64,000 nt of DNA from Methanoplanus limicola DSM 2279. Lineage in GTDB: Archaea > Halobacteriota > Methanomicrobia > Methanomicrobiales > Methanomicrobiaceae. The position numbers were made by a program, and so were the translations under genes. Shown one piece after another: positions 1-64,000 of the stretch. How positions within the stretch are numbered: position 1 is the first letter of the stretch; each line of letters opens with the position of its first letter. The notes under the pieces were generated by a model. That model did not search any database. It saw only the letters and a program-made list of their open reading frames with translations, and was not told where the DNA came from. Location: assembly GCF_000243255.1 (NCBI RefSeq), contig NZ_CM001436.1, forward strand, positions 2,134,957 through 2,198,956, in the 5' to 3' direction.

Positions 1-1
1 C

Positions 2-2665
2 GGAATTGAAATTTTTGCAAAGAATACAACCGTCACGTCCAATACTGTAACAGGATATACCCAGAGAGGAATATCACTCACAATGGGCGTGGGGACAAAC
101 ATCAGCAGTAACATACTGAAGAAGAATACATCCTACAACCCATGGGACTTATACATCGAAACTGAAGAAGGTCTGTTCCAGGGCACCCTGACACTTGACT
201 CCAATACCATAGGCGTTTCAAACCCGACAAACCTCACATTCTCCAATATCTCTGACAGGTTTGCGGTTATGAGCGTTGAAGATCCTCCCGAACCGCCCAA
301 ACCTCCGGAATACAACACAACCAGGACCTCAATCGGAAAGTGGGCACAGGTGTACAACCTGAGCACTGAACTTGAACTTGACATAGAATTTCACTATACA
401 GATGAGGATATTGAAGGCTATAACGAGAGTTCACTGTGGGTCTGGAAGCACAACGGAACAGTCTGGGATGAGGGGGCCACCGATGACTGGGAGAGCTGGG
501 ACAAAAATCACTGGCTGGACACTGACAGGAATATTGTCGGGGTGAGCATATACCACTGCTGTATATTTGCACCGCTGACCGGAAAACCGGTGCACAACCC
601 ACGTCTGGAGGCAGATTATATGACAATAAAAGAAGCCCTTGATGACTTTGACTTTAAAGACGGCGACACCATAACCGTCGATTCATCATATACCGGCACA
701 AAGGAGAATATCAATATTTACAAAGAGGTAAAACTGAAGTCTTCATCCGGAAAAGCAGCCTCGGCAACCATTACAGCCGAAGACCCATATGAACCGGCAG
801 TAAAGGTATATTCAGACAATGTTGAAATTGACGGTTTTGTTATCTCAGGGGCATCATCATCATACGGGTTAAGGATTGAAGGTTGTGAACTCGTTAAGGT
901 CTCCAACTGTAAAATAACCGGAAACTCTGTCGGAGCCTCCCTGGCCAAATCAGAAATAGGAACCCCTGAAAAGTCTGAGTTCTGCACAATATCATACTCC
1001 GAATTCTCCGGAAATACAAACTGTGGTGTATATATCAACGATTCGGACGAGAACAATCTCTTAGACTGTGAGATTAAAGATCCCGTCGGCGTTGCTATTG
1101 AAAACAGTATATCAAGCCTGGTTTCCGACTGTACCTTCTCCGGAAATTCAGAATATGGTATTGTTGTTCAGCATGGCGGTTCTGTAAACGAAATTATGTC
1201 GTGTGAGTTCACAGACCAGGAGAACGGCATCTATATCGCCGGCACTGATCAGAACACCTTTACAGGATTAACCTTCAAAAACACGGCAGACACAGTAATT
1301 GCTGCCGATGATTCGGACAGGAATACATTTTCAGAGATATCTTCAGATTCATTTGCCCGGGGATTATATCTTAAGGATTCAAACCTGAACAGTTTTACAG
1401 ACTGTGAATTCAAAGGAAATTATGACGGTTTTGTCACAGGGTACGAAATCTATGCATCAGAGAGCAACAAAATAGAAGACTGTAATATTCATGATATTGC
1501 GTCCGTAGGATATTCCATTGACGGTATTAAGATCTACGGTGATTCAGACAGTAATTTAATATCAAACACAAGTATTTCCGGTTTTGAATCCTCAAAATGT
1601 ACAGGCATAACACTTACATCAGGAAGTGGCAATACAATAGAAAATGTAACTGTATCCGGTCTGAGTGCTGCATATGACGGTGCATACGGACTGAAGCTCA
1701 CATCCGGACCAAATACTGTTAAAAATTCCGGATTTTCAGGCATTTATGCCACAAACAATTCATATGGCTGGATACTGGGAGGGGACTATGGCAATACCCT
1801 GAAAAATTCATACCTCAACGGTGTAACGTCTCCGAATAGCTCGGCCGGAATTTCGGCTGAGAACTTCGGTTACACAAACAGCCTCTCAGGGATTACATTT
1901 GCCGGAGATAATGCCACAACATTTTCAATGAAAGGAAAGGGCAATATGACATTCGGGTGGGTACTGACCCCGCCGCCTGACGGTGATGACCTGATAAATA
2001 TCGGCCATTACCTCGACATTAACGGAAATTCCGGTTCAGAACTATCACTGGAGGTGAATTATTCAGCCGGAGATTTGGGCACAAAGGATCCAAATCTTCT
2101 CTCCATGTGGCAATATAAGGGAGGCAGCTGGGCAGAACTGCCCTCACCAAATGGTGTTGACACAGCTGCAATGTACACCTATGCGTACAATATCTCTGAA
2201 TTTTCAGTATTTGCACCGATGTGGAACGGATATATCCCTGATCCGGTAGCGAACTTCACCGCATCACCGCTTGAAGGGGCCGCCGTCAGGCAGGTTAATT
2301 TCACTGATTTGTCAACCGAAAGTCCGCATACATGGGCATGGGACTTTGGTGACGGAAGTACGTCATCAGAGCAAAATCCGGTGCACAACTACACGGTAAA
2401 CGGAACCTATACTGCCAGCCTTACTGTAACAAACGACGGCGGCAGTGATACAATGACAAAGACGGATTATATAACCATCTATAAGAAGGGCGACTTCAAT
2501 GCAAACGGTTTTGTTGATATCGGTGACGTCTCAAAGGTTGCATATATGGTTGCAGGACTAACGCCGGTTGATATGGCAGCTGATTTCAACGGAAACGGGG
2601 AGGTCGATACCGGAGACGCAGCAAAGATTGCCTGGTATTTTGTCGGAAAGGAGAGTGAATTATAG
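2..2665 (+). CDS. Secreted beta-helix/PKD/dockerin protein, 5' end outside window
   Basis: The reading frame is open to the left edge, so the ATG at 83 is probably internal and the true start lies upstream; 887 residues are visible. Counting from residue 1 at position 83, residues about 1-170 are a beta-rich region, and residues about 175-620 are a right-handed parallel beta-helix of the NosD/pectate-lyase type, with repeated short 'N-x-(I/F)-x-x-C' turns such as NNLLDCEI and NTFTGLTF. A PKD domain follows at about 725-800 (motif WAWDFGDGSTSSEQNP), then a C-terminal dockerin type I module at about 808-855 with two calcium loops (DFNANGFVDIGD and DFNGNGEVDTGD). It ends directly in the dockerin. 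The role is inferred as an extracellular carbohydrate- or surface-binding protein attached through dockerin-cohesin pairing. It belongs with the dockerin proteins at 23948-34998. Confidence 0.85.
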   Translation, partial: GIEIFAKNTTVTSNTVTGYTQRGISLTMGVGTNISSNILKKNTSYNPWDLYIETEEGLFQGTLTLDSNTIGVSNPTNLTFSNISDRFAVMSVEDPPEPPKPPEYNTTRTSIGKWAQVYNLSTELELDIEFHYTDEDIEGYNESSLWVWKHNGTVWDEGATDDWESWDKNHWLDTDRNIVGVSIYHCCIFAPLTGKPVHNPRLEADYMTIKEALDDFDFKDGDTITVDSSYTGTKENINIYKEVKLKSSSGKAASATITAEDPYEPAVKVYSDNVEIDGFVISGASSSYGLRIEGCELVKVSNCKITGNSVGASLAKSEIGTPEKSEFCTISYSEFSGNTNCGVYINDSDENNLLDCEIKDPVGVAIENSISSLVSDCTFSGNSEYGIVVQHGGSVNEIMSCEFTDQENGIYIAGTDQNTFTGLTFKNTADTVIAADDSDRNTFSEISSDSFARGLYLKDSNLNSFTDCEFKGNYDGFVTGYEIYASESNKIEDCNIHDIASVGYSIDGIKIYGDSDSNLISNTSISGFESSKCTGITLTSGSGNTIENVTVSGLSAAYDGAYGLKLTSGPNTVKNSGFSGIYATNNSYGWILGGDYGNTLKNSYLNGVTSPNSSAGISAENFGYTNSLSGITFAGDNATTFSMKGKGNMTFGWVLTPPPDGDDLINIGHYLDINGNSGSELSLEVNYSAGDLGTKDPNLLSMWQYKGGSWAELPSPNGVDTAAMYTYAYNISEFSVFAPMWNGYIPDPVANFTASPLEGAAVRQVNFTDLSTESPHTWAWDFGDGSTSSEQNPVHNYTVNGTYTASLTVTNDGGSDTMTKTDYITIYKKGDFNANGFVDIGDVSKVAYMVAGLTPVDMAADFNGNGEVDTGDAAKIAWYFVGKESEL

Positions 2666-2800
2666 TTATATTAACCAAAGAATCTTTTTTAACCATAAAT
2701 TATAAGATTTTTCCGGATGACAAAGAGATAAATTAAGAGCAGTCATTAACAAATTTTGTGGATATAAATCAGGCTTACAGTCAGATTAGCTGTTCAGGAT

Positions 2801-2942
2801 TTATTTTTCCGGTTATTTTTCCGGTTAACTTCACCTGCTTCTTTTCTCCTATTATTTTTCCGGTTATTTTTTCCCTGCTTCTTATCTCCTATTATTTTTC
2901 CGGTTATTTTTTCCCTGCTTCTTATCTCCTATTATTTTTCCG
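2801..2942. repeat. 40-bp tandem repeat, about 3.5 copies
   Basis: Units begin at 2851, 2891 and 2931 with 'attatttttccgg' and continue with 'ttattttttccctgcttctt'. The period is exactly 40 bp; a degenerate copy precedes them from about 2801 and the last copy is partial. The array is T-rich on this strand and lies in the gap between the dockerin protein and the insertion sequence. A 65-codon open frame crosses it only because the repeat lacks stops; no gene is claimed. The rest of 2666-3096 shows no gene; a T-run near 2684 could end transcription of the upstream gene. Confidence 0.9.
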
Positions 2943-3096
2943 CTCATTGGAATGAAACTGTTTTTTTCGGCATGGTATCCGGAACAGCTCCGGCAAAAGT
3001 TAAATATACTATATAGTTTATTCATTACAGTACTTTAAACTTAGACGATCATTAATATGTTCGAACCTACAATATTAAATTTAAAATGCTCTATTA

Positions 3097-4635
3097 AATT
3101 GCCCAAATCGCAGTATTGGCCCTAAATTCTCCGTTTTTTTGCACAGAGATCACAAGGCACATTTTGTAAACCTATTTTGATTAACATCACTCATCCCCAT
3201 TTAGGCCTCATTACATTCTTCCATTTCTCATCGAGATCAATCTGAAAAGAGTATCTTTGAATTGAAATTGTGTTGTTTCCAGTGAAAAAGTTACAAAATT
3301 ATAGATAGCTACCGCTAAATCGGTCGCAGCTGCATATTCCGTTCATTGAGATGTCAGAATGTCAGCTTATAGCAATTTCATCAATCCTTAATATACGAAA
3401 ATGAGTCATACTTTCTTCAAATATGATGGCAAGATAATGATTTAAGGGGAATTTGTCCCTGTCTATTACTTTTGGTCCTCTCTGAATCTTTGCAAATCGC
3501 TTCCATTTTGTTAAAACCCAAAAATTCTGAATTATGCATGCAATTAGATAATAAAAAAATCTCACCACATGATCTTTGGTGGATGTTCTTACTTTGAATT
3601 TATTATTAATGACATATGTTGATTCAATGGCAAATCTATGCCTGTATCGCTCACTAATTGATTTGGGGAAGTATTAATTTTGTACACAACAAAAGCACGA
3701 TGAAGAGCACCTTTTTTACCCTTTTTACCTTTCATGTAAATGACACGATCAACAATTTTCACCTTACATTTTAGCTTATTCTTCGATTTGGCGTTTATAA
3801 CATATTCAAATGATTTTGATTTCTTTCCCTTCAGCTGCCTTTTGAGTTCATCACTGTTCTTCTTAACAGGCACTATGTGAGGAATTTCAGATTCCTTAAG
3901 GTAACTGAAGATTTCAGCAGAGTAAAACTCACGGTCAAGCATCAGAGATTTGATCTTGAATCCATATCCATAAATTAAATCAACACAATTCTTTATTGCG
4001 GTGAGGTTAGTGGAATCTCTAAACAAAGGAATAACCTGAAGTATAAGGTGCTTATCCATATTTACAACCGAGAATGTCAGGTATCCAACAAAATAATTTG
4101 TCGATGCCTTTCTTTTTCCACCTACAATTGGAGATTTAGGATTTTTTTATCCTTTTTCCCATAATATGGAATTAGCGTTATATCAATTGCAAAATCATAC
4201 TTCTGACCTTTCTTAAGGATTCCTTTTCCCGCTTTTAAAAGCATTTTTGGAGTATTTAGTGTCAATTCCTCCATATTAAGGCCATGAAGTTTTTTTAGAC
4301 AAGTCGTATGGGACGGTAGTCCTTCCGTCATTTTTGCAAAACCGGATATTGAGTTATTAGAACATGCCGTAGCGATAGCTCCCCGAATCAACGTTAGACT
4401 ATCATAGTTTCTGCCACCTGTTAAGGTTACATTCCCCTCAACAAGAGCGCATATCGGTTCAAGGTTTCCAAGCTTATTTTCTTTATTAAGCTCTGATTTG
4501 CCTATATTTTGACAATTATTTGCCATATGAGAGGTTTTTAGAGTATATAAACCCCACCATAAATCAGGCGTACGTCAAAAAAATAAGGTGAATTCTGGCT
4601 AAATTCTAAAAGAATTTGGCGATATTGGGGTAAAC
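3097..4635 (-). mobile_element. Degenerate ISH3-like insertion sequence (ends approximate)
   Basis: A broken transposase (3362-4526, minus strand) is surrounded by non-coding sequence. The outer ends carry weakly matching inverted sequence: 'cccaaatcgc' near 3102 and the complement of 'gcgatattggg' near 4620. These may be the terminal inverted repeats, so the boundaries are estimates. No target-site duplication could be assigned with confidence. Confidence 0.6.
3362..4526 (-). pseudogene. ISH3-family DDE transposase with two frameshifts
   Basis: Three minus-strand fragments join into one transposase of about 385 residues. The N-terminal piece (4526 to about 4140) ends near DITLIPYYGKK, which holds the first catalytic Asp of ISH3-type enzymes. 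The middle piece (about 4140-3665) holds LMLDREFYS with the second Asp. The C-terminal piece (about 3665-3362) restores RHRFAIESTYVINN with the catalytic Glu. The first break is a frame change at a run of seven A residues (complement of about 4142-4150); the second is near 3660-3675. With two independent frame changes it is most likely dead. Programmed frameshifting at the A7 run is possible for the first break but would not repair the second. Confidence 0.85.
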
Positions 4636-4734
4636 GCGCAGTAGTCCATGCGGTTTGTCATTAAAATAGAGAAGTACTTAACTTTCTCAAGTTGGGCAGA
4701 AATACTCTGAGCAAAAAATGGGGTTTTTCAGGAA

Positions 4735-5385
4735 ATGTTTAAAGTACTGTCATTAGTTATGTCTGGTGATGGCGAAAAAATAAAGGGGTTTTTAATAAAT
4801 CCTGTGGAAACCTTCCGAAAACAGAGTGGCGAACATCTCGGTGCCGCTTACAGGTATTATGTTGTTCTTCTGGTTCTCTTCTCAGTTCTGTACGGGATTG
4901 TGGCAATTGCGCTGGATATGAGCGTATTCAATACGACCATTGCCTCGCTGGGCAGTATTCCGGGAATGGAATGGGCAGCATACCTGGCATCATTCGGGGC
5001 CTTTGCAGTATCATTTGATATATTCTTCATCTATGTGATGTTTTTCATATCTCTCTTCTCGATCTTCATATCCGGCCTTATGCTTCACTGCTTTGTGCTT
5101 CTGCTTGGAGGAGAGAAAGGATATTCACAGACGATAAAGTCAATGATGTATGCTTACACCCCGTACCTTCTTTTCGGATGGATACCCTATGTAAACATAA
5201 TTGTAGCAGTCTGGATGCTTGCACTTCAGGTAATAGGTATTCGCGAACTTCAGGAGATGCAGACAGAACATGCCGTACTTGTTGTTCTGCTGCCCGCATT
5301 CCTGGTATTCTTTGGATTCCTTCTATTTGGAATTGTAATTGCAACTTTCCTTTCAGGTTTTGCAGGAATGCTGGGCTTTGCCTGA
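4735..5385 (+). CDS. Yip1-family integral membrane protein
   Basis: A 216-residue membrane protein with about five hydrophobic segments (roughly residues 40-65, 90-130, 140-155, 165-180 and 185-212). The N-terminus, with 'GFLINPVETFRKQSGEH' followed by a Tyr-Tyr-rich first membrane segment, and the 'YTPYLLFGWIPYVN' stretch, are typical of archaeal and bacterial Yip1-domain (PF04893) proteins. These are poorly characterised; eukaryotic relatives act in vesicle traffic, which does not transfer to an archaeon. It stands alone. The ATG at 4735 gives a normal family N-terminus. Confidence 0.75.
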   Translation: MFKVLSLVMSGDGEKIKGFLINPVETFRKQSGEHLGAAYRYYVVLLVLFSVLYGIVAIALDMSVFNTTIASLGSIPGMEWAAYLASFGAFAVSFDIFFIYVMFFISLFSIFISGLMLHCFVLLLGGEKGYSQTIKSMMYAYTPYLLFGWIPYVNIIVAVWMLALQVIGIRELQEMQTEHAVLVVLLPAFLVFFGFLLFGIVIATFLSGFAGMLGFA

Positions 5386-5391
5386 AAAACA

Positions 5392-5399
5392 TTTTTTTT
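5392..5399 (+). terminator. T-rich terminator after the Yip1-family gene
   Basis: A run of eight T residues lies seven bases past the stop codon, with a second T-rich stretch just after. Archaeal termination uses such T tracts without a needed hairpin. Confidence 0.5.
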
Positions 5400-5582
5400 C
5401 AATTAAATTTTTATCAAATCCGGAAAATCAGGCCATGATCTTATCTGCCGGAGCATAAATCCGGATTTCAACATTATACCCATAGCCGCAGTCATAAGAT
5501 AATCCGGATAATCTGTCCGGATAACCGGCCTGAATAACCGGAGGAAAACTTTTTATTCCATTAAATCACTGCATATTCAGGA

Positions 5583-6254
5583 ATGCTGATCAGATTATCA
5601 TATGCCTTAAACCGGCACACGCCCCTTTATCCGGGAACAGATGCAATGAAACTTGAGCCTGCAAAGTCCATTGAGAAGGGAGACAGTTCCAATACAACCC
5701 TCATAACCTTCAACGGTCATTCCGGGACGCATCTTGATGCACCAAACCATTTCTGTGAGAAGAAGATGACAGTCTCTGAACTGCTAAAGCCGGAAAATAT
5801 AATCGAAGGTGCGGTCTGCATCGACATCCGGAAAAACGGTGACAGCCCGGTTATACCGGAGGATATCAGACCTTTCAGAGATGAGATCCGGGATACTGAA
5901 GCCCTTTTTATCAGGACAGGTTCGGGTGACATCAGGGATGCGGACCCGGACACCTATGCCACAGTTCACCCGTGGATCCATCCGGATGTCCCGGATTATC
6001 TCAGGGAAATCTGCCCTGAACTGAGATTCTTCGGCCTTGATGCAATATCGGTTGCTGTGCCATCCTTTAGGCAGGAAGGCCGCGAAACCCACAGAAATTT
6101 CCTCTGCAAATCTCCGGAGATAATGCTTATAGAAGATGTAAACCTCTCATCACCGGATCTGACAGGGCAGTCGTGGCGGCTGCGGTTTTATCCGGTTGTC
6201 TTTGACAGAACCGACGGTGTGCCGGTACTTGCATTTGCAGAGCTTTACGGGTGA
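5583..6254 (+). CDS. Cyclase-family (kynurenine formamidase-like) metal hydrolase
   Basis: A 223-residue protein of the PF04199 cyclase/arylformamidase family. The N-terminal LSYALNRHTPLYPG matches the family opening (L-S-x-x-L-x-x-x-x-P-x-Y-P-G). The metal-binding signature is HSGTHLDAPNHF at about residues 45-56; FFGLDAISV (about 150) and ETHRNFL (about 170) supply the later conserved segments. Members hydrolyse amide or ester bonds, for example N-formylkynurenine. The substrate here cannot be told; no tryptophan-degradation gene lies beside it. It is a single gene with its own upstream gap. Confidence 0.82.
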   Translation: MLIRLSYALNRHTPLYPGTDAMKLEPAKSIEKGDSSNTTLITFNGHSGTHLDAPNHFCEKKMTVSELLKPENIIEGAVCIDIRKNGDSPVIPEDIRPFRDEIRDTEALFIRTGSGDIRDADPDTYATVHPWIHPDVPDYLREICPELRFFGLDAISVAVPSFRQEGRETHRNFLCKSPEIMLIEDVNLSSPDLTGQSWRLRFYPVVFDRTDGVPVLAFAELYG

Positions 6255-6411
6255 TGCAGGAGAAACCGGCAATATAAAAGGAATAAAATTAAAGATTAAC
6301 TCCGGAAAATTCCGGATTAAAAAGACATCCGAAGCATAAAAGGCCCGGTTAAATCATCACAAAAACTGTTTACAAAGAGAGCAGCGGGCAGCAGAAAGCC
6401 CAAAAACTGCA

Positions 6412-6482
6412 ATTATCAGGACAACCTGGGCAGAACACCGGATGTTTACAATATCCGCACAATTGTATAAACATTTTATACA
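6412..6482 (+). repeat. Upstream copy of 71-bp direct repeat flanking MNT/HEPN
   Basis: This matches 7479-7549 over 71 bp with no gap and six mismatches. The left part equals the 3' end of the HEPN gene (codons for I-I-R-T then C-C-T-G), so here it is a relic of a HEPN gene tail without the gene. The right part holds the palindrome at 6463-6483. Confidence 0.9.
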
Positions 6483-6483
6483 A
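6463..6483 (+). promoter_or_regulatory. Perfect palindromic operator before the MNT gene
   Basis: ttgtataaa / cat / tttatacaa is a perfect 9-bp inverted repeat with a 3-bp centre. It sits 38 bp upstream of the ATG at 6521. A TATA-like 'tttttatac' at 6493-6502 is about 26 bases upstream of that ATG, suggesting a leaderless mRNA with the palindrome just upstream of the core promoter. Autoregulation by the helix-turn-helix protein encoded next is the likely use. Confidence 0.6.
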
Positions 6484-6520
6484 CAGAATACTTTTTTTAT
6501 ACACAAAACCATTACTAATT

Positions 6521-7075
6521 ATGCTTCTAAACCTCTTTTCCTCAGGAACAAGAGTGGACATTCTAAGTATGTTTCTTCTTAATCCTGACACAGATAAATA
6601 TCTCCGGGAAATTGCAAGAGAAACCGGTGACAATGTCAATTCGGTCAGAAGAGAACTGAATAACCTTGAAGGAATTGGATTATTAAAGAGTTTGTGGAGA
6701 GGGAAACAGAAGTACTATTCCGTTAATAAATCATTTCCACTGTACAATGAGTTAAAATCAGTATTCATGAAAACCGCCGGAGCAGGCAGCATGATCTCTG
6801 AAGATTTAACAGAATTAAAAGGAATAAACCGGACATTTATATTTGGATCATATGCACAGGGGAATTTTGGGCCCGACAGTGATATTGATCTAATGGTAAT
6901 TGGTGATGTGAATGAAGATTTATTAATTGAGACCATTTCAGCGCTTGAAGAAAAAACAGGCCGTGAAATTAATTATATCCTGATGACAGAAAAAGAATAT
7001 AAGTCCAGAGAGAAGTCAGGGGACCCTTTTATCTCAGAGGTTAAATCCGGAAAAATAATTGAACTGGAGGTGTGA
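6521..7075 (+). CDS. HTH plus MNT nucleotidyltransferase (antitoxin-type)
   Basis: A 184-residue two-domain protein. Residues 1-75 form an ArsR/MarR-like winged helix (LREIARETGDNVNSVRREL). Residues about 95-180 form a minimal nucleotidyltransferase with the signature GSYAQGNFGPDSDIDLMVIG, where GS and D-x-D bind the nucleotide and metal. This MNT type pairs with HEPN toxins and in studied systems AMPylates the toxin. The next gene is a HEPN gene overlapping it by 4 bp (GTGA), but that gene is broken. The N-terminal DNA-binding domain and the palindrome upstream suggest it represses its own promoter. No Shine-Dalgarno sequence precedes the ATG. Confidence 0.85.
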   Translation: MLLNLFSSGTRVDILSMFLLNPDTDKYLREIARETGDNVNSVRRELNNLEGIGLLKSLWRGKQKYYSVNKSFPLYNELKSVFMKTAGAGSMISEDLTELKGINRTFIFGSYAQGNFGPDSDIDLMVIGDVNEDLLIETISALEEKTGREINYILMTEKEYKSREKSGDPFISEVKSGKIIELEV

Positions 7076-7496
7076 TTACGGATAATTCTGAATTACTGAA
7101 AAAGGGCATAATAAAAGAGCTGAAGTATGATCCAAGAAAAGTTGAAGATGCCATGAAACTTTCAGAACGCGATCTCAGAACAGCTCTCTAACTTCTGGAG
7201 ATTAATCCTGACTGGGCATACAATATAGCATATAATTCAATGCTTCAGGCAACACGGGCACTTATGTTTCATAATGGATTCAGACCCTCCGGTTCAAATC
7301 AGCATGTAGCTGTAGTAAAATATGCAGAAATTCATATTGAAAAAAATGGTCTCTGCAACTGGAGAGAATGAGAAGAAAAAGACATTCCCTTGTTTATGAT
7401 CAGGCAGGAATTATCTCCGATACAGAAGTAAAAAACGCCTTAAACCGTGCAGAAAGTTATTTCAGAGTAATTGAGAATATTATCAGGACAGCCTGA
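7072..7496 (+). pseudogene. Broken HEPN-domain toxin partner of the MNT gene
   Basis: It starts at GTG 7072, overlapping the MNT stop. The frame encodes a HEPN-like helical protein (DPRKVEDAMKLSERDL, WAYNIAYNSMLQATRALMF, GFRPSGSNQHVAVVKYAE) but has an in-frame TAA at 7189-7191 and a TGA at 7369-7371. After the second, the family C-terminus continues in another frame (MRRKRHSLVYD, then NALNRAESYF) to TGA at 7494-7496. It therefore carries one nonsense mutation and one frame change. The RxxxxH-type site would lie around RRKRHSLVYD. With the toxin dead, the upstream MNT gene may persist only as a regulator. Confidence 0.85.
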
Positions 7497-7549
7497 GCAG
7501 AAGACCTAATGTTTACAATATCCGCACAATTGTATAAATATTTTATACA
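7479..7549 (+). repeat. Downstream copy of 71-bp direct repeat
   Basis: The left part is the last 18 bp of the HEPN pseudogene; the right part includes a second operator-like palindrome. Compare 6412-6482. Together they mark the unit length (1067 bp) of an MNT/HEPN cassette that seems to have been duplicated or recombined. Confidence 0.9.
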
Positions 7550-7550
7550 G
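7530..7550 (+). promoter_or_regulatory. Second, imperfect copy of the MNT operator
   Basis: ttgtataaa / tat / tttatacag: 8 of 9 positions pair. No gene now follows it on the plus strand. It lies about 40 bp past the 3' end of the minus-strand kinase gene, so it may be an orphan site of a lost cassette. Confidence 0.5.
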
Positions 7551-7589
7551 CCAAATACCTATTCACAGCACCAAGAAGGGCAGATATTC

Positions 7590-10500
7590 CTACATCCCTG
7601 TGACAGTTTCAATCCTGAAACTGCCGGCAGGAACCGACATCTCAAATCTGGCCCCTTTGCCTGGAACTCCGGTCTCCTTAATAGTTATGCCGGTAATTGA
7701 GAGAATTTCCCTGCTCAGGAAAAGCCCGTAACCTGTATTCTCACCAAACTTCCGGTCAAAAATCCTCTCCTTTTTACCTTCCTCAACGCCACGCCCATTG
7801 TCCTCAAAAAATATTACCACCCCGTCATCATTCTGCTTATAGTACAGCCGAATCTTATCTGCACCGGCACCATAACGGATAGTATTGTCTAAAAGGTTGT
7901 AAAAGACCTTCTCAAGCATCTGATCGGCATATACCATCAGTCCGCTGCACTCATTGAGAATCTCAATCCCACCGGTGTTTAAGCTGTATGGCTTACCTGT
8001 CATCTCAGAAATATCCATCCAGAGAGGTTCGTTCACACCAAGTTCCTCATACTCGCGTGTAAATTCTATCTGCTGCCTTACAGTTGAGGTAGCATTTTCC
8101 ATACGGCCCAGATAATCCGGCAAAGCAGGAGAATCTGCAAAATCCTTAGTAAGTTCAATATAACTGCTTAAAGCAGATATCTGGTTTAAAATATCATGAC
8201 GGGTAATTCCGGATAAAATCTTTAGCTTCTTATTTGCAACGGAGAGACTCTCCTCCTGTTTTTTCCTCTCTGAGATATCAATCGCAGTTGCAGCGATGTA
8301 CTCCGGAATTTCATCATTGTCCCTTAGAAGGACACCATTTACAAGCATCGGGAATTTCTCCTCCGCCTTATTCCTGTGCCAGAGTTCCTCAGCTCCAAAC
8401 TCACCCGCTTCAATCACCTTATCCATAAATTCCGGCAGTGAAAGAGAACCTCCCTCGTAATGGAGATTCTTCAGGTTAATGCCCGTCAGTTCTTCCGGAG
8501 AATAACCATGAATATCTGCAAAATACTTGTTATTATATACAATATTTCCATTCAGATCAGCAATGACCGAACCGTAATTTGCCTTGTCAAAGATTAACTT
8601 AAATCTCCTCTGCTCCTCTTCGGCCTTTCTCTTCTCCGTCACATCCTCGACAATCCCGATACCGCCCTTAATACTGCCTTTTCTGCCTTTAACCGGAGCA
8701 ACTATAATACGTACATACCTCTTTTTACCGCCGGTTTTTATTATGCATTCCTTCTCTGATTTTTCAGTACCGCCGGCTATAATTTCATCAATGGCAGAAG
8801 TTATGCATTTATTGTCAATTACAGACGCACTCACCCCTCCCAAAGATTCCGCAGGGAGTGAGGCAAAATCTGCAAATTTACTGTTATATCCGGTAATTAT
8901 CCCGTCTTCACCGAAGTAGAATTTACCAAGCGGAGATTCTTCAAATATCAGCCTGAACTTCTCCTCACTCTCACGAAGGGCACAGTTTATCCGGTTAATT
9001 GCAGAGATGTCATTGAGTGAGACCACAATCTGCTTTGTTCTGTCCGAATATCCGGCTGTGATACATATATCATGTATATCGCCTTTCCGGTTGACAAACT
9101 TAAATATATAATGCTTAGGAAGGCCTGCATCACCTGATTTCTGCCTTTTCCTGTGCCTCTCAAGCACTTTTGCTCTGTCATCCGGATGGATAAAATCGAT
9201 CCATTCCTTACTTTTAAGCTCATCTGCCGTATATCCGCTCAGCCTCTCAAATTCACTGTTAGCAAGAGCAATTTCATTGTTCTCCCCGATTATAAGAGTA
9301 GCAGTACCGGTATTTTCAAAAATTGCCCGGTAGAGATTCTCAGACTTTGAGAGCAGGTCATGTGCAGCGGCAATCTCGTCCATCTGCTGCCTTATCTCCT
9401 CCTCAGCGGCCTCAAGATCCTCATTCCGGATTTCAAGCTGATATCTGTTCTTTTCACTCTCGGTTATATCCCTGAAGGTCTCAATAGCGCCCTCCACCTC
9501 ACCGTCCTCATTGTAAAGAAGCGAGGCAATACCCCAGAGCGTTGTATCTTTTCCTTCCGGATCTCTGAATGTGCCTGATCTCTCAAGTTTTCCGTTTTTA
9601 TATGTGCAGGATTTGTAATTCTTTTTAATTGACTCTTCATCATTATTCAGGATAATATCTGCAAGTGTGAGTTTTTCATAACCGTATATGAATTTTGAGT
9701 ACTCATATTTACCTTTGCCAATCATATCTTCGGCAGAATGTCCGTATTTTTCTGCCATGGAGGCATTCCAGATGATAATATCCCCGTCTCTGTCAATTGC
9801 AAAGGTTGGATCAGGAAGGAGGTTTACAATATCAGACATTCTCTGCTGAGATTTCTGAATAATCCTCCGGGCGATGGCAGTCTCAGCCATCTGCTGTCTC
9901 AGTTTCTCTTCAGATTCTTTGATCTCCTCATTGGCAAGACTGAGCAGTTCATTCTTCTCCAAAAGCCGTTCCTGATAGTCAAGAATATTGGTGATATCCT
10001 GCCCCTGTGCCGTAGTGGCGATTTTCCTGCCGGAATAATCATAGATGTCTGCTATATCCCACTGAATAGTTTTGATCTCACCTGAGGCAGACTTCAGCTG
10101 ATTTTTAAAGCCTCTGACGTGCTCTCCTTTTGCCGTACCTTCCTTTAGTCTGAAATATTCAGCCATCTTCTCCGGCGATACGATTTCATCAGCCTTCAGC
10201 CCTATAAGCTGTTTTTCCGGAATTCCGGTGAGATTTGAGACCGCTTTATTAGCTTTTGTTATCCGGAAGTCATTGTCCCAGACAAGAACCAGGGATGCAG
10301 AACTGTTGAAGAGATTCTCCATATACTGGTTTGTTTCAGTGAGAATATGCTGGGCTTTTGAAATTTCATCATACTGCTGCCTGATCTCCTCTTCAGCAGC
10401 TGCAAGGTCCTCATTCCGGGACTCAAGCTCAGCTCTGTTCTTCTCAATTGCAGTTATATCCCTGAAGGTCTCAATAGCACCCTCCACCTCACCCTCTTCA

Positions 10501-12233
10501 TTGTACAGAAGAGTTGCAACACCCCAGAGGGTCTTCTCCTCACCATTTAAATCTTTAAAAGTGGCAGAACCTTCAAGTCTTTTGTTTTTGTAGGAAAATG
10601 ACCGGTAATTCTGTTTTATAGCCCCTTCATCATAGTTCAGAATAATATCGGCAAGGGTTGGACGGTCATACCCGTACATCAGTTCTGAGTACTCGCGGTT
10701 GCACTTCCCAACCATCTCCTCCGCAGAATGTCCGTACATCTCTGCCATTGCAGCATTCCATACAAAGATTTCTCCGGATTTGTCAATTGCAAAGGTGGGG
10801 TCAGGGAGGAGATTGATAAAATCAGACATCCTCTTCTCGGATTTCTCAATTATCTTTCTGGACGATACAATCTCATCCATCTGCTGGCGGAGTTCTTCTT
10901 CAGCAGCCGCTATCTCCTCATAGGCAAGATTGAGCCTCTCATTCTTCTGCAGGAGGTAGTTTTGAGCATTTAATAGATCAGAGATGTCATACCCCTGCGC
11001 AATGGTAGAGATTTTCCTGCCGGAATGATCGTAAATATCTGCAATATCAAGATGTATTGTCCGAACCTCACCGGAAGAATCCTTTACCTGCACTTCAAAA
11101 CCCCGTATCTGCTCACCGGGATTTAAACTCCTTAATTTTCCTTCAAGTTCGCATCTCTTATCCGGAGATATAATATTATCAAGTAAAAGATCTTTCTGCT
11201 CATTCTCCAAAATTCCCGTGAGTTTTGAGACAGCTTCATTTGCTTTTGTTATCCGGAAGTCATTGTCCCAGACAAGAACCAGGGATGCAGAACTGTTGAA
11301 GAGATTTTCCATATACTGGTTTGACTCGGCAAGGGCATGCTCTGATTTTGAAATCTCGTCAAGCTGCTGCCTTATCTCTTCCTCTGCCGCTGCAAGATCC
11401 TCATTTATCTTTAAGAGAGCATTGTTCTTCTCAGCAAGCTCTCTTTCTGCATTGACTTTATCGGTAATATCGGCACTGTTGCCCCTGATCCCGGTTACTG
11501 TCCCTTTATCATCAATTATCGGAACAAAGACCACCTTGTAGTGGTGAGTCTTTCCGTCAGGCATAGTTATTGAAGATTCTGCCCGCACAGCCTCTTTTGT
11601 CCGGTAAACTTTCTCATGAAGTTCATAGAGGTATTCATAGGTCTCTTTTGGAAAACCAAGCTCCTCATACGTTTTCCCGACAATCTCCTCCTCACTCCTG
11701 CCTAAGAATTCACAGAGGCTTCTGTTTGCGGTTTTGAACCGGTTATCAGGGTCATAGCTGTATATAAAATTAGGAGAGTGCTCTACAAGGGACCTGTACT
11801 TCTTCTCTGATTTATACAGTTCTTTCTCATAGCTTCTGGCTTTAACAGCATGCCTGACTTTATACAGAAGTTCTGTAAACTGGGATTTGGGCTCTCCGCC
11901 CTTCTGGACATAGAAATCAGCGCCATTGTTTATTGCATTGATAACAACTTCTTCACGCCCTCTTCCGGTGAAGATGATAAAGGGGGTAATGTTGTCATTC
12001 TGCCTGAAATGTTTTAAAAATTCAATGCCGTCCATTCCCGGCATCTGGTAATCTGAGATAATACAGTCAAAATTCTGCTCATTAGAAAGATTTAATCCTT
12101 CTTTCGCATCCAGGGCCGTTGTTACACTGAAATTACCAAACCTCTCAATGTAAATTTTGCCAACGTCAAGGAGCATAGGCTCATCATCGACGTAAAGTAA
12201 TGATATTATAGAATTTTCCCCTGTCATATGCAT
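7590..12233 (-). CDS. Receiver/multi-PAS histidine kinase (1547 aa)
   Basis: Domains in order: a CheY-like receiver at about 10-125 (LLYVDDEPM, phospho-acceptor in IISDYQMPG, K in VQKGGEPK); eight PAS domains starting near 145, 310, 470, 640, 800, 970, 1100 and 1220, separated by Glu/Gln-rich coiled coils of the type NEDLAAAEEEIRQQ; a phospho-acceptor helix near 1340 (ITRHDILNQISALSSYIEL); and a C-terminal HATPase_c domain with N-box NLLDNTIRYG, G1 FFEDNGRGV and G2 GENTGYGLFLSREI. There is no membrane segment, so it is a cytoplasmic sensor. PAS 2-3 and PAS 4-5 are duplicates. It is transcribed alone, and its target is unknown because no separate output regulator is nearby. A related partial protein starts at 62224. 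Confidence 0.92.
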   Translation of the reverse strand: MHMTGENSIISLLYVDDEPMLLDVGKIYIERFGNFSVTTALDAKEGLNLSNEQNFDCIISDYQMPGMDGIEFLKHFRQNDNITPFIIFTGRGREEVVINAINNGADFYVQKGGEPKSQFTELLYKVRHAVKARSYEKELYKSEKKYRSLVEHSPNFIYSYDPDNRFKTANRSLCEFLGRSEEEIVGKTYEELGFPKETYEYLYELHEKVYRTKEAVRAESSITMPDGKTHHYKVVFVPIIDDKGTVTGIRGNSADITDKVNAERELAEKNNALLKINEDLAAAEEEIRQQLDEISKSEHALAESNQYMENLFNSSASLVLVWDNDFRITKANEAVSKLTGILENEQKDLLLDNIISPDKRCELEGKLRSLNPGEQIRGFEVQVKDSSGEVRTIHLDIADIYDHSGRKISTIAQGYDISDLLNAQNYLLQKNERLNLAYEEIAAAEEELRQQMDEIVSSRKIIEKSEKRMSDFINLLPDPTFAIDKSGEIFVWNAAMAEMYGHSAEEMVGKCNREYSELMYGYDRPTLADIILNYDEGAIKQNYRSFSYKNKRLEGSATFKDLNGEEKTLWGVATLLYNEEGEVEGAIETFRDITAIEKNRAELESRNEDLAAAEEEIRQQYDEISKAQHILTETNQYMENLFNSSASLVLVWDNDFRITKANKAVSNLTGIPEKQLIGLKADEIVSPEKMAEYFRLKEGTAKGEHVRGFKNQLKSASGEIKTIQWDIADIYDYSGRKIATTAQGQDITNILDYQERLLEKNELLSLANEEIKESEEKLRQQMAETAIARRIIQKSQQRMSDIVNLLPDPTFAIDRDGDIIIWNASMAEKYGHSAEDMIGKGKYEYSKFIYGYEKLTLADIILNNDEESIKKNYKSCTYKNGKLERSGTFRDPEGKDTTLWGIASLLYNEDGEVEGAIETFRDITESEKNRYQLEIRNEDLEAAEEEIRQQMDEIAAAHDLLSKSENLYRAIFENTGTATLIIGENNEIALANSEFERLSGYTADELKSKEWIDFIHPDDRAKVLERHRKRQKSGDAGLPKHYIFKFVNRKGDIHDICITAGYSDRTKQIVVSLNDISAINRINCALRESEEKFRLIFEESPLGKFYFGEDGIITGYNSKFADFASLPAESLGGVSASVIDNKCITSAIDEIIAGGTEKSEKECIIKTGGKKRYVRIIVAPVKGRKGSIKGGIGIVEDVTEKRKAEEEQRRFKLIFDKANYGSVIADLNGNIVYNNKYFADIHGYSPEELTGINLKNLHYEGGSLSLPEFMDKVIEAGEFGAEELWHRNKAEEKFPMLVNGVLLRDNDEIPEYIAATAIDISERKKQEESLSVANKKLKILSGITRHDILNQISALSSYIELTKDFADSPALPDYLGRMENATSTVRQQIEFTREYEELGVNEPLWMDISEMTGKPYSLNTGGIEILNECSGLMVYADQMLEKVFYNLLDNTIRYGAGADKIRLYYKQNDDGVVIFFEDNGRGVEEGKKERIFDRKFGENTGYGLFLSREILSITGITIKETGVPGKGARFEMSVPAGSFRIETVTGM
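10252..10316 (-). repeat. Internal duplication inside the kinase gene, copy A
   Basis: 65 bp identical to 11242-11306, offset 990 bp (330 codons). It encodes the start of PAS 4; the other copy encodes PAS 2. The surrounding 990-bp units are similar but diverged. Confidence 0.9.
11242..11306 (-). repeat. Internal duplication inside the kinase gene, copy B
   Basis: The partner of 10252-10316. Perfect identity over 65 bp, within a less similar PAS-PAS unit, points to recent gene conversion or a recent duplication. Confidence 0.9.
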
Positions 12234-12361
12234 CCCCTGTATCCGGTGTGGTTGCTACTCAATTATAATAATACTTATGATATGCAATGCTTATTTAATA
12301 TAATGGCTGACAGGCAATAATGATTATGGTTCCGGATCACAAACTTACTGACCGGTGAATC

Positions 12362-13021
12362 TCATGGCAGTGCTCCGGAAGTTTTTTTGGATATAACAAC
12401 CCAGAATCCCTCATCCCCGTGAATAATATCATAATCCGGCACCCCTATATCAACAAGCATATCCTTAAAACGCTTTATATTTTCATCAGACATATTTTTC
12501 CGTGAAAATTCCTCCCATTCGGGATTTTTGCGTATCATTTCGGCTGAAACACTCTCAAAAAGCTCTTTATTCCCAAACCCGCCACCGATATAAGTCTTTC
12601 CGCCAGGTTTTAATATGCGGTAAATCTCCTTAAATGCCGTATGAATATCATCCCAGAAGAACATTGAACCACGACTTATTATAAGATCTGCATAATCATC
12701 ACCAAACGGCATATCATGAACATCCCCACAGGTCAGTGTTATTCTCCCTTCAAGCCCTGCTTCTATGATATTTTTTGACGCTGCTTCCTGCATATCCTCA
12801 GAATAATCAAAAGCTATAACATCCAGATCAGTTTTTTCTGCAACTGCAATGGAAAGCGATGCAGGACCGCTTCCAAGATCAATACATATACCTTCATTTA
12901 TTCCAAATCTTCTGATAATATTATCCACAATTACCGGATATATCGGTGCAAATACAGTTTTGGCGATATTATTCATATTTCCTGAACCTTTTTTATCAAA
13001 TCTTTTCTTACTGTCAGTCAT
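12362..13021 (-). CDS. Class I SAM-dependent methyltransferase
   Basis: A 219-residue Rossmann-fold methyltransferase (Methyltransf_11/25 type). Motif I is CIDLGSGPASLSIA at about residues 46-60, the acidic end of strand 2 is VIAFDYSED, and motif III/post is LTCGDVHDMPFGDDYADLIISRGSMFFWDD at 100-130 followed by EIYRILKPGGKTYIGGG. The last feature is typical of small-molecule (arsenite, ubiquinone or mycolic-type) methyltransferases, but no substrate can be named. ATG 13021 begins a basic stretch; an ATG 16 codons later would also keep the whole domain. It is monocistronic. Confidence 0.85.
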   Translation of the reverse strand: MTDSKKRFDKKGSGNMNNIAKTVFAPIYPVIVDNIIRRFGINEGICIDLGSGPASLSIAVAEKTDLDVIAFDYSEDMQEAASKNIIEAGLEGRITLTCGDVHDMPFGDDYADLIISRGSMFFWDDIHTAFKEIYRILKPGGKTYIGGGFGNKELFESVSAEMIRKNPEWEEFSRKNMSDENIKRFKDMLVDIGVPDYDIIHGDEGFWVVISKKTSGALP

Positions 13022-13223
13022 AACAATAACCTGAAGTCTCCCGGATTAATAATTATATCCGGCAATACAATGATATAAATTAACAATTTGTAAAAAGAAA
13101 AAATGATTCCATTTACGAATGGAATTGGGGGAAGCATCTTATTTTTATCAGGAGAGTATTTTTAGGGATATTAACTGAAATTACCAAACCTGAAAAGATG
13201 AAAATCTGATTTTTAAGATAAAT

Positions 13224-14054
13224 TTAAAATGGCAGCCCCAGGAATGAAAAAACTCCTGCCATCTTAAGCCCCATATAGACCATGACAGCAATGAAGACAT
13301 ATTTAAGCTGCTTTGCCGGAAGTCTGTGTGCAGCCCGGACACCTGCCTGCGCCATAATAATAGCCGGCACTGCAAGAAGAACCCACTGAAGAAGGTTTAC
13401 ATAGCCAACAGAATAGGGAGGCAGTCCTGTAACCGAAAGTCCGTTTATAATATATGAAATGGTTCCGCCAAATGCCGCAAATACCATAAGTGCCGTAGAA
13501 GTGCCGACAGCATAGTGAATCCTGAAATGAAGCAGATATACCATCACCGGAATAAGTACAACACCCCCGCCTATACCGATAATTCCGGACAGCATACCTG
13601 TCAGGATTCCACAGATCAGGTATATATAGGTGTTATCCACAATGGGTTTATCCACTTTGGGTGTTCTGGCGGTCAGCATTCTTACTGCACTGATAATTAT
13701 TACAGCGCCAAATATACCTCTGAGCAGATCTGCCGGAATCATAGTTGCTGCATAACCACCAATAACTGCACCAAATAATCCTGCAATACCCATGGTAAAT
13801 GCCGCATTCCAGACGACAACTCCCCTTTTGCAGTGTCCATATGCACCGGAAAGAGCAGTCGGCAGCACAACCGCAAGATTAGTCCCGAATGTAACCAGAA
13901 TTGAGATCTGAGGGTCATAACCCATCGATGTTAAGACCCAGTACTGCACCGGAACCATAATGAACCCGCCGCCAACACCCAAAAGACCGCTGGCAAAACC
14001 GACTATAATTCCGGTGAAGAGAAGTATAAGTATGTAAATTAATTCCATTTCCAT
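13224..14054 (-). CDS. TauE/SafE-family membrane exporter, copy 1
   Basis: A 276-residue protein with seven to eight hydrophobic segments and two internally related halves, each with the glycine-rich family motif: GFASGLLGVGGGFIMVP near residue 20 and GILTGMLSGIIGIGGG near residue 160. The TauE/SafE (PF01925) family moves sulfite, sulfoacetate or other small anions across the membrane. The substrate here is unknown. The neighbour at 14185-15015 is a close paralogue, offset 961 bp. Confidence 0.88.
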   Translation of the reverse strand: MEMELIYILILLFTGIIVGFASGLLGVGGGFIMVPVQYWVLTSMGYDPQISILVTFGTNLAVVLPTALSGAYGHCKRGVVVWNAAFTMGIAGLFGAVIGGYAATMIPADLLRGIFGAVIIISAVRMLTARTPKVDKPIVDNTYIYLICGILTGMLSGIIGIGGGVVLIPVMVYLLHFRIHYAVGTSTALMVFAAFGGTISYIINGLSVTGLPPYSVGYVNLLQWVLLAVPAIIMAQAGVRAAHRLPAKQLKYVFIAVMVYMGLKMAGVFSFLGLPF

Positions 14055-14184
14055 TATATTACCACAACATCACTTCAGCCACTTCTGAAATGATTTCAGC
14101 CAGACAAAGTTAAACATATTCATTCAATCAACATTTTACAAAAAAAAGGAATTCTGCCGGTCAAAAAAAAGAGTGAAGCCGAAA

Positions 14185-15015
14185 TTATATCGGCAGTCCG
14201 AGGAACGTAAAAACTCCTGCCATTTTAAGCCCCATATAGATCATCACAGCTATAAATACATATTTAAGCTGCTTTGCAGGCAGTTTATGTGCAACCCGGA
14301 CACCCACCTGTGCCATAATAACACTTGTTACCGCAAGAAGGGCCCACTGAAGGATATTTACATAACCTAAGGAATATTCCGGAAGCCCAATAACTCCAAA
14401 CCCGTTTATTATGTATGCAATTGTTCCGCCAAGTGCGGTAAATGCCATAAGGGCAGTTGATGTACCGACAGCACTGTGCATCTTAAAGTGAAGGGCAAGC
14501 ACCATTACAGGAATAAGCACAACACCTCCGCCTATACCGATAATTCCGGATAAAAGCCCAACCGGTATTCCCCACAGGAGAAATGTGAGGGTGTTGTCCA
14601 CCGGACTTTTATCTAACTTTGGCGGTTTTGCGGTGAGCATTCTTACAGCACTGAGAAGTATTACAACACCAAAGATAACTTTCAGGTAATCACCCGGAAT
14701 CAGGGTTGCGATATACCCACCGACAATTGCACCAAAAAATCCGGCAATACCCATTGTGACTGCGGCATTCCACATAACAGCACCTTTTTTGTTATGGCCG
14801 TATGCACCGGAAACAGCAGTCGGCAGCACAACTGCAAGGTTTGTCCCGAATGCCACAAGTATTGAGATCTGAGGGTCATAACCCATTGATGTCAAAACCC
14901 AGTACTGCACCGGAATCATAATGAAGCATCCGCCGACTCCCAATAGTCCGCCGGCAAACCCGACTATAATTCCGGTGAAGAGAAGTGCAAGTATGTATAT
15001 TAATTCCATTTCCAT
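14185..15015 (-). CDS. TauE/SafE-family membrane exporter, copy 2
   Basis: Also 276 residues; it matches the downstream copy along its whole length (identical starts MEMELIYIL, shared PVQYWVLTSMGYDPQIS, shared ends KMAGVF-FLGLP). It differs at one glycine of the first motif (GVGGCFIMIP instead of GVGGGFIMVP). The intergenic sequences just before both genes also resemble each other, so the duplication included the promoter region. Each copy probably has its own transcript, since 130 bp separate them. Confidence 0.88.
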   Translation of the reverse strand: MEMELIYILALLFTGIIVGFAGGLLGVGGCFIMIPVQYWVLTSMGYDPQISILVAFGTNLAVVLPTAVSGAYGHNKKGAVMWNAAVTMGIAGFFGAIVGGYIATLIPGDYLKVIFGVVILLSAVRMLTAKPPKLDKSPVDNTLTFLLWGIPVGLLSGIIGIGGGVVLIPVMVLALHFKMHSAVGTSTALMAFTALGGTIAYIINGFGVIGLPEYSLGYVNILQWALLAVTSVIMAQVGVRVAHKLPAKQLKYVFIAVMIYMGLKMAGVFTFLGLPI

Positions 15016-15135
15016 AATAAATCACAAATTCATTTCAATCTGCTTTGAAATAGTTTCATCTGAGAAAGCTTAAACTTATTTATTTGTCTGAAAAAAAAGA
15101 TGAATTCAGATTTTTCCTGTCAAAAAAAGGGATGA

Positions 15136-16983
15136 TTAAATGACTTCAGCAATCTCCTCAAATGAGGCATCCTTTGGCACAGAAATAATCTCTCCTGTGT
15201 AGTTGAGACCCGGAGTATTTCTTAGATCATCAAGCTGATAGACCCTTGGCCCATACTGGTAATCTGTATCATCATACCACCAGTCAGGATAACCACCCTC
15301 AGTCACCTCTTCAGTAACAGGATCAGTCACAAGTCCGTTTGAATACTTAACGATCAGAGTTGCGGTGAGAGATTTCCAGTCATTAATTATATCCTCTCCT
15401 CTTCCAACCGTAAAATTGGTCATAAGGGACTTTGCACCGGCTGCATCTCCGGCAGAGAGGCGTTCACCGGCTATTTTATCAGTCTCCATAACCATCTCAT
15501 ATGACTCTGTCTCAAGCCTCTTCTGTTCAGACTGAATGTCATCAATCATAGCATCATACTTCAGCATCGCCCAGTTTGTGAGCAGATCAAAAGTCCAGTA
15601 TGCCGTGTCATAATTATACTTCAGGCGGCTTCCTTTTGAATATCGATCTGAGACAGCTTCAGAGTTTGCGTAAAACGGTGCATACACCGTCTCGTAGGCA
15701 ACCGCAGGGCCGAACCAGAGAACTCCGGCGGTCTCATCCGGAAGGTCAGGCCGTATCTGGGCGATATAACTGTATGCACAGAATATTGCCGATACAGGCC
15801 TTACGTTTGCACCGGCACGGACATCCATTGATGTCTCATTCTGAAAGTTGGTATGTGCGTCCATCGGTCCAAGGTATCGGTAAGGATTTCCAAATGCACC
15901 TGCTGCTTTACCTTTGGTCAGGTCAAAATCAGTTCCCTCATAATGATCCCTGAACATATTGAGTGCAGTCTCAAAATCAACCTTTTTATCAGGTTTAAAT
16001 GAGAACGGATACGCCTTTGTATATGAATTCTCAACATAAGGACTGAGATTAAGTGACGGTGCAAGTTTATCTGTAAGTCTCCATACCCTCATCAGGGAAT
16101 AATAAGGATGTGAATATTCACCATAGCTTACAGTAGAGAGCCAGTCAAGTGTGCCGTCTGCGGGTGACCACCAGCCGGCTTTTTTTGCAGCATCAAAGAG
16201 ATTTTCAGAGTAATACATATCAGGAGCACCCGGTTTAACCTCCCTTATCCGGAACTCATTTCCGGCAACAAATATCTCACCATTTGGCACCTTCTTTGCA
16301 GCCCAGAGTCCACCGGTCTCACCAGCCGGATTTCCGCACATCTCAATGACCCAGGCTTCCTCAATGTCTGCAAAGATGAGGGTCTCACCTGTTCCGTAAT
16401 ATCCATATTTATCTATAAGCTCACCGACAAGAAGAACGGCCTCCTCAGCTTTTGTGCACCGGCCAAGTGCCACATTTGAGAGTTCAGATGAGTAAAACAT
16501 TCTTTTGTTCACCTCTGCATCCGGTTCATACTTTGCATAGTCGGTGCATTCAGCGCTCATCAGGTTCTTCTCATTTATCATTCCATAGGAACTGGTATAG
16601 TAGCCATAGGTATGGGGCACCTGATCGATGTAGCCAAGAACGGTCATCTTATCCGGACTCCCCTTTCCTCCGGCAGCATCAGAACCGCTGTTTGGATCAA
16701 AGAAGATCGGTCTTTTTGAGCCGGGTTGATGATCTGCCGCAGGGATGTAGGTTAAAACCACATCGTCAATATTTCTCCAGTCTTTCCCGACACCATCATT
16801 GGTATGTCCGGCATACACCGAACCATCCTCAGAAGCATCAGCTGTTACAACAAAAATTGTGCATGCCGAAACTATGCCCGGAATGAACATTATAATAAAC
16901 AGTGCTGCCAGAATCACTGCCGGCAGTCTTCTCTTAAGCCCGTGTGAAGAGCTCAAATCTGCCCGGAATTTTAAATACTCCAT
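15136..16983 (-). CDS. C69-family peptidase, membrane-anchored or secreted
   Basis: 615 residues. Residues about 17-42 are a hydrophobic signal or anchor (AVILAALFIIMFIPGIVSA), followed at once by CTIFVVTADASEDGSVYAGH. In the C69/U34 dipeptidase family this Cys becomes the N-terminal nucleophile after processing, and the cut site falls exactly after the signal-like segment. Conserved segments follow: GYIDQVPHTYGYYTSSYGMINEKNL, then an AWVIEMCG strand, GEIFVAGNEFRIRE and the later TNFQNETSMDVRAGANVRP with VSAIFCAYSYIAQIRPDLPD. The role is probably dipeptide or peptide cleavage outside the cell. It is a single gene. Confidence 0.85.
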   Translation of the reverse strand: MEYLKFRADLSSSHGLKRRLPAVILAALFIIMFIPGIVSACTIFVVTADASEDGSVYAGHTNDGVGKDWRNIDDVVLTYIPAADHQPGSKRPIFFDPNSGSDAAGGKGSPDKMTVLGYIDQVPHTYGYYTSSYGMINEKNLMSAECTDYAKYEPDAEVNKRMFYSSELSNVALGRCTKAEEAVLLVGELIDKYGYYGTGETLIFADIEEAWVIEMCGNPAGETGGLWAAKKVPNGEIFVAGNEFRIREVKPGAPDMYYSENLFDAAKKAGWWSPADGTLDWLSTVSYGEYSHPYYSLMRVWRLTDKLAPSLNLSPYVENSYTKAYPFSFKPDKKVDFETALNMFRDHYEGTDFDLTKGKAAGAFGNPYRYLGPMDAHTNFQNETSMDVRAGANVRPVSAIFCAYSYIAQIRPDLPDETAGVLWFGPAVAYETVYAPFYANSEAVSDRYSKGSRLKYNYDTAYWTFDLLTNWAMLKYDAMIDDIQSEQKRLETESYEMVMETDKIAGERLSAGDAAGAKSLMTNFTVGRGEDIINDWKSLTATLIVKYSNGLVTDPVTEEVTEGGYPDWWYDDTDYQYGPRVYQLDDLRNTPGLNYTGEIISVPKDASFEEIAEVI

Positions 16984-17184
16984 GACAGAAAATATTCCTG
17001 CAATCTTATAAATACCCTCTTAAACTAACCGGAGATGACCGGATTTTTGGGAAATGACATCCAGAGTGCCTGCAACAGCTACAAAACCCTCAATATCAGC
17101 AGCTTTCTCATTAACGAAAAATCACTATTCCGACATTCTGGAGCCCGGGAGTTACTGCGCCAGTTATTCCGGCAGCAACGAAAT

Positions 17185-17219
17185 GCATAAATATGTACAA
17201 CAACAAACAATAATGTACA
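17185..17219 (+). promoter_or_regulatory. trp promoter with two TGTACA boxes
   Basis: A TATA-like 'gcataaatat' lies at 17185-17194. Two exact TGTACA sequences lie at 17194-17199 and 17214-17219, 20 bp apart, one abutting the TATA box and one over the expected start of transcription. TGTACA is the known TRP-box consensus bound by the archaeal repressor TrpY in Methanothermobacter. A Shine-Dalgarno 'gaggtgat' at 17241-17248 serves trpE. No trpY gene was seen in this window. Confidence 0.65.
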
Positions 17220-17257
17220 GAAATGACATCAAACAAACATGAGGTGATGCCGGTGGA

Positions 17258-18910
17258 ATGGTCACTGCCAGCATAACTGAAAAGATAAATAAATCCGTAA
17301 AAGTGACTGAAAAACCTCAGATAATTCCGGTCAGCCTGAAATTAATGGGAGAAGAAGCCGGCCGCCATTCCCCTGAAGAGATATTCGGAATGTTTAAGGA
17401 TTCAGCCCCGTTTATGCTTGAATCTGCCTGTGGTGAGGAGAAAAAAGCAAAATACTCATTGATCGGTTTAAATCCGGTATTAAGAGTAAAAGCAGAGAAA
17501 CAGGGCAGAACAGTAATTTCCGGACTTAAAAAATATACAGATGCTGTTATGCCGCTTTTTTTAGGCGGAATAATATCCAAAAATTCTGACGGCTCAGAAA
17601 CAGAGAGAAAAAGCCCGGATAAATTCAATATTCCAAAAAATTCCGGGACAATAACAGTCTCAGACCCGGACCCCATAGCCAAAATCCATCAGATACCGGA
17701 CCTCTTTGATTACCGGGGCAAAGATATACCCGGATACCAGGGCGGCCTTACAGGATATTTCTCTTATGATCTCGTTTATTCACTCTTCGGGACAGTCAGC
17801 ACCGGCAAACCTGACCCGGATTTACCGCTTGCTGATTTCATAATGACATCAGAGTATATTCTCTTTAACCACCCGGACGGAGAGGTGTATATCTTCAGTC
17901 TGGCACTTGCAGCAGAGAATGATGACTCAGAAGAGGCAACCGGAGAGGCGGGAGCAAAGGTTGAAGAGATATATAACCGGATTTACAGCCATGCGGACAG
18001 GTGTGCAGATGCCGGGATAAAATCCGGTGAAGCCGGCGTAAATAATCCGGGCGACCGCAGAATTCCGGGACCGAAATACTCAGAAAACATACCAAAGGAT
18101 GAATTTGAGGAGCTTGTCAGAAAGACAAAAGAGTACATCTTTGCCGGTGATATCTTTCAGGGAGTTATATCCAGGAAGAACAGCTGCCGGTACGAAGGTG
18201 ACCCGTTCTCAATATACTCGGCACTGAGGAGAATAAACCCCGGCCCTTATATGTATTACATAGATTATGGTGACCGGCAGGTAATCGGTTCAAGTCCTGA
18301 GATGCTTGTAAAGGTCGAGGATAACCGGGTTACAACCGTCCCGATTGCAGGTACCAGAATAAGGGGAAAAAACCCAAAAGAGGATAAAATCCTTGAAAAT
18401 GAACTCCTGTCAGATGAAAAAGAGCGTGCAGAACACCTGATGCTTGTTGACCTTGCAAGAAATGATATAGGCAGAATCAGCAGTTACGGCTCAGTCAGTG
18501 TCGATGATTTCATGAAGATTGAGAAATTCTCCCACGTTCAGCATATTGTCTCGACAGTATCCGGAGAACTGAAAGAAGGCCTCAACGCCGCAGATGCATT
18601 TAAATCTGTCTTCCCCGCCGGAACTCTGACCGGTGCGCCAAAAGTGAGGGCAATGCAGATAATAGATGAACTTGAATCTGAGAGAAGAGGCCTTTACGGC
18701 GGTGCAGTCGGCCATATCGGATTTAACGGCAGAACGGACTTTGCTATTGCCATCCGGACGCTCCTTCTTGAAGACGGCAGTCTGACATTTCAGGCAGGAG
18801 CAGGAATTGTTGCAGATTCTGACCCGGAAGCGGAATATATGGAAGCTGAAAAGAAGGCCCTCGCGGTTGCAAAGGCAATAACCCTTGCAGCAGGAGGAGA
18901 CTCCTTATGA
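17258..18910 (+). CDS. trpE: Anthranilate synthase component I
   Basis: A 550-residue chorismate-using enzyme that makes anthranilate with TrpG ammonia, the first step of tryptophan synthesis. The N-terminal regulatory LES element (PFMLESACG near 45) marks the tryptophan feedback site. The chorismate-binding core runs from about 270: DIFQGVISRKN, YMYYIDYGDRQVIGSSPEMLV, TVPIAGTRIRGK, LMLVDLARNDIGRIS, HVQHIVSTVSGEL, FPAGTLTGAPKVRAMQIIDE and a final FQAGAGIVADSDPEAEY. The ATG at 17258 has a Shine-Dalgarno 9 bases upstream. It is the first gene of the operon and overlaps trpG by 4 bp (ATGA). Confidence 0.97.
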   Translation: MVTASITEKINKSVKVTEKPQIIPVSLKLMGEEAGRHSPEEIFGMFKDSAPFMLESACGEEKKAKYSLIGLNPVLRVKAEKQGRTVISGLKKYTDAVMPLFLGGIISKNSDGSETERKSPDKFNIPKNSGTITVSDPDPIAKIHQIPDLFDYRGKDIPGYQGGLTGYFSYDLVYSLFGTVSTGKPDPDLPLADFIMTSEYILFNHPDGEVYIFSLALAAENDDSEEATGEAGAKVEEIYNRIYSHADRCADAGIKSGEAGVNNPGDRRIPGPKYSENIPKDEFEELVRKTKEYIFAGDIFQGVISRKNSCRYEGDPFSIYSALRRINPGPYMYYIDYGDRQVIGSSPEMLVKVEDNRVTTVPIAGTRIRGKNPKEDKILENELLSDEKERAEHLMLVDLARNDIGRISSYGSVSVDDFMKIEKFSHVQHIVSTVSGELKEGLNAADAFKSVFPAGTLTGAPKVRAMQIIDELESERRGLYGGAVGHIGFNGRTDFAIAIRTLLLEDGSLTFQAGAGIVADSDPEAEYMEAEKKALAVAKAITLAAGGDSL

Positions 18911-19482
18911 AAGTCCTGGTAATCGACTGCTACGACAGCTTCACATACAACCTCTGCCAGCAGATAGGAAAATACGGGTGCGAAATTACGGTTATAAAAA
19001 ATGACGATCCTGAGGACGCATTATTAAATGATAATTATGACAGAATTGTCCTCTCACCGGGACCTGGCACTCCGGAGAGGTCCGGACTCTGCCTGACAGC
19101 ACTAAATACCCTCTCAAAGACCGTTCCGACACTCGGCATATGCCTCGGACATCAGGCAATATGTACCATATCCGGAGGCAGGGTTTTGAGAACAACCCCT
19201 TATCACGGCAAAGTATCCGGAATAAACCATGACGGGGAGAGCATATTTGAGGGGATGAGAGACGGTTTTTCAGCAACGAGATATCACTCCCTTGCTGCGG
19301 AGAGGGCTTCACTTCCGGACTGCCTCAGAGTCACCGCCCTGTCATCTGACGACAGAGTTATAATGGGAGTCCGCCACCGGGATTATCCGATAGAAGGTGT
19401 GCAGTTTCACCCGGAGAGCATACTTACAGAGGACGGCGACCGCCTGACAGAGAATTTTCTCAGGTACGGGGTGAGAAAGTGA
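18907..19482 (+). CDS. trpG: Anthranilate synthase component II, glutamine amidotransferase
   Basis: A 191-residue class I glutamine amidotransferase. The opening is VLVIDCYDSFTYNL; the glycine loop is LSPGPGTPE; the nucleophile Cys sits in LGICLGHQAI near residue 80; and the catalytic His-Glu pair is GVQFHPESI near 165. It feeds ammonia to TrpE. It overlaps trpE and trpD by 4 bp each, indicating tight translational coupling. The length fits TrpG alone, not a TrpGD fusion. Confidence 0.97.
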   Translation: MKVLVIDCYDSFTYNLCQQIGKYGCEITVIKNDDPEDALLNDNYDRIVLSPGPGTPERSGLCLTALNTLSKTVPTLGICLGHQAICTISGGRVLRTTPYHGKVSGINHDGESIFEGMRDGFSATRYHSLAAERASLPDCLRVTALSSDDRVIMGVRHRDYPIEGVQFHPESILTEDGDRLTENFLRYGVRK

Positions 19483-20504
19483 TAACCGAATCACTCTTTA
19501 AAGCCGTAAACAGGCAGACACTTACAGAGTCTGAGGCAGAATCCGCCATGGATACAATAATATCCGGAAGGGCAACCGATGCCCAGATTGGTGCATTTAT
19601 AGCCGCAATGATGACCAAAGGGACTACCTCCGGTGAGATTGCAGCCTTTGCCTCTGCTATGATGAGGGCTTCGGTACAGATACGCCCGGAAGTTTCCGGT
19701 ATGCTCGTTGACACATGCGGAACAGGCGGAGACGGCTTAAATACCTTTAATATCAGCACAGCCTCGGCAATAGTCACTGCCGGTGCAGGAATTCCGGTTG
19801 TAAAACACGGCAACAGGAGTGTCGGCAGCAGATGCGGTTCAGCAGACGTCCTCGAAAAACTTGGTGTTAATATTGGTGCTGACCCCGGTGCAGTAAAATT
19901 ATCCATTGAAGAGAACGGGATAGGATTCTTATATGCAAAAAATCACCACCCTGCAATGAGGTACGCCGGAAGAGCCAGGGAAGAGCTTGGAATCCGGAGT
20001 TTCTTCAATATATTAGGCCCGGTCTCAAACCCAGCATCAGCAGAATCACGCCTTTTGGGCATTTATGACCCGGAGCTTACAGAAACAATTGCAGATGTGC
20101 TCCGGATTATGGGTGTCAGGAATGCAATGGTTGTGCATGGCTGCGGGCTTGATGAGATAACGACAACGGGAGAGACAAAGGTCTCAATGTTTAAGGAGAG
20201 AGGAAGGACTGAAACATTCTGCATAACACCTGAGGAGTTTGGAATCAAAAGAGCAGGACTGCCGGAGATTTCAGGCGGGGATGCAGGCCGCAATGCAGAT
20301 ATTATCAGAGATATCCTGAACGGCAGAAGAGGCGCCTGCCGGGATATTGTACTGGTGAATTCAGCGGCGGCGATATATATAAGCGGGAATGCCGGAAGCA
20401 TCCATGACGGAATAGGGATGGCAGAGATGAGTATTGACTCAGGAGATGCGGCTGAAAAGCTGAGCAGACTCATAAAAGCCACAGGCGGAGAGGAATTATT
20501 ATGA
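19479..20504 (+). CDS. trpD: Anthranilate phosphoribosyltransferase
   Basis: 341 residues; transfers phosphoribose from PRPP to anthranilate. The PRPP and anthranilate site motifs are DTCGTGGDGLNTFNISTA near 77-95, VVKHGNRSVGSRCGSADVLE near 107-126 and NILGPVSNPA near 165. The start ATG/GTG region overlaps the trpG stop by 4 bp. Confidence 0.97.
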   Translation: MITESLFKAVNRQTLTESEAESAMDTIISGRATDAQIGAFIAAMMTKGTTSGEIAAFASAMMRASVQIRPEVSGMLVDTCGTGGDGLNTFNISTASAIVTAGAGIPVVKHGNRSVGSRCGSADVLEKLGVNIGADPGAVKLSIEENGIGFLYAKNHHPAMRYAGRAREELGIRSFFNILGPVSNPASAESRLLGIYDPELTETIADVLRIMGVRNAMVVHGCGLDEITTTGETKVSMFKERGRTETFCITPEEFGIKRAGLPEISGGDAGRNADIIRDILNGRRGACRDIVLVNSAAAIYISGNAGSIHDGIGMAEMSIDSGDAAEKLSRLIKATGGEELL

Positions 20505-21280
20505 ATACAGCTATAAACAGATTTTTAAGGGAGATAGTCCGCCATAAAGAGGCAGAGGCAGCCGGAATAGATATGCCTGACGAATTCATGATGCCGGACT
20601 ACAGGCTAAAGAGCCTCTCAGATGCCGTAAGAAAGCAGAAGAGGAATGCAGTGATAGCCGAGATAAAATTCCGGTCACCATCAGGAGGAGTGACTGCACC
20701 GCTCTCAGATCCAAAGGATATTGCAGACGAATACATCAGGGGCGGATGCACGGCAGTATCAGTCTTAACAGATGAGAAATTTTTCGGGGGAAAGAAGGAG
20801 TACCTGACAGAAATTTCCGGTATTTCCACAGTGCCTCTGCTCAGAAAAGATTTCATTGTCAATGAAAAGCAGCTCTATGAGACAAAGGTTATTGGAGCGG
20901 ATGCAGTGCTTCTGATAGCTAAAATTCTGGGCGGGAAGCTTCCGGAATTTAAGGAGACTGCATCAGCCCTCTCCCTTGAGAGCCTTATTGAAGTCAGAAA
21001 CAGTGAAGAGGCAGATCTTGCCATATCCTGCGGCGCAGAGATAATCGGCATCAACAACCGCGACCTTACAACCATGAAAATTAACCTCAATAAGACTGCC
21101 GAACTCTCGGCATATATCAGGGACGAGTACAAAGACGCCCTGATAATATCAGAGAGCGGCTATAATTTCCCGGATGACATTAAAGCAATGAAGAGATACT
21201 GTGACGGTTTCCTGATTGGAAGCTCAGTTATGAAAGCCAAAAACAGAAGAGAGGCTGTGGAGGGTTTTGTATGCGCATAA
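20501..21280 (+). CDS. trpC: Indole-3-glycerol-phosphate synthase
   Basis: 259-residue TIM barrel that closes the indole ring. Key segments: VIAEIKFRSPSGG (catalytic Lys) near 50, FFGGKKEYL, PLLRKDFIVNEKQLYE (second catalytic Lys) and EIIGINNRDLTTMKINLNKT, then ISESGYNFPDDI. It overlaps trpD by 4 bp and trpF by 10 bp. Confidence 0.97.
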   Translation: MNTAINRFLREIVRHKEAEAAGIDMPDEFMMPDYRLKSLSDAVRKQKRNAVIAEIKFRSPSGGVTAPLSDPKDIADEYIRGGCTAVSVLTDEKFFGGKKEYLTEISGISTVPLLRKDFIVNEKQLYETKVIGADAVLLIAKILGGKLPEFKETASALSLESLIEVRNSEEADLAISCGAEIIGINNRDLTTMKINLNKTAELSAYIRDEYKDALIISESGYNFPDDIKAMKRYCDGFLIGSSVMKAKNRREAVEGFVCA

Positions 21281-21846
21281 AGATCTGCGGCATTACAACA
21301 CCAAGGGACGCAGTCATTGCAGAATCCCTTGGTGCCGATGCAATAGGAGTTGTGGTCTGCTCCAAATCACAGAGAAATGTCACATTAAAGAGGGCAAGAG
21401 AGATATTCTCCGCCCTTAAACCCACAACAGAAAAAATTCTTGTGACAGATTCCGAGTCATACCCGGAACTTGAGCTGATGATGGCTCAGAAGCCCGACGC
21501 TGTTCAGATTACACACCCGTTTGAGTTCAGCGAGAGACCTCCGGTACGAATAATCCGGACATTAAAACCCGGAATGGAAGAACTGCCCGCAGATTGTGAT
21601 GCCTTTGTCATTGACGGAAGTATGGGCAGGGGAGTTTTCTTTGACCGGAATTTTGCATCCGGAATCATAAACCGGACAGAAAAACCGGTTTTTCTTGCAG
21701 GAGGGTTATCTCCCGACAATATCGGTGAGGCTGTCAGGATGATCAATCCCTATGGCGTTGATGTCTCATCCGGAGTTGAGAAAAGTCCGGGGATAAAGGA
21801 CAGAGAGAAGATGAGTGAATTCATCAGAATCTGCAGGGAGGCTTAA
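21271..21846 (+). CDS. trpF: Phosphoribosylanthranilate isomerase
   Basis: A compact 191-residue TIM barrel. The opening [13 protein letters not shown] carries the catalytic Cys; the catalytic Asp is in [12 protein letters not shown] near 115-120; phosphate binding is by [11 protein letters not shown] and [16 protein letters not shown]. It is slightly shorter than most TrpF proteins but complete. Its start overlaps the end of trpC. Confidence 0.95.
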
Positions 21847-21847
21847 T

Positions 21848-23029
21848 ATGACAAAAACAGGATATTACGGCAGTTATGGCGGCAGGTTTGTCCCGGAGAC
21901 CCTGATGGAGGCACTCTGTGAACTTGAAGATTCATACCGGGCAATATGCGGCGGGGAGAGCTTCAGGCGGGAGCTTGACTTTTACCTGAAAGAGTATGCA
22001 GGAAGAGAGACCCCGCTTACATTCTGCCGGAATATGTCAGAGGACCTTGGATGCAGAATCTACCTAAAAAGAGAGGACCTGATGCACGGCGGTGCACATA
22101 AGCTGAACAACACCCTCGGCCAGGCCATTCTTGCAAAGCATATGGGCAAAAAACGCCTCATTGCAGAGACTGGTGCCGGACAGCACGGTGTCGCAACCGC
22201 GATTGCAGGTGCTGTGACAGGCCTTCCTGTCGAGGTATATATGGGCAGCACAGACTGCGAAAGGCAGAAGCTCAATGTCTTCAGGATGGAGCTTATGGGT
22301 GCAAAGGTCCATCCGGTAGAGAGCGGCACGGCTACGCTTAAGGATGCAACAAACGAAGCACTGAGGGAGTATGCAGCAGGTTCGGCTGATACTCATTACC
22401 TTATAGGATCGGTTGTCGGCCCCCACCCGTTCCCGGAGATTGTCAGGGATTTTCAGTCTGTAATAGGGACGGAGACAAAGGAGCAGATCCTGAAAGCTGA
22501 GGGCAGACTGCCCGATGAGGCGATCGCCTGCGTAGGCGGCGGTTCAAATGCAATAGGCCTCTTTTATCCGTTTTTAAAGGACGATGTCAGGCTTACAGGT
22601 GTTGAGGCCGGCGGACGCGGCGATTCTCCGGGGGACAACGGTGCATCTGTAAGGTTTGGCAGGCCCGGGGTTCTGCACGGTGCACTGTCATACCTTATTC
22701 AGGACGAATGCGGACAGGTCGGAACAACCCACAGCATATCCGCCGGCCTTGACTATCCCGGAGTAGGGCCTGAACATTCAATGCTCAATGATTCGGGGAG
22801 GGTGTCATACGGGATTGCGTACGATGACGAGGCCATTAACGCTTTCAGGTACCTCTCGGTTAAAGAGGGAATTATTCCCGCCCTCGAATCTGCCCATGCC
22901 ATAGCATATGCGATAAATAATGCAGACCGTTTTGACAGGGACGATATAGTTGTCATATGCCTCTCCGGAAGGGGCGACAAGGACGTTGCAACTGTCAGCG
23001 GGATGATGGAAGAGAAGAGAGATGAATGA
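21848..23029 (+). CDS. trpB: Tryptophan synthase beta chain
   Basis: 393 residues from the ATG at 21848, one base past the trpF stop; a longer reading from 21815 would overlap trpF by 32 bp and add residues foreign to the family. The pyridoxal-phosphate Lys is in [14 protein letters not shown] near 85; the phosphate-binding glycine run is [12 protein letters not shown]; the indole and serine site includes [11 protein letters not shown]. It is the trpB1 (synthase) type, as expected beside trpA, with which it forms an alpha2-beta2 complex. Confidence 0.97.
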
Positions 23030-23913
23030 AGGGGAGAATAAAAATGAGAGAACCAGATAAAAATCCGTTTGAGAAAGCATTTGAAAAACCGGCTTTTATC
23101 TCCTATATAGTTGCAGGAGACCCGTCTCCCGCTGAGAGTATAGAGGCAGCAAAAGCGCTTATTGACGGCGGTGCAGACATTATTGAGCTTGGCTTTCCGT
23201 TCTCAGACCCTGTCGGTGACGGCCCGGTAATTCAGCGGGCAGATACAAGGGCACTTGATGCCGGGTTTAAAACCGGAGATATATTCAGGGTTGCAGAAGG
23301 CATCAGGGAATATTCATCCGTTCCAATCGTTATAATGGCATATTTAAATCCGGTTATAGCTATGGGAACCGACCTGTTCTACAAAACTGCAAAAGAGTCG
23401 GGCGTTGACGGAATTCTGATAGTGGATATGCCTGTCGAGGAGTCGGATATTATTACAGATACTGCAAATAGATATGACCTCGCACAGATATTTCTCATAT
23501 CAACAAACACATCTGAAAAGAGGATTGCAGAGATACTCCGTGCATCTGCCGGAATAAATATCAGAACCGGAAATTCAGGCAAAACAATAACCGGAGGTTT
23601 TGTGTACCTGGTGTCATCTCCGGGTGTGACAGGCACAAGAAGGGAGATATCAAACGAGGCATTCACCCTCATATCAAAGGTGAGGGAAATCTCAGGCGAA
23701 CTTAAAATATCCATGCCGCTGGCGGTTGGTTTCGGAATTTCACGCCGGAGTCAGGCAGAAGATATAATCAATGCCGGTGCTGACGGATTTATAGTCGGAA
23801 GTGCAATCGTAAAGATAACTGAAGACTGCCAGGGTGAAGCGGACAATCGTGAAGAATGCCTCAGAAAATTAAGGGAGTTTGCAGAGGATATTTCGGGGTT
23901 TACTGCCCGGTAG
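23026..23913 (+). CDS. trpA: Tryptophan synthase alpha chain
   Basis: A TIM barrel of up to 295 residues that releases indole for TrpB. The catalytic Glu is in [19 protein letters not shown], with the catalytic Asp in the same family block. The phosphate end is [32 protein letters not shown] 23026 overlaps the trpB stop (ATGA); an ATG at 23044 would give a more typical N-terminus and is the alternative. It is the last gene of the operon and converges on the minus-strand protease gene at 23948. Confidence 0.96.
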
Positions 23914-23947
23914 TTCTATTCTGCCGGAAAAAAAGACTGGTGCCGGA

Positions 23948-26824
23948 TCAGAGAGAACCGGTCTTTCCGACAAAGTACCAGGCAATAATCGCCGCATCTC
24001 CGACATCCACCTCACCGTTTCCGTTGAAGTCCGCAGCCATGTCAACCGGGGTTAAGTCCGCAACCATATATGCAACCTTTGAGACATCTCCGATGTCAAC
24101 AAATCCGTTGCCGTTGAAGTCGCCCTTCTTATAGACGGTTATGTAATCTGTCTCTGTAACGGAGCCAGTAACACCGTCCTCCGATACAGTCAGTGTAACG
24201 GAATACTTTCCGGACGATGTATAGTTATGCACCGGGTTCTGCTCAGATGATGTTAATCCGTCACCGAAGTCCCATGTCCACGTATCCGGGCTTCCGGTGG
24301 AGAGATCTGTAAAGTTAACCTGCCGGATGGCGGCACCTGAGAGCGGTGATGCTGTGAAGTTTGCAGAAAGTGTGCCGGTTGTCCTTACGGATTTTCCTTC
24401 AAGCACTGAAAGGAGATTGTTCTGCCTGACAACAGACCAGTCACATGAAGTGTTTGTCTCAACCGAGAACTCATATTCGTCAGCCTGAAGCATATCTGCC
24501 GGAACTTCAGCCTTATAGGCCGCACCGAGATCAGCCGATTCATGATTCATGCCCTCCCAGACATATGCAAGCGGTTTGTGGATTACCGCAGAGCCGTTTG
24601 GCGTGATCAGTGTGTCAAACCTGAAGAAATATTCAGTTCCGGCTGTAAGAGATCCTTTATTCAGTTTAAGGTGATAACTTCCGCCGGACGGGAGCGGTTC
24701 TGCAAGCGGTGCATCTGTAACAACTGACGTGCTGATAATTTCAGCTGTCATATTCAGGTCCTTTGCAGCCGCAAATCCGACAAATATTGATTCAAAGCTG
24801 AGGTCATTGAATGTAACAGTAATATTTGTACTCTGCACACCAGGTGTCCTGAAGATCGTAGTATTGCAGACTCTGCTGAACTCATGGTTATAGAAATTAT
24901 CCACGGAAAAATTCGTGCCTGCCCTTGTATCAAATCCTGAACCGCCCGGAATCACATATTCGCATGGGAAATTCCACTCGACAAAGGTCAGATTAATCCT
25001 TGTAGCATATGCAGAATAATCAATCCACGAGAGATTTTCTGCATGTGCCGTATAGTTCAGGCCGCCAAGTGTCGTATTCGTATCCATATTGGCGGCATGA
25101 AGACGGTAAACCAGATCTGAGGTGTAGTTTCCGGCTGTGAAAGTGTTATTATCCTGCGATACAATGAAATTCCTGTTATAGTCAAACTCTGCTGACGGAG
25201 CAGGCCCCACATGGCCAAATGTTGTGTAGGCTTTTATACAGATACTCGGCCTGTTAAATCCTGTCAGATCATAGGCATCTGCCCAGTGCCCGTTGCTGGT
25301 AAGGTAATAGCTGTCTCCCGGTGCCGAAGTTGCAGCCGAGGTATAATTTGCAATTTTCTGCTCAATTGGGATTGTTAAAACACTTGAAGGATTTGTCACA
25401 GTAAATATTACAGAAAAAGTATCATCAGACGAAATCTCTACCGGCGTTTCAAAGTCAACAGTGTGATAACCCGGAAGGTCAAAAGTTCCGTTTACATAGG
25501 ATACTGCCCCTGCTGTACTGTTCTCAGGGCCGTCATCAGGATTTAAGTGAACCTCAGCCTCAAACTCAGCACCTGCCTGATATGTATAGACACCTGCCGC
25601 TCTTATTGTCTCATTGCCAAATGAAGGGAAGACATTTCCAAAAGAGCTCGTTGTAGTCCCAACCATATTTATGAAATTTGTCGCACCAAAGGCATCATAA
25701 TAATAGACAGAATCGTAATTGTCAGTACTTTCGGCGGTGAACAGAGCCATAAATTTGTTAATATCCTCATCATAATACGAGATGTAGAAATAACCGGAGT
25801 CATTGCCCCAGTCACTTCCCCAGCTGTTCTTAATGAGATATGCACCATCTCCGGGCGGAGTTACTCTGAAATTGTCCTTAGAAAATGAATCATCCCATCC
25901 GGCTATGGTAATACCATGCCCGCCATCAATTTTCATACCCTCGCTTGAATTGTAGTAGTAAGCAGGAGAATCACCGGCCATATTAAACCCTTGTGACCGG
26001 TTCACCTGAAAGCCGGCAAATACTGCACCATAGTCCATAATTATGGACTTTACAAGGGAGTTGTCAGCCGGAGACTGGACCGGAAGGAAATACACATCCT
26101 GCACATGCCTCTGTATTGTCAGCGAATCCGGGCTTACACATGATGAGTCATCATACGGATCATCAGATTCACTCACAGGCCCCGAATACCACGTAACACC
26201 GTCAGGCACGGCCCAACGGGCAAGATAAGCAGCTGCCATTTCACTGGAACCGCCGTCACAGCATCCCGGATCAAAGCCATGCTTATTCTTCATATTGTTC
26301 TCAGAGAAGTCAGACTCATCACCTTCCACTCCAATAAGAACAGATTCCAGACTTCCATATGCAGCAAATGCCCAGCATGAACCACAGTCAAGCTGATTTT
26401 TGACAGGTGTCATCCGGCCGTGAACCCTTAAATCATAGCTTTCAGGGAGTGGTTCATCTGCCATGATGGATACTCCGTCACCAAGCGTCAGAACAGAAAC
26501 ATCCAGAGGACTTCTGTCAGCTATCGGATTTGGAGGCTGAATATATCCAAGTGGATGACTGCCTGCGGTATTAGCAGCATCTCCGGAAGTTTCACCGGAT
26601 GATAAATCCGGGGCACAACTGCACGAGTCGCAGGAATCACAGACTAAATCCTCATCATTCAAAACTGCCAGGGCTGAATAATCACCCTGAATTTCCAAAT
26701 CTGTACCTGTATCATTTCCCAAATCCTCTGTGCCTGCAACTGCCGGCACAACCAGAACCAGAATTAAAAGAAATGACAGAATTATCGTTTTGCCATTTAT
26801 AGCATTCATAAACCAGACCACCAA
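23948..26824 (-). CDS. Secreted papain-like protease with PKD and dockerin
   Basis: 958 residues. A signal or anchor lies at about 12-30. A Cys-rich stretch (CDSCDSCSC near 62-70) precedes the C1A papain-like domain. The catalytic Cys is about residue 150 in QLDCGSCWAFAAYG; the His is in DGGHGITIAGWDD; the Asn is in IKNSWGSDWGNDSGYF. After a lectin-like beta domain and an NFSVDNFYNHEFSR-containing region comes a PKD domain (WTWDFGDGLTSSEQNP) and a C-terminal dockerin (DFNGNGFVDIGD, DFNGNGEVDVGD). It is likely exported and docked to a cohesin-bearing surface protein. It shares its middle region with the protein at 26954-32689, so the two are paralogues. Confidence 0.9.
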   Translation of the reverse strand: MVVWFMNAINGKTIILSFLLILVLVVPAVAGTEDLGNDTGTDLEIQGDYSALAVLNDEDLVCDSCDSCSCAPDLSSGETSGDAANTAGSHPLGYIQPPNPIADRSPLDVSVLTLGDGVSIMADEPLPESYDLRVHGRMTPVKNQLDCGSCWAFAAYGSLESVLIGVEGDESDFSENNMKNKHGFDPGCCDGGSSEMAAAYLARWAVPDGVTWYSGPVSESDDPYDDSSCVSPDSLTIQRHVQDVYFLPVQSPADNSLVKSIIMDYGAVFAGFQVNRSQGFNMAGDSPAYYYNSSEGMKIDGGHGITIAGWDDSFSKDNFRVTPPGDGAYLIKNSWGSDWGNDSGYFYISYYDEDINKFMALFTAESTDNYDSVYYYDAFGATNFINMVGTTTSSFGNVFPSFGNETIRAAGVYTYQAGAEFEAEVHLNPDDGPENSTAGAVSYVNGTFDLPGYHTVDFETPVEISSDDTFSVIFTVTNPSSVLTIPIEQKIANYTSAATSAPGDSYYLTSNGHWADAYDLTGFNRPSICIKAYTTFGHVGPAPSAEFDYNRNFIVSQDNNTFTAGNYTSDLVYRLHAANMDTNTTLGGLNYTAHAENLSWIDYSAYATRINLTFVEWNFPCEYVIPGGSGFDTRAGTNFSVDNFYNHEFSRVCNTTIFRTPGVQSTNITVTFNDLSFESIFVGFAAAKDLNMTAEIISTSVVTDAPLAEPLPSGGSYHLKLNKGSLTAGTEYFFRFDTLITPNGSAVIHKPLAYVWEGMNHESADLGAAYKAEVPADMLQADEYEFSVETNTSCDWSVVRQNNLLSVLEGKSVRTTGTLSANFTASPLSGAAIRQVNFTDLSTGSPDTWTWDFGDGLTSSEQNPVHNYTSSGKYSVTLTVSEDGVTGSVTETDYITVYKKGDFNGNGFVDIGDVSKVAYMVADLTPVDMAADFNGNGEVDVGDAAIIAWYFVGKTGSL

Positions 26825-26953
26825 AAACTGAGATACACAGTAATTCCATTATTTACATTTAATAGTATCTTTCAGGGGCGCCTTATAACCGGCAGAATTT
26901 CAAAAAAAAGTAGTGATGGTTATTTCCGGAAATCCGGATATAATTTCCGGATT

Positions 26954-29900
26954 CTAAAGATCACCGGTTGTTCCTATAAAGAACCATGCAATCTTTGCAG
27001 CGTCACCAACGTCAACCTCACCATTGCCGTTGAAGTCAGCTCTCATATCAATGTCGGTCTTTCCGGCAACCATATAGGCAACCTTTGATACATCGCCTAT
27101 ATCAACAAAGCCGTTTGCATTGAAATCTCCTTTAACTCCGGAGATCTCAACAGAACCATCTCTGCATGCAAGGTCAAGACGGTCAAAGGTCGTATCGCTC
27201 CAGTATGTGTCATTGCCGGAGATATACGATTTATCGCCATTGCTGCCGGCAGCAGTTACAGATATGTCAAAGAGAGCCGCAGGATCAATTGCAGACATCT
27301 CATCTGTATTTGTAAGGCCGATTATCGCTGAATTACCCGAAATATTTGCACTGACTACCGAACCGGAGAACACCGTGGAATTTGCCGTAACCGATGTCAC
27401 CCTTATCACAGATGAGTCCCATGTAAATGTCCCTGAAATACCTGTACCGTTGGTCATATTTGTAACCATAACCGGAATTACAGTCGAATTGCCCCAGCCG
27501 AGGGTGATCTCCGGAATTATCAGTTCAGGCATCTCTTTAGGTGCATAAACAGCAATATAGCCGTTCTTTGTCTCAGTGTCATTTCCGGCGGCATTTGTGA
27601 CAGTCAGGCTGATATTGTATGTCCCCGCAGAGTCATATATATGCACCGGGTTTTTGTCAGCTGACGTATCTCCGTCACCAAAGCTCCATGACCATTCAGA
27701 CGGACTTCCGGTGGAGGCATCTGTAAACTGCACCACAAGAGGCATTTTTCCGGATGTGACATTGGCAGTGAAATCAGCAACCGGTGCAGGGAGTGCAACC
27801 GCCTGTGATGTTCCGGTGAGCACAGAGAGATAATTGTCCTGTGTCTTCGCTGTCCAGTTGCAGGTTGTATTGGTTGTAACTGAAAATGCATGGGCATCAT
27901 ATGCAAGCATGTCAGCCGGAACATTCAGGGTCTTCGTTCCATAGACAATATCAGTCTCATGTTCAATACCTTCCCAGACATAAGCCAGAGGTTTATGAAC
28001 TACCGCAGGGAGTGATGCGTTTGGAATAACCGTCACATCATATGAGAAGTAATAGTCATAACCTGTGACAAGTGCATTTTTATCAAGTCTCAGGTGTTCA
28101 TTACCGGAAAAATCAGGTTCAGGATCAAGCGGTGCATCTGTGACAACAGAACCGTTGACAATCATACCTGTTACATTGAGGTCCTTTGCAGGCCAGAGAC
28201 CTATAAATACTGACTCAAAGTCTTTGTCCCCGAAGTTAACAGTCAGATTAACGTGCTGCACGCCCGGAGATGTAAATACCGTATCATTGCATGTACGGGT
28301 TATTGTGCTGTTGTAAAAGACATACTCAGTCGTTGACGTATATATCCTTGTATCAAACCCTTCACCCGGATTTATTGCCATATATTCAGGGAAGTTCCAC
28401 TCTGCATAGCTTGAATTCCATGATGCAAAGGCTTCGTAATCAACGCCGGTGATGTTGTCCACCGCTCCGGCGACTGAGACATTTCCGAGGGTGTAGTTCT
28501 CATCATAATTCTGGATATGCGGCCTGTACGTAACAGGTGCTGCATAGGTGCCTGTGGAGAAACTGTCATTGTACTCAAGTACGACATTATTCCTGTTTAA
28601 GTCAAGTTCGGCAGATGCACAGTCAGATACGACATCTGTGACATTGATATAACCGTACTTAATCTCAGAGTCAGTTCCTCCTGCATTTGATACCGTAAGT
28701 GTGACGTTATAAACACCTGCGTCAGGATAGGTATAAGCCGGATTTGCAGCTGCTGAAGTATTGCCGTCACCAAACTCCCATGTCCATGCTGTAGGTGTAT
28801 TTGCAGACGTATCATTAAACTGAACACTCAGGGGTGCTGTTCCGGATGTGACATTTGCAGAGAAGTCTGCCACCGGTGCAGGAACTGAGACAGGAGATGA
28901 CAGACCGGTTAACACAGACAGATAATTGTCCTGTGTTTCCACGACCCAGTCACATGATGTATTGGTGGTGAGCGAAAAAGCATGTGCATCGTATTTCAGC
29001 ATGTCAGCCGGAAGATCAATTGTCACATTTACACCAGGCAAATACCTCTTCTCATGCACAATGCCTTCCCATACATAGGCCATAGGTTTATGAATAACCG
29101 CTGAAGCATTCGGGGTTATTGCAATGTCATATGAGAAGTAGTAATCATAACCTGTAACAATGCCATTTTTGTCAAGTCCCAGATGGTTATACGAAATTAT
29201 TGGTGCAACCGGTGCATTTGTAGCAAAGGAATTGTTGACAATAACTCCCGTGGCATTGAGGTCCTTTGCAGGCCAGAGTCCGATGCATACCGATTCAAAG
29301 TCAGTGTCACCGAAGTTAACAGTCAGGTTGACATGCTGCACTCCGGGGGATGTAAATACTGTCTCATTGCACGTGCGGGTAAGCGTATGATTATAGAATA
29401 TATCCTCCGATGTTGAGGTGTAGATTCTGGTATCAAGACCGCTTACCGGGCCGATAGCAAATTCCGGAGGGAAATTCCACTCCACATGGGTTGAGTTCCA
29501 TGATGCAAAGGCATCATAACTAACACCCGTGATATTGTCAAGATACGCGGTCTCAGAGATATTTCCGAGTAATAATATCTCATCGTAGTTCATGATATGA
29601 GGGCGGTATGTTACAGGTGCAGGATATGTTCCGGGTGTGAAACTGTCGTTGTATAACTGTGCCACATTATTTCTGTTAAAGTCAAGTTCTGCATCCGGAA
29701 TCCTGTCTGTGACATTAATATAGTAGTACCTTGTCAGGGAATCAGATCCGTATGCGTTTGATACCGAAAGTGTGACATTGTACAGTCCTGTATCCGGATA
29801 TGTGTAAACCGGACTCTGCACAGTTGACGAATTTCCGTCACCGAAATCCCAGTTCCATGACGTTGGTGTGTTCTGGGATGAATCTGTGAAGTTTACGGTC

Positions 29901-32689
29901 AGAGGTGCAGAGCCTGACGTCTGATCAGCATTAAAGTCCGCAGCCGGAAGCAGTGGTGCTGTTCCGTTTGGAGAGAATATCTCAACTCTGTGATTTAAAA
30001 CATCTGCAACATAGAGGTCATTTTCTGAATTAAATGCAAGACCTGATGATCCCTGGAATTCTCCCGGCCCACTGCCATTGTGCCCGAACTTTGCAAGGAA
30101 TCCGCCATCCGGAGTGAATATCTGAACCCTTCTGTTGTCTTTGTCAGATACGAAAATATTTCCGGCACTGTCAGATGCTATGCCTGCAGGAGCGTTGAAT
30201 TTGCCGTTTGAAGTTCCTGTACCTCCCCATTTAGTGATAAATACACCATCAGATGTGAATTTTTTCACGTAATTGGTCTGATCAGCCTGTGAATCTGTGA
30301 CATATACATCACCGTTATCATCAACAGTTATTGCTGTAGGGTTCAGAAACTCTGTATCATTTATGCCCAAAGAACCCCATTTTCTGATGAAATTACCATC
30401 TGAATCAAATTTCTGGACTCTTACATTGCCAATATCTGTAACATATATGTTACCGTCCTTATCTGACGCAATTCCGTACAGGCTCTTAAACTGACCGTCT
30501 CCGGTCCCTTCAGAACCCCATTTTCTTATGAAACTGCCATTGGAGTCAAATTTCTGAACACGGGAATTAGCCATATCGGCCACGTATATGTTGTCATCCG
30601 GGTCTGCCGCAATTCCGGTTGTTATATTAAACTGTCCGTCACCAGTCCCCAAACTTCCCCACATTGCAGCAAATGTTCTGTCAGGGTTGAATTTCTGGAC
30701 ACGGTTATTAAACAGATCCACAACATAAATATTATCCCCGGAGTCAGCCGCAACTCCTGTTGGAAGCATAAACTGACCCTCTCCTGTCCCTCTCTCGCCT
30801 ATGACACTGCTGTATTCATATTTTGTCCCGGTTTCTACATCAGTTACAGTAATGTAACCCGTTTTTTCATTAATGTCGCTGCCGCCTGCGTTTGTGACAG
30901 TCAGGCTGACATTATATACTCCGGTATCCGGGTATGTGTAAACCGGATTCTGTTCCATTGAGGAATTTCCGTCACCGAAGTTCCAGCTCCATGCAGTTGG
31001 CGCATTTGCTGATGTGTCATTGAACCGGACTGTCAGAGGTGCCTTTCCTGAGAGCGGGACTGCTGTGAAGTTCGCTGCCGGTTTTATGACTGTGTTGTCT
31101 TCTGTATATGCTTTTATGCAGAAATCAGGGCTGACGGACGGATTCCAGTCATATAAATCCAGCCAGGAGACACCATTATAATAATAGCTCTGGCCTTTGG
31201 CTGATGTTGCCTGTGTGAGATAATTTGCGACATTATACTCTATAGCTGCCGGATAATTATATTCCGGATTTGTAATCTCAATTACAACCGAAAACTTATC
31301 GCCGGTCTGTATGTCAACCGGTGCTGTAAGATTAACTGTATAATAACCTGCAAGAGCGGCGGTGCCGGTTTTTGTGGATAATGATCCTGCCTTTGTATTT
31401 ACAGGGCCAAAATCCGGGTACTTATAGATATTTATGGTGTATTCTGCACCGGCTTCGTTTGTATAAAAGCCAACAGCTTCTATTGTTTCATCTCCGCCCG
31501 CAGTGTAAACATTTGAAAATTTAAATGTGGTGCTTCCGGCACCATAGCTTCCGATATATCCAAACGGAGAGTGATCGTAGAGATTTTCGTAATTATCAGT
31601 CTCTTCAGCGGTGAACAACACCATTCCATCCCTTATTCTCTGATCATAATAGGAGATCATAAAGTATCCACCGTCATTGCCCCATTCTGTGCCCCAGGAG
31701 TTCTTGGCAATGAATGCACCATCACCCGGCGGCTGTACATTGAAGTTTGTCCTGCTGTATGTATCATCCCAGCCGAGAAGGGTGATCGCATGGCCGCCAT
31801 CACTTTTCATTCCCTCTGATGAGTTGTAGTAAAATGATGGTGCAGGAGTCAGCATATTAATGGCTGTTGTATAATTCCAGTAAATATGCCCATGTAATGC
31901 CCCATAATTTTTAATCATGGTTTTTGCAAGCGAATTGTCATCTGCAGGCTGATCATACAGATAAAAGACATCCTGCACATGCTTCTGAACTGCGGGCGAT
32001 TCAGGACTGCTGTCACATGCGTAAGCATATGAGTCATCAGTTTCGCTTACAGGCCCTGTATACCATGAGACACTGTCAGGGACCTCCCACCTGGTCAGGT
32101 ATGCAGTTGACTTGTAAGCGTTCCCGCCTGCACAGCATAAAGCTGCAAAACCATTCTTATTCTTCATATTGTTCTCTGAAAAGTCATAGGTTTCCGATTC
32201 ACTCACCAGAAAATATGACTCAAGAGAACCATATGTGGCAAAAGCCCAGCAGCTTCCGCATTCACCCTGGTTTTTAACACCTGTCACTTCACCATATTCT
32301 CTCAGATCATATGATGACGGGAGTGTCTCATCCGGAGTTATTGCTTTGTCTTCAGCGGAGATAACCGGATTGTCCGGTTTTTTCCCGCTCACTACTGCCG
32401 GAGAGGGAATTTCACCGAGAGAATACCCGTACTCCGTCCCGAATTCATCAGGGAAGTAACATGAATCTGCTGAACAGTATGATACTGAATCTTCCTGATT
32501 ATTCAGCCATTCGGTGAATTCCGGGTTTAAAGGTGCAGCACCTGCGTATTCAGAAGTTTCTGCTGTAAATATGTCCTGATCATAATCTGTGCCGCCTGCC
32601 TCTAATGCCCCGGCAGGAGATATTAAGATTAATAAAAGGACTAAAGTGGCAAAACATGCCGTTATTGTTTTGAACATCGATTCAACCAT
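26954..32689 (-). CDS. Giant secreted papain-like protease with NHL, PKD, cohesin-like and dockerin modules
   Basis: 1911 residues. There is a signal peptide at about 5-28 and a C1A protease with catalytic Cys about 147 (NQGECGSCWAFATYG), His in DGGHAITLLGWDD and Asn in AKNSWGTEWGNDGGYF. A PKD domain comes next (WSWNFGDGNSSMEQNP), then about six NHL repeats forming a beta-propeller (units like GDGQFNITTGIAADPDDNIY). Two further PKD-plus-unknown-domain units follow (each with YNDSF-TGTY and EWNFP strands), another PKD (WSWSFGDGDTSADKNP), a cohesin-like domain near 1730-1850 (WGNSTVIPVMVTNMTNG, GTFTWDSSVIRVTSV) and a terminal dockerin. Having a cohesin-like and a dockerin module in one chain suggests head-to-tail assembly. 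Confidence 0.9.
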   Translation of the reverse strand: MVESMFKTITACFATLVLLLILISPAGALEAGGTDYDQDIFTAETSEYAGAAPLNPEFTEWLNNQEDSVSYCSADSCYFPDEFGTEYGYSLGEIPSPAVVSGKKPDNPVISAEDKAITPDETLPSSYDLREYGEVTGVKNQGECGSCWAFATYGSLESYFLVSESETYDFSENNMKNKNGFAALCCAGGNAYKSTAYLTRWEVPDSVSWYTGPVSETDDSYAYACDSSPESPAVQKHVQDVFYLYDQPADDNSLAKTMIKNYGALHGHIYWNYTTAINMLTPAPSFYYNSSEGMKSDGGHAITLLGWDDTYSRTNFNVQPPGDGAFIAKNSWGTEWGNDGGYFMISYYDQRIRDGMVLFTAEETDNYENLYDHSPFGYIGSYGAGSTTFKFSNVYTAGGDETIEAVGFYTNEAGAEYTINIYKYPDFGPVNTKAGSLSTKTGTAALAGYYTVNLTAPVDIQTGDKFSVVIEITNPEYNYPAAIEYNVANYLTQATSAKGQSYYYNGVSWLDLYDWNPSVSPDFCIKAYTEDNTVIKPAANFTAVPLSGKAPLTVRFNDTSANAPTAWSWNFGDGNSSMEQNPVYTYPDTGVYNVSLTVTNAGGSDINEKTGYITVTDVETGTKYEYSSVIGERGTGEGQFMLPTGVAADSGDNIYVVDLFNNRVQKFNPDRTFAAMWGSLGTGDGQFNITTGIAADPDDNIYVADMANSRVQKFDSNGSFIRKWGSEGTGDGQFKSLYGIASDKDGNIYVTDIGNVRVQKFDSDGNFIRKWGSLGINDTEFLNPTAITVDDNGDVYVTDSQADQTNYVKKFTSDGVFITKWGGTGTSNGKFNAPAGIASDSAGNIFVSDKDNRRVQIFTPDGGFLAKFGHNGSGPGEFQGSSGLAFNSENDLYVADVLNHRVEIFSPNGTAPLLPAADFNADQTSGSAPLTVNFTDSSQNTPTSWNWDFGDGNSSTVQSPVYTYPDTGLYNVTLSVSNAYGSDSLTRYYYINVTDRIPDAELDFNRNNVAQLYNDSFTPGTYPAPVTYRPHIMNYDEILLLGNISETAYLDNITGVSYDAFASWNSTHVEWNFPPEFAIGPVSGLDTRIYTSTSEDIFYNHTLTRTCNETVFTSPGVQHVNLTVNFGDTDFESVCIGLWPAKDLNATGVIVNNSFATNAPVAPIISYNHLGLDKNGIVTGYDYYFSYDIAITPNASAVIHKPMAYVWEGIVHEKRYLPGVNVTIDLPADMLKYDAHAFSLTTNTSCDWVVETQDNYLSVLTGLSSPVSVPAPVADFSANVTSGTAPLSVQFNDTSANTPTAWTWEFGDGNTSAAANPAYTYPDAGVYNVTLTVSNAGGTDSEIKYGYINVTDVVSDCASAELDLNRNNVVLEYNDSFSTGTYAAPVTYRPHIQNYDENYTLGNVSVAGAVDNITGVDYEAFASWNSSYAEWNFPEYMAINPGEGFDTRIYTSTTEYVFYNSTITRTCNDTVFTSPGVQHVNLTVNFGDKDFESVFIGLWPAKDLNVTGMIVNGSVVTDAPLDPEPDFSGNEHLRLDKNALVTGYDYYFSYDVTVIPNASLPAVVHKPLAYVWEGIEHETDIVYGTKTLNVPADMLAYDAHAFSVTTNTTCNWTAKTQDNYLSVLTGTSQAVALPAPVADFTANVTSGKMPLVVQFTDASTGSPSEWSWSFGDGDTSADKNPVHIYDSAGTYNISLTVTNAAGNDTETKNGYIAVYAPKEMPELIIPEITLGWGNSTVIPVMVTNMTNGTGISGTFTWDSSVIRVTSVTANSTVFSGSVVSANISGNSAIIGLTNTDEMSAIDPAALFDISVTAAGSNGDKSYISGNDTYWSDTTFDRLDLACRDGSVEISGVKGDFNANGFVDIGDVSKVAYMVAGKTDIDMRADFNGNGEVDVGDAAKIAWFFIGTTGDL

Positions 32690-32847
32690 CCAGAAATTTT
32701 AATCCATTGTGCAAATCAATAGAATTATAGAATTTAGACATGATTCATATAAATAGATATTTATTGAGGCATTTACCGATAGCGGGCCATTAATCGCCTC
32801 AAAATAATTCCGGATATAAAAAAAAGATTAGATATATTTATGGTGGA

Positions 32848-34998
32848 TCAGATAACACCGGTTTTTCCTATCAAATACCACGCTATTGCAGCAGCATCTC
32901 CGACATCAATCCTTCCGTTCTCATTGAAGTCAGCCTCCATGTCAACCAGAGTTTTATCTGCAACCATATAGGCAACCCTTGATACGTCACCTATATCAAC
33001 AAAGCCGTTTCCGTTGAAATCGCCTTTAACTCTCTCAATCCGGAAAATTCCGTCCTCGCACGGGAGAGTATGATTAATAAATGACTTGTCACTATACTGT
33101 GTGCCGGTGCCAAGGAGGATGGTCTCCTGGTGAAGGCCTTTCTTTGACCGGAAATAAACATCAAACACCGGTGCAGGTGTGCCTGTTGTTAGACCGTCCG
33201 TGTTTGTTAGTGCAACCTCTGCATAGCCATCTGTAAGGTTCAGATATATTGCAGAACCTGAGAATACTGATGAATTTGCAGTGACATTCAGGATATCAAT
33301 CACATCAGGATTCCATGTAAGGAATGTGCTCAGTCCGGAAGCATCTGTGATATTTGCAACCGAAATCTGCGTTGTGTATGGTGTATCCTCCATCAGGGTT
33401 TTTGAAGGAATAAGCATTGCCATGCTGCTGTAATCTTCAACATCAACGGTGATGTTTACGATGTTTGTAAAGCTTGAAGGTGACGGGAAAATACCCTCTG
33501 TCCAGCTGGAATAGCCATAGCAGAACTGTAAAAGATCTCCGTCATTAAGGATATTGCCGGAAAGTCCCATATCAGCCGCCTCTCCGTTTATGAAAATTGC
33601 CCAGTAGTATCCCCATTTAGCAGTATTATTGACATCATCAATCCCTGTAAGTGTAAATGAACCATATGTTTCATACCAGGAATCATCTGTATAAAATTCA
33701 AAAGCGCCTTTCTCAGCCGCTGCTTTTAATGCTGCAAGGTCGGATGTTGCATTAACGATATAGACCTCTGAAGGGTTGGTTGTAGCTGAGAAGTTGAAAT
33801 CCGGACCTTTCTTCAGAATAATTTCACCCTCCCAGTTAAAGTCATCGTGAACAGACACTGTAAGATTTACAATGCTGTCAAAGGTTGTCGGGGTCGGGAA
33901 TATTCCTTCGGTATAATCTGAATAGCCGTAACAGAACTGTAAGAGATCACCGTCCTCAAGTATATTGCCAGATAGTCCCATGGGTGCAGATTCACCATTG
34001 ATGTAAATGCTCCAGTAATATGACCAGTCAGCCTCATTATTTAGATCTCCTATTCCGTTCAGGGAGAACGTTTTGTAGGTTTCATAACCGGAATCACTCG
34101 TATAAAAGTTAAATCCACCATTTTCACCTGCTGCTTTGAGTGCTGCAAGATCAGATGTTGCATTGACGTCATACTCAGCAGTTGGATCATCTGTCGGGGA
34201 GTATTTGAAATCCGGAGATCTGGTCAGAGAAACTTCACCTTCGTAGTTGAAATTTTCGTGGACATCAACTGTGATATTTACGATGTTTGTGAAGCTTGTC
34301 GGTGACGGGAAGATCCCTGCCGTATAATTTGAATAACCATAACAGAACTGTAAGAGGTCACCATCTTCTAAGATGTTGCCTGAAAAGCCCATTGGTGCTG
34401 ATACTCCATTGACATAGATTGCCCAGTAGTATGACCAGTCCGCAGTGTTATTTACATCCGAAATCCCGGTAAGCGAGAATGTCCTGTATTTCTCGTAGCC
34501 GGAGTCACTTGTGTAAAACTCAAAGCTGTTCTCTTCTGCAACAATTTCAAGTGCTGCAAGGTCAGATGTTGCATTGACGTCATATTCGGCAGTTGGATCA
34601 TTTGTCGGGGAATATTTGAAGTTATGACCTTTTACAAGGACAGCCCTGCCATCCCAGTTAAAGTCACTTTCCTCAATAACAATTTCTGTTGTTTCAGGTT
34701 CAGTTTCTGACAGCAGAGACAATTCTTCCCGCATTTCTTCTTCCGTTACATCATATTTCGCTGAATCATCTTCTATTGGAATGAGATTTACTTCGTCCGT
34801 AACTGCCGGACTTTTCTCAGTTATATTCTCAGTTGCCTCTTCAGGGGCCCCATACATATCTGTAACCGGCATCACTTCCGGAGTCGATCCAACGATACTG
34901 TCTGTTCCGTCCGCAATACCGGTTCCGGCAGAAACGATTGTAACAAGGCATAACGCCACTACCAGTCCGGATAAAAGCTTTAAAAATTTAAGATTCAT
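32848..34998 (-). CDS. Secreted triple-DUF4430 protein with cohesin-like and dockerin modules
   Basis: 716 residues. Signal peptide about 5-24. An acidic linker (residues 35-105) leads to three DUF4430 (transcobalamin C-terminal-like) repeats near 110-245, 250-370 and 375-500, each with a WSYYW(A/S)I(Y)VNG-type strand and a GDLLQFCYGYS strand. A cohesin-like domain follows near 515-650 (TTQISVANITDASGLSTF, WNPDVIDILNVTANSSVF), then a dockerin (DFNGNGFVDIGD, DFNENGRIDVGD). DUF4430 domains are found in surface proteins and in cobalamin-binding relatives; a cobamide ligand is possible but unproven. It is the smallest of three adjacent dockerin genes on this strand. Confidence 0.87.
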   Translation of the reverse strand: MNLKFLKLLSGLVVALCLVTIVSAGTGIADGTDSIVGSTPEVMPVTDMYGAPEEATENITEKSPAVTDEVNLIPIEDDSAKYDVTEEEMREELSLLSETEPETTEIVIEESDFNWDGRAVLVKGHNFKYSPTNDPTAEYDVNATSDLAALEIVAEENSFEFYTSDSGYEKYRTFSLTGISDVNNTADWSYYWAIYVNGVSAPMGFSGNILEDGDLLQFCYGYSNYTAGIFPSPTSFTNIVNITVDVHENFNYEGEVSLTRSPDFKYSPTDDPTAEYDVNATSDLAALKAAGENGGFNFYTSDSGYETYKTFSLNGIGDLNNEADWSYYWSIYINGESAPMGLSGNILEDGDLLQFCYGYSDYTEGIFPTPTTFDSIVNLTVSVHDDFNWEGEIILKKGPDFNFSATTNPSEVYIVNATSDLAALKAAAEKGAFEFYTDDSWYETYGSFTLTGIDDVNNTAKWGYYWAIFINGEAADMGLSGNILNDGDLLQFCYGYSSWTEGIFPSPSSFTNIVNITVDVEDYSSMAMLIPSKTLMEDTPYTTQISVANITDASGLSTFLTWNPDVIDILNVTANSSVFSGSAIYLNLTDGYAEVALTNTDGLTTGTPAPVFDVYFRSKKGLHQETILLGTGTQYSDKSFINHTLPCEDGIFRIERVKGDFNGNGFVDIGDVSRVAYMVADKTLVDMEADFNENGRIDVGDAAAIAWYLIGKTGVI

Positions 34999-35167
34999 AC
35001 TACCTCACTTTTTAATAATTAACTACATTATTTTTGTTTTAATCACATAAATATTTACTTAATACAAATTATACTTAATAAAGCCTGATCCTTTAATGCA
35101 CCGGTATTTATTCCTGAAAAATTCCCTTTGTAAACTATATCTGATATAAGGACACATTATAGAAAAT

Positions 35168-38044
35168 ATGACCAATAGTAAGCCGGAAAATTGTCCGGGC
35201 GATAAACTTTTCAAATATTATCCGGAAGATTTCAGCGAGCCTGCCGTAGATGTAATTCATATGGACCTTGAATTTGACATCTATGATGACCATACCATAA
35301 CAGATTCACAAATTCACCTGAAATCACCCAAAAATCCGGTGGAGAACTTAACCTTAAACGCAAAAAATCTTGAAATTAAGCTTGTCGAATCATCCGGACA
35401 TGAACTGACATACGAATATGACACTGAAAAAAGCCTCCTTAATATCTCATTTAAAGATAAAATTCCGGCAGGAACAGAATTTACAGTCCATACCAGAAGC
35501 GTCTGCCGGCCAACCGCAAACATCCTTGAAGGCCTGTATTACGATGTAACACCAGATGGTGCACCGCCACAGCAGATAACCCAGTGCCAGCAGTGGGGAT
35601 TTCAGAGAATAGTCCCCTGCATTGACGAGATGACCGCGAAATGCACATACACCACCACAATAAAAGCCGACGGGAGATACACAAATCTCATCAGCAACGG
35701 AGATATATCCGTGCCCCGGCATGACATCGGCAACGGGCGTGTATCAATCACCTATTCCAACGAAATTACGCCTATGGCGCCATATCTCTTCTTCCTGGGT
35801 GCCGGCACATATGACACATTCACCCGTGAATTTGAATATCCAAACGGCAAAAAGTTCAGTCTTGAACTGCTTGTTCCGCCCGGAAGCAGCAGAGAAGAGG
35901 CAGAAAGTGCCCTTGAGATCCTTGCAGACGGGATTATGTGGATGTATCTTTTCACCGGGCCGGAGCAGTATCGTGATACCGATATCCGTCAAAAAATGTA
36001 CGAACTTGCAAAAGAGAGAGACAGGCTGAAATTTTCAGCCGGAAATCCGGATAAGACCGCCCATGTAAGAGAAGTGCTTGCAGAACTGTCCAAAACGATT
36101 CATCCGGGATACAGTTACACCGGCACAGTGTACCGTGAGATAGGCATGCAGAACTCTGACTTTGGCGGCATGGAGAATGTCGGAAATACGACCATTACAA
36201 CAAACAGGATAATGCCCTTCTCACAGATTACAGACCCGGCATATGAATACCTGACCCGTGTTAAGGTGCATGAATTTTACCACAACTTAAACGGCTCTGA
36301 GGTCACAGGGCAGAGTCCCTTTGAGATCTGGCTCAATGAAGCAGTAACAGTTTTTATTGAGGATCAGTATCACGCCTTTAAATTCGGAGAAGATTACGCC
36401 CGGCTTCAGACTGTAATTGATCTTTTGGCCCCCGGAAACGGCACTATGGCATATGACCGGGGCACAGGTTCAATTCCAATTGAGCCTGACGGATTCAATG
36501 ACCCAAATGACCTGATAACAGGTGTCACCTATGTCAAATCGCCGGAATTTGTAAGGATGATTGAGACACTTATGGGAAAGGAGGCTTTTGCCCGTGCACT
36601 TAACCGCTACCATACAGAGTTCAGCCACAGAAATGCGACAGGAAGAGACTGGCTGAAGGTAATGGAAGAGGAGTCCGGCCTTGACTTCTCAGTTATGGCA
36701 GGACAGTGGCTTAAGCAGACCGGATATCCGGAGATAAAGGTCTCTTCGGATTACAGCCCTAAAGAACGGCGGCTTGCTGTTAAGATAGAGCAGTCAGGCC
36801 AGAAGGAAACGGACATGTGGGAGTTTCCACTCTCCATTGTACCTGTCGGAGCGGCCGGCACTGATCTGGCAGACATAACGGTCAGAGTCAGGAACAGAAC
36901 AGAAGAAATAGTCATTAATAATATTGATCAGCCACAGTTTATATCATACAGCAGGGGCTATGGCGTTTATGGTAAGGTCTTCACCGATACTCCGGCTGAA
37001 AAACTGATACTTCAGGCAGGAAATGACCGTGATGTAACAAATCGGTTTATCGCATTCTACAGGCTTTTAGACCTTGAAAAGATGCAGATCATTGAAAATC
37101 CCGGACATGAAATCTCAGGACACATATCTGATCTCTATATGGAATTTTTAAGGGATGATGAACTTATCCGGAAGACCGGCGGACTTTTACTGACAATTTT
37201 TGAGTCTGTTGATGACGAGTCATATGCCCACAATTACAGGCTTATGTATGATATTAAGCAGAAGATCTGCAGGGCTGTTGCTTCCCGGAATTATGATGAA
37301 CTTGTCAGGATTTATCAGAAATACAGTTCTCAAATCTCTGCCGGCAACTCCGGGGGATCAGGCCCTGACAGCATTATTGCCGATATAAAGCCAAGGCAGG
37401 TTAAAAATACGGTGCTGAATCTCCTTTCATCCCTCGATCTGCCAAAAATTCATGATATGGCAAAGAAACAGTTTGAATATTCCACAAATGCCTCAGACAG
37501 GCTCACAGCATTTTCATTTTATTTAAACAGCAGTGCGGACGACAGAGCCGAAATGCTGAATAAATTCAGGTCAGAGTCGATGGCACACCCGGTGAGCCGG
37601 GAAGCCTTTTATGCGGCAGTTGCCGGATGCAGCAGGGACGATACAGCTGAACTTGTAAGGACACTGATGAACTCACCTGATTTCAACATTGAGCAGGCAA
37701 ACGACCAGAGAGCTTTATTCGGGCGGTTTGCACAGAATAAGAAGATCTCACTTGAGACAGAAGCCGGCAGAGAACTCCTCTCAGAAATTCTGAAAACTCT
37801 CATTCCGGTAAACGAATACAGCAGTGTAAACATCCTCTCAGTATTCGGCAACCTTGACAGGATGGACAAGGAATATCAACCGCCCTGCGTCAGGCTCCTC
37901 CTTGAAGCATTAGATTCCGCAGATAAAGATAACACTCCGGCGGTGTACAACACAATAAGGCGTATTCTGATAAAATCCCCCGTAGCTGTTAAGAGTTATG
38001 AAAATTCAGACGGGGTTATGCCTGAGTGGCTTATAGGGAAATAA
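35168..38044 (+). CDS. M1-family zinc aminopeptidase
   Basis: 958 residues with no signal peptide, so cytoplasmic. The zinc site is HEFYHNLNGSEVTGQSPFEIWLNEAVTVF: HExxH near residue 373 and the third ligand Glu in the WLNEA block 23 residues later. The substrate N-terminus loop reads GGMENVG in place of the usual GAMEN. The C-terminal half is an ERAP-like all-helical domain. Relatives include the tricorn-interacting factors F2/F3, which finish proteasome or tricorn peptides to single amino acids. The ATG at 35168 begins MTNSKPENCPGDK. It stands alone and converges on the minus-strand island. Confidence 0.92.
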   Translation: MTNSKPENCPGDKLFKYYPEDFSEPAVDVIHMDLEFDIYDDHTITDSQIHLKSPKNPVENLTLNAKNLEIKLVESSGHELTYEYDTEKSLLNISFKDKIPAGTEFTVHTRSVCRPTANILEGLYYDVTPDGAPPQQITQCQQWGFQRIVPCIDEMTAKCTYTTTIKADGRYTNLISNGDISVPRHDIGNGRVSITYSNEITPMAPYLFFLGAGTYDTFTREFEYPNGKKFSLELLVPPGSSREEAESALEILADGIMWMYLFTGPEQYRDTDIRQKMYELAKERDRLKFSAGNPDKTAHVREVLAELSKTIHPGYSYTGTVYREIGMQNSDFGGMENVGNTTITTNRIMPFSQITDPAYEYLTRVKVHEFYHNLNGSEVTGQSPFEIWLNEAVTVFIEDQYHAFKFGEDYARLQTVIDLLAPGNGTMAYDRGTGSIPIEPDGFNDPNDLITGVTYVKSPEFVRMIETLMGKEAFARALNRYHTEFSHRNATGRDWLKVMEEESGLDFSVMAGQWLKQTGYPEIKVSSDYSPKERRLAVKIEQSGQKETDMWEFPLSIVPVGAAGTDLADITVRVRNRTEEIVINNIDQPQFISYSRGYGVYGKVFTDTPAEKLILQAGNDRDVTNRFIAFYRLLDLEKMQIIENPGHEISGHISDLYMEFLRDDELIRKTGGLLLTIFESVDDESYAHNYRLMYDIKQKICRAVASRNYDELVRIYQKYSSQISAGNSGGSGPDSIIADIKPRQVKNTVLNLLSSLDLPKIHDMAKKQFEYSTNASDRLTAFSFYLNSSADDRAEMLNKFRSESMAHPVSREAFYAAVAGCSRDDTAELVRTLMNSPDFNIEQANDQRALFGRFAQNKKISLETEAGRELLSEILKTLIPVNEYSSVNILSVFGNLDRMDKEYQPPCVRLLLEALDSADKDNTPAVYNTIRRILIKSPVAVKSYENSDGVMPEWLIGK

Positions 38045-38056
38045 TCAGGAACTAAA

Positions 38057-38923
38057 TCATCTTTTTTTTGCGCAACATTCACCTAAAATTCCAGGAATCG
38101 ATTCCTCATATAAGATCTGATCACGCCTGAGAATATTATCCAGAAAAGATGAAATTGTCAAAACATCTTTATTCAGACAGTAATTATTCTGTCCTATTTT
38201 GATATAACACAAACAAAATTCAGATTTCAGATTGTTAAGCAACTCAAAACCTTTACCCAGTTCAAATGTTGGGTACAGTTGTTCAAATTTATCTCTTTCA
38301 GGCCTATTAATACTTTGAATAAGATTTCTTGGAAGATAAAGATGTGAAAATTCATTCATGCTAATCTGTAGCAGCGAAGCGTATTTTGCAAGCGCAATAT
38401 TATACTGAAAATAAAACCTGTAATAATCACCTTTTGTTATAACATATGAGGCATGTTCAAAGGAATCAATAAACTGATCTGTCAATTTATCGATAATTGT
38501 AACAGGATCAACCACCTCTGAATGCTGAGAACACAGAAATTCATCATTCAATATCCCGTGTTTGTCAATTAAAATAGAATCTCTATACTTCTTTATTTCA
38601 GAATATGGAAAATATTTAAACAATAATTTTTTATCTGAAGAAATTATTATATCAGTTTTTAAATTTATTTCTGAGTAATAGAGAATTATCTTATTTTTTT
38701 CAGGATTCAGAAGTAGATTAATTTGGTCACAAAATATTGCTTCAATATCATTTTTTATTCCTGGAATATCTTCTTCTCTGCCCACTATTAAAAACAGGTC
38801 AATGTCAGAATTATGGGAAAAATCTTTTTTTCCAAAAGATCCAAATGTAATTAAACCAAAAATATTCTCTGCATTAGACACATATCTATATATTTGATCT
38901 ATAATATCATTGTGGAAAATCAT
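38057..38923 (-). CDS. Nucleotidyltransferase with helical C-terminal domain
   Basis: 288 residues. Residues about 20-110 are a polymerase-beta-type nucleotidyltransferase with GSFGKKDFSHNSDIDLFLIV, whose GS and D-x-D residues are all present. The remainder is helical and resembles the substrate-binding half of antibiotic or small-molecule nucleotidyltransferases rather than the very short MNT antitoxins. It is the last of three minus-strand genes, 4 bp after the kinase-like gene. It could transfer a nucleotide to a small molecule or protein of this cluster. The last codons overlap the T-run that may also end the convergent plus-strand transcript. Confidence 0.75.
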   Translation of the reverse strand: MIFHNDIIDQIYRYVSNAENIFGLITFGSFGKKDFSHNSDIDLFLIVGREEDIPGIKNDIEAIFCDQINLLLNPEKNKIILYYSEINLKTDIIISSDKKLLFKYFPYSEIKKYRDSILIDKHGILNDEFLCSQHSEVVDPVTIIDKLTDQFIDSFEHASYVITKGDYYRFYFQYNIALAKYASLLQISMNEFSHLYLPRNLIQSINRPERDKFEQLYPTFELGKGFELLNNLKSEFCLCYIKIGQNNYCLNKDVLTISSFLDNILRRDQILYEESIPGILGECCAKKR

Positions 38924-38927
38924 AAGG

Positions 38928-39452
38928 TCACAGTAATAAATCAGTTATTTTTTTAGCAACATAATCTGGGTTCTCATTTTCAGCCGGCATTATTCTGCTA
39001 AAATAAAAATCATAAAAATGCCTCCTTAAAAAATCCCACCTAAGTTCAATGTTTGAGTATATACTTATTATCGACTCCTCAATATCACCCCATTGATATG
39101 GTGCCGGCACAGCATTTTTCCGTAATTTTGCTCTTTTATTACAGACTGATATTGGAGTATCAATCCAGAATACAGATATCTCGGCTCCAGACTGTAAAAG
39201 TGCATTATAAATATTTTCAGCATGAATTCCTGAGCCGGAAAACTCCAGAATTAAAGATTCCTTGTTATTGCATTTCTCAATAAATCTGTATTGTGCAAAA
39301 TATTCACCCGAATACGAATTATCTATGTTTTCCAGCCTAAAATTATCAAGTGAATAATAAGGAAGTGATAATCTTTCAGAAAGAACATCTGAAATAGTAG
39401 TTTTCCCAGCTCCTAGTGTTCCTATAAGCAGAATTTTTTGCAGGGACATCAC
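38928..39452 (-). CDS. P-loop kinase-like protein (AAA_17/AAA_33 type)
   Basis: 174 residues. Walker A is IGTLGAGKTTISDVL at residues about 11-25. A downstream strand, SLILEFSGSGIHAENIY, and a lid-like Arg-rich stretch (CNKRAKLRKNA) match small nucleoside or metabolite kinases of the adenylate-kinase-like group. The substrate is unknown. It overlaps the upstream gene by 4 bp (ATGA) and is followed 4 bp later by the nucleotidyltransferase, so the three are co-translated. Confidence 0.72.
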   Translation of the reverse strand: MMSLQKILLIGTLGAGKTTISDVLSERLSLPYYSLDNFRLENIDNSYSGEYFAQYRFIEKCNNKESLILEFSGSGIHAENIYNALLQSGAEISVFWIDTPISVCNKRAKLRKNAVPAPYQWGDIEESIISIYSNIELRWDFLRRHFYDFYFSRIMPAENENPDYVAKKITDLLL

Positions 39453-40273
39453 CTCCCATAAAATTTACAGACTCTGCATTCTCCACCTTTATTATGTTCC
39501 TCTACAATATCAGGATATTTTTTATGAAATCCTGCCCAGCCTCCATCCAGACAGACAATATTATTAATATTAAACATTGATTTTAACAATGCTCCAAAGA
39601 TATAACTTCTTGTACTGCCCTCAGGCTCTTCCCCTTTAACCAGTGGCCCCTGGCTCACCATTATAAATTTTTTTAATGAATTATTCAGCGTTATTTTACT
39701 CAATTCCCTGAATTTATCTTTTTTAGTTAGATCAATGTAAAAATATGGAATATTAAATACAAAATTTATATTTTTATTGTACTTTAATGGCAAATGCCCT
39801 TCTCCCCACTCCTTTTCTGTTCTTACATCAATCACTATTATTTCTTCATTTGAATCAAGAATCTCCATCAGTTTATCGGGTGAAATATCCGGAATTTTAA
39901 TAACTTCTTCTATTCTCTCTTTTTCACATAACAGGCAGTGACCGTTGTACCCAATCTGGTGTTTTCTGCAAAAATTTTTGACATCATGACCAAGATCCAG
40001 ATGTGCTTTTATGTCACAGTCCGGACATAGTGCCTTATTGCAGTCCTCGCAGATCATGATATATGGTAAGTTATGCTCTTCACATACAAGCTGTTCATTC
40101 CTTGCAATTGTGAGAAGTTCATCCCATTTCAGATCATGTTTTTTCTCGAGTAATTTCCGGACATATCCATTGACACTTTTTGAATCGCTTTTTCCCATTG
40201 ACCAGTCAATGACTTCTTTTGTATCATTATCTACTGCAATAGATGTTCTGCCCGGGGTTTTTCTTTTACGCAT
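39449..40273 (-). CDS. Ribbon-helix-helix/B-box zinc finger/rhodanese-like protein
   Basis: 274 residues from the ATG at 40273 (MRKRKTPGRTSIAVD). A start 26 codons upstream is possible but adds an unrelated stretch over the promoter-like region. Residues 5-60 look like a ribbon-helix-helix DNA-binding domain. Residues about 65-125 hold a B-box-like zinc finger, C-x2-H-x7-C-x2-C-x4-C-x2-C, plus a second Cys/His group (CRKHQIGYNGHCLLC). Residues 135-260 are rhodanese-like (VIDVRTEKEWGEGHLP, CLDGGWAGFHKKYP), but the catalytic-loop position reads MVSQGPL...GSTRS with Ser where the active-site Cys is expected, so sulfurtransfer is doubtful. The C-terminus has another CxxC (CRVCKF). A DNA-binding regulator of the divergent cluster is plausible. 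Confidence 0.7.
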   Translation of the reverse strand: MRKRKTPGRTSIAVDNDTKEVIDWSMGKSDSKSVNGYVRKLLEKKHDLKWDELLTIARNEQLVCEEHNLPYIMICEDCNKALCPDCDIKAHLDLGHDVKNFCRKHQIGYNGHCLLCEKERIEEVIKIPDISPDKLMEILDSNEEIIVIDVRTEKEWGEGHLPLKYNKNINFVFNIPYFYIDLTKKDKFRELSKITLNNSLKKFIMVSQGPLVKGEEPEGSTRSYIFGALLKSMFNINNIVCLDGGWAGFHKKYPDIVEEHNKGGECRVCKFYGR

Positions 40274-40343
40274 AATACTCACAGATAATTGTATTAAGTA
40301 TTCAACATCAAAGCATATATCTGTTTTTGCATAAAATCGCATA

Positions 40344-40395
40344 CAAAACAAAAATATTCAAAACAAAAATATTCAAAACAAAAATATTCAAAACA
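40344..40395. repeat. 15-bp tandem repeat, about 3.5 copies
   Basis: The unit caaaacaaaaatatt is repeated from 40344, 40359 and 40374 with a partial copy after. It lies between the divergent promoters of the B-box gene and the small SMP-like genes, 71 bp upstream of the B-box gene start. It may be operator sites or simple slippage. Confidence 0.9.
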
Positions 40396-40405
40396 CATAT
40401 ATGTG
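40394..40405. promoter_or_regulatory. Perfect 12-bp palindrome in divergent promoter region
   Basis: cacatatatgtg is a perfect palindrome touching the end of the 15-bp repeats. Its core could be the TATA box for the plus-strand small genes (start at 40501) or a repressor site. Confidence 0.4.
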
Positions 40406-40500
40406 CTGAGGAAGAATCATTATTGTGGTTACAGAGGTTGCAAAAGATCAGAGCAAATCTGTCAGTGCAATAAGCTCTGCAATTACAAAAACCAGAGGAG

Positions 40501-40641
40501 GTGATAAATATAACAAAAAAGAGCAGCAGAATGACTTCTGCTGACGCAGGCAGAATTCAGGCACATGCAGACCGGAACAATACAAACCAGAGTTTTAAGG
40601 CAGCGGCACAGAGAGCAGCAGCAAAGAACAGCAAAAAATAG
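40501..40641 (+). CDS. SMP-like small protein, copy 1
   Basis: A 46-codon gene with core MTSADAGRIQAHADRNNTNQ and end FKAAAQRAAAKNSKK. The pattern M-T-x-x-D-A-x-R-I-Q ... F-x-A-R-A-Q-x-A-A-x-K-N matches the seed maturation protein domain (SMP, PF04927) known from plant LEA proteins and short prokaryotic proteins. A near-perfect Shine-Dalgarno (ggaggtgat, 40497-40505) overlaps the GTG at 40501, so the true start may be the ATA at 40510, at normal spacing. It is the first of three tandem copies with a 146-bp period. The function is unknown; stress protection, or a peptide substrate of the enzymes downstream, are options. Confidence 0.65.
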   Translation: MINITKKSSRMTSADAGRIQAHADRNNTNQSFKAAAQRAAAKNSKK

Positions 40642-40646
40642 AGGAG

Positions 40647-40787
40647 ATGATTATCATAACAAAAAAGAGCAGCAGAATAACTTCTGCTGACGCAGGCAGA
40701 ATTCAGGCACATGCAGACCGGAATGGCACAAACCAAGGCTTTAAAGCAAGAGCACAGAAAGCAGCAGAAAAGAACAACAAAAAATAA
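40647..40787 (+). CDS. SMP-like small protein, copy 2
   Basis: 46 codons from ATG 40647. It differs from copy 1 at several residues (R-I-T-S in place of R-M-T-S, GTNQGFKARAQKAAEKNNKK at the end) and fits the SMP consensus F-K-A-R-A-Q best of the three. The internal Met used as a possible start in copies 1 and 3 is Ile here, which argues that translation starts upstream of it in all copies. Confidence 0.65.
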   Translation: MIIITKKSSRITSADAGRIQAHADRNGTNQGFKARAQKAAEKNNKK

Positions 40788-40792
40788 AGGAA

Positions 40793-40933
40793 GTGATTAT
40801 CATAACAAAAAAGAGCAGCAGAATGACTTCTGCTGACGCAAGCAGAATTCAGGCACATGCAGACCGGAACAATACAAACCAGAGTTTTAAGGCAGCAGCA
40901 CAGAGAGCAGCAGCAAAGAACAGCAAAAATTAA
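40793..40933 (+). CDS. SMP-like small protein, copy 3
   Basis: 46 codons from GTG 40793, again with a Shine-Dalgarno (ggaagtgat) that overlaps the GTG and is spaced 4 bases before an in-frame ATA. The protein is almost the same as copy 1 except Ser in place of Gly in DA(S)RIQ and Asn for the last Lys. The epimerase gene begins 31 bp later. Confidence 0.65.
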   Translation: MIIITKKSSRMTSADASRIQAHADRNNTNQSFKAAAQRAAAKNSKN

Positions 40934-40964
40934 ACAAAATTAAAACCTATTTTTTGGCATTATA

Positions 40965-41912
40965 ATGAGAAACATTTTAATTACAGGCGGAAATGGCTTC
41001 ATTGGAACAAGCCTTTCAGAAAAACTGATTAACAGAAATATAAGAATTGTCTCTTTCGATATAAATCCTCCAAAAAATCAGGAACTTAAAAATCTAAACA
41101 ATTTCACTTATATCAAAGGAGATATAAACAATAAATCAGATCTCAAAAAACTTTTTTCAGAGCATGAATTTACAGGAATAATACATCTTGCCTCAGTATC
41201 CCGCGTAATTGATGGTGAAAAAGATCCGGATTTATGCAGGAAAACCATTGTTCACGGCACAAAAAATCTGACTGATGAAATTGCATCATCCAGTAACCAA
41301 CCCTTCATAATTTACGGAAGCAGCCGTGAAGTTTATGGAGAATCCCAGAGTCTTCCGGTTTTGGAATCCTCAGGATATAATCCGGTGAATGTTTACGGTG
41401 AAAGCAAAGCTGAAGCAGAGAAAATTATCAGAACTGCTTCAGAAAAACTGAAATTGAAATCAGTAATTCTCCGGTTTTCAAATGTGTACGGCAACCGATA
41501 TGACATAAATGACAGAGTCATTCCAAGATTTATCCTTGGAGCGCTAAACAATAATATTCTGGAAATACACGGAGGCAGGCAGATATTTGACTTTACAAAT
41601 ATTGATGACACTGTTGCCGGAATAGAATGTACAATTCACCACCTGCTAAAGGAAGATATTCCCAAAGGGTATTGTGAAGATTTCCATATCACTACCGGAA
41701 ATTCATGCTCATTGTACGATGTGGTCAATATAATCAGAAAAATTACCGGTAAAAATACCCAATATAAACTAACTCCGGAAAGAAGCTATGATGTCAACAG
41801 ATTTGTTGGCAATCCACAAAAGGCCATAGATATACTGGGTTATAATCCTGAGACTGATCTTGAAACCGGAATAAAGAAAACAATTGATTCATACAGAGGT
41901 GAACTGAATTGA
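40965..41912 (+). CDS. NAD-dependent sugar-nucleotide epimerase/dehydratase
   Basis: 315-residue extended short-chain dehydrogenase. The NAD loop is ITGGNGFIGTSLSEKL at residues 5-20. The catalytic region has S near 117 in IYGSSREVYGE and Y-x-x-x-K in YGESKAEAEKI near 142-146. LRFSNVYG and the TNIDDTVAGI block are typical of UDP-glucose 4-epimerase/dTDP-glucose dehydratase relatives. It probably makes an activated sugar for the glycosyltransferase that follows, whose TTG start overlaps its stop by 4 bp. Confidence 0.88.
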   Translation: MRNILITGGNGFIGTSLSEKLINRNIRIVSFDINPPKNQELKNLNNFTYIKGDINNKSDLKKLFSEHEFTGIIHLASVSRVIDGEKDPDLCRKTIVHGTKNLTDEIASSSNQPFIIYGSSREVYGESQSLPVLESSGYNPVNVYGESKAEAEKIIRTASEKLKLKSVILRFSNVYGNRYDINDRVIPRFILGALNNNILEIHGGRQIFDFTNIDDTVAGIECTIHHLLKEDIPKGYCEDFHITTGNSCSLYDVVNIIRKITGKNTQYKLTPERSYDVNRFVGNPQKAIDILGYNPETDLETGIKKTIDSYRGELN

Positions 41913-43129
41913 AGATATTAAAAGTAATACATGGCTACCCGCCCTACTACATGGCAGGTTCGGAGGTTTATACCTATAACCTCGTTAGAAAATTATCGGA
42001 AAAACATGAGATCTCTGTATTTACCAGAATAGAAAACGAATTTAAAGAACCATATAGTTATTATGATTCTGAAGAAGACGGCGTAAATATAAGACGTATA
42101 AACATACCACTTAGAGATTATTCATTATATCAAAAATACACAGATAAAAATACAGATAAATTGTTTGAAGAATACCTGACAGATGAAAAACCCGACATTG
42201 TCCACATCGGACACCTGTCACATCTCTCAACAAATATCGTCAGAATATCAAAAAAATACAATATTCCTGTTATTTATACCATACATGACTTCTGGCTCTT
42301 CTGCTTTGGGGGTCAGCTGATGACACCAGATCTAAAATCATGTCCGGGCAGGAATTTTAAAAACTGCTTTAAATGCCTTGATAAAAAGTTCAGAGGTTCT
42401 GAGAGTAAAGAATCCTTAGAGCAGTATTTCAGTCACATGAATGAAATTATTGATCTCATTGACATCTTTATTGCTCCTTCCAGCCACGTAAAAAACTGGT
42501 TTGAAGAAGCAGGTGTACCTTCTGGAAAAATAATTCATGAACGATATGGCTTTGAAAAATTCCGGATAAAAAAACAGGAAAAAGAATTCAGCAACGAATC
42601 AGAGATCATTTTTGGATATACCGGCAGAGTGATTCCTGTGAAAGGGATAGATAAACTGATAAATATCTTTGCTTTACCCGAACTAAAGGATACAGAACTT
42701 AAAATATTTGGCAATACAGGATCAGCAGATCTATTTTTGAGCAGTAATTCTGAAAGTAATATAAGTTTTAACGGTTCTTACCACAACAATGAAATCTCAG
42801 ATATTCTGGAAAAGATCGATGTATTAATTGCACCTTCAATGTGGTATGAAGTTTCTCCACTCGTAATTCAGGAAGCACAGATTGCAGGAGTACCGGTAAT
42901 AACAACAGATTACGGTGGAATGGCAGAGCTTGTTGATGATCGGATAAACGGATTTAAATTTCCTGTAAATGACTGGAATTCCCTGAAGAGTCTGATTATT
43001 GAAATCAAAAATAATCCTTTGATGTTAAATACACTAAAATATGCCGGAAAAAGTGTAATTGACATAAAAGAGCATGCAGACAAAGTGAGCAGGATATATG
43101 AAACGGTGATCGCAAATGCAGACAAATAA
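41909..43129 (+). CDS. GT4-family glycosyltransferase
   Basis: 406 residues from TTG 41909 (overlap TTGA with the epimerase stop). N-terminal GT-B features are HGYPPYYMAGSEVYTYNLVRKL; the acceptor loop has IPVIYTIHDFWLFCFGG with a Cys-rich CPGRNFKNCFKCLDKKF insert seen in several GT4 enzymes. The donor-side C-terminal half has FGYTGRVIPVKGIDKLI and the E-x7-E motif region SPLVIQEAQIAGVPVITTDYGG. It transfers a sugar from a nucleotide donor to an unknown acceptor. Confidence 0.88.
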   Translation: MKILKVIHGYPPYYMAGSEVYTYNLVRKLSEKHEISVFTRIENEFKEPYSYYDSEEDGVNIRRINIPLRDYSLYQKYTDKNTDKLFEEYLTDEKPDIVHIGHLSHLSTNIVRISKKYNIPVIYTIHDFWLFCFGGQLMTPDLKSCPGRNFKNCFKCLDKKFRGSESKESLEQYFSHMNEIIDLIDIFIAPSSHVKNWFEEAGVPSGKIIHERYGFEKFRIKKQEKEFSNESEIIFGYTGRVIPVKGIDKLINIFALPELKDTELKIFGNTGSADLFLSSNSESNISFNGSYHNNEISDILEKIDVLIAPSMWYEVSPLVIQEAQIAGVPVITTDYGGMAELVDDRINGFKFPVNDWNSLKSLIIEIKNNPLMLNTLKYAGKSVIDIKEHADKVSRIYETVIANADK

Positions 43130-44156
43130 TAAATGTTCTCCCTGGAGAATTACCTTTGAGACAAATCCCGGAATATGCAACCTAAACTGCATAATGTGTG
43201 AACAGCACAGCCCATATAACAAAATAAAAGAGAAAAAGGGGACACTTCCAATAGAGTGCATAACAGATATCATCAGAAAAGCTTCTAAACACGGACTGAA
43301 AGAGATAATCCCCAGTACTATGGGAGAACCGCTGTTATATTCCGATTTTTTAAAGATCATTGAATGCATTAAAGGTCTTCCGGTAAAAATTAATCTTACA
43401 ACAAACGGAACATTTCCAGTTTATGGTGCAGACAGATGGGGAGAACTCATTCTTCCATATTCCACCGACACTAAAATTTCAGTTAATGGTGCTTCTGCAA
43501 AAACTGCCGAGTCAATAATGAAAGGGCTGAATTTCAGACAGCAACAAAAAAACATCAGTCAATACATTCACCAGAGAGATATAGTCAGAAATTCCGGAAT
43601 AAACGCTCCGTCAGTTACCATCCAGACAACCTATATGGCTGCAAATCTGACTGAAATTCCCGACATTCTTAAATCTGCTATTGAGATGGATGCTGACCGT
43701 TTCAAAGGTCACCATATGTGGATTACACATGAAAACCTGAAAGATCAGTCCTTAAGAAATGATCCCAAACTGATCAGCAGATGGAATGAAACTGTTGATC
43801 TGCTGCACAACATAGCAGAAAATTTACCCCGTCCTTCAGGTGATCGCATCAGACTTGAGAATGTTTTCAGGCTTAATGATGAAGGAAAACCGTTACAGGA
43901 CGAAAATAACGGATTTATGTGCCCTTTTGTGGGCAATGAGGCATGGATTCAGAGTGACGGATCATTTAGTCCCTGCTGTGCACCAAAATCAATCAGAGAT
44001 AACTTTGGTCATTTCGGGAATGTTTTTGAAAGTGATTTTATTGAGATCTGGAACAGCAAAAAGTATCAGGAATTCAGAAATTATGCCGGCAATTCCGGTT
44101 ATTGCAATGATTGCAATATGAAAATTCCATTAATATCTGGGGAAAAACAGAAATGA
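43116..44156 (+). CDS. Radical SAM/SPASM-domain enzyme
   Basis: 346 residues. The [4Fe-4S]/SAM motif is CNLNCIMC (CxxxCxxC) at about residues 21-28, with TTNGT and QTTYMA barrel strands. A C-terminal SPASM-type Cys set follows: CPFVGNEAWIQSDGSFSPCC near 270-289, then CNDC near 333. SPASM enzymes include peptide-modifying (RiPP) and sugar- or substrate-modifying enzymes. Here the neighbours are glycan genes, while three small peptides lie upstream of the epimerase. It overlaps the glycosyltransferase gene by 14 bp and the WG gene by 4 bp. Confidence 0.88.
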   Translation: MQTNNKCSPWRITFETNPGICNLNCIMCEQHSPYNKIKEKKGTLPIECITDIIRKASKHGLKEIIPSTMGEPLLYSDFLKIIECIKGLPVKINLTTNGTFPVYGADRWGELILPYSTDTKISVNGASAKTAESIMKGLNFRQQQKNISQYIHQRDIVRNSGINAPSVTIQTTYMAANLTEIPDILKSAIEMDADRFKGHHMWITHENLKDQSLRNDPKLISRWNETVDLLHNIAENLPRPSGDRIRLENVFRLNDEGKPLQDENNGFMCPFVGNEAWIQSDGSFSPCCAPKSIRDNFGHFGNVFESDFIEIWNSKKYQEFRNYAGNSGYCNDCNMKIPLISGEKQK

Positions 44157-44890
44157 ACATTTTAAAAGGAAAAGATGAAAAAATAATCAATAATATATCA
44201 GTATCATTTGATGAAAAATATCACATTTTAAATGAAAGCCCATTATATTCCAAGAAATTTGATCATGTGATGAGTTTTCACAAACCCGGACTGGCCGCGG
44301 TAAAAGACAGTTCTGGCAGCTATCACATAGATATAAAAGGAAATGCAGCCTATAAAAGAGTTTTTTTAAGCACATTCGGATTTTACAATGAGATTGCTGC
44401 TGTAAGTGATGAAAGTGGTTTTTTCCATATAAGACCTGATGGATCTGATCTCCATAACTCCCGTTATGCATGGAGTGGTAATTTCCAGGAAGATAGATGT
44501 GTAGTCCGGGATTTTTCAGGAGATTATTTTCATATAGATAACAAAGGCAATAAACCATACTCTGAGAAATATGCCTATGTTGGTGATTACAAATATGGTA
44601 TTGCATGCGTATATGATTATAATGGACTTGCCACACATATCGATCTGAATGGCCATCTCATTCATGGAAAAATGTTTGAAGAATGCTCCCCTTTCCATAA
44701 AGGTCATTCTGTTGTAAAAGAGAAATTCGGTTATTTTCATATTGACAAATATGGAAATGAACTATATAGTGAGAGATTTTTATGGATTGAATCATATTAT
44801 AACGGAGTTGCACTTTGTAGAACAAAAGACGGCAGATTATGTAGATTAAGTGATAAAGGTGAATTAACAGCAATTTATGAGGGAAAATAA
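44153..44890 (+). CDS. WG-repeat protein
   Basis: 245 residues from ATG 44153 (ATGA overlap); a start at 44111 would only run back into the upstream gene. The protein is almost wholly made of about six repeats of 30-40 residues with the pattern Y-x-H-I-D-x-x-G-N-x-x-Y-x-x-(R/K)-(F/Y), for example YFHIDNKGNKPYSEKYAYVG and YFHIDKYGNELYSERFLWIE. This is the WG (KWG) beta-repeat family, found in many bacteria and thought to form a solenoid or propeller. It has no signal peptide. The role is unknown; a binding scaffold for the enzymes of this operon is a fair guess. Confidence 0.8.
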   Translation: MNILKGKDEKIINNISVSFDEKYHILNESPLYSKKFDHVMSFHKPGLAAVKDSSGSYHIDIKGNAAYKRVFLSTFGFYNEIAAVSDESGFFHIRPDGSDLHNSRYAWSGNFQEDRCVVRDFSGDYFHIDNKGNKPYSEKYAYVGDYKYGIACVYDYNGLATHIDLNGHLIHGKMFEECSPFHKGHSVVKEKFGYFHIDKYGNELYSERFLWIESYYNGVALCRTKDGRLCRLSDKGELTAIYEGK

Positions 44891-45564
44891 TGTCGGAAAA
44901 TAAGATTATTAAATCCATTGAAAATAATCTGACAGATTTCTCAGATGTTTCTTCAGTAGCAATGATAATAAGGCATGCTGAAAGAGGCATAATCCCGGAA
45001 AATGAAAGCGGTTTTCATGTGAACCTTACTGATAAAGGTGAAAATGATTCCATTAAATTCGGAGAAGAGGTTAACAAAATCCTTAGAAAATCAGGATTTG
45101 ATCTGGATATATATACCAGTCCGGTACCAAGATGTCTGAATACTGCTGAAAATATTATTAAAGGTACAGATAGAGAAATATTATATAAAATATCTTCTTA
45201 TCTTGGGGATCCCGGAGTTTACATATCCGATGACACTATTGCAGGTGAAGCCTTCCTGAACAGAAATGCTTCTGATGTTATAGATGAATATCTAAAAAAA
45301 GGAGAAATGAAGGGATTTCATAAACCTGAAGAAGCAGGCAACAGATTATTATCCTTAATTAGCAAATCACTGAATAACCAGAATAATTTTACAGTCCATA
45401 TATCACATGATGCTATAATAGCACCATTTGTGCATCATCTGGTGGGTAATAACTCCGGAATTATAATCTGGCCGGATTTTCTTGAAGGAATGATATTCAT
45501 AAGAAAGAATAATGAAATTACCTGCTGCTTTGATAACAGAATATTCAAAATTTCAGAGGTTTAG
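44890..45564 (+). CDS. Histidine phosphatase superfamily protein
   Basis: 224 residues. The phospho-histidine site is IIRHAERG at about residues 21-28 (R-H-x-x-R), the acid or base region is YTSPVPRCLNTAENI near 75-90, and the second catalytic His is in VHISHDAIIAPFVHHL near 175-190. It may remove phosphate from a metabolite made by this pathway. It overlaps the WG gene by 1 bp and is 2 bp before the carbamoyltransferase gene. Confidence 0.85.
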   Translation: MSENKIIKSIENNLTDFSDVSSVAMIIRHAERGIIPENESGFHVNLTDKGENDSIKFGEEVNKILRKSGFDLDIYTSPVPRCLNTAENIIKGTDREILYKISSYLGDPGVYISDDTIAGEAFLNRNASDVIDEYLKKGEMKGFHKPEEAGNRLLSLISKSLNNQNNFTVHISHDAIIAPFVHHLVGNNSGIIIWPDFLEGMIFIRKNNEITCCFDNRIFKISEV

Positions 45565-45566
45565 CT

Positions 45567-47279
45567 ATGCTTACTGTAGGAATTTACGGCATACCTGACA
45601 CATCCGGATTTTCCGGATCTCCGGCATACAGCCACGATCATTCCCTTACTCTTATGAGGGAGGGCAGAGTACTGTCATATATTCAGCTTGAAAGATATAC
45701 TCAAAAAAAGCATGATAACCGGCTTTGTGACTATATTGAAGAAATACTCAGTGATCTTCTCTCCCTTCATTTAAGAGCAGATGAACCCTTAAGATTTGTT
45801 ATGGCAAATTCCTTTTTAGGGGATTCGTTCATATCTTCCGGCGGAAATCTGCGTATTGAACCTAAAAAAATATTAAAAATAGAAGAGATCATTGCTCCTG
45901 CAAGGTGCAGTTTTTTCCCGGACGGACTTGAGAAAAAAGAATGTGAAGCATATATAATCTGCCATGAATTTGCACACATTGCTTCAGTCCTTCCTTTTTA
46001 CAGAGATTTCCCAAACAACTCCCTTTTAGTTCATCTGGATGGCGGAGCTTCAGTCTCAAACTGTTCTGTCTGGCATTATGATAAAGGCAAAATCAGGCTC
46101 CTTGACCATTCATGGGACAAACTTAAAAAATATGTCAACAATTTTAATGCGAATCCACTTGTAAGATTTATTCTGAACCATGAACCCTCAGATCATCTGG
46201 CAATTCCTGGAAAACTGATGGGCTATAGTTCATATGGAAATGACAATGAGTACGTCAGGAAATGGCTTATTGAAAATAATTTCTTTCTGGATTTTACTGG
46301 TGAAAAAGAAGAACTCTTAGCTACAATAAATAATAAATTCAAAACAAAATTTAAGACTTATGACTTGGATAAACAATTTTTTAAAGATGTTGCCTTTGCG
46401 ATTCAAAGAGAATTTGAAGAGAAAGTGATAGATTATCTCTCTGTCTGGCAGGAGAAATGTTCTGCTGAAAATCTTGTATATTCAGGTGGAAGTGCTCTGA
46501 ACATAATTTTGAACTCTAAAATTCAGCGATCAGGCAGATTCAAAAAGATCTGCATTCCACCTGCTGTGAGTGACTGCGGCCTTTCGCTTGGGGCAGCCAG
46601 TTATCTGGAATGGAGAGAACATGGAAGTATTAAAAAACATAGTCCTTTCCTGAATAATTATCCTGACAATTCAAAAGATAATAAACCGTTTTTAAATCCA
46701 CAGGAGATCGGCGATCTTATTTATCAGAATAAAGTAATTGGACTTTTCATTGGAAATAGTGAAACCGGCCCAAGAGCACTCGGTCACAGGAGTATTATTG
46801 GAAGACCGGATAATTATGAGCTTAGAATTAAAATCAGTGAATCAATAAAAGGACGGGAATGGTACCGCCCTGTTGCTCCGGTAATGACTGAAAAAATTGC
46901 TAAAAAGGTACTTGTTGAAGATATCAAAGAGGATAATCTATGTAGGTTTATGCTTGGAGCCTATAATGTAAAAGAAGGTTACCAGGATAAATTGTCAGGT
47001 GTAATTCATGCGGACAATACAGTTCGTGCCCAGATAATATACAAAAATGATTCTGATACAGAATTATTATACAGAATTCTTGAATATCTGGAACAGAAAT
47101 ATGAAATATTTGCCCTGATCAACACGTCATTTAATATCAGGGGCAGACCTATTATTCAGAGACCTGAAGATGCTCCCTCACTTGCAGAAAAAATGGGGCT
47201 TGATGGAATCATAATTAATGGAAATACATATATATTACACAACACATACTTAAAATCTGAATTTAAACCTCAAAAATAA
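45567..47279 (+). CDS. NodU/CmcH/TobZ-type O-carbamoyltransferase
   Basis: 570 residues. The N-terminal half is Kae1-like: H-x-x-x-H metal ligands in CHEFAHIASVLPFY, and LLVHLDGGASVSNCSVW. The C-terminal half is YrdC-like with FIGNSETGPRALGHRSIIGRP, GREWYRPVAPVM and INTSFNIRGRPIIQRP. Such enzymes make carbamoyl-adenylate from carbamoyl phosphate and ATP and pass the carbamoyl to a hydroxyl of a sugar or natural product. That strongly supports a small-molecule, glycan or peptide-conjugate product for this operon. It is the last gene of the run. Confidence 0.92.
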   Translation: MLTVGIYGIPDTSGFSGSPAYSHDHSLTLMREGRVLSYIQLERYTQKKHDNRLCDYIEEILSDLLSLHLRADEPLRFVMANSFLGDSFISSGGNLRIEPKKILKIEEIIAPARCSFFPDGLEKKECEAYIICHEFAHIASVLPFYRDFPNNSLLVHLDGGASVSNCSVWHYDKGKIRLLDHSWDKLKKYVNNFNANPLVRFILNHEPSDHLAIPGKLMGYSSYGNDNEYVRKWLIENNFFLDFTGEKEELLATINNKFKTKFKTYDLDKQFFKDVAFAIQREFEEKVIDYLSVWQEKCSAENLVYSGGSALNIILNSKIQRSGRFKKICIPPAVSDCGLSLGAASYLEWREHGSIKKHSPFLNNYPDNSKDNKPFLNPQEIGDLIYQNKVIGLFIGNSETGPRALGHRSIIGRPDNYELRIKISESIKGREWYRPVAPVMTEKIAKKVLVEDIKEDNLCRFMLGAYNVKEGYQDKLSGVIHADNTVRAQIIYKNDSDTELLYRILEYLEQKYEIFALINTSFNIRGRPIIQRPEDAPSLAEKMGLDGIIINGNTYILHNTYLKSEFKPQK

Positions 47280-47525
47280 GATTGTGCTGACAGCAGAAGA
47301 ATTACAACAAATTCCAACCCAAATATTAGACTATTTTACTGTTGTCAGATTAGTTTTTCTGCTTTACCATTCGTCACTTCAGGACATGGGGCAACTGCTT
47401 CATGAATATTATCAATTTTAGCAGTTTATCCGGCCACGATTTCATGCAGACATCGTACAGCAAAATGAGAGTATATTAAAAAGAACAGTGATGTCAGAAA
47501 AAAAGAATTTGGGTTTTGTATTTAT

Positions 47526-49031
47526 TTATGCAACGTGGATGTATTTTGCAACGAGTTCTGCTATAGCTTCATCGTTACCGTAGAGTTTCTCAGAAAGTCC
47601 CTTGTCTTTGTATGCCTTGAGCATCTCGATTCTTGCGTCAATCATGTTTGCCGGGAAGATATCGTTCTCCTCGAATACTGCACGCTTCTCAGCAAGAACA
47701 TCTGCTGATTCTTCGCATGAAACAGGGAGCTGCTTGAGCTGTGCAAGGCGTTCCGCATTTTCAGGTGCAAAGATGTTTACATTAACGTAGAGATCATCTG
47801 CCCTCTCGACACCGTCTTTCATGTTAAGTCCGTGGAGTGAACCTACGATAAGACTTGCAACAAGGAGATATGGGTCTGCTGATCCGTCACCGACACGGTA
47901 TTCAAAGGTCTGCTTTGATGGTCTGTCAAGTGAAATTGTAACATCGCCCGGATTTGCGTCCAGTGTCATGCTCTTGTCTACATTCCATCCAAGTGGTACA
48001 CGGATAACAACTGAGCGGTTGCGGTCTCCCCAGCAGATATTTGTTGGTGCTTCCTGGTGTGGAACGAGGCGGAGGTATGATGTTGGAACTGTGTTTCCAA
48101 ATGCAGTAATTGCATCACCAATGTCAAGGACACCTGCAATCATCTTCTTTGCTGTTGTGCTCAGAACACCATTCTCAACGAGGAGGTTTTTGCCGTCCTT
48201 CTCTGCGAGCATGTGAATGTGAAGACCTGAACCTGCCTTTCCGACTGTGATCTTTGGTGCAAAGCTGATCTCAACGCCGTATCTGTATCCGAGCATCCTG
48301 ACCATCCACTTTGCGATGATGAGTGATTCGACTGCCTGCTCTGCCGGCATTGGAAGGAACTCAATCTCGTGCTGCTCATTGTATACTTCGCCCTGAGTAA
48401 AGCATCCTACTTCAGAGTGGCCGTACTTGATCTTTCCGCCTGCCTGTGCAATGAGCTTCATTGCTTCGACACGGAGTTCTTCGTATTTTACAAACGGCTC
48501 AACGGAGTGATATCCCTTCTGGTCAACAGGTGGGAAGACATCTTCTTTGTCACCGATTACGTAGTACTCAAGTTCTGCAAGGCACTTGAAGGTTGCACCG
48601 GTCTGCTTTGTAAATTCAGCGTCTGCCTTCTTAAGGATTGTCTCTGCTGAGGATTCAAGTGGCTTTCCTTCATTGTCATAGTATGAACAGAGTATCTCAA
48701 GTGTAGGGATTTCTGTGAATGGATTTACGAAAGCTGTCCTGTAGCGTGGAATTACGTACAGGTCACTGCTCTCTGCTCCGACAAATGAGAAGAGACTGCT
48801 TCCGTCAACCCTCTCTCCGTCTGTGAGGATTGTATCAAGGTATTCCTTTGATGAGATAACAAAGTTCAGCATCTTAAGTTTGCCGTCTCCACCCTCATAG
48901 CGGAAGTTAACCATCTCAATACCTTTTGCCTCACAGAAGGCAACAATATCGTCTTTTGTAAATTCTGAAGGGGATTTCTTCAGAAACTGAACGAGTTCGT
49001 TCGGGTTCATTGCAACTTCATTGATTGTCAT
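47526..49031 (-). CDS. glnA: Glutamine synthetase, type I
   Basis: 501 residues; makes glutamine from glutamate, ammonia and ATP. Motifs: DGSSLFSFVGAESSDLY (beta-grasp end and latch), ECLAELEYYV-type glutamate-binding strand, GHSEVGCFTQGEVYNEQHEIEF, HIHM in KAGSGLHIHM, VPTSYLRLVPHQEAPTNICWGDRNRS with the substrate Arg residues, and a C-terminal NMIDARIEMLKAY. It is longer than the usual 440-470 residues by an N-terminal 20-residue extension and extra surface loops. ATG 49031 is used here; an ATG seven codons on (MNPNEL) is possible. The TATA box suggests a very short leader. Confidence 0.93.
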   Translation of the reverse strand: MTINEVAMNPNELVQFLKKSPSEFTKDDIVAFCEAKGIEMVNFRYEGGDGKLKMLNFVISSKEYLDTILTDGERVDGSSLFSFVGAESSDLYVIPRYRTAFVNPFTEIPTLEILCSYYDNEGKPLESSAETILKKADAEFTKQTGATFKCLAELEYYVIGDKEDVFPPVDQKGYHSVEPFVKYEELRVEAMKLIAQAGGKIKYGHSEVGCFTQGEVYNEQHEIEFLPMPAEQAVESLIIAKWMVRMLGYRYGVEISFAPKITVGKAGSGLHIHMLAEKDGKNLLVENGVLSTTAKKMIAGVLDIGDAITAFGNTVPTSYLRLVPHQEAPTNICWGDRNRSVVIRVPLGWNVDKSMTLDANPGDVTISLDRPSKQTFEYRVGDGSADPYLLVASLIVGSLHGLNMKDGVERADDLYVNVNIFAPENAERLAQLKQLPVSCEESADVLAEKRAVFEENDIFPANMIDARIEMLKAYKDKGLSEKLYGNDEAIAELVAKYIHVA

Positions 49032-49372
49032 GTTCCAATAAAGGTTAGTTATAATCTATATAAGAATAGTCGTAATTGAATCAACGATATTTAGAACAAT
49101 ATAGGAAGCTATATTAACAATAGAAAGAAGAGCGCATCCACCAGAAGATCTGAATAGCATTCAGCCCCATAAAAGAGAGATTATGTCAAAAAAGAGCAAA
49201 ATATAAGATATTTTTAAACTTATACAAATCCGGCCAAACCGCACAGGCAGATATATAGTATATATTAATTCCCCCAATTATCCCGGAAATTCCGGTTTTA
49301 TTAAATGAAAAATCAAAACTGAAAATCAGCATATTTTAATCCCGGGAAAATAAAAAATATGAATGAACTCAC
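49032..49372 (-). promoter_or_regulatory. glnA promoter and upstream palindrome (341-bp gap)
   Basis: On the minus strand a TATA box (cttatatag, plus-strand 49056-49064) lies about 26 bases before the glnA start region. Further upstream, aatatag / gaag / ctatatt at 49098-49115 is a perfect 7-bp inverted repeat, a candidate operator. No full GGAA-N6-TTCC site of the nitrogen repressor NrpR was found. The rest of the gap, including the side before the TrmO gene at 49373, holds no gene that could be recognised. Confidence 0.5.
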
Positions 49373-49951
49373 ATGGATATTAAATCAGAAGATTCAGCAG
49401 AAGTTACATCCGGCTTTGAAATTGATAACCCTGCAGACATCACCATTCGCCCGATAGGAATAGTAAAAAACAATTGTCTAAAACCCCCTCTTGTAGCCGG
49501 TAAAGACGGACTTAAATTAAACGGCGAATATGAAGAGACAATAGAGAAGTTTCACTCTGTCAGAGAGGATATATCTGAAATTATACTCAAAGAAGAGTAT
49601 GCCGGACTTTTAGAAGATATAGAGGATTATTCACATATTGTAATTTTATACTGGGGACATGAGATAACTGAAGAAGGACGCAGCCTTAAAAAGGTACACC
49701 CGATGGGCGTTGAGACAAACCCGCTCACAGGACTGTTCTGCACGTGCAGCCCGGCCCGCCCAAATCCTGTCCTGACAAAGGTAGTCCGCCTCCTGGAAGT
49801 AAAGGGGAATGTCCTGAAGGTATCCGGACTGGACGCCATTGACAAAAGCCCTGTAATTGACATAAAACCATATGTCATTGAATTCTACCCAAGGGACGAT
49901 GTCAGAATTCCGGACTGGATGAAAGTTATCGTTGAAAACTACGAAGAGTAA
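49373..49951 (+). CDS. TrmO/TsaA-type tRNA methyltransferase
   Basis: 192 residues of the UPF0066 (YaeB/TsaA/VirR, TrmO) family. In bacteria TrmO methylates N6 of t6A37 in certain tRNAs. Family segments: IRPIGIVKNNC near 25, LEDIEDYSHIVILYWGHE, the signature LFCTCSPARPNPV near 120-132, and VSGLDAIDKSPVIDIKPYV near 155. Archaeal members often have unproven targets. It is a single gene. ATG 49373 follows a T/A-rich leader. Confidence 0.85.
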   Translation: MDIKSEDSAEVTSGFEIDNPADITIRPIGIVKNNCLKPPLVAGKDGLKLNGEYEETIEKFHSVREDISEIILKEEYAGLLEDIEDYSHIVILYWGHEITEEGRSLKKVHPMGVETNPLTGLFCTCSPARPNPVLTKVVRLLEVKGNVLKVSGLDAIDKSPVIDIKPYVIEFYPRDDVRIPDWMKVIVENYEE

Positions 49952-50016
49952 TAACCATTCCGTCAGGAATGTGGAAATGTTATTGTCCGGAAGAATAATA
50001 TGGCATCTCCGGATTC

Positions 50017-50025
50017 TTTTTTTTT
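50017..50025 (+). terminator. T9 terminator after the TrmO-type gene
   Basis: Nine consecutive T residues lie 66 bp past the stop and 27 bp before the next gene start. Confidence 0.45.
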
Positions 50026-50051
50026 AAACATAACGCCCTGAAAAGTCATTC

Positions 50052-51296
50052 ATGAGTAACAGCCCACAGATAGAGGATGGAATACAGAATTCTTCACAGG
50101 GGAAAAGAGGAATTAATCAGCCGGTCAATCAGCCAGTCTGTGGAAATGACAATTTAAAAATCTATATCCTGAATCAGATAAAACAAATAAGCATCCTGAT
50201 GATAAACCGGAAATTTTTACCCGTATTATGCGTCCTTTCAGCAGGAGCACTCTTCGCAGCCGGAACTCCGCTTGCAAAACTGCTCCTGAATGATATGCAG
50301 CCATTAACCCTTGCATCCGTCCTCTATCTCGGCAGTGCTGCCGGTCTTTTGATTTTTTATCTGTTTTCAAGGTTTTTAGCCGGAAAAAGAGGCAAAAATA
50401 AGAGGCATACAAGAGAGGCACCGCTTACAAAGGAAGACCTCCCCTGGCTTGCAGGTTCGGTCTTTTTTGGATCAATCCTCTCAACAGTCCTTTTAATGAT
50501 AAGTCTGCCTCATGTCCCGGCAGTGACCGCTTCAATGCTTCTTAGTTTTGAGGCAGTAGCCGGGACAGCAATCGCAGCGACTATATTTCATGAACCTGTC
50601 GGAAAAAGAGTATGGGCGGCCCTTGGACTTATAACACTTGCATGCCTTCTGCTTACGTACACCCCCGGAGCAGAAACCGGCCTATCACTTGGTGCACTGG
50701 GGGTTATCCTGACCTGCACATGCTGGGGTATTGACTGCAATCTGGGGCGTAAAATATCATCAAAGGACCCCGTCTCAATAGTCCTTGCAAAAGGTCTTGG
50801 GGCAGGAATAGTCCTCTTCATCCTTGCAGAGATAACAGGCTCAGACTTCCCTCCGCTGCCGGAGATGATTCCGGCAATGATTGTTGGTTTCTTCTCATTT
50901 GGCGGGCTTATGGTCACCCTTTACTTCTACGGACTTCGGGGTCTCGGATCTGCCAGGGCCGGATCAATATTCGGAATGAACCCGGCATTCGGAGTAATAT
51001 TTTCATTTATCATCTTTCAGGATATTCCCGGAGCCATGTTCTTTCTTGTACTGCCGCTTGTTGCACTCGGACTTTATCTTCTTGCAACCGAGAACCATTC
51101 CCACATACATACCCATCCGGCTGAGAGCCATGAGCACCGGCATTCCCATGACGACCTTCACCATGACCATGAGCACAGTCCTGGCAGTCCTCCGGTGGAC
51201 AAAAACGGCCATCACTCACATATCCACACCCATGAGGAATTCTCACATGAACACCCGCACAGACCTGATATTCACCACCGGCACAGGCATGAGTGA
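50052..51296 (+). CDS. EamA/DMT transporter with His-rich tail
   Basis: 414 residues from ATG 50052. A start at 50199 (MINRKFLPVL) would remove a 49-residue polar lead and may be the real one, since residues 55 onward begin the first membrane helix. Ten hydrophobic segments form two EamA halves (GALFAAGTPLAKLLL near 58; VILTCTCWGIDCNLGRKIS near 218). The last 65 residues hold about 25 His residues in H-x-H clusters (HSHIHTH, HEHRHSHDD, HHDHEHS). Such tails bind nickel, cobalt or zinc, so a metal-linked transport role is likely but not proven. Standard EamA proteins lack this tail. Confidence 0.85.
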   Translation: MSNSPQIEDGIQNSSQGKRGINQPVNQPVCGNDNLKIYILNQIKQISILMINRKFLPVLCVLSAGALFAAGTPLAKLLLNDMQPLTLASVLYLGSAAGLLIFYLFSRFLAGKRGKNKRHTREAPLTKEDLPWLAGSVFFGSILSTVLLMISLPHVPAVTASMLLSFEAVAGTAIAATIFHEPVGKRVWAALGLITLACLLLTYTPGAETGLSLGALGVILTCTCWGIDCNLGRKISSKDPVSIVLAKGLGAGIVLFILAEITGSDFPPLPEMIPAMIVGFFSFGGLMVTLYFYGLRGLGSARAGSIFGMNPAFGVIFSFIIFQDIPGAMFFLVLPLVALGLYLLATENHSHIHTHPAESHEHRHSHDDLHHDHEHSPGSPPVDKNGHHSHIHTHEEFSHEHPHRPDIHHRHRHE

Positions 51297-51440
51297 AACA
51301 GGCAGTTGACGTTATTAAATTACTTACGGGCAAATCAAAATTACCGATAGCATAATAATGGTTGCAAATAAACAGAGAAATGAATAATTCAAATGATTAT
51401 TTCAGGCAAATGAGCCAGATTATAAAAAGGAGGATTAAAC

Positions 51441-52013
51441 CTGAATTCCTATCAATCAAAACAATCTGATTCCGGCCCTATAAATAGCCAGACATTCAAT
51501 CCCGGATTCATCAATGAGATAACAGACACCGGATTATATCCGGAGTTAAGAAGCGCCCTCCTTAAAATTATAGACGAATTAAATATTAAGTCCGGAGATA
51601 AGGTAACTAAAACTGTTATAGCAGCTGAATCATCAAAAAGCTGTAAAGATTTCAGGTTATTAGCTGAAAAATCATTTGATGAACTAAATAAGCGCTTAGA
51701 AGTCAGATTCCCCGGAAAAGACGGACTCATAGAATATCTGAATGAAAATAAGGAATTATACCTCCCTCTGGTATTTGCAGCAGTAGCCTCCGTGAAGGAA
51801 TTTGGTAAAAATTCACAGGTTTCAGTAGAACTTTACAGAGACCCTGAGATATACGACAGATACATCGCCATTTATGTCAGGCAATATTCATATGATGATG
51901 ATATTATGGACAGGATTGACAGGATATGCAATGAATATGAAAAATACATTGCTGATACCGGAGGCTGGATGATAATTACAACAGATTTTAAACCTCCGGC
52001 TGACCGAATATGA
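51441..52013 (+). CDS. Partner gene of HEPN protein, probable CTG start
   Basis: A 190-residue frame begins at CTG 51441, 7 bases after a perfect Shine-Dalgarno (aggagg, 51428-51433). An in-frame stop at 51423-51425 excludes any upstream start, and no ATG, GTG or TTG occurs in frame until the GTG at 51792, which would leave only 73 residues. The C-terminal part (LYRDPEIYDRYIAIYVRQ, then GWMIITTDFKPP) is a conserved block often encoded beside HEPN genes. The next gene overlaps by 4 bp. I infer an antitoxin or regulatory partner of the HEPN protein; it lacks the GS-x-x-D-x-D site of MNT antitoxins. Confidence 0.68.
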   Translation: MNSYQSKQSDSGPINSQTFNPGFINEITDTGLYPELRSALLKIIDELNIKSGDKVTKTVIAAESSKSCKDFRLLAEKSFDELNKRLEVRFPGKDGLIEYLNENKELYLPLVFAAVASVKEFGKNSQVSVELYRDPEIYDRYIAIYVRQYSYDDDIMDRIDRICNEYEKYIADTGGWMIITTDFKPPADRI

Positions 52014-52372
52014 CATTTTTCTGGCCTGACATTCTCCTCATCGTTAAATTCCTTCAGGAGAATAAAGGTAAGCTCCCAAAAGAAGCAGCTGACAGAACAA
52101 TAATCAGCAGATCGTATTATGCTGCCTTTTCGCATGTAAAATATTATGCAGGAGATAATCTGGATTTCAGGCCAAATAATAACCCGGAAGATCATCTGCT
52201 CATACGTTCATTCCTTAGGTCCAAAGGTGAATATAAACTTGCAAGGAAACTCCAGGATCTTCGCGGATGGAGAAATAATGCTGACTATGATGACCCCGCA
52301 TATACAGTAAATGAAAATAATGTCAAAATGTCCATAAAATATGCAGAGGATATCATTGAAGCATTCAAATAA
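52010..52372 (+). CDS. HEPN-domain protein (toxin-like)
   Basis: 120 residues, all helical. The family features are RTIISRSYYAAFSHVKYYA near 30-48, and KLARKLQDLRGWRNNADYDD near 78-97, where R-N-N-A-D-Y replaces the usual R-x4-6-H catalytic core of ribonuclease HEPN proteins. It may therefore belong to the non-catalytic or differently acting branch. It overlaps the CTG-initiated partner gene by 4 bp (ATGA), the usual layout of two-gene toxin-antitoxin modules. Confidence 0.78.
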   Translation: MTFFWPDILLIVKFLQENKGKLPKEAADRTIISRSYYAAFSHVKYYAGDNLDFRPNNNPEDHLLIRSFLRSKGEYKLARKLQDLRGWRNNADYDDPAYTVNENNVKMSIKYAEDIIEAFK

Positions 52373-52530
52373 ACCATCAAACTCCAAATTATTCTTACAT
52401 CATCCGGATGTTAGTCCGGTTCAGCCGGAAATCTGCCGAAAATATCCGGAAAATAAATTAAAGCCTTAAACATTAAGATGTATGTAATATCCGGGATATT
52501 TGTCCGGGAACAGACGAAAGGAAATTAATT

Positions 52531-54288
52531 ATGAGAAAAATATCAGAGAAAAAACTCATCGCCGGAATTATCATTCTGGCTGTAATATTTATGGCCGTAA
52601 CTTTTGCATTTATTCTGCCAAAAAATCCGGTTTACAACCCGGAAGTCAGTGACACCCCGAATCCCGGAGATGGAAAAGATATGCAGACGGCATCCGGGGA
52701 AAAGCCTGATTTAAATACTCTCAGAATTCTTGCAACTCCGGATATACACAGCCACATATTCCCGATGAGTGATAATGATACAGGGACACGAATCGGACGC
52801 ATTGCTGCACTTGCAGATACGCTTGGAGAAGAAGATGACAATACGCTCTATCTCTTTGCAGGCGATCTCGGAGAGGGCAGTTTTTATCATATGTATTCCG
52901 GAATTCCGGAAGTTAAATCATACTCAATGGCGGGTGTTGACGCTGCTGTGCCCGGAAACCATGCCTTTGATTTCTCAACCGGAAATTTTAAGCAGTGGGT
53001 AACAAATGCCTCATATCCTGTCGTCTGTGCAAACCTCGATTTCACAGATCCGGAACTGAACCAGTCTGTAAAGGACTATACAGTCCTTAATGCCGGAGGG
53101 ATGAAGGTAGGCGTATTCGGTATAATTACACCTCAGCTTGATAAGATAGTGAAACTCGGCGATGATGTAATTCTGTACAGGAATACCACAGAGATGGGTA
53201 ATCTGGCAGTAAAATCACTGAAGAACGAAGGTGTGGATATAATTATTGCCCTCACACACCAGGAGAAGGATGAAGAACTCCCATTTGCAGAGTATGTGTC
53301 CGGAATTGACCTTATCATAGGAGGGCATGACCATCTGGTCTGGAATGAGACAGTAACTTCACCGGATGGCAGAAATACTCTGATTGTCCATTCCGGAAAA
53401 TATGGTGAAGAGCTGGACACTGTGGATCTCACAGTCGGGGACGGAGATGTTATTGACAGTTCAATCGGGCGTTATCAGATTACGGAGGATATGCCTGATG
53501 ACGATGCCATCACATCTTATGTAATGTCATATTATGAAAACTACACAGAGAGCCTCTCCAAACCTATAGGGTACACAACCGTGCCTCTTGACTTACGGCA
53601 ATCTGCTCTTAGAACAGGTGAGACAAATGCCGGAGATCTCGTTGCTGATTCAATACGGAAAAATGTTCCCGGAGTCGATGTCGCACTGATAAATTCAGGA
53701 GCGATAAGGGGTGACTGCATCATACCTGCCGGAGAGATAACATACCTGACTGTCAGTAAAATTCTCCCTTATGAAAATATAATCGTCAAAATTGAGATGA
53801 CAGGTGAGGAGATTAAGGATACCCTTGAGAGATCAGCCTCTGCAATAATTGTTGACGGTGACAACTGCCCTGGTGAGTACAGACTGCCATCCGGAGGTTT
53901 TTTGCAGGTTTCGGGGATAAATTTTGAGATAAATACAGAGGCAGAGACTTTCTGCTTAGATTATGATGCAGATTCATCTCCTGCTAACCAGGCTGGTTCT
54001 GATTCAGAAACAAAATCTGCAACCATTAAGTGTGCAGGCATGCGGATCGAAAACCTGTCACTGGTGACAGAATCAGGCATTGTGCCCCTTGATCCTTCTA
54101 AAACCTACACTGTTGCCGTAAATGATTATATCTCCGGCGGAGGGGACGGATATACCAATCTGGAGGCAATCCCTGAAAGCCGGAAGTATAATACCGAGAT
54201 TAACCTGGAAAATCTTCTGACTGATGATATTGTCAAAAACTCACCGATAACACCAGGTACTGACAGAAGGATCAAAGTCCTGCGGTGA
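52531..54288 (+). CDS. Secreted bifunctional metallophosphatase/5'-nucleotidase
   Basis: 585 residues. A hydrophobic N-terminal segment (about 8-30) serves as signal or anchor. The calcineurin-like metal site is built from ATPDIHSHIFP (near 70), FAGDLGEGSF, PGNHAFDFS, IALTHQEKDEE and IIGGHDHLVW. The C-terminal nucleotidase domain has INSGAIRGDCIIPAGEITYLTVSKILPYEN near 385-415 and YTVAVNDYISGGGDGY near 530, where Asn, Arg and the aromatic residues bind the base. It hydrolyses nucleotides outside the cell to recover phosphate and nucleosides. A single gene followed by a T8 run. Confidence 0.92.
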   Translation: MRKISEKKLIAGIIILAVIFMAVTFAFILPKNPVYNPEVSDTPNPGDGKDMQTASGEKPDLNTLRILATPDIHSHIFPMSDNDTGTRIGRIAALADTLGEEDDNTLYLFAGDLGEGSFYHMYSGIPEVKSYSMAGVDAAVPGNHAFDFSTGNFKQWVTNASYPVVCANLDFTDPELNQSVKDYTVLNAGGMKVGVFGIITPQLDKIVKLGDDVILYRNTTEMGNLAVKSLKNEGVDIIIALTHQEKDEELPFAEYVSGIDLIIGGHDHLVWNETVTSPDGRNTLIVHSGKYGEELDTVDLTVGDGDVIDSSIGRYQITEDMPDDDAITSYVMSYYENYTESLSKPIGYTTVPLDLRQSALRTGETNAGDLVADSIRKNVPGVDVALINSGAIRGDCIIPAGEITYLTVSKILPYENIIVKIEMTGEEIKDTLERSASAIIVDGDNCPGEYRLPSGGFLQVSGINFEINTEAETFCLDYDADSSPANQAGSDSETKSATIKCAGMRIENLSLVTESGIVPLDPSKTYTVAVNDYISGGGDGYTNLEAIPESRKYNTEINLENLLTDDIVKNSPITPGTDRRIKVLR

Positions 54289-54308
54289 TATTTTTCAAAA
54301 ACTCTCGC

Positions 54309-54316
54309 TTTTTTTT
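54309..54316 (+). terminator. T8 terminator after the nucleotidase
   Basis: Eight T residues lie 20 bp past the stop codon at 54286-54288, ahead of the ATPase gene. Confidence 0.45.
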
Positions 54317-54424
54317 ACCGGAATAAAGAATTATAACACCGAATATTGGCATAAATAATATTTTTAAACTGCCATGCCGGAGATGAAGCAAAGATAAATG
54401 AACCCTGAAATATAACAATAGTTA

Positions 54425-55570
54425 ATGATCTCCCGGATAAGGATTAAAAACTTTAAGAGTATTAAAGAAACGGAGATAAATCCGGATGCCGTAAATATAA
54501 TAATTGGTTCAAATAACTCTGGAAAATCAAATCTTCTTGAAGCTCTGGAGTATTATTCACGTTCACTTACAGTACCTCTAAGTGAATTGTTTGGCCCAAG
54601 GCCCTTTTCATTCCCGGATGTATTCCATAAAGGTTCAGACATCAAAACAGAAGGCCTTGAGATTGACCTGGCATTCAGGAAATTTACAGAAAATACAAAA
54701 ATATCAGATAAAGAGTCAGAAGTTACCCATTCATACCGGATAGATTCAGTTTACAATTCCAAAGGCTATCCAAAATTCATACCGGTTGTGAAATATGAAG
54801 AGATAATCTCACAATATTACAATAAAATTGTTGAAAATCAGGACCAGATCCTAATGAGAGAACTGGGACAGAAAAGAGAGCTGAAACCGGAATTTATTGA
54901 TATGTATTATGCCTGCCGGGCAATACGAAAGTTCCAGTTTGTTCCTAAGGAGATTAAAAAGGAACGTGAAATAGATCCTCTTGAATCAAACGTGCCTTTC
55001 CTTAAATATAACGGGGAAAACCTTGTCAATGTCCTTTTTACAATGAGGGACAGGGATCCGGAAGCATTCAGGATAATAACAGATGATTTTAAAGATATAT
55101 TTCCTGATGTCACCGGTTTCTCCTTCACACACCTTGGCGATTACCGGTATGCCATAGAATTTACAAGGAAAATCAACGGCAGTAGCTGGGATTTTATGTC
55201 ACCACAGATATCAGACGGATTTGTAATCTCGCTTGCTATTCTGACGCTCATTCATATGAATAATTCAAACAGGATTGTTCTCATTGAAGAGATAGAAAAC
55301 GGACTGAATCCCTTTACACTTGGAAAAATTCTCAATAAAATTATTTTTAACTCTAAAAGGTATGGTACACAGTTCTTCATAACAACACATTCACCAGTGA
55401 TTCTTGACAGTCTGAGTGATTTTCCGGAACTGATCTTTGTCTGTGAACAGAAAAACGGCAAATCAGAATATATTCCATTAACTGAAAAATTAAATATATT
55501 CAGGGGAGATTATATTCCGGGAGAATCACTTGTTGAACTGTGGCTGGAAGGTATTATTGGGGGACTTTAA
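54425..55570 (+). CDS. SMC/ABC-type AAA ATPase (defense-like, AAA_15/21)
   Basis: 381 residues. Walker A is IIGSNNSGKSNLLEAL near residues 26-41. The opening MISRIRIKNFKSIKETEI is the classic start of RecF/SMC-like ATPases. Walker B with catalytic Glu is IVLIEEIENGLNP near 290, and the H-loop is FFITTHSPVILDSLSD near 320. There is only a short middle region and no fused nuclease domain, unlike one-chain OLD proteins. The next gene starts in the stop codon (TAATG) and encodes a TOPRIM-like protein, so the pair resembles two-gene ATPase/TOPRIM defense systems such as PARIS (AriA/AriB). Confidence 0.82.
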   Translation: MISRIRIKNFKSIKETEINPDAVNIIIGSNNSGKSNLLEALEYYSRSLTVPLSELFGPRPFSFPDVFHKGSDIKTEGLEIDLAFRKFTENTKISDKESEVTHSYRIDSVYNSKGYPKFIPVVKYEEIISQYYNKIVENQDQILMRELGQKRELKPEFIDMYYACRAIRKFQFVPKEIKKEREIDPLESNVPFLKYNGENLVNVLFTMRDRDPEAFRIITDDFKDIFPDVTGFSFTHLGDYRYAIEFTRKINGSSWDFMSPQISDGFVISLAILTLIHMNNSNRIVLIEEIENGLNPFTLGKILNKIIFNSKRYGTQFFITTHSPVILDSLSDFPELIFVCEQKNGKSEYIPLTEKLNIFRGDYIPGESLVELWLEGIIGGL

Positions 55571-56226
55571 TGACAAAATCAGATAATAAACCAATATTAT
55601 TTCATCTGATTACCGAAGGTTCAACAGACAGAAAAATTCTTTCTGCAATTATCAGTAAAATTCTTGCCGGCAGATCTCACGATTTTATAGAGATGAGTTC
55701 TACTCAAAAGGGAAAGAGAGGCAGACAGGCTATAATCAACAGACCGGATTACTTCTTTAAATTCCTTCACCACGGATTTAACGGAAAGGCAGATGTTTTT
55801 GTTATCTGTGTGGATAATGATAATGACAAAGAGGCAGACGGTATTGGCAATGATGTCAAAAGTAAGATTATGGAATTATATAAAGTATTCATAAAAAACA
55901 ATCCCTGGTATTCGGAAGAATCAGGATATATAAATCCATGTCTTGTATGTGCAGTGCCGGTTAAAACAATGGACTACTGGATGATGGCATTAACCATGAA
56001 ATTTGAAGAATGCCACAGAATCAATACAGATTTAAACAAAATTTCTTTGACCATAATTAAAGAGAAAGCCTATGGAGAAAAGTATGTATATAAAAGAAAA
56101 TTTGTTGATGACGCTGCAATAAATAAGAAGACTGATGATATTAAAAAAACTGAATCCATAAATAAATTACGATGCCTGCCCTCATTTCAGGATTTTGAAG
56201 AACAACTCCTATACTGCACAGAATAA
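55570..56226 (+). CDS. TOPRIM-like partner of the ATPase (DUF4276/RloB-like)
   Basis: 218 residues from ATG 55570, which shares a base with the ATPase stop; the start at 55540 would run inside that gene. Features: HLITEGSTDRKIL (Glu of the TOPRIM fold) near 14-26, VFVICVDNDNDKEADG (D-x-D metal pair) near 78-93, and AVPVKTMDYWMMA, a stretch typical of TOPRIM-like DUF4276 proteins, where an acidic residue precedes the aromatic pair. It is probably a nuclease or a nucleotide-dependent effector kept in check by the ATPase. No close named family can be assigned by eye. Confidence 0.65.
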   Translation: MTKSDNKPILFHLITEGSTDRKILSAIISKILAGRSHDFIEMSSTQKGKRGRQAIINRPDYFFKFLHHGFNGKADVFVICVDNDNDKEADGIGNDVKSKIMELYKVFIKNNPWYSEESGYINPCLVCAVPVKTMDYWMMALTMKFEECHRINTDLNKISLTIIKEKAYGEKYVYKRKFVDDAAINKKTDDIKKTESINKLRCLPSFQDFEEQLLYCTE

Positions 56227-56437
56227 TCATCCACACACCTTCCTTTATGGTTATACGTTGGGAAAAAAAGTTCCCGGCATATAACCATCGATGACTACGA
56301 AAAAACCTGAAGTGATCATTGCATATATAATATTGAACAATCAATATATTCGTGATATGTGCTTTCTGCGGAATAAATGTTGTTCATTCCTGCCAATATG
56401 GGATATGAACAGCCACATCCGGAAAAAGTATAAGTAA

Positions 56438-56557
56438 ATTTAAAAATTTGTTTAAAATTTGTTTAAAAATTGAACCTTTATTTTGGGTTTAAAAATTTGG
56501 TTTAAAATTTGAACCTTCATTTTTGGTTTAAAAATTTGGTTTAAAATTTGAACCTTA
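56438..56557. repeat. 39-bp tandem repeat, three copies, each self-complementary
   Basis: The marker gaacctt occurs at 56472, 56511 and 56550, giving a 39-bp period. Each unit is ggtttaaaaatttgg followed by tttaaaatttgaacc and so pairs imperfectly with itself (ggtt-aaattt against aaattt-aacc). The first copy is diverged and shorter. It lies in the 502-bp gap (56227-56728) before the ABC exporter operon. The rest of that gap shows no gene. Confidence 0.88.
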
Positions 56558-56728
56558 ATTAAATCAATCAGACGCAACAGGTAAAGATCCGGATTTACAT
56601 ACAAGAGAAGGCCATCCTGAGAGTTAGGGGGGACAGGGAACGGCGAAAAAATAATAATCCGGATTAAGAGAGATTCAGAATGATCTGAAATCCCGGATAA
56701 TTTATCCGGACATGCAGGATATGATACA

Positions 56729-57652
56729 TTGATCGAATTTAAAAACCTTACCAAAACCTACAACGGAATAAATGCCGTTGACAACCTCTCACTAACAATT
56801 GAAAACGGGGAGATATTCGGACTCTTAGGCCCTAACGGTGCCGGTAAGAGTACAACTATTTTAATGCTCTGCGGCCTTATTCAGCCGACATCAGGAGAAT
56901 GCTTAATCGACGGGACTGAGGTCTCAAAAAACCCGGTGGAAGTCAAGAGAAATATCGGGTATATGCCGGAAGATGTCGGATTTTACCAGAATCTGACAGC
57001 GGAGCAGAACCTTTCTTTCTTTGCAAAACTCTATGACATGAATAAGGAACTACGCGATAAGAAGATACCGGAACTTCTTGAACTCGTAGGCCTTGAAGGA
57101 GTTGAAAAGACTGTCGGCGGATATTCAAAGGGAATGAGGCAGAGGCTTGGAATTGCCAAAGCCCTGATTAATGACCCGTCAGTGGTGATACTTGACGAGC
57201 CGACTGCAAACCTTGACCCGCAGGGAGTTTCAGACTACAGAAAGATTATCAGGCAGATCTCTGACTCTGAAAAGACAGTTCTGGTCTCGTCACATATACT
57301 GTCAGAAGTGAGCAAGGTCTGCTCTGATGTCGGAATAATGCAGAAAGGACGGCTTGTACACCGCGGTTCGTGGCAGGAACTCTCCGGCAGCCTGAACATC
57401 TGCGGACTTGAGAGCATTATAATCAACCTTGAGGCAGAGTCTGAGATTCCGGAACTTGCGATATCAGATATTACCGGTACTGAGATATCGGCAGACGGCA
57501 GGAGAGCAGTAATTACTGCAAAATCAGATGTCCGGTCCGAAATTTCACGTGTTCTTAACCGGAATAATGTGCTGATAAAAGAACTCTGCATCGATCAGAC
57601 AACACTTGAGGACGCAGTCCTCTCCTACTATAACCTGGAGGCTGCAAATTGA
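56729..57652 (+). CDS. ABC transporter ATP-binding protein
   Basis: 307 residues from TTG 56729. Walker A is LLGPNGAGKSTTIL near 32-45; Q-loop GYMPEDVGFYQNL; ABC signature YSKGMRQRLGIAKAL near 132-146; Walker B VVILDEPTANLDP; H-loop VLVSSHILSE. The C-terminal 90 residues form the accessory domain common in ABC-2-type exporters (for example the NatA or NosF group). It couples with the permease, which overlaps by 4 bp (TTGA). Confidence 0.92.
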   Translation: MIEFKNLTKTYNGINAVDNLSLTIENGEIFGLLGPNGAGKSTTILMLCGLIQPTSGECLIDGTEVSKNPVEVKRNIGYMPEDVGFYQNLTAEQNLSFFAKLYDMNKELRDKKIPELLELVGLEGVEKTVGGYSKGMRQRLGIAKALINDPSVVILDEPTANLDPQGVSDYRKIIRQISDSEKTVLVSSHILSEVSKVCSDVGIMQKGRLVHRGSWQELSGSLNICGLESIIINLEAESEIPELAISDITGTEISADGRRAVITAKSDVRSEISRVLNRNNVLIKELCIDQTTLEDAVLSYYNLEAAN

Positions 57653-58755
57653 AGTCAAACGGCCTCTTTGCAATCTCCGAGAAGGAATTTCAGGACCATA
57701 TCTACAGCAGAAAATTCCTGCTCTTCCTCGGAATCATCCTTGCCGTAACCATCATCGGCATGGCATCAGGTTCAATACAGTATAATGAACAGATTGAACA
57801 GTATAACGAGAATCAGGCTGAGATCGGAGATGAGATCAGCTGGGGCATGTTTAAGCCGTCTGTGATGACAATCTTCTCCGGTGTCGGGACACTCCTTGCA
57901 TCCCTTGGTGCAATCCTTGGTATTGCGATGGGTTTTGACCTGATAACTAAGGAGAAAGAGAGCAAATCGCTTAAAATTCTTCTCTCGCACCCGATATTCC
58001 GGGACGAGGTGATAAACGGAAAGGCGATAGGCGGAATTATCGCCCTTGTTGCTGCACTTGCGGTCACGTTTTTAATTGCATTTGCGACAATGCTCATCTT
58101 CTCAATCGTTCCTTCAGGCAGTGAGATTCTGCTTCTGGTTCTCTTTGGGTTTGCTGCATTCCTGATGATTTTTTCATACTTTGCAATATCACTCTTTATG
58201 TCCACAGTTTCAAAGGACAGTGGCAGTTCACTCGTATATACTCTGATAATCTTTGTATTCCTCTCAAGCCTTCTGCCGGTCTTTGTCTGGGGACCTACGA
58301 TGGATCTCATCACCGGCCCTCCGCCTGAATTCCCCGAAGATGCAATGATGGAGATGAGAGCGGTTGCGGTTGATACGGTTGTCGTCTCAGCGTCCTCAGA
58401 CGGCGAAGTATCCGGTTATAAGGACCCATATGAGGATAATGAAGTTTTCCGGCAGTACCAGGAGGAGATGCGGAATTACTGGGACAAACGCCAGATGATA
58501 TCAGACTTTATCAACCTGCTCTCACCGACGAACAACTTCCAGTATATAACCAGTTATCTGACATACCCACAGGTTTTTGCACAAAGAGACATGTATAATT
58601 CCGCAATTATGCCGGGAGAGATGCAAGAACCTGAAGAACCCGGATTCATGGACATTATAGGCGGCATCTGGGTAAATCTGTTATCGCTGATTGTAATTCC
58701 GGTGGCGTTCTTCTCAGCAGCATATATAAAATTCATGAGGCTTGATGTGAGATGA
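57649..58755 (+). CDS. ABC-2 type permease
   Basis: 368 residues from TTG 57649. Six hydrophobic segments, at about 22-40, 75-100, 120-150, 160-180, 190-220 and 335-360. The GxxxE-like region after the second is IAMGFDLITKEKESKSLKILLSHPIFRDE, which matches NosY/ABC2_membrane_2 proteins. A large extracellular loop (residues about 220-335) lies between the last two helices. It probably exports or inserts a surface component with the next gene product. It overlaps both neighbours by 4 bp. Confidence 0.9.
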   Translation: MKSNGLFAISEKEFQDHIYSRKFLLFLGIILAVTIIGMASGSIQYNEQIEQYNENQAEIGDEISWGMFKPSVMTIFSGVGTLLASLGAILGIAMGFDLITKEKESKSLKILLSHPIFRDEVINGKAIGGIIALVAALAVTFLIAFATMLIFSIVPSGSEILLLVLFGFAAFLMIFSYFAISLFMSTVSKDSGSSLVYTLIIFVFLSSLLPVFVWGPTMDLITGPPPEFPEDAMMEMRAVAVDTVVVSASSDGEVSGYKDPYEDNEVFRQYQEEMRNYWDKRQMISDFINLLSPTNNFQYITSYLTYPQVFAQRDMYNSAIMPGEMQEPEEPGFMDIIGGIWVNLLSLIVIPVAFFSAAYIKFMRLDVR

Positions 58756-60197
58756 TGACTGAAAATAAATTCCTGAGGATATTTAAACTATCCATAATTT
58801 TCCTGCTTATATCATCGGTATTTATGCCAACCGTTGTATCGGCAGATTCGGGGCAGAATGTGGAACTGTCCTGTACATACCCCGGAAAGATTGTCGAGGC
58901 CGGAGAGACTCTCAAATTTGAATTAAATATTAAGAATAATGAGGGCACTTACTCAAAAAAACTGGATTATGACACCTTTAAGGGAGAAGAAGGCTGGAAA
59001 TTCAGGTTCTATTCCGGAGATTTTGAGATTGACAGGGTTGCCTTAACTGAAGGGCAGTCGATCACTGTCACTTTTGAGATAGATACGGATGGCGATACTG
59101 CGGTTGGCACATATCCGGTAAGGGTCAGGATTGACGATGCACGGATGTGGCTCTATGTCATTATTGACAGGACCCATGCAGGTGAGTCCGGTGTATTAAA
59201 GGCCGTTGTTGTAAATGACCAGGATGAGAAGATTAAAGGTGCAAAAATAGGTGTTTTCCGGGAAAATACCGATGCTGAAGTTACATCTGTCTATACGTCT
59301 GCTGATGGTGAAGTAAGAACTGAGGTGGAACAGGGAGAATATTACCTGAAGATTGAATGCAGCGGGTACAGCACCAAAACAAAGGACGAAATCTCGATAA
59401 ATTCCGGATATACAACCGATGCCGGAACAATAATGCTTGAGAAGAAGAATTTCGGTCTCAATATTGATGTCAAGTCTCCGGTTGTGACAGCTTCTGTCGG
59501 TGATAAGCCATTGTTTGAACTTAAGCTTTCAAATGTCGGTAAGAGTGATGATCTCTTTGAGCTTGGAGGAGAGGGCCTTCCTGACGGGTGGTACTTCAGG
59601 TATAAGGAGAATAAGGACTCCGGTGCGGGCGTGTCCAGGATATTTATAGAATCAGGTGCTGAAAAGACGGTGTACCTTGAGGTAATTCCGCCATACTCTG
59701 CCGGCAAGGGTGACTATGAATTCCAGGCACTGGTCACCTCGTCTGATGGTGAGTACAGGGAAGATCTTGAGGCCAAGATATCAGGAAATATAGGTATGTC
59801 TGTATTTTCAGATAAATACCGATATGAGCTGACAAAGGGAGATTCGGTCGATGTTCCGGTCAGGATTGAAAACACAGGCTCCGGGGAATCACTAACCAAT
59901 GTTCATATTGAGGTGTCGGCTCCTGAAGGGTGGAATGTAAAGTCTGTGCCTGAAACTATTCCGTCAATTGGTCCGGGCGAACGCAAAACGGTTAATCTGA
60001 AGGTTATACCTCCGGCAAGCATTGCTGCTTCGGAGTATAAGATTACAGTAAAGGTTGTGTCAGATCAGGAGGAGGAGAGCGATGATATCAGGATTATTGT
60101 AAATGAGAGTTCTTTAATCGGGATCTTTGGAATTCTTCTGTTAGTCTGTGCTGCCGGAGGGGTTTATTACTTCTTCAGGAAGTATGAGAGGAGATGA
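58752..60197 (+). CDS. Membrane-anchored NEW3/CarboxypepD-regulatory surface protein
   Basis: 481 residues. Signal peptide at about 12-33. A first NEW3-type beta domain, with GETLKFELNIKNNEG, spans about 35-145. A carboxypeptidase regulatory-like domain (GVLKAVVVNDQDEKIKGAKIGVFR) spans 145-230. Two NEW3/CARDB-type domains (GDKPLFELKLSNVGKSDD; KGDSVDVPVRIENTGSGES) lead to a C-terminal membrane helix (IFGILLLVCAAGGVYYFF) and a short basic tail. It is co-transcribed with the ABC pair and presumably works with it at the cell surface. Confidence 0.82.
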   Translation: MMTENKFLRIFKLSIIFLLISSVFMPTVVSADSGQNVELSCTYPGKIVEAGETLKFELNIKNNEGTYSKKLDYDTFKGEEGWKFRFYSGDFEIDRVALTEGQSITVTFEIDTDGDTAVGTYPVRVRIDDARMWLYVIIDRTHAGESGVLKAVVVNDQDEKIKGAKIGVFRENTDAEVTSVYTSADGEVRTEVEQGEYYLKIECSGYSTKTKDEISINSGYTTDAGTIMLEKKNFGLNIDVKSPVVTASVGDKPLFELKLSNVGKSDDLFELGGEGLPDGWYFRYKENKDSGAGVSRIFIESGAEKTVYLEVIPPYSAGKGDYEFQALVTSSDGEYREDLEAKISGNIGMSVFSDKYRYELTKGDSVDVPVRIENTGSGESLTNVHIEVSAPEGWNVKSVPETIPSIGPGERKTVNLKVIPPASIAASEYKITVKVVSDQEEESDDIRIIVNESSLIGIFGILLLVCAAGGVYYFFRKYERR

Positions 60198-60234
60198 AAA
60201 GCCCTGAATGGGTGATTATCTCTTAAAAAATATC

Positions 60235-60243
60235 TTTTTTTTT
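60235..60243 (+). terminator. T9 terminator between convergent genes
   Basis: Nine T residues lie 38 bp past the exporter operon stop and before the convergent minus-strand gene. Confidence 0.5.
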
Positions 60244-60296
60244 GTGTGAACCGGAATTATGAGTAATCCGGGTATTGGATAATTTATATACTCCGG

Positions 60297-61367
60297 TCAG
60301 TTTGCAGTCTTTTCTGCGTAGACTACCGGAATTATGCAGTATATCTCTTTGTAATCTTTTGGCCTGTACGTAAGGATAAAATCCTGCGGCAGGTTGTCAT
60401 TCAGGTACTGTGGTTCTGAATCTATATATTCTTCCCCGGAATTTAAGTACAGCCTGACTTTAACAGAGATGTTTTTTGGAATCCGGAAATTCTTATCCAG
60501 GTCTGCATTCACCCTGAATGTAATTTTTTCGCCATTTCTGATGATTAGGTCGCATAAACCCAGCTGGTCTTCTGCCGGTTTTACAGGATATGGGTCAGGA
60601 TGATTTTCTGTATCAGGGCTGGAGTCGAGGCATCCATCAAGGTGGAATGTTTTCTTACTGTCATAATTAAGGATGGTATAATTATCCATCTGCCGGCAGT
60701 TGCTGAAGATGCTGATATGATAGTTTTTAGCTGAGAGATCAATTCCTGAACCGTCAAGTGTGAGTTTTGGAGAGTTCAGATCTTCCGGAGTCGTCCCTGA
60801 TGAGTAGTAGATCATCAGTTTATCGGATAATTTTTCTTCACCGTCTGCACGATATTGTATCAGGTTAATGGTGATATTTCCGTTGATCAATCTGATATAA
60901 CCGTCTGTGATGTCGAGAATTTTTATTTTGTCGCCGGCATCCGGAACTCTCATCTCAGGGTTGGTGCCGGATGGAATTTCAGGATGTTTTAGCCGGATTT
61001 TTTTTGAATCTGACCTGTCCGATAAATACCCTTCCGGTGATGTTCTGTAACAGTATTCTCTACTGCTTATTCTGTGTATGTAATCCCTGCTCTCTGCGGC
61101 ATAGCCGTATTCACGGCTGTATGCTTCACAGCCGCAGGTTTTCTCTCTGCCGGATTGATATTTGTATGCTTCACAGCCGCAGGTTTTCTCTCTGCCGGAT
61201 TGATATTTGTATGCTTCACAACTGCAGGTTTCATCTCTTCCGGATTCTTCATTATCCTTAAAATATGAGAGAGGTATTACTGCAAAAATCAGTACCAGCA
61301 GGCATAATGTCTGCTTTAATCTATTACATGACTGTAGTGATCTATTTCCCAAATGTAATCTTAACAA
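60297..61367 (-). CDS. Unknown membrane-anchored protein with 15-residue Cys repeats
   Basis: 356 residues, not recognised. Residues about 15-38 are one hydrophobic segment (signal or anchor). Residues 39-90 hold near-perfect repeats of a 15-residue unit: E-A-Y-K-Y-Q-S-G-R-E-K-T-C-G-C, the first copy reading D-E-T-C-S-C. They are followed by a Tyr/Arg-rich linker and then a beta-rich C-terminal half (GDKIKILDITDGYIRLINGN, ITFRVNADLDKNFRIPKNIS) resembling archaeal type IV pilin N-term/DUF1616-like extracellular domains only in general style. The CxC pairs could bind metal or form disulphides. Confidence 0.6.
   Translation of the reverse strand: MLRLHLGNRSLQSCNRLKQTLCLLVLIFAVIPLSYFKDNEESGRDETCSCEAYKYQSGREKTCGCEAYKYQSGREKTCGCEAYSREYGYAAESRDYIHRISSREYCYRTSPEGYLSDRSDSKKIRLKHPEIPSGTNPEMRVPDAGDKIKILDITDGYIRLINGNITINLIQYRADGEEKLSDKLMIYYSSGTTPEDLNSPKLTLDGSGIDLSAKNYHISIFSNCRQMDNYTILNYDSKKTFHLDGCLDSSPDTENHPDPYPVKPAEDQLGLCDLIIRNGEKITFRVNADLDKNFRIPKNISVKVRLYLNSGEEYIDSEPQYLNDNLPQDFILTYRPKDYKEIYCIIPVVYAEKTAN
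61120..61254 (-). repeat. 45-bp tandem coding repeat (15 aa)
   Basis: The unit starting tatgcttcacag recurs at 61120, 61165 and 61210; two units are identical and the third has a few changes. It lies inside the unknown protein gene and keeps the frame. Confidence 0.92.
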
Positions 61368-61669
61368 TATAATGCACCCCCAAAATGCATTTTATAATTT
61401 GTTTTTTTAGATGTCCTGTTGATTTTGTCTTTGGTTATGGATATCAATATTATATCTGATTATTAATATTATTTCAGGATTTTAATTTCTTATCGCAATT
61501 TTTACTTTTCCGGTTATAATTAATGAATCAGTTCCCCCGGACAATGTAAATTGTAGTCGGGATTTTATTTAAAATGAACCCTTTGGTGGCAGATGGGTTT
61601 TTAGCCGGAATTTCAGCCGGGATAATGAGTCTTGTGGAAAAAAAGTGTTTTTTGAAAATTTGTTTGGGA
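61368..61669. other. 302-bp AT-rich gap without a recognisable gene
   Basis: This includes the likely promoter of the Cys-repeat protein gene on the minus strand (T/A-rich stretches near 61390-61470) and the 3' flank of the dockerin relic. No open frame or RNA structure worth naming was seen. Confidence 0.6.
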
Positions 61670-61969
61670 TTATAGTGTTGGGATCTTTCCGATGAGATAC
61701 CAGGCAATCATTGCAGCATCACCAACATCTAATTTTCCATCGTTATTGAAGTCTGCTTCTTCGACAGTAAGTTCGACTTTATCCGCTACTGCATAGGCAA
61801 CTTTTGATGAATCACCGATGTCGATCTCGTTGTTATTGTTGAAATCACCTTTTATTCCGGTAATTGTGACACTTCCATCTGTGCAGCAGCATTCATATTT
61901 ATTAAATGAGTTACTCCACGAAGCATTGCAGACTGAGAGGGCAGAATAATCATTCTTATCTCCAACTGC
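61670..61969 (-). pseudogene. Relic 3' end of a cohesin/dockerin gene
   Basis: A 99-codon minus-strand frame, ending at TAA 61670-61672, has no ATG/GTG/TTG start in keeping with a gene and is cut off by a stop at 61970-61972. It encodes the last strands of a cohesin-like domain (DGSVTITGIKGDFN) and then a full dockerin with two calcium loops (DFNNNNEIDIGD and DFNNDGKLDVGD), ending in WYLIGKIPTL. It aligns with the C-termini of the proteins at 26954-32689 and 32848-34998. It is a truncated copy whose 5' part has been lost. Confidence 0.8.
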
Positions 61970-62223
61970 TTAGAAAATCAAGTTCTTTCCCCCGGTTAAC
62001 AAATTGTTGTATCATAAGTATTATACTTCACATACAACTATATAATAATTACAGAAAGAAAGAAACTGAAAGCCAATAGCAGATATATTAAACAATTCAA
62101 AATATTAGCCAGAGCCAATTAATAATAGGCAAATCCAAAACATCTCAGGAAACTGCCATTAAAAACCCCAAATGATCACCATTATTATTCACCCTCTCCA
62201 ATTATATTAAAGAGGCTGAAATA

Positions 62224-64000
62224 ATGGCAGATTCTGACAACAAAATATCCCTTTTATACGTAGACGATGAAGCCGTGCTGATCGATATAATGAAGGCATT
62301 CATTCAGCAGTACAGTGAATTTACCCTTGACTCAGCCAATTGTGCAGCAGAAGGCCTCATAAAATTAAACACAAACCACTACGATGCCGTAATCTCAGAC
62401 TACCAGATGCCGGAGACGGACGGAATAGAATTCTTAACAGAAATCAGAAATACCGGCAATGAAATACCCTTCATCCTCTACACCGGAAAAGGGCGTGAAG
62501 AAGTCGCAATAAAAGCGCTCAATGCCGGTGCCGACTATTACCTCCAGAAAGGCGTAAACCCGAAAGTCAGCATCACAGAACTCGTAAATTTTGTCCGCCA
62601 TGCAGTAGCAAAAAATAAGGCAGAAAAGGCCGTCAGAGAACAGAAAAGCAAAATGGCGGACGTGATGAACTTCCTGCCGGATGCCACCTTTGCTATTGAC
62701 AATTCAGGAAAGGTAATAGCCTGGAACAGGTCAATGGAGAAGATCACCGGTATTTCAGCCGGAGATATGCTTGGCCGGGAAAGCTATGAATATTCCCTCT
62801 CCTTCTACGGGAAAAAAAGACCATTCCTGACAGATATAGTCTTAAACAAACATCTGGTCCGCGACTCTGATTATTTCATCCTCTACCCCGACGATGAAAA
62901 GCTGATAGCAGAGACCTTTGCACCGGAACTATACGGAGGAAAAGGGGCATATATCCGGTGCACAGCCTCGGTACTGTACAACTCATCCGGAGAGATTACA
63001 GGAGCAATAGAGTCAGTCAGGGATATATCAGATGAAAAATCGGCTGAAAAGGAAAGATCTGAACTGATTAAAAAACTCCGGGAGCAAAAAAGCCTCATAG
63101 ATGCAGTCTTCGACGTAACACCGGTAAACTTCTATGTCTATGAAAGGGACATGAAATTCCGGTATGTCTGCACAAAAGGAGCAGAACAAATCGGCATGAA
63201 ACCGGAGGAGATGACCGGCAGGACCTGGCGTGAACTGAATATGCCGGCTGAACTCTTAGAGCCGCTTGAAGAGAAGATAAAAGAAGTATTTGAAACGGGG
63301 GAAGTATTCTCAGCCTATACGACCTACCCGACTGTACTTGGCAACCGGTATTACCAGTATGAATTAAGCCCGATTAAAGATGTCAACGGCGGGGTTGACG
63401 CCGTAGTCTCCACAGCCATAGATATCACAGATATAAAAGAAGCAGAAGAAGCACTGAGACAGAATGAAATCCAGCTCAAAGAGATAATCGACAATATCGA
63501 AGACATCTTTTACCGGACAGACAGTTCCGGAAAAATCACCCATATCAACAGTTCAGCACACAAAATACTTGGCTACAGTTCTCCTGATGAAATAATCGGC
63601 CTTCAAGTTGAAGAACTGTACGCCAGTCCGGAAAAAAGAGAAGAATTAAAATCCCTGCTGGAGAAGAACGGTACAGTAAGCGACTATGATGTCTGTTTCA
63701 GGAATAAAGACGGGACCCTCATTGACCTATCAGTCAACAGCCACCAGATATATGACAGATATGGGCAAATCTGCGGCGTTGAAGGGATAATCAGGGATAT
63801 TTCCAGCCGGAAATCTGCCGAGAAAGAGACGGTCAGAATAATTGAAAAACTCAGGAATAAAGACTGCCTGATAAATACGGTATTTTCTGCATCCCCGGTA
63901 TACTACTATGTCTATGACAGGGACCTTAATTTTGTGTACGCATCACCAGGAGGTGCAGAGGTATTAGGTGTAACACCTGAAGAGATAATAGGCAAAAAAA
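62224..64000 (+). CDS. Receiver/PAS sensor protein, probable histidine kinase, 3' end outside window
   Basis: 592 codons are visible from ATG 62224; the frame is open to the window edge. A receiver domain covers about 8-125 (LLYVDDEAVL, phospho-acceptor Asp in AVISDYQMPETDG, Lys in YLQKGVNPK). PAS domains start near 150 (FLPDATFAIDNSGKVIAWN), 295 (VFDVTPVNFYVYERDMKF), 420 (IIDNIEDIFYRTDSSGKI) and 553 (VFSASPVYYYVYDRDLNF). It is built like the 1547-residue kinase at 7590-12233, so a C-terminal kinase domain is expected beyond the edge. The 252-bp gap before it shows no other gene. Confidence 0.9.
   Translation, partial: MADSDNKISLLYVDDEAVLIDIMKAFIQQYSEFTLDSANCAAEGLIKLNTNHYDAVISDYQMPETDGIEFLTEIRNTGNEIPFILYTGKGREEVAIKALNAGADYYLQKGVNPKVSITELVNFVRHAVAKNKAEKAVREQKSKMADVMNFLPDATFAIDNSGKVIAWNRSMEKITGISAGDMLGRESYEYSLSFYGKKRPFLTDIVLNKHLVRDSDYFILYPDDEKLIAETFAPELYGGKGAYIRCTASVLYNSSGEITGAIESVRDISDEKSAEKERSELIKKLREQKSLIDAVFDVTPVNFYVYERDMKFRYVCTKGAEQIGMKPEEMTGRTWRELNMPAELLEPLEEKIKEVFETGEVFSAYTTYPTVLGNRYYQYELSPIKDVNGGVDAVVSTAIDITDIKEAEEALRQNEIQLKEIIDNIEDIFYRTDSSGKITHINSSAHKILGYSSPDEIIGLQVEELYASPEKREELKSLLEKNGTVSDYDVCFRNKDGTLIDLSVNSHQIYDRYGQICGVEGIIRDISSRKSAEKETVRIIEKLRNKDCLINTVFSASPVYYYVYDRDLNFVYASPGGAEVLGVTPEEIIGKK

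Follow-up and report, generated by a model that had tools for sequence, protein, structure and literature searches.

The Undecim Cluster of Wolbachia phage WO (WD0611-WD0621), which also occurs on the rickettsial plasmid pREIS2 and has WD0612-WD0614 as its core, is a conserved and expressed island that a phage carries in a major insect symbiont, and an exopolysaccharide or LPS role has been suggested for it (PMC9203015, PMC4701759). Literature searches on WG repeats (PF14903) together with radical SAM, and on radical SAM, glycosyltransferase and carbamoyltransferase in methanogens, returned Wolbachia papers only and no archaeal account. In the window, the 64,000-nucleotide stretch of the Methanoplanus limicola DSM 2279 genome analysed here, epimerase, GT4, radical SAM/SPASM and WG domains lie adjacent and in the same order as in WD0612-WD0614. 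The epimerase (EPI) is the equivalent of UC2/WD0612, the GT4 and radical SAM (rSAM) proteins are those of the N-terminal and C-terminal halves of UC3/WD0613, and the WG protein is that of the N-terminal half of UC4/WD0614. The original prediction, which called the locus undescribed-looking, was therefore partly wrong as regards this core (PMC9203015, PMC4701759), while for the archaeal occurrence and the tailoring set no published account was found.

The locus comprises three tandem 46-codon small genes spaced by 146 nt, six co-directional genes downstream and three divergent genes upstream (Table 1). Every one of the three small genes and six enzyme or scaffold genes of the original prediction is present, and the six-gene run from EPI to the carbamoyltransferase (CARB) overlaps or abuts as had been described, with gaps of -4, -14, -46, -1 and +2 nt. 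The extent first given, 40425-47279, holds real genes but is too narrow, because the rhodanese/B-box, kinase (PLK) and nucleotidyltransferase (NTase) genes at 38057-40351 belong to the unit. The motifs GxxGxxG, YxxxK, EX7E, CX3CX2C, RHAE, HxxxH and GPRALGxRS are all intact in the window genes.

Table 1. Features of the cluster, in positions of the window.
Feature	Position	Strand	Basis
NTase, MNT-type	38057..38923	-	Pfam Polbeta 8e-7, NTP_transf_2 2e-5; GS...DID motif
PLK, shikimate-kinase-like P-loop kinase	38928..39452	-	Pfam SKI 4.5e-8; Walker A GTLGAGKT
Putative regulator	39449..40351	-	Pfam zf-B_box 6e-8, Rhodanese 6e-5
Divergent regulatory region, shared	40352..40500	.	AAAACAAAAATATTC repeats and CACATATATGTG palindrome, from sequence
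SMP-like small protein, copy 1	40501..40641	+	ATA codon at 40510 a possible start
SMP-like small protein, copy 2	40647..40787	+	
SMP-like small protein, copy 3	40793..40933	+	
EPI, NAD-dependent nucleotide-sugar epimerase/dehydratase	40965..41912	+	Pfam Epimerase 2e-40
GT4 glycosyltransferase	41909..43129	+	Pfam Glycos_transf_1 3e-26; EX7E
rSAM, radical SAM/SPASM enzyme	43116..44156	+	Pfam SPASM 2e-14, Radical_SAM 2e-10; CX3CX2C
WG-repeat beta-propeller, 259 aa	44111..44890	+	WG_beta_rep 25.6, exactly at cut-off
Histidine phosphatase (HP), branch 1	44890..45564	+	Pfam His_Phos_1 1e-5; RHAE
CARB, O-carbamoyltransferase, NodU/TobZ type, both domains	45567..47279	+	Carbam_trans_N 2e-22, Carbam_trans_C 7e-47

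An aminopeptidase-like and a glnA-like gene flank the cluster. The distance between them is 9.5 kb in the window and 1.4 kb in a sister species, and the cluster is one 9.5-kb island that was placed as a block. It is a real, transferable unit, and its relatives are widespread. When GTDB genome contigs were searched with a 6-row rSAM alignment, 456 relatives were obtained (an earlier 2-row alignment had confirmed none), and the order epimerase, GT4, radical SAM/SPASM and WG is kept in nearly all of the best 80 of them, from Asgard archaea, Methanolobus, Chloroflexota, Myxococcota, Rickettsiales, Chlamydiae and Cyanobacteria. The core is also carried on Arsenophonus plasmids and by phage WO, whose rSAM is 44% identical to that of the window over 97% (tblastn, E 2e-91); among viral contigs there is one full relative (L101, 43%), the other rSAM matches being short and weak. 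The window rSAM and phage WO UC3 share the same 64-row side of the rSAM tree with respect to two outgroup rSAMs (100/100). The window's branch is long and groups with archaeal rows; its exact place and that of G009 are unsure because these two long branches meet. In alphaproteobacteria and Rickettsiales, an ABC exporter, PhyH oxygenases and two PLP enzymes lie 3' of the core. EPI was detected nearby in 33 of 55 well-covered loci, and the phosphatase likewise went undetected in some loci, which counts against the glycoside reading given below.

Across the relatives the genes are joined in various combinations, namely EPI-GT4, GT4-rSAM (one protein in most bacteria), WG-MT, WG-PLK, WG-HP and NTase-PTP, MT being a methyltransferase and PTP a tyrosine phosphatase. 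These fusions, together with multi-phylum synteny and the block insertion of the island, bear out the earlier view that the genes serve one pathway. HP is fused to WG in L009, L010 and L011; PLK is fused to WG in L019, L020 and L082 and adjoins it in L024, L047 and L073; and CARB keeps the same cluster position in L009, L017, L018 and L019. NTase homologues lie inside the operon, fused to PTP, in L019, L020, L024, L047 and L082. The kinase and nucleotidyltransferase noted earlier across the regulatory region are accordingly part of the system. In tests that were post hoc, made on related sequences from the best 80 rSAM matches and blind to kinship, PTP and HP never occurred together in the 55 well-covered loci (0/6, p 0.008) and PLK co-occurred with NTase and PTP (p 1e-6). 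Among the six CARB loci, an MT-domain match was found only in L009, as a separate gene outside the operon. The caps thus alternate between O-methyl and O-carbamoyl types and the phosphatases between histidine and tyrosine types, the window being the carbamoyltransferase/phosphatase/kinase/nucleotidyltransferase variant of the core.

The fusions, alternative caps and alternative phosphatases point to a small tailored glycoside, for which the WG beta-propeller would be the substrate platform, and a horizontally transferred biosynthetic cassette for such a compound is the interpretation towards which we lean. EPI, whose nearest solved structure is UDP-glucose 4-epimerase (4zrm, 2e-30), would act on a nucleotide sugar, likeliest a UDP-hexose or UDP-hexuronate, and fix its stereochemistry or oxidation state; GT4 would transfer the sugar so shaped onto an acceptor. 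The UDP-glucose dehydrogenase-family genes found near 7 of the sampled clusters also speak for the glycoside reading. The rSAM protein, beside or fused with the glycosyltransferase, could then make a carbon-centred change on the glycoside, such as the dehydrogenation, epimerisation or decarboxylation known from BtrN, DesII and BlsE chemistry.

With its Radical_SAM and SPASM domains above cut-off and its CX3CX2C motif, this enzyme belongs to the radical SAM/SPASM proteins. Its model (pLDDT 92) matches the folds of SuiB, BlsE, DesII, PqqE and MoaA among the matches listed, with Z-scores of 24.0 for SuiB, 23.6 for BlsE, 21.7 for DesII and 17.6 for BtrN, and its C-terminal part matches BtrN by sequence (7e-5). 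Peptide-modifying enzymes match the model at equal or higher Z, which was counted against the glycoside reading. The search of solved structures by sequence gave no close homologue of rSAM or GT4 among the matches listed. Assignment as a tungsten-oxidoreductase rSAM maturase was dropped (93 bits, cut-off 380), as was assignment as a viperin (6.6e-9, 34 bits, compared with about 250 bits for true prokaryotic viperins, pVips).

The WG protein, whose AlphaFold model (pLDDT 92.5) matches beta-propeller structures and which carries six His and one Lys that are invariant in 55 homologues, may hold a common intermediate and offer it to its frequent fusion partners, the tailoring enzymes; its true start probably lies 3' of 44111, since the model shows no structure for its first 14 residues. 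A phosphate or nucleotide group would be put on and taken off by the kinase, nucleotidyltransferase and phosphatase, the last being a branch 1 enzyme with RHAE and, in a later HD motif, a His invariant in four homologues. CARB, a NodU/TobZ-type protein by its Carbam_trans_N and C domains, HEFAH (the HxxxH metal motif) and GPRALGHRS, would cap a hydroxyl at the point where most bacterial versions O-methylate. The SMP-like proteins would be co-regulated helpers rather than a dedicated substrate. The rhodanese/B-box protein, which has an N-terminal ribbon-helix-helix-like segment (by eye), a B-box zinc finger and a rhodanese-like domain in which no catalytic Cys is clear, is probably a local regulator; its homologue adjoins the cluster in L009, L019 and L020 and occurs in 3 of 150 relatives, each time next to an smp gene.

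The small proteins form a real family: 18 of 150 related genomes contain 24 matches between them. Their resemblance to SMP was seen by eye only; a Pfam search of the small ORFs found no family at 0.01, SMP/LEA seed maturation proteins included, and a search of one of them found no NCBIfam family. Outside clusters, 16 of 20 smp copies in relatives have a prokaryotic viperin gene no more than 1.1 kb away. It has been considered that the cassette serves antiviral chemical defence, with a product that blocks viruses as viperin nucleotides do, and that smp and the regulator link it to a defence regulon. Besides smp, which marks viperin/Csa3-type CARF loci as well as the window cluster, the Methanolobus vulcani operon starts with a viperin gene, PLK weakly matches the viperin-associated kinase VakA (1.7e-5), two operons contain an NYN RNase gene, and the spread is patchy, with plasmid and phage carriage. 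However, the core enzymes gave only weak cross-hits to PADLOC models in a scan of those other than WG, EPI and CARB, some variants carry the exporter genes, phage WO itself carries the core, and most bacterial copies have few recurrent neighbours beyond it, so that we consider a defence function unlikely.

The small proteins could also be ribosomal precursors that are modified by rSAM and then glycosylated, carbamoylated and phosphorylated. Five archaeal clusters have such genes at the 5' end (three copies in the window, and in G009, G276, Borrarchaeum and Heimdallarchaeota), the copy at the cluster is the genome's sole one in G009, G276 and G460, both copies of G461 are at the cluster, and the rSAM/SPASM fold is common to the RiPP maturases SuiB and SkfB. 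A constant absence of the small genes from homologous runs had been named beforehand as refuting the original prediction, and it is not what was seen, since they recur in archaeal clusters. Yet no smp gene was seen in any sampled bacterial cluster, in the phage WO annotation or in the Methanolobus vulcani and profundi clusters, and the proteins have no Cys and one conserved pattern instead of a leader and variable core. As most copies found apart from the cluster lie by viperins and the sampled bacterial clusters have none, smp does not qualify as a precursor gene dedicated to the cluster and is probably not the dedicated substrate of rSAM, and these comparisons favour a separate small protein. 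A peptide product is accordingly quite improbable, and the small repeated proteins are more likely virus-defence-linked helpers than raw material of the cluster. A cell-surface glycan pathway (S-layer, capsule or LPS), as proposed for the Wolbachia cluster, would suit the epimerase, GT4 and UDP-glucose dehydrogenase-family genes (near 7 sampled clusters), all common in such pathways, but is very unlikely: the cluster has a single glycosyltransferase, neither a polymerase nor a flippase was seen among its genes, the envelopes of the hosts, which range from Rickettsiales to archaea, differ greatly, and a nucleotidyltransferase, kinase and phosphatase are unusual in such pathways.

Returning to the tailored glycoside, Asgard archaea, methanogens and free-living bacteria that have the core provide tractable hosts for finding the Undecim product, and the wider family separates core enzymes from exchangeable ones, the window adding a carbamoyl/phosphate-type archaeal version. 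In methanogen relatives the tiny smp family marks viperin loci, which opens a way to study how archaeal viperins are controlled or assisted. As a long shot, cross-domain glycoside cassettes on phages, plasmids and chromosomes might make antiviral or host-acting small molecules and, in archaea, be wired in through the viperin-accompanying SMP-like protein, which would then serve radical-SAM-based immunity as a shared partner or signal.

Among other known systems, the O-carbamoyltransferases NodU and TobZ share with the window CARB the two Pfam domains as well as the motifs HxxxH and GPRALG, although CARB scores 107 bits against a NodU cut-off of 1000. BtrN, BlsE and DesII, of aminoglycoside, nucleoside and sugar pathways, share the fold of the window rSAM and a place in glycoside pathways, but at 10-19% identity, too low to infer chemistry. 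The pVip loci with a Csa3-type CARF protein resemble the window in that a small smp-like gene adjoins a radical SAM gene, and a viperin is embedded in one sister cluster (L017), whereas the window rSAM is a SPASM enzyme without viperin's NWHxT..CNYxCxFC signature. The Undecim Cluster in the strict sense, with its WG-O-methyltransferase fusion, PhyH, ABC exporter and two L-allo-threonine aldolases, differs from the window, in which GT4 and rSAM are separate genes, WG has no fused O-methyltransferase, and the PhyH, threonine-aldolase-like and ABC exporter genes are replaced by phosphatase, carbamoyltransferase, kinase, nucleotidyltransferase, regulator and smp genes.

The NTase (MNT-type nucleotidyltransferase), the P-loop kinase, the putative regulator, the small SMP-like genes and the six-gene run together form one island at a variable chromosomal site, since the conserved flanking genes lie 9.5 kb apart in the window and only 1.4 kb apart in the sister species (G001), where the site holds a different small cassette that includes a nucleotidyltransferase-like ORF. 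The six genes follow the small ORFs on the same strand, with intergenic gaps of -4, -14, -46, -1 and +2 nt. Pfam and NCBIfam confirmed the epimerase, the glycosyltransferase (GT4), the radical SAM/SPASM enzyme (rSAM), the histidine phosphatase and the two-domain carbamoyltransferase, the WG-repeat protein matched Pfam at threshold, and the catalytic motifs of the run are intact. A B-box/rhodanese protein (the regulator), the kinase and the NTase are encoded on the opposite strand. The gene description in the original prediction was accurate, and the six-gene run stands as described; the unit itself is larger, as the divergent NTase, kinase and regulator belong to it.

Coordinates of features in the window and in related loci
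Feature	Locus	Position	Strand	Remark
Aminopeptidase-like flanking gene	window	35168-38044		DNA identity to G001 86-92%, range for both flanks
AT-rich repeats	window	40300-40420		candidate operators
Small ORF array	window	40501-40933	+	three 46-codon ORFs in tandem, 146-nt period
Glutamine-synthetase-like flanking gene	window	47526-49031		DNA identity to G001 86-92%, range for both flanks
Viperin gene	L017 (Methanolobus vulcani)	12660-13724	-	first gene of epimerase-GT4-rSAM operon
Transposase-like ORF	L020	4272-5711		lies between two pieces of the regulator gene
WG-histidine phosphatase fusion	L010	9530-10690		rest of cluster absent; directly adjoins glyceraldehyde-3-phosphate-dehydrogenase-like gene
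WG-histidine phosphatase fusion	L011	10257-11504		as L010
Regulator, MATE-like transporter, NTase homologue and small gene	L143	4358-8204		core cluster absent; regulator match (whole-genome search) has one internal TAG
Nucleotidyltransferase-like ORF and 91-aa ORF	L177 (sister species, same chromosomal site)	642-1482		possibly AbiE-like pair

The rSAM family was found in one close genome besides the window's own (G009; 60 searched, the window's included) and in 6 of 393 genomes of the phylum, the window's own counted. G009 carries an epimerase-GT4 fusion and a WG-phosphatase fusion followed by the carbamoyltransferase, together with a divergent B-box/rhodanese gene and a small SMP-like gene upstream of the epimerase. 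Methanolobus vulcani and M. profundi (G189, G220) have the six genes in the window's order. In another genome, G276, the order is small gene, regulator, NYN RNase, epimerase, GT4, rSAM, WG-kinase fusion, NTase-tyrosine phosphatase fusion and carbamoyltransferase, and the divergent kinase and NTase of the window are therefore operon members elsewhere. The cluster at L020, where a carbamoyltransferase and a small gene were looked for and neither was found, is probably decaying.

Whether the small proteins are substrates of the rSAM enzyme or separate proteins had been left undecided. The family occurs in 18 of 150 related genomes, mostly as one copy each. Five genomes have members beside the cluster; of these, G009, G276 and Borrarchaeum have no further copy elsewhere, and the two copies of Heimdallarchaeota both stand there. 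Among relatives (loci among L143-L164), 16 of 20 non-cluster copies have a prokaryotic viperin (pVip) gene no more than 1.1 kb away, and viperin is present in 15 of 18 genomes with small genes versus 5 of 132 without (Fisher p 7e-14). With the PADLOC anti-phage defence models, all 16 radical SAM neighbours scanned, 15 beside small genes and one in the M. vulcani operon, matched pVip at 1e-30 or better. A locus of this kind is present in the genome of the window too (L159, G000:C1:1973988); its third gene, scanned at this locus, was called Csa3-type CARF (5e-93). The M. profundi operon (L018) lacks viperin, with the flanking coding sequence joined up. The most economical interpretation places the small proteins in a defence-linked regulon that the cluster joined in archaea, rather than making them its dedicated substrate. 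SMP-like genes also mark archaeal viperin loci, in which a gene of Csa3-type CARF is often present as well.

Five small-gene copies (those of the window array, L160 and L158) have a Shine-Dalgarno GGAGGTGA-type site whose spacing fits an ATA or ATT codon, which suggests either that initiation is non-standard or that a GTG/ATG overlaps with the ribosome site; their homologues have ATG or GTG at the same codon. Palindromic TGCATGCATATGCATGCA-type repeats, candidate operators, lie upstream of the small and regulator genes in L019 and L143.

Across GTDB genomes, the rSAM alignment retrieved 456 relatives, and among the best 80 of these GT4 and WG adjoin rSAM in nearly all, and the epimerase and a phosphatase are present in most. 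In many bacteria GT4-rSAM is a single protein of about 780 aa and WG carries a fused O-methyltransferase domain. Modules are exchanged around this core: in 55 well-covered loci, by post hoc tests that ignore kinship, tyrosine- and histidine-type phosphatases did not co-occur (0/6, Fisher p 0.008), the kinase was associated with NTase plus tyrosine phosphatase (p 1e-6), and a methyltransferase domain was found in just one of six carbamoyltransferase loci (p 0.006), namely L009, as a separate gene. Alphaproteobacterial and Rickettsiales variants add, after the core, PhyH oxygenases, two PLP enzymes of the beta-eliminating lyase/threonine-aldolase type and an ABC transporter. Seven clusters have UDP-glucose-dehydrogenase-family genes nearby.

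The WG protein is predicted to be a beta-propeller (pLDDT 92.5). Across 55 homologues, six of its histidines and one lysine never vary, and most blades hold a single one of these residues, which suggests a ligand site rather than simple packing. The rSAM model (pLDDT 91.8) aligns with SuiB, BlsE, SkfB, DesII, PqqE, MoaA, viperin and BtrN, confirming a predicted SPASM/twitch fold that does not discriminate between peptide and sugar substrates. We infer a tailored-glycoside cassette, in which the epimerase would act on a nucleotide sugar, GT4 would transfer the sugar, rSAM would carry out a radical modification, and WG may be a platform for methyl, carbamoyl, phosphate and nucleotide steps that can replace one another. 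Its product is possibly antiviral or host-acting, which would be of high interest if true.

The window rSAM shares 44% identity over 97% coverage with a Wolbachia phage WO protein annotated as glycosyl transferase/moaA-nifB-pqqE family, at a locus with the series epimerase, GT4-rSAM and WG-methyltransferase. This locus is the Undecim Cluster, WD0611-WD0621 (PMC9203015), of which WD0612-WD0614, described as epimerase, GT-radical SAM and KWG-repeat/O-methyltransferase proteins, are expressed and also occur on rickettsial plasmids (PMC4701759). Arsenophonus plasmids of about 20 kb also carry an Undecim-type core, and Brachyspira hyodysenteriae plasmids hold a more distant rSAM relative (about 28% identity). 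Within the literature library searched, no archaeal account of an Undecim-type cluster was found. The window shares with the Undecim core the epimerase, GT4, rSAM and WG, whereas in phage WO GT4 is fused to rSAM and WG to the methyltransferase.
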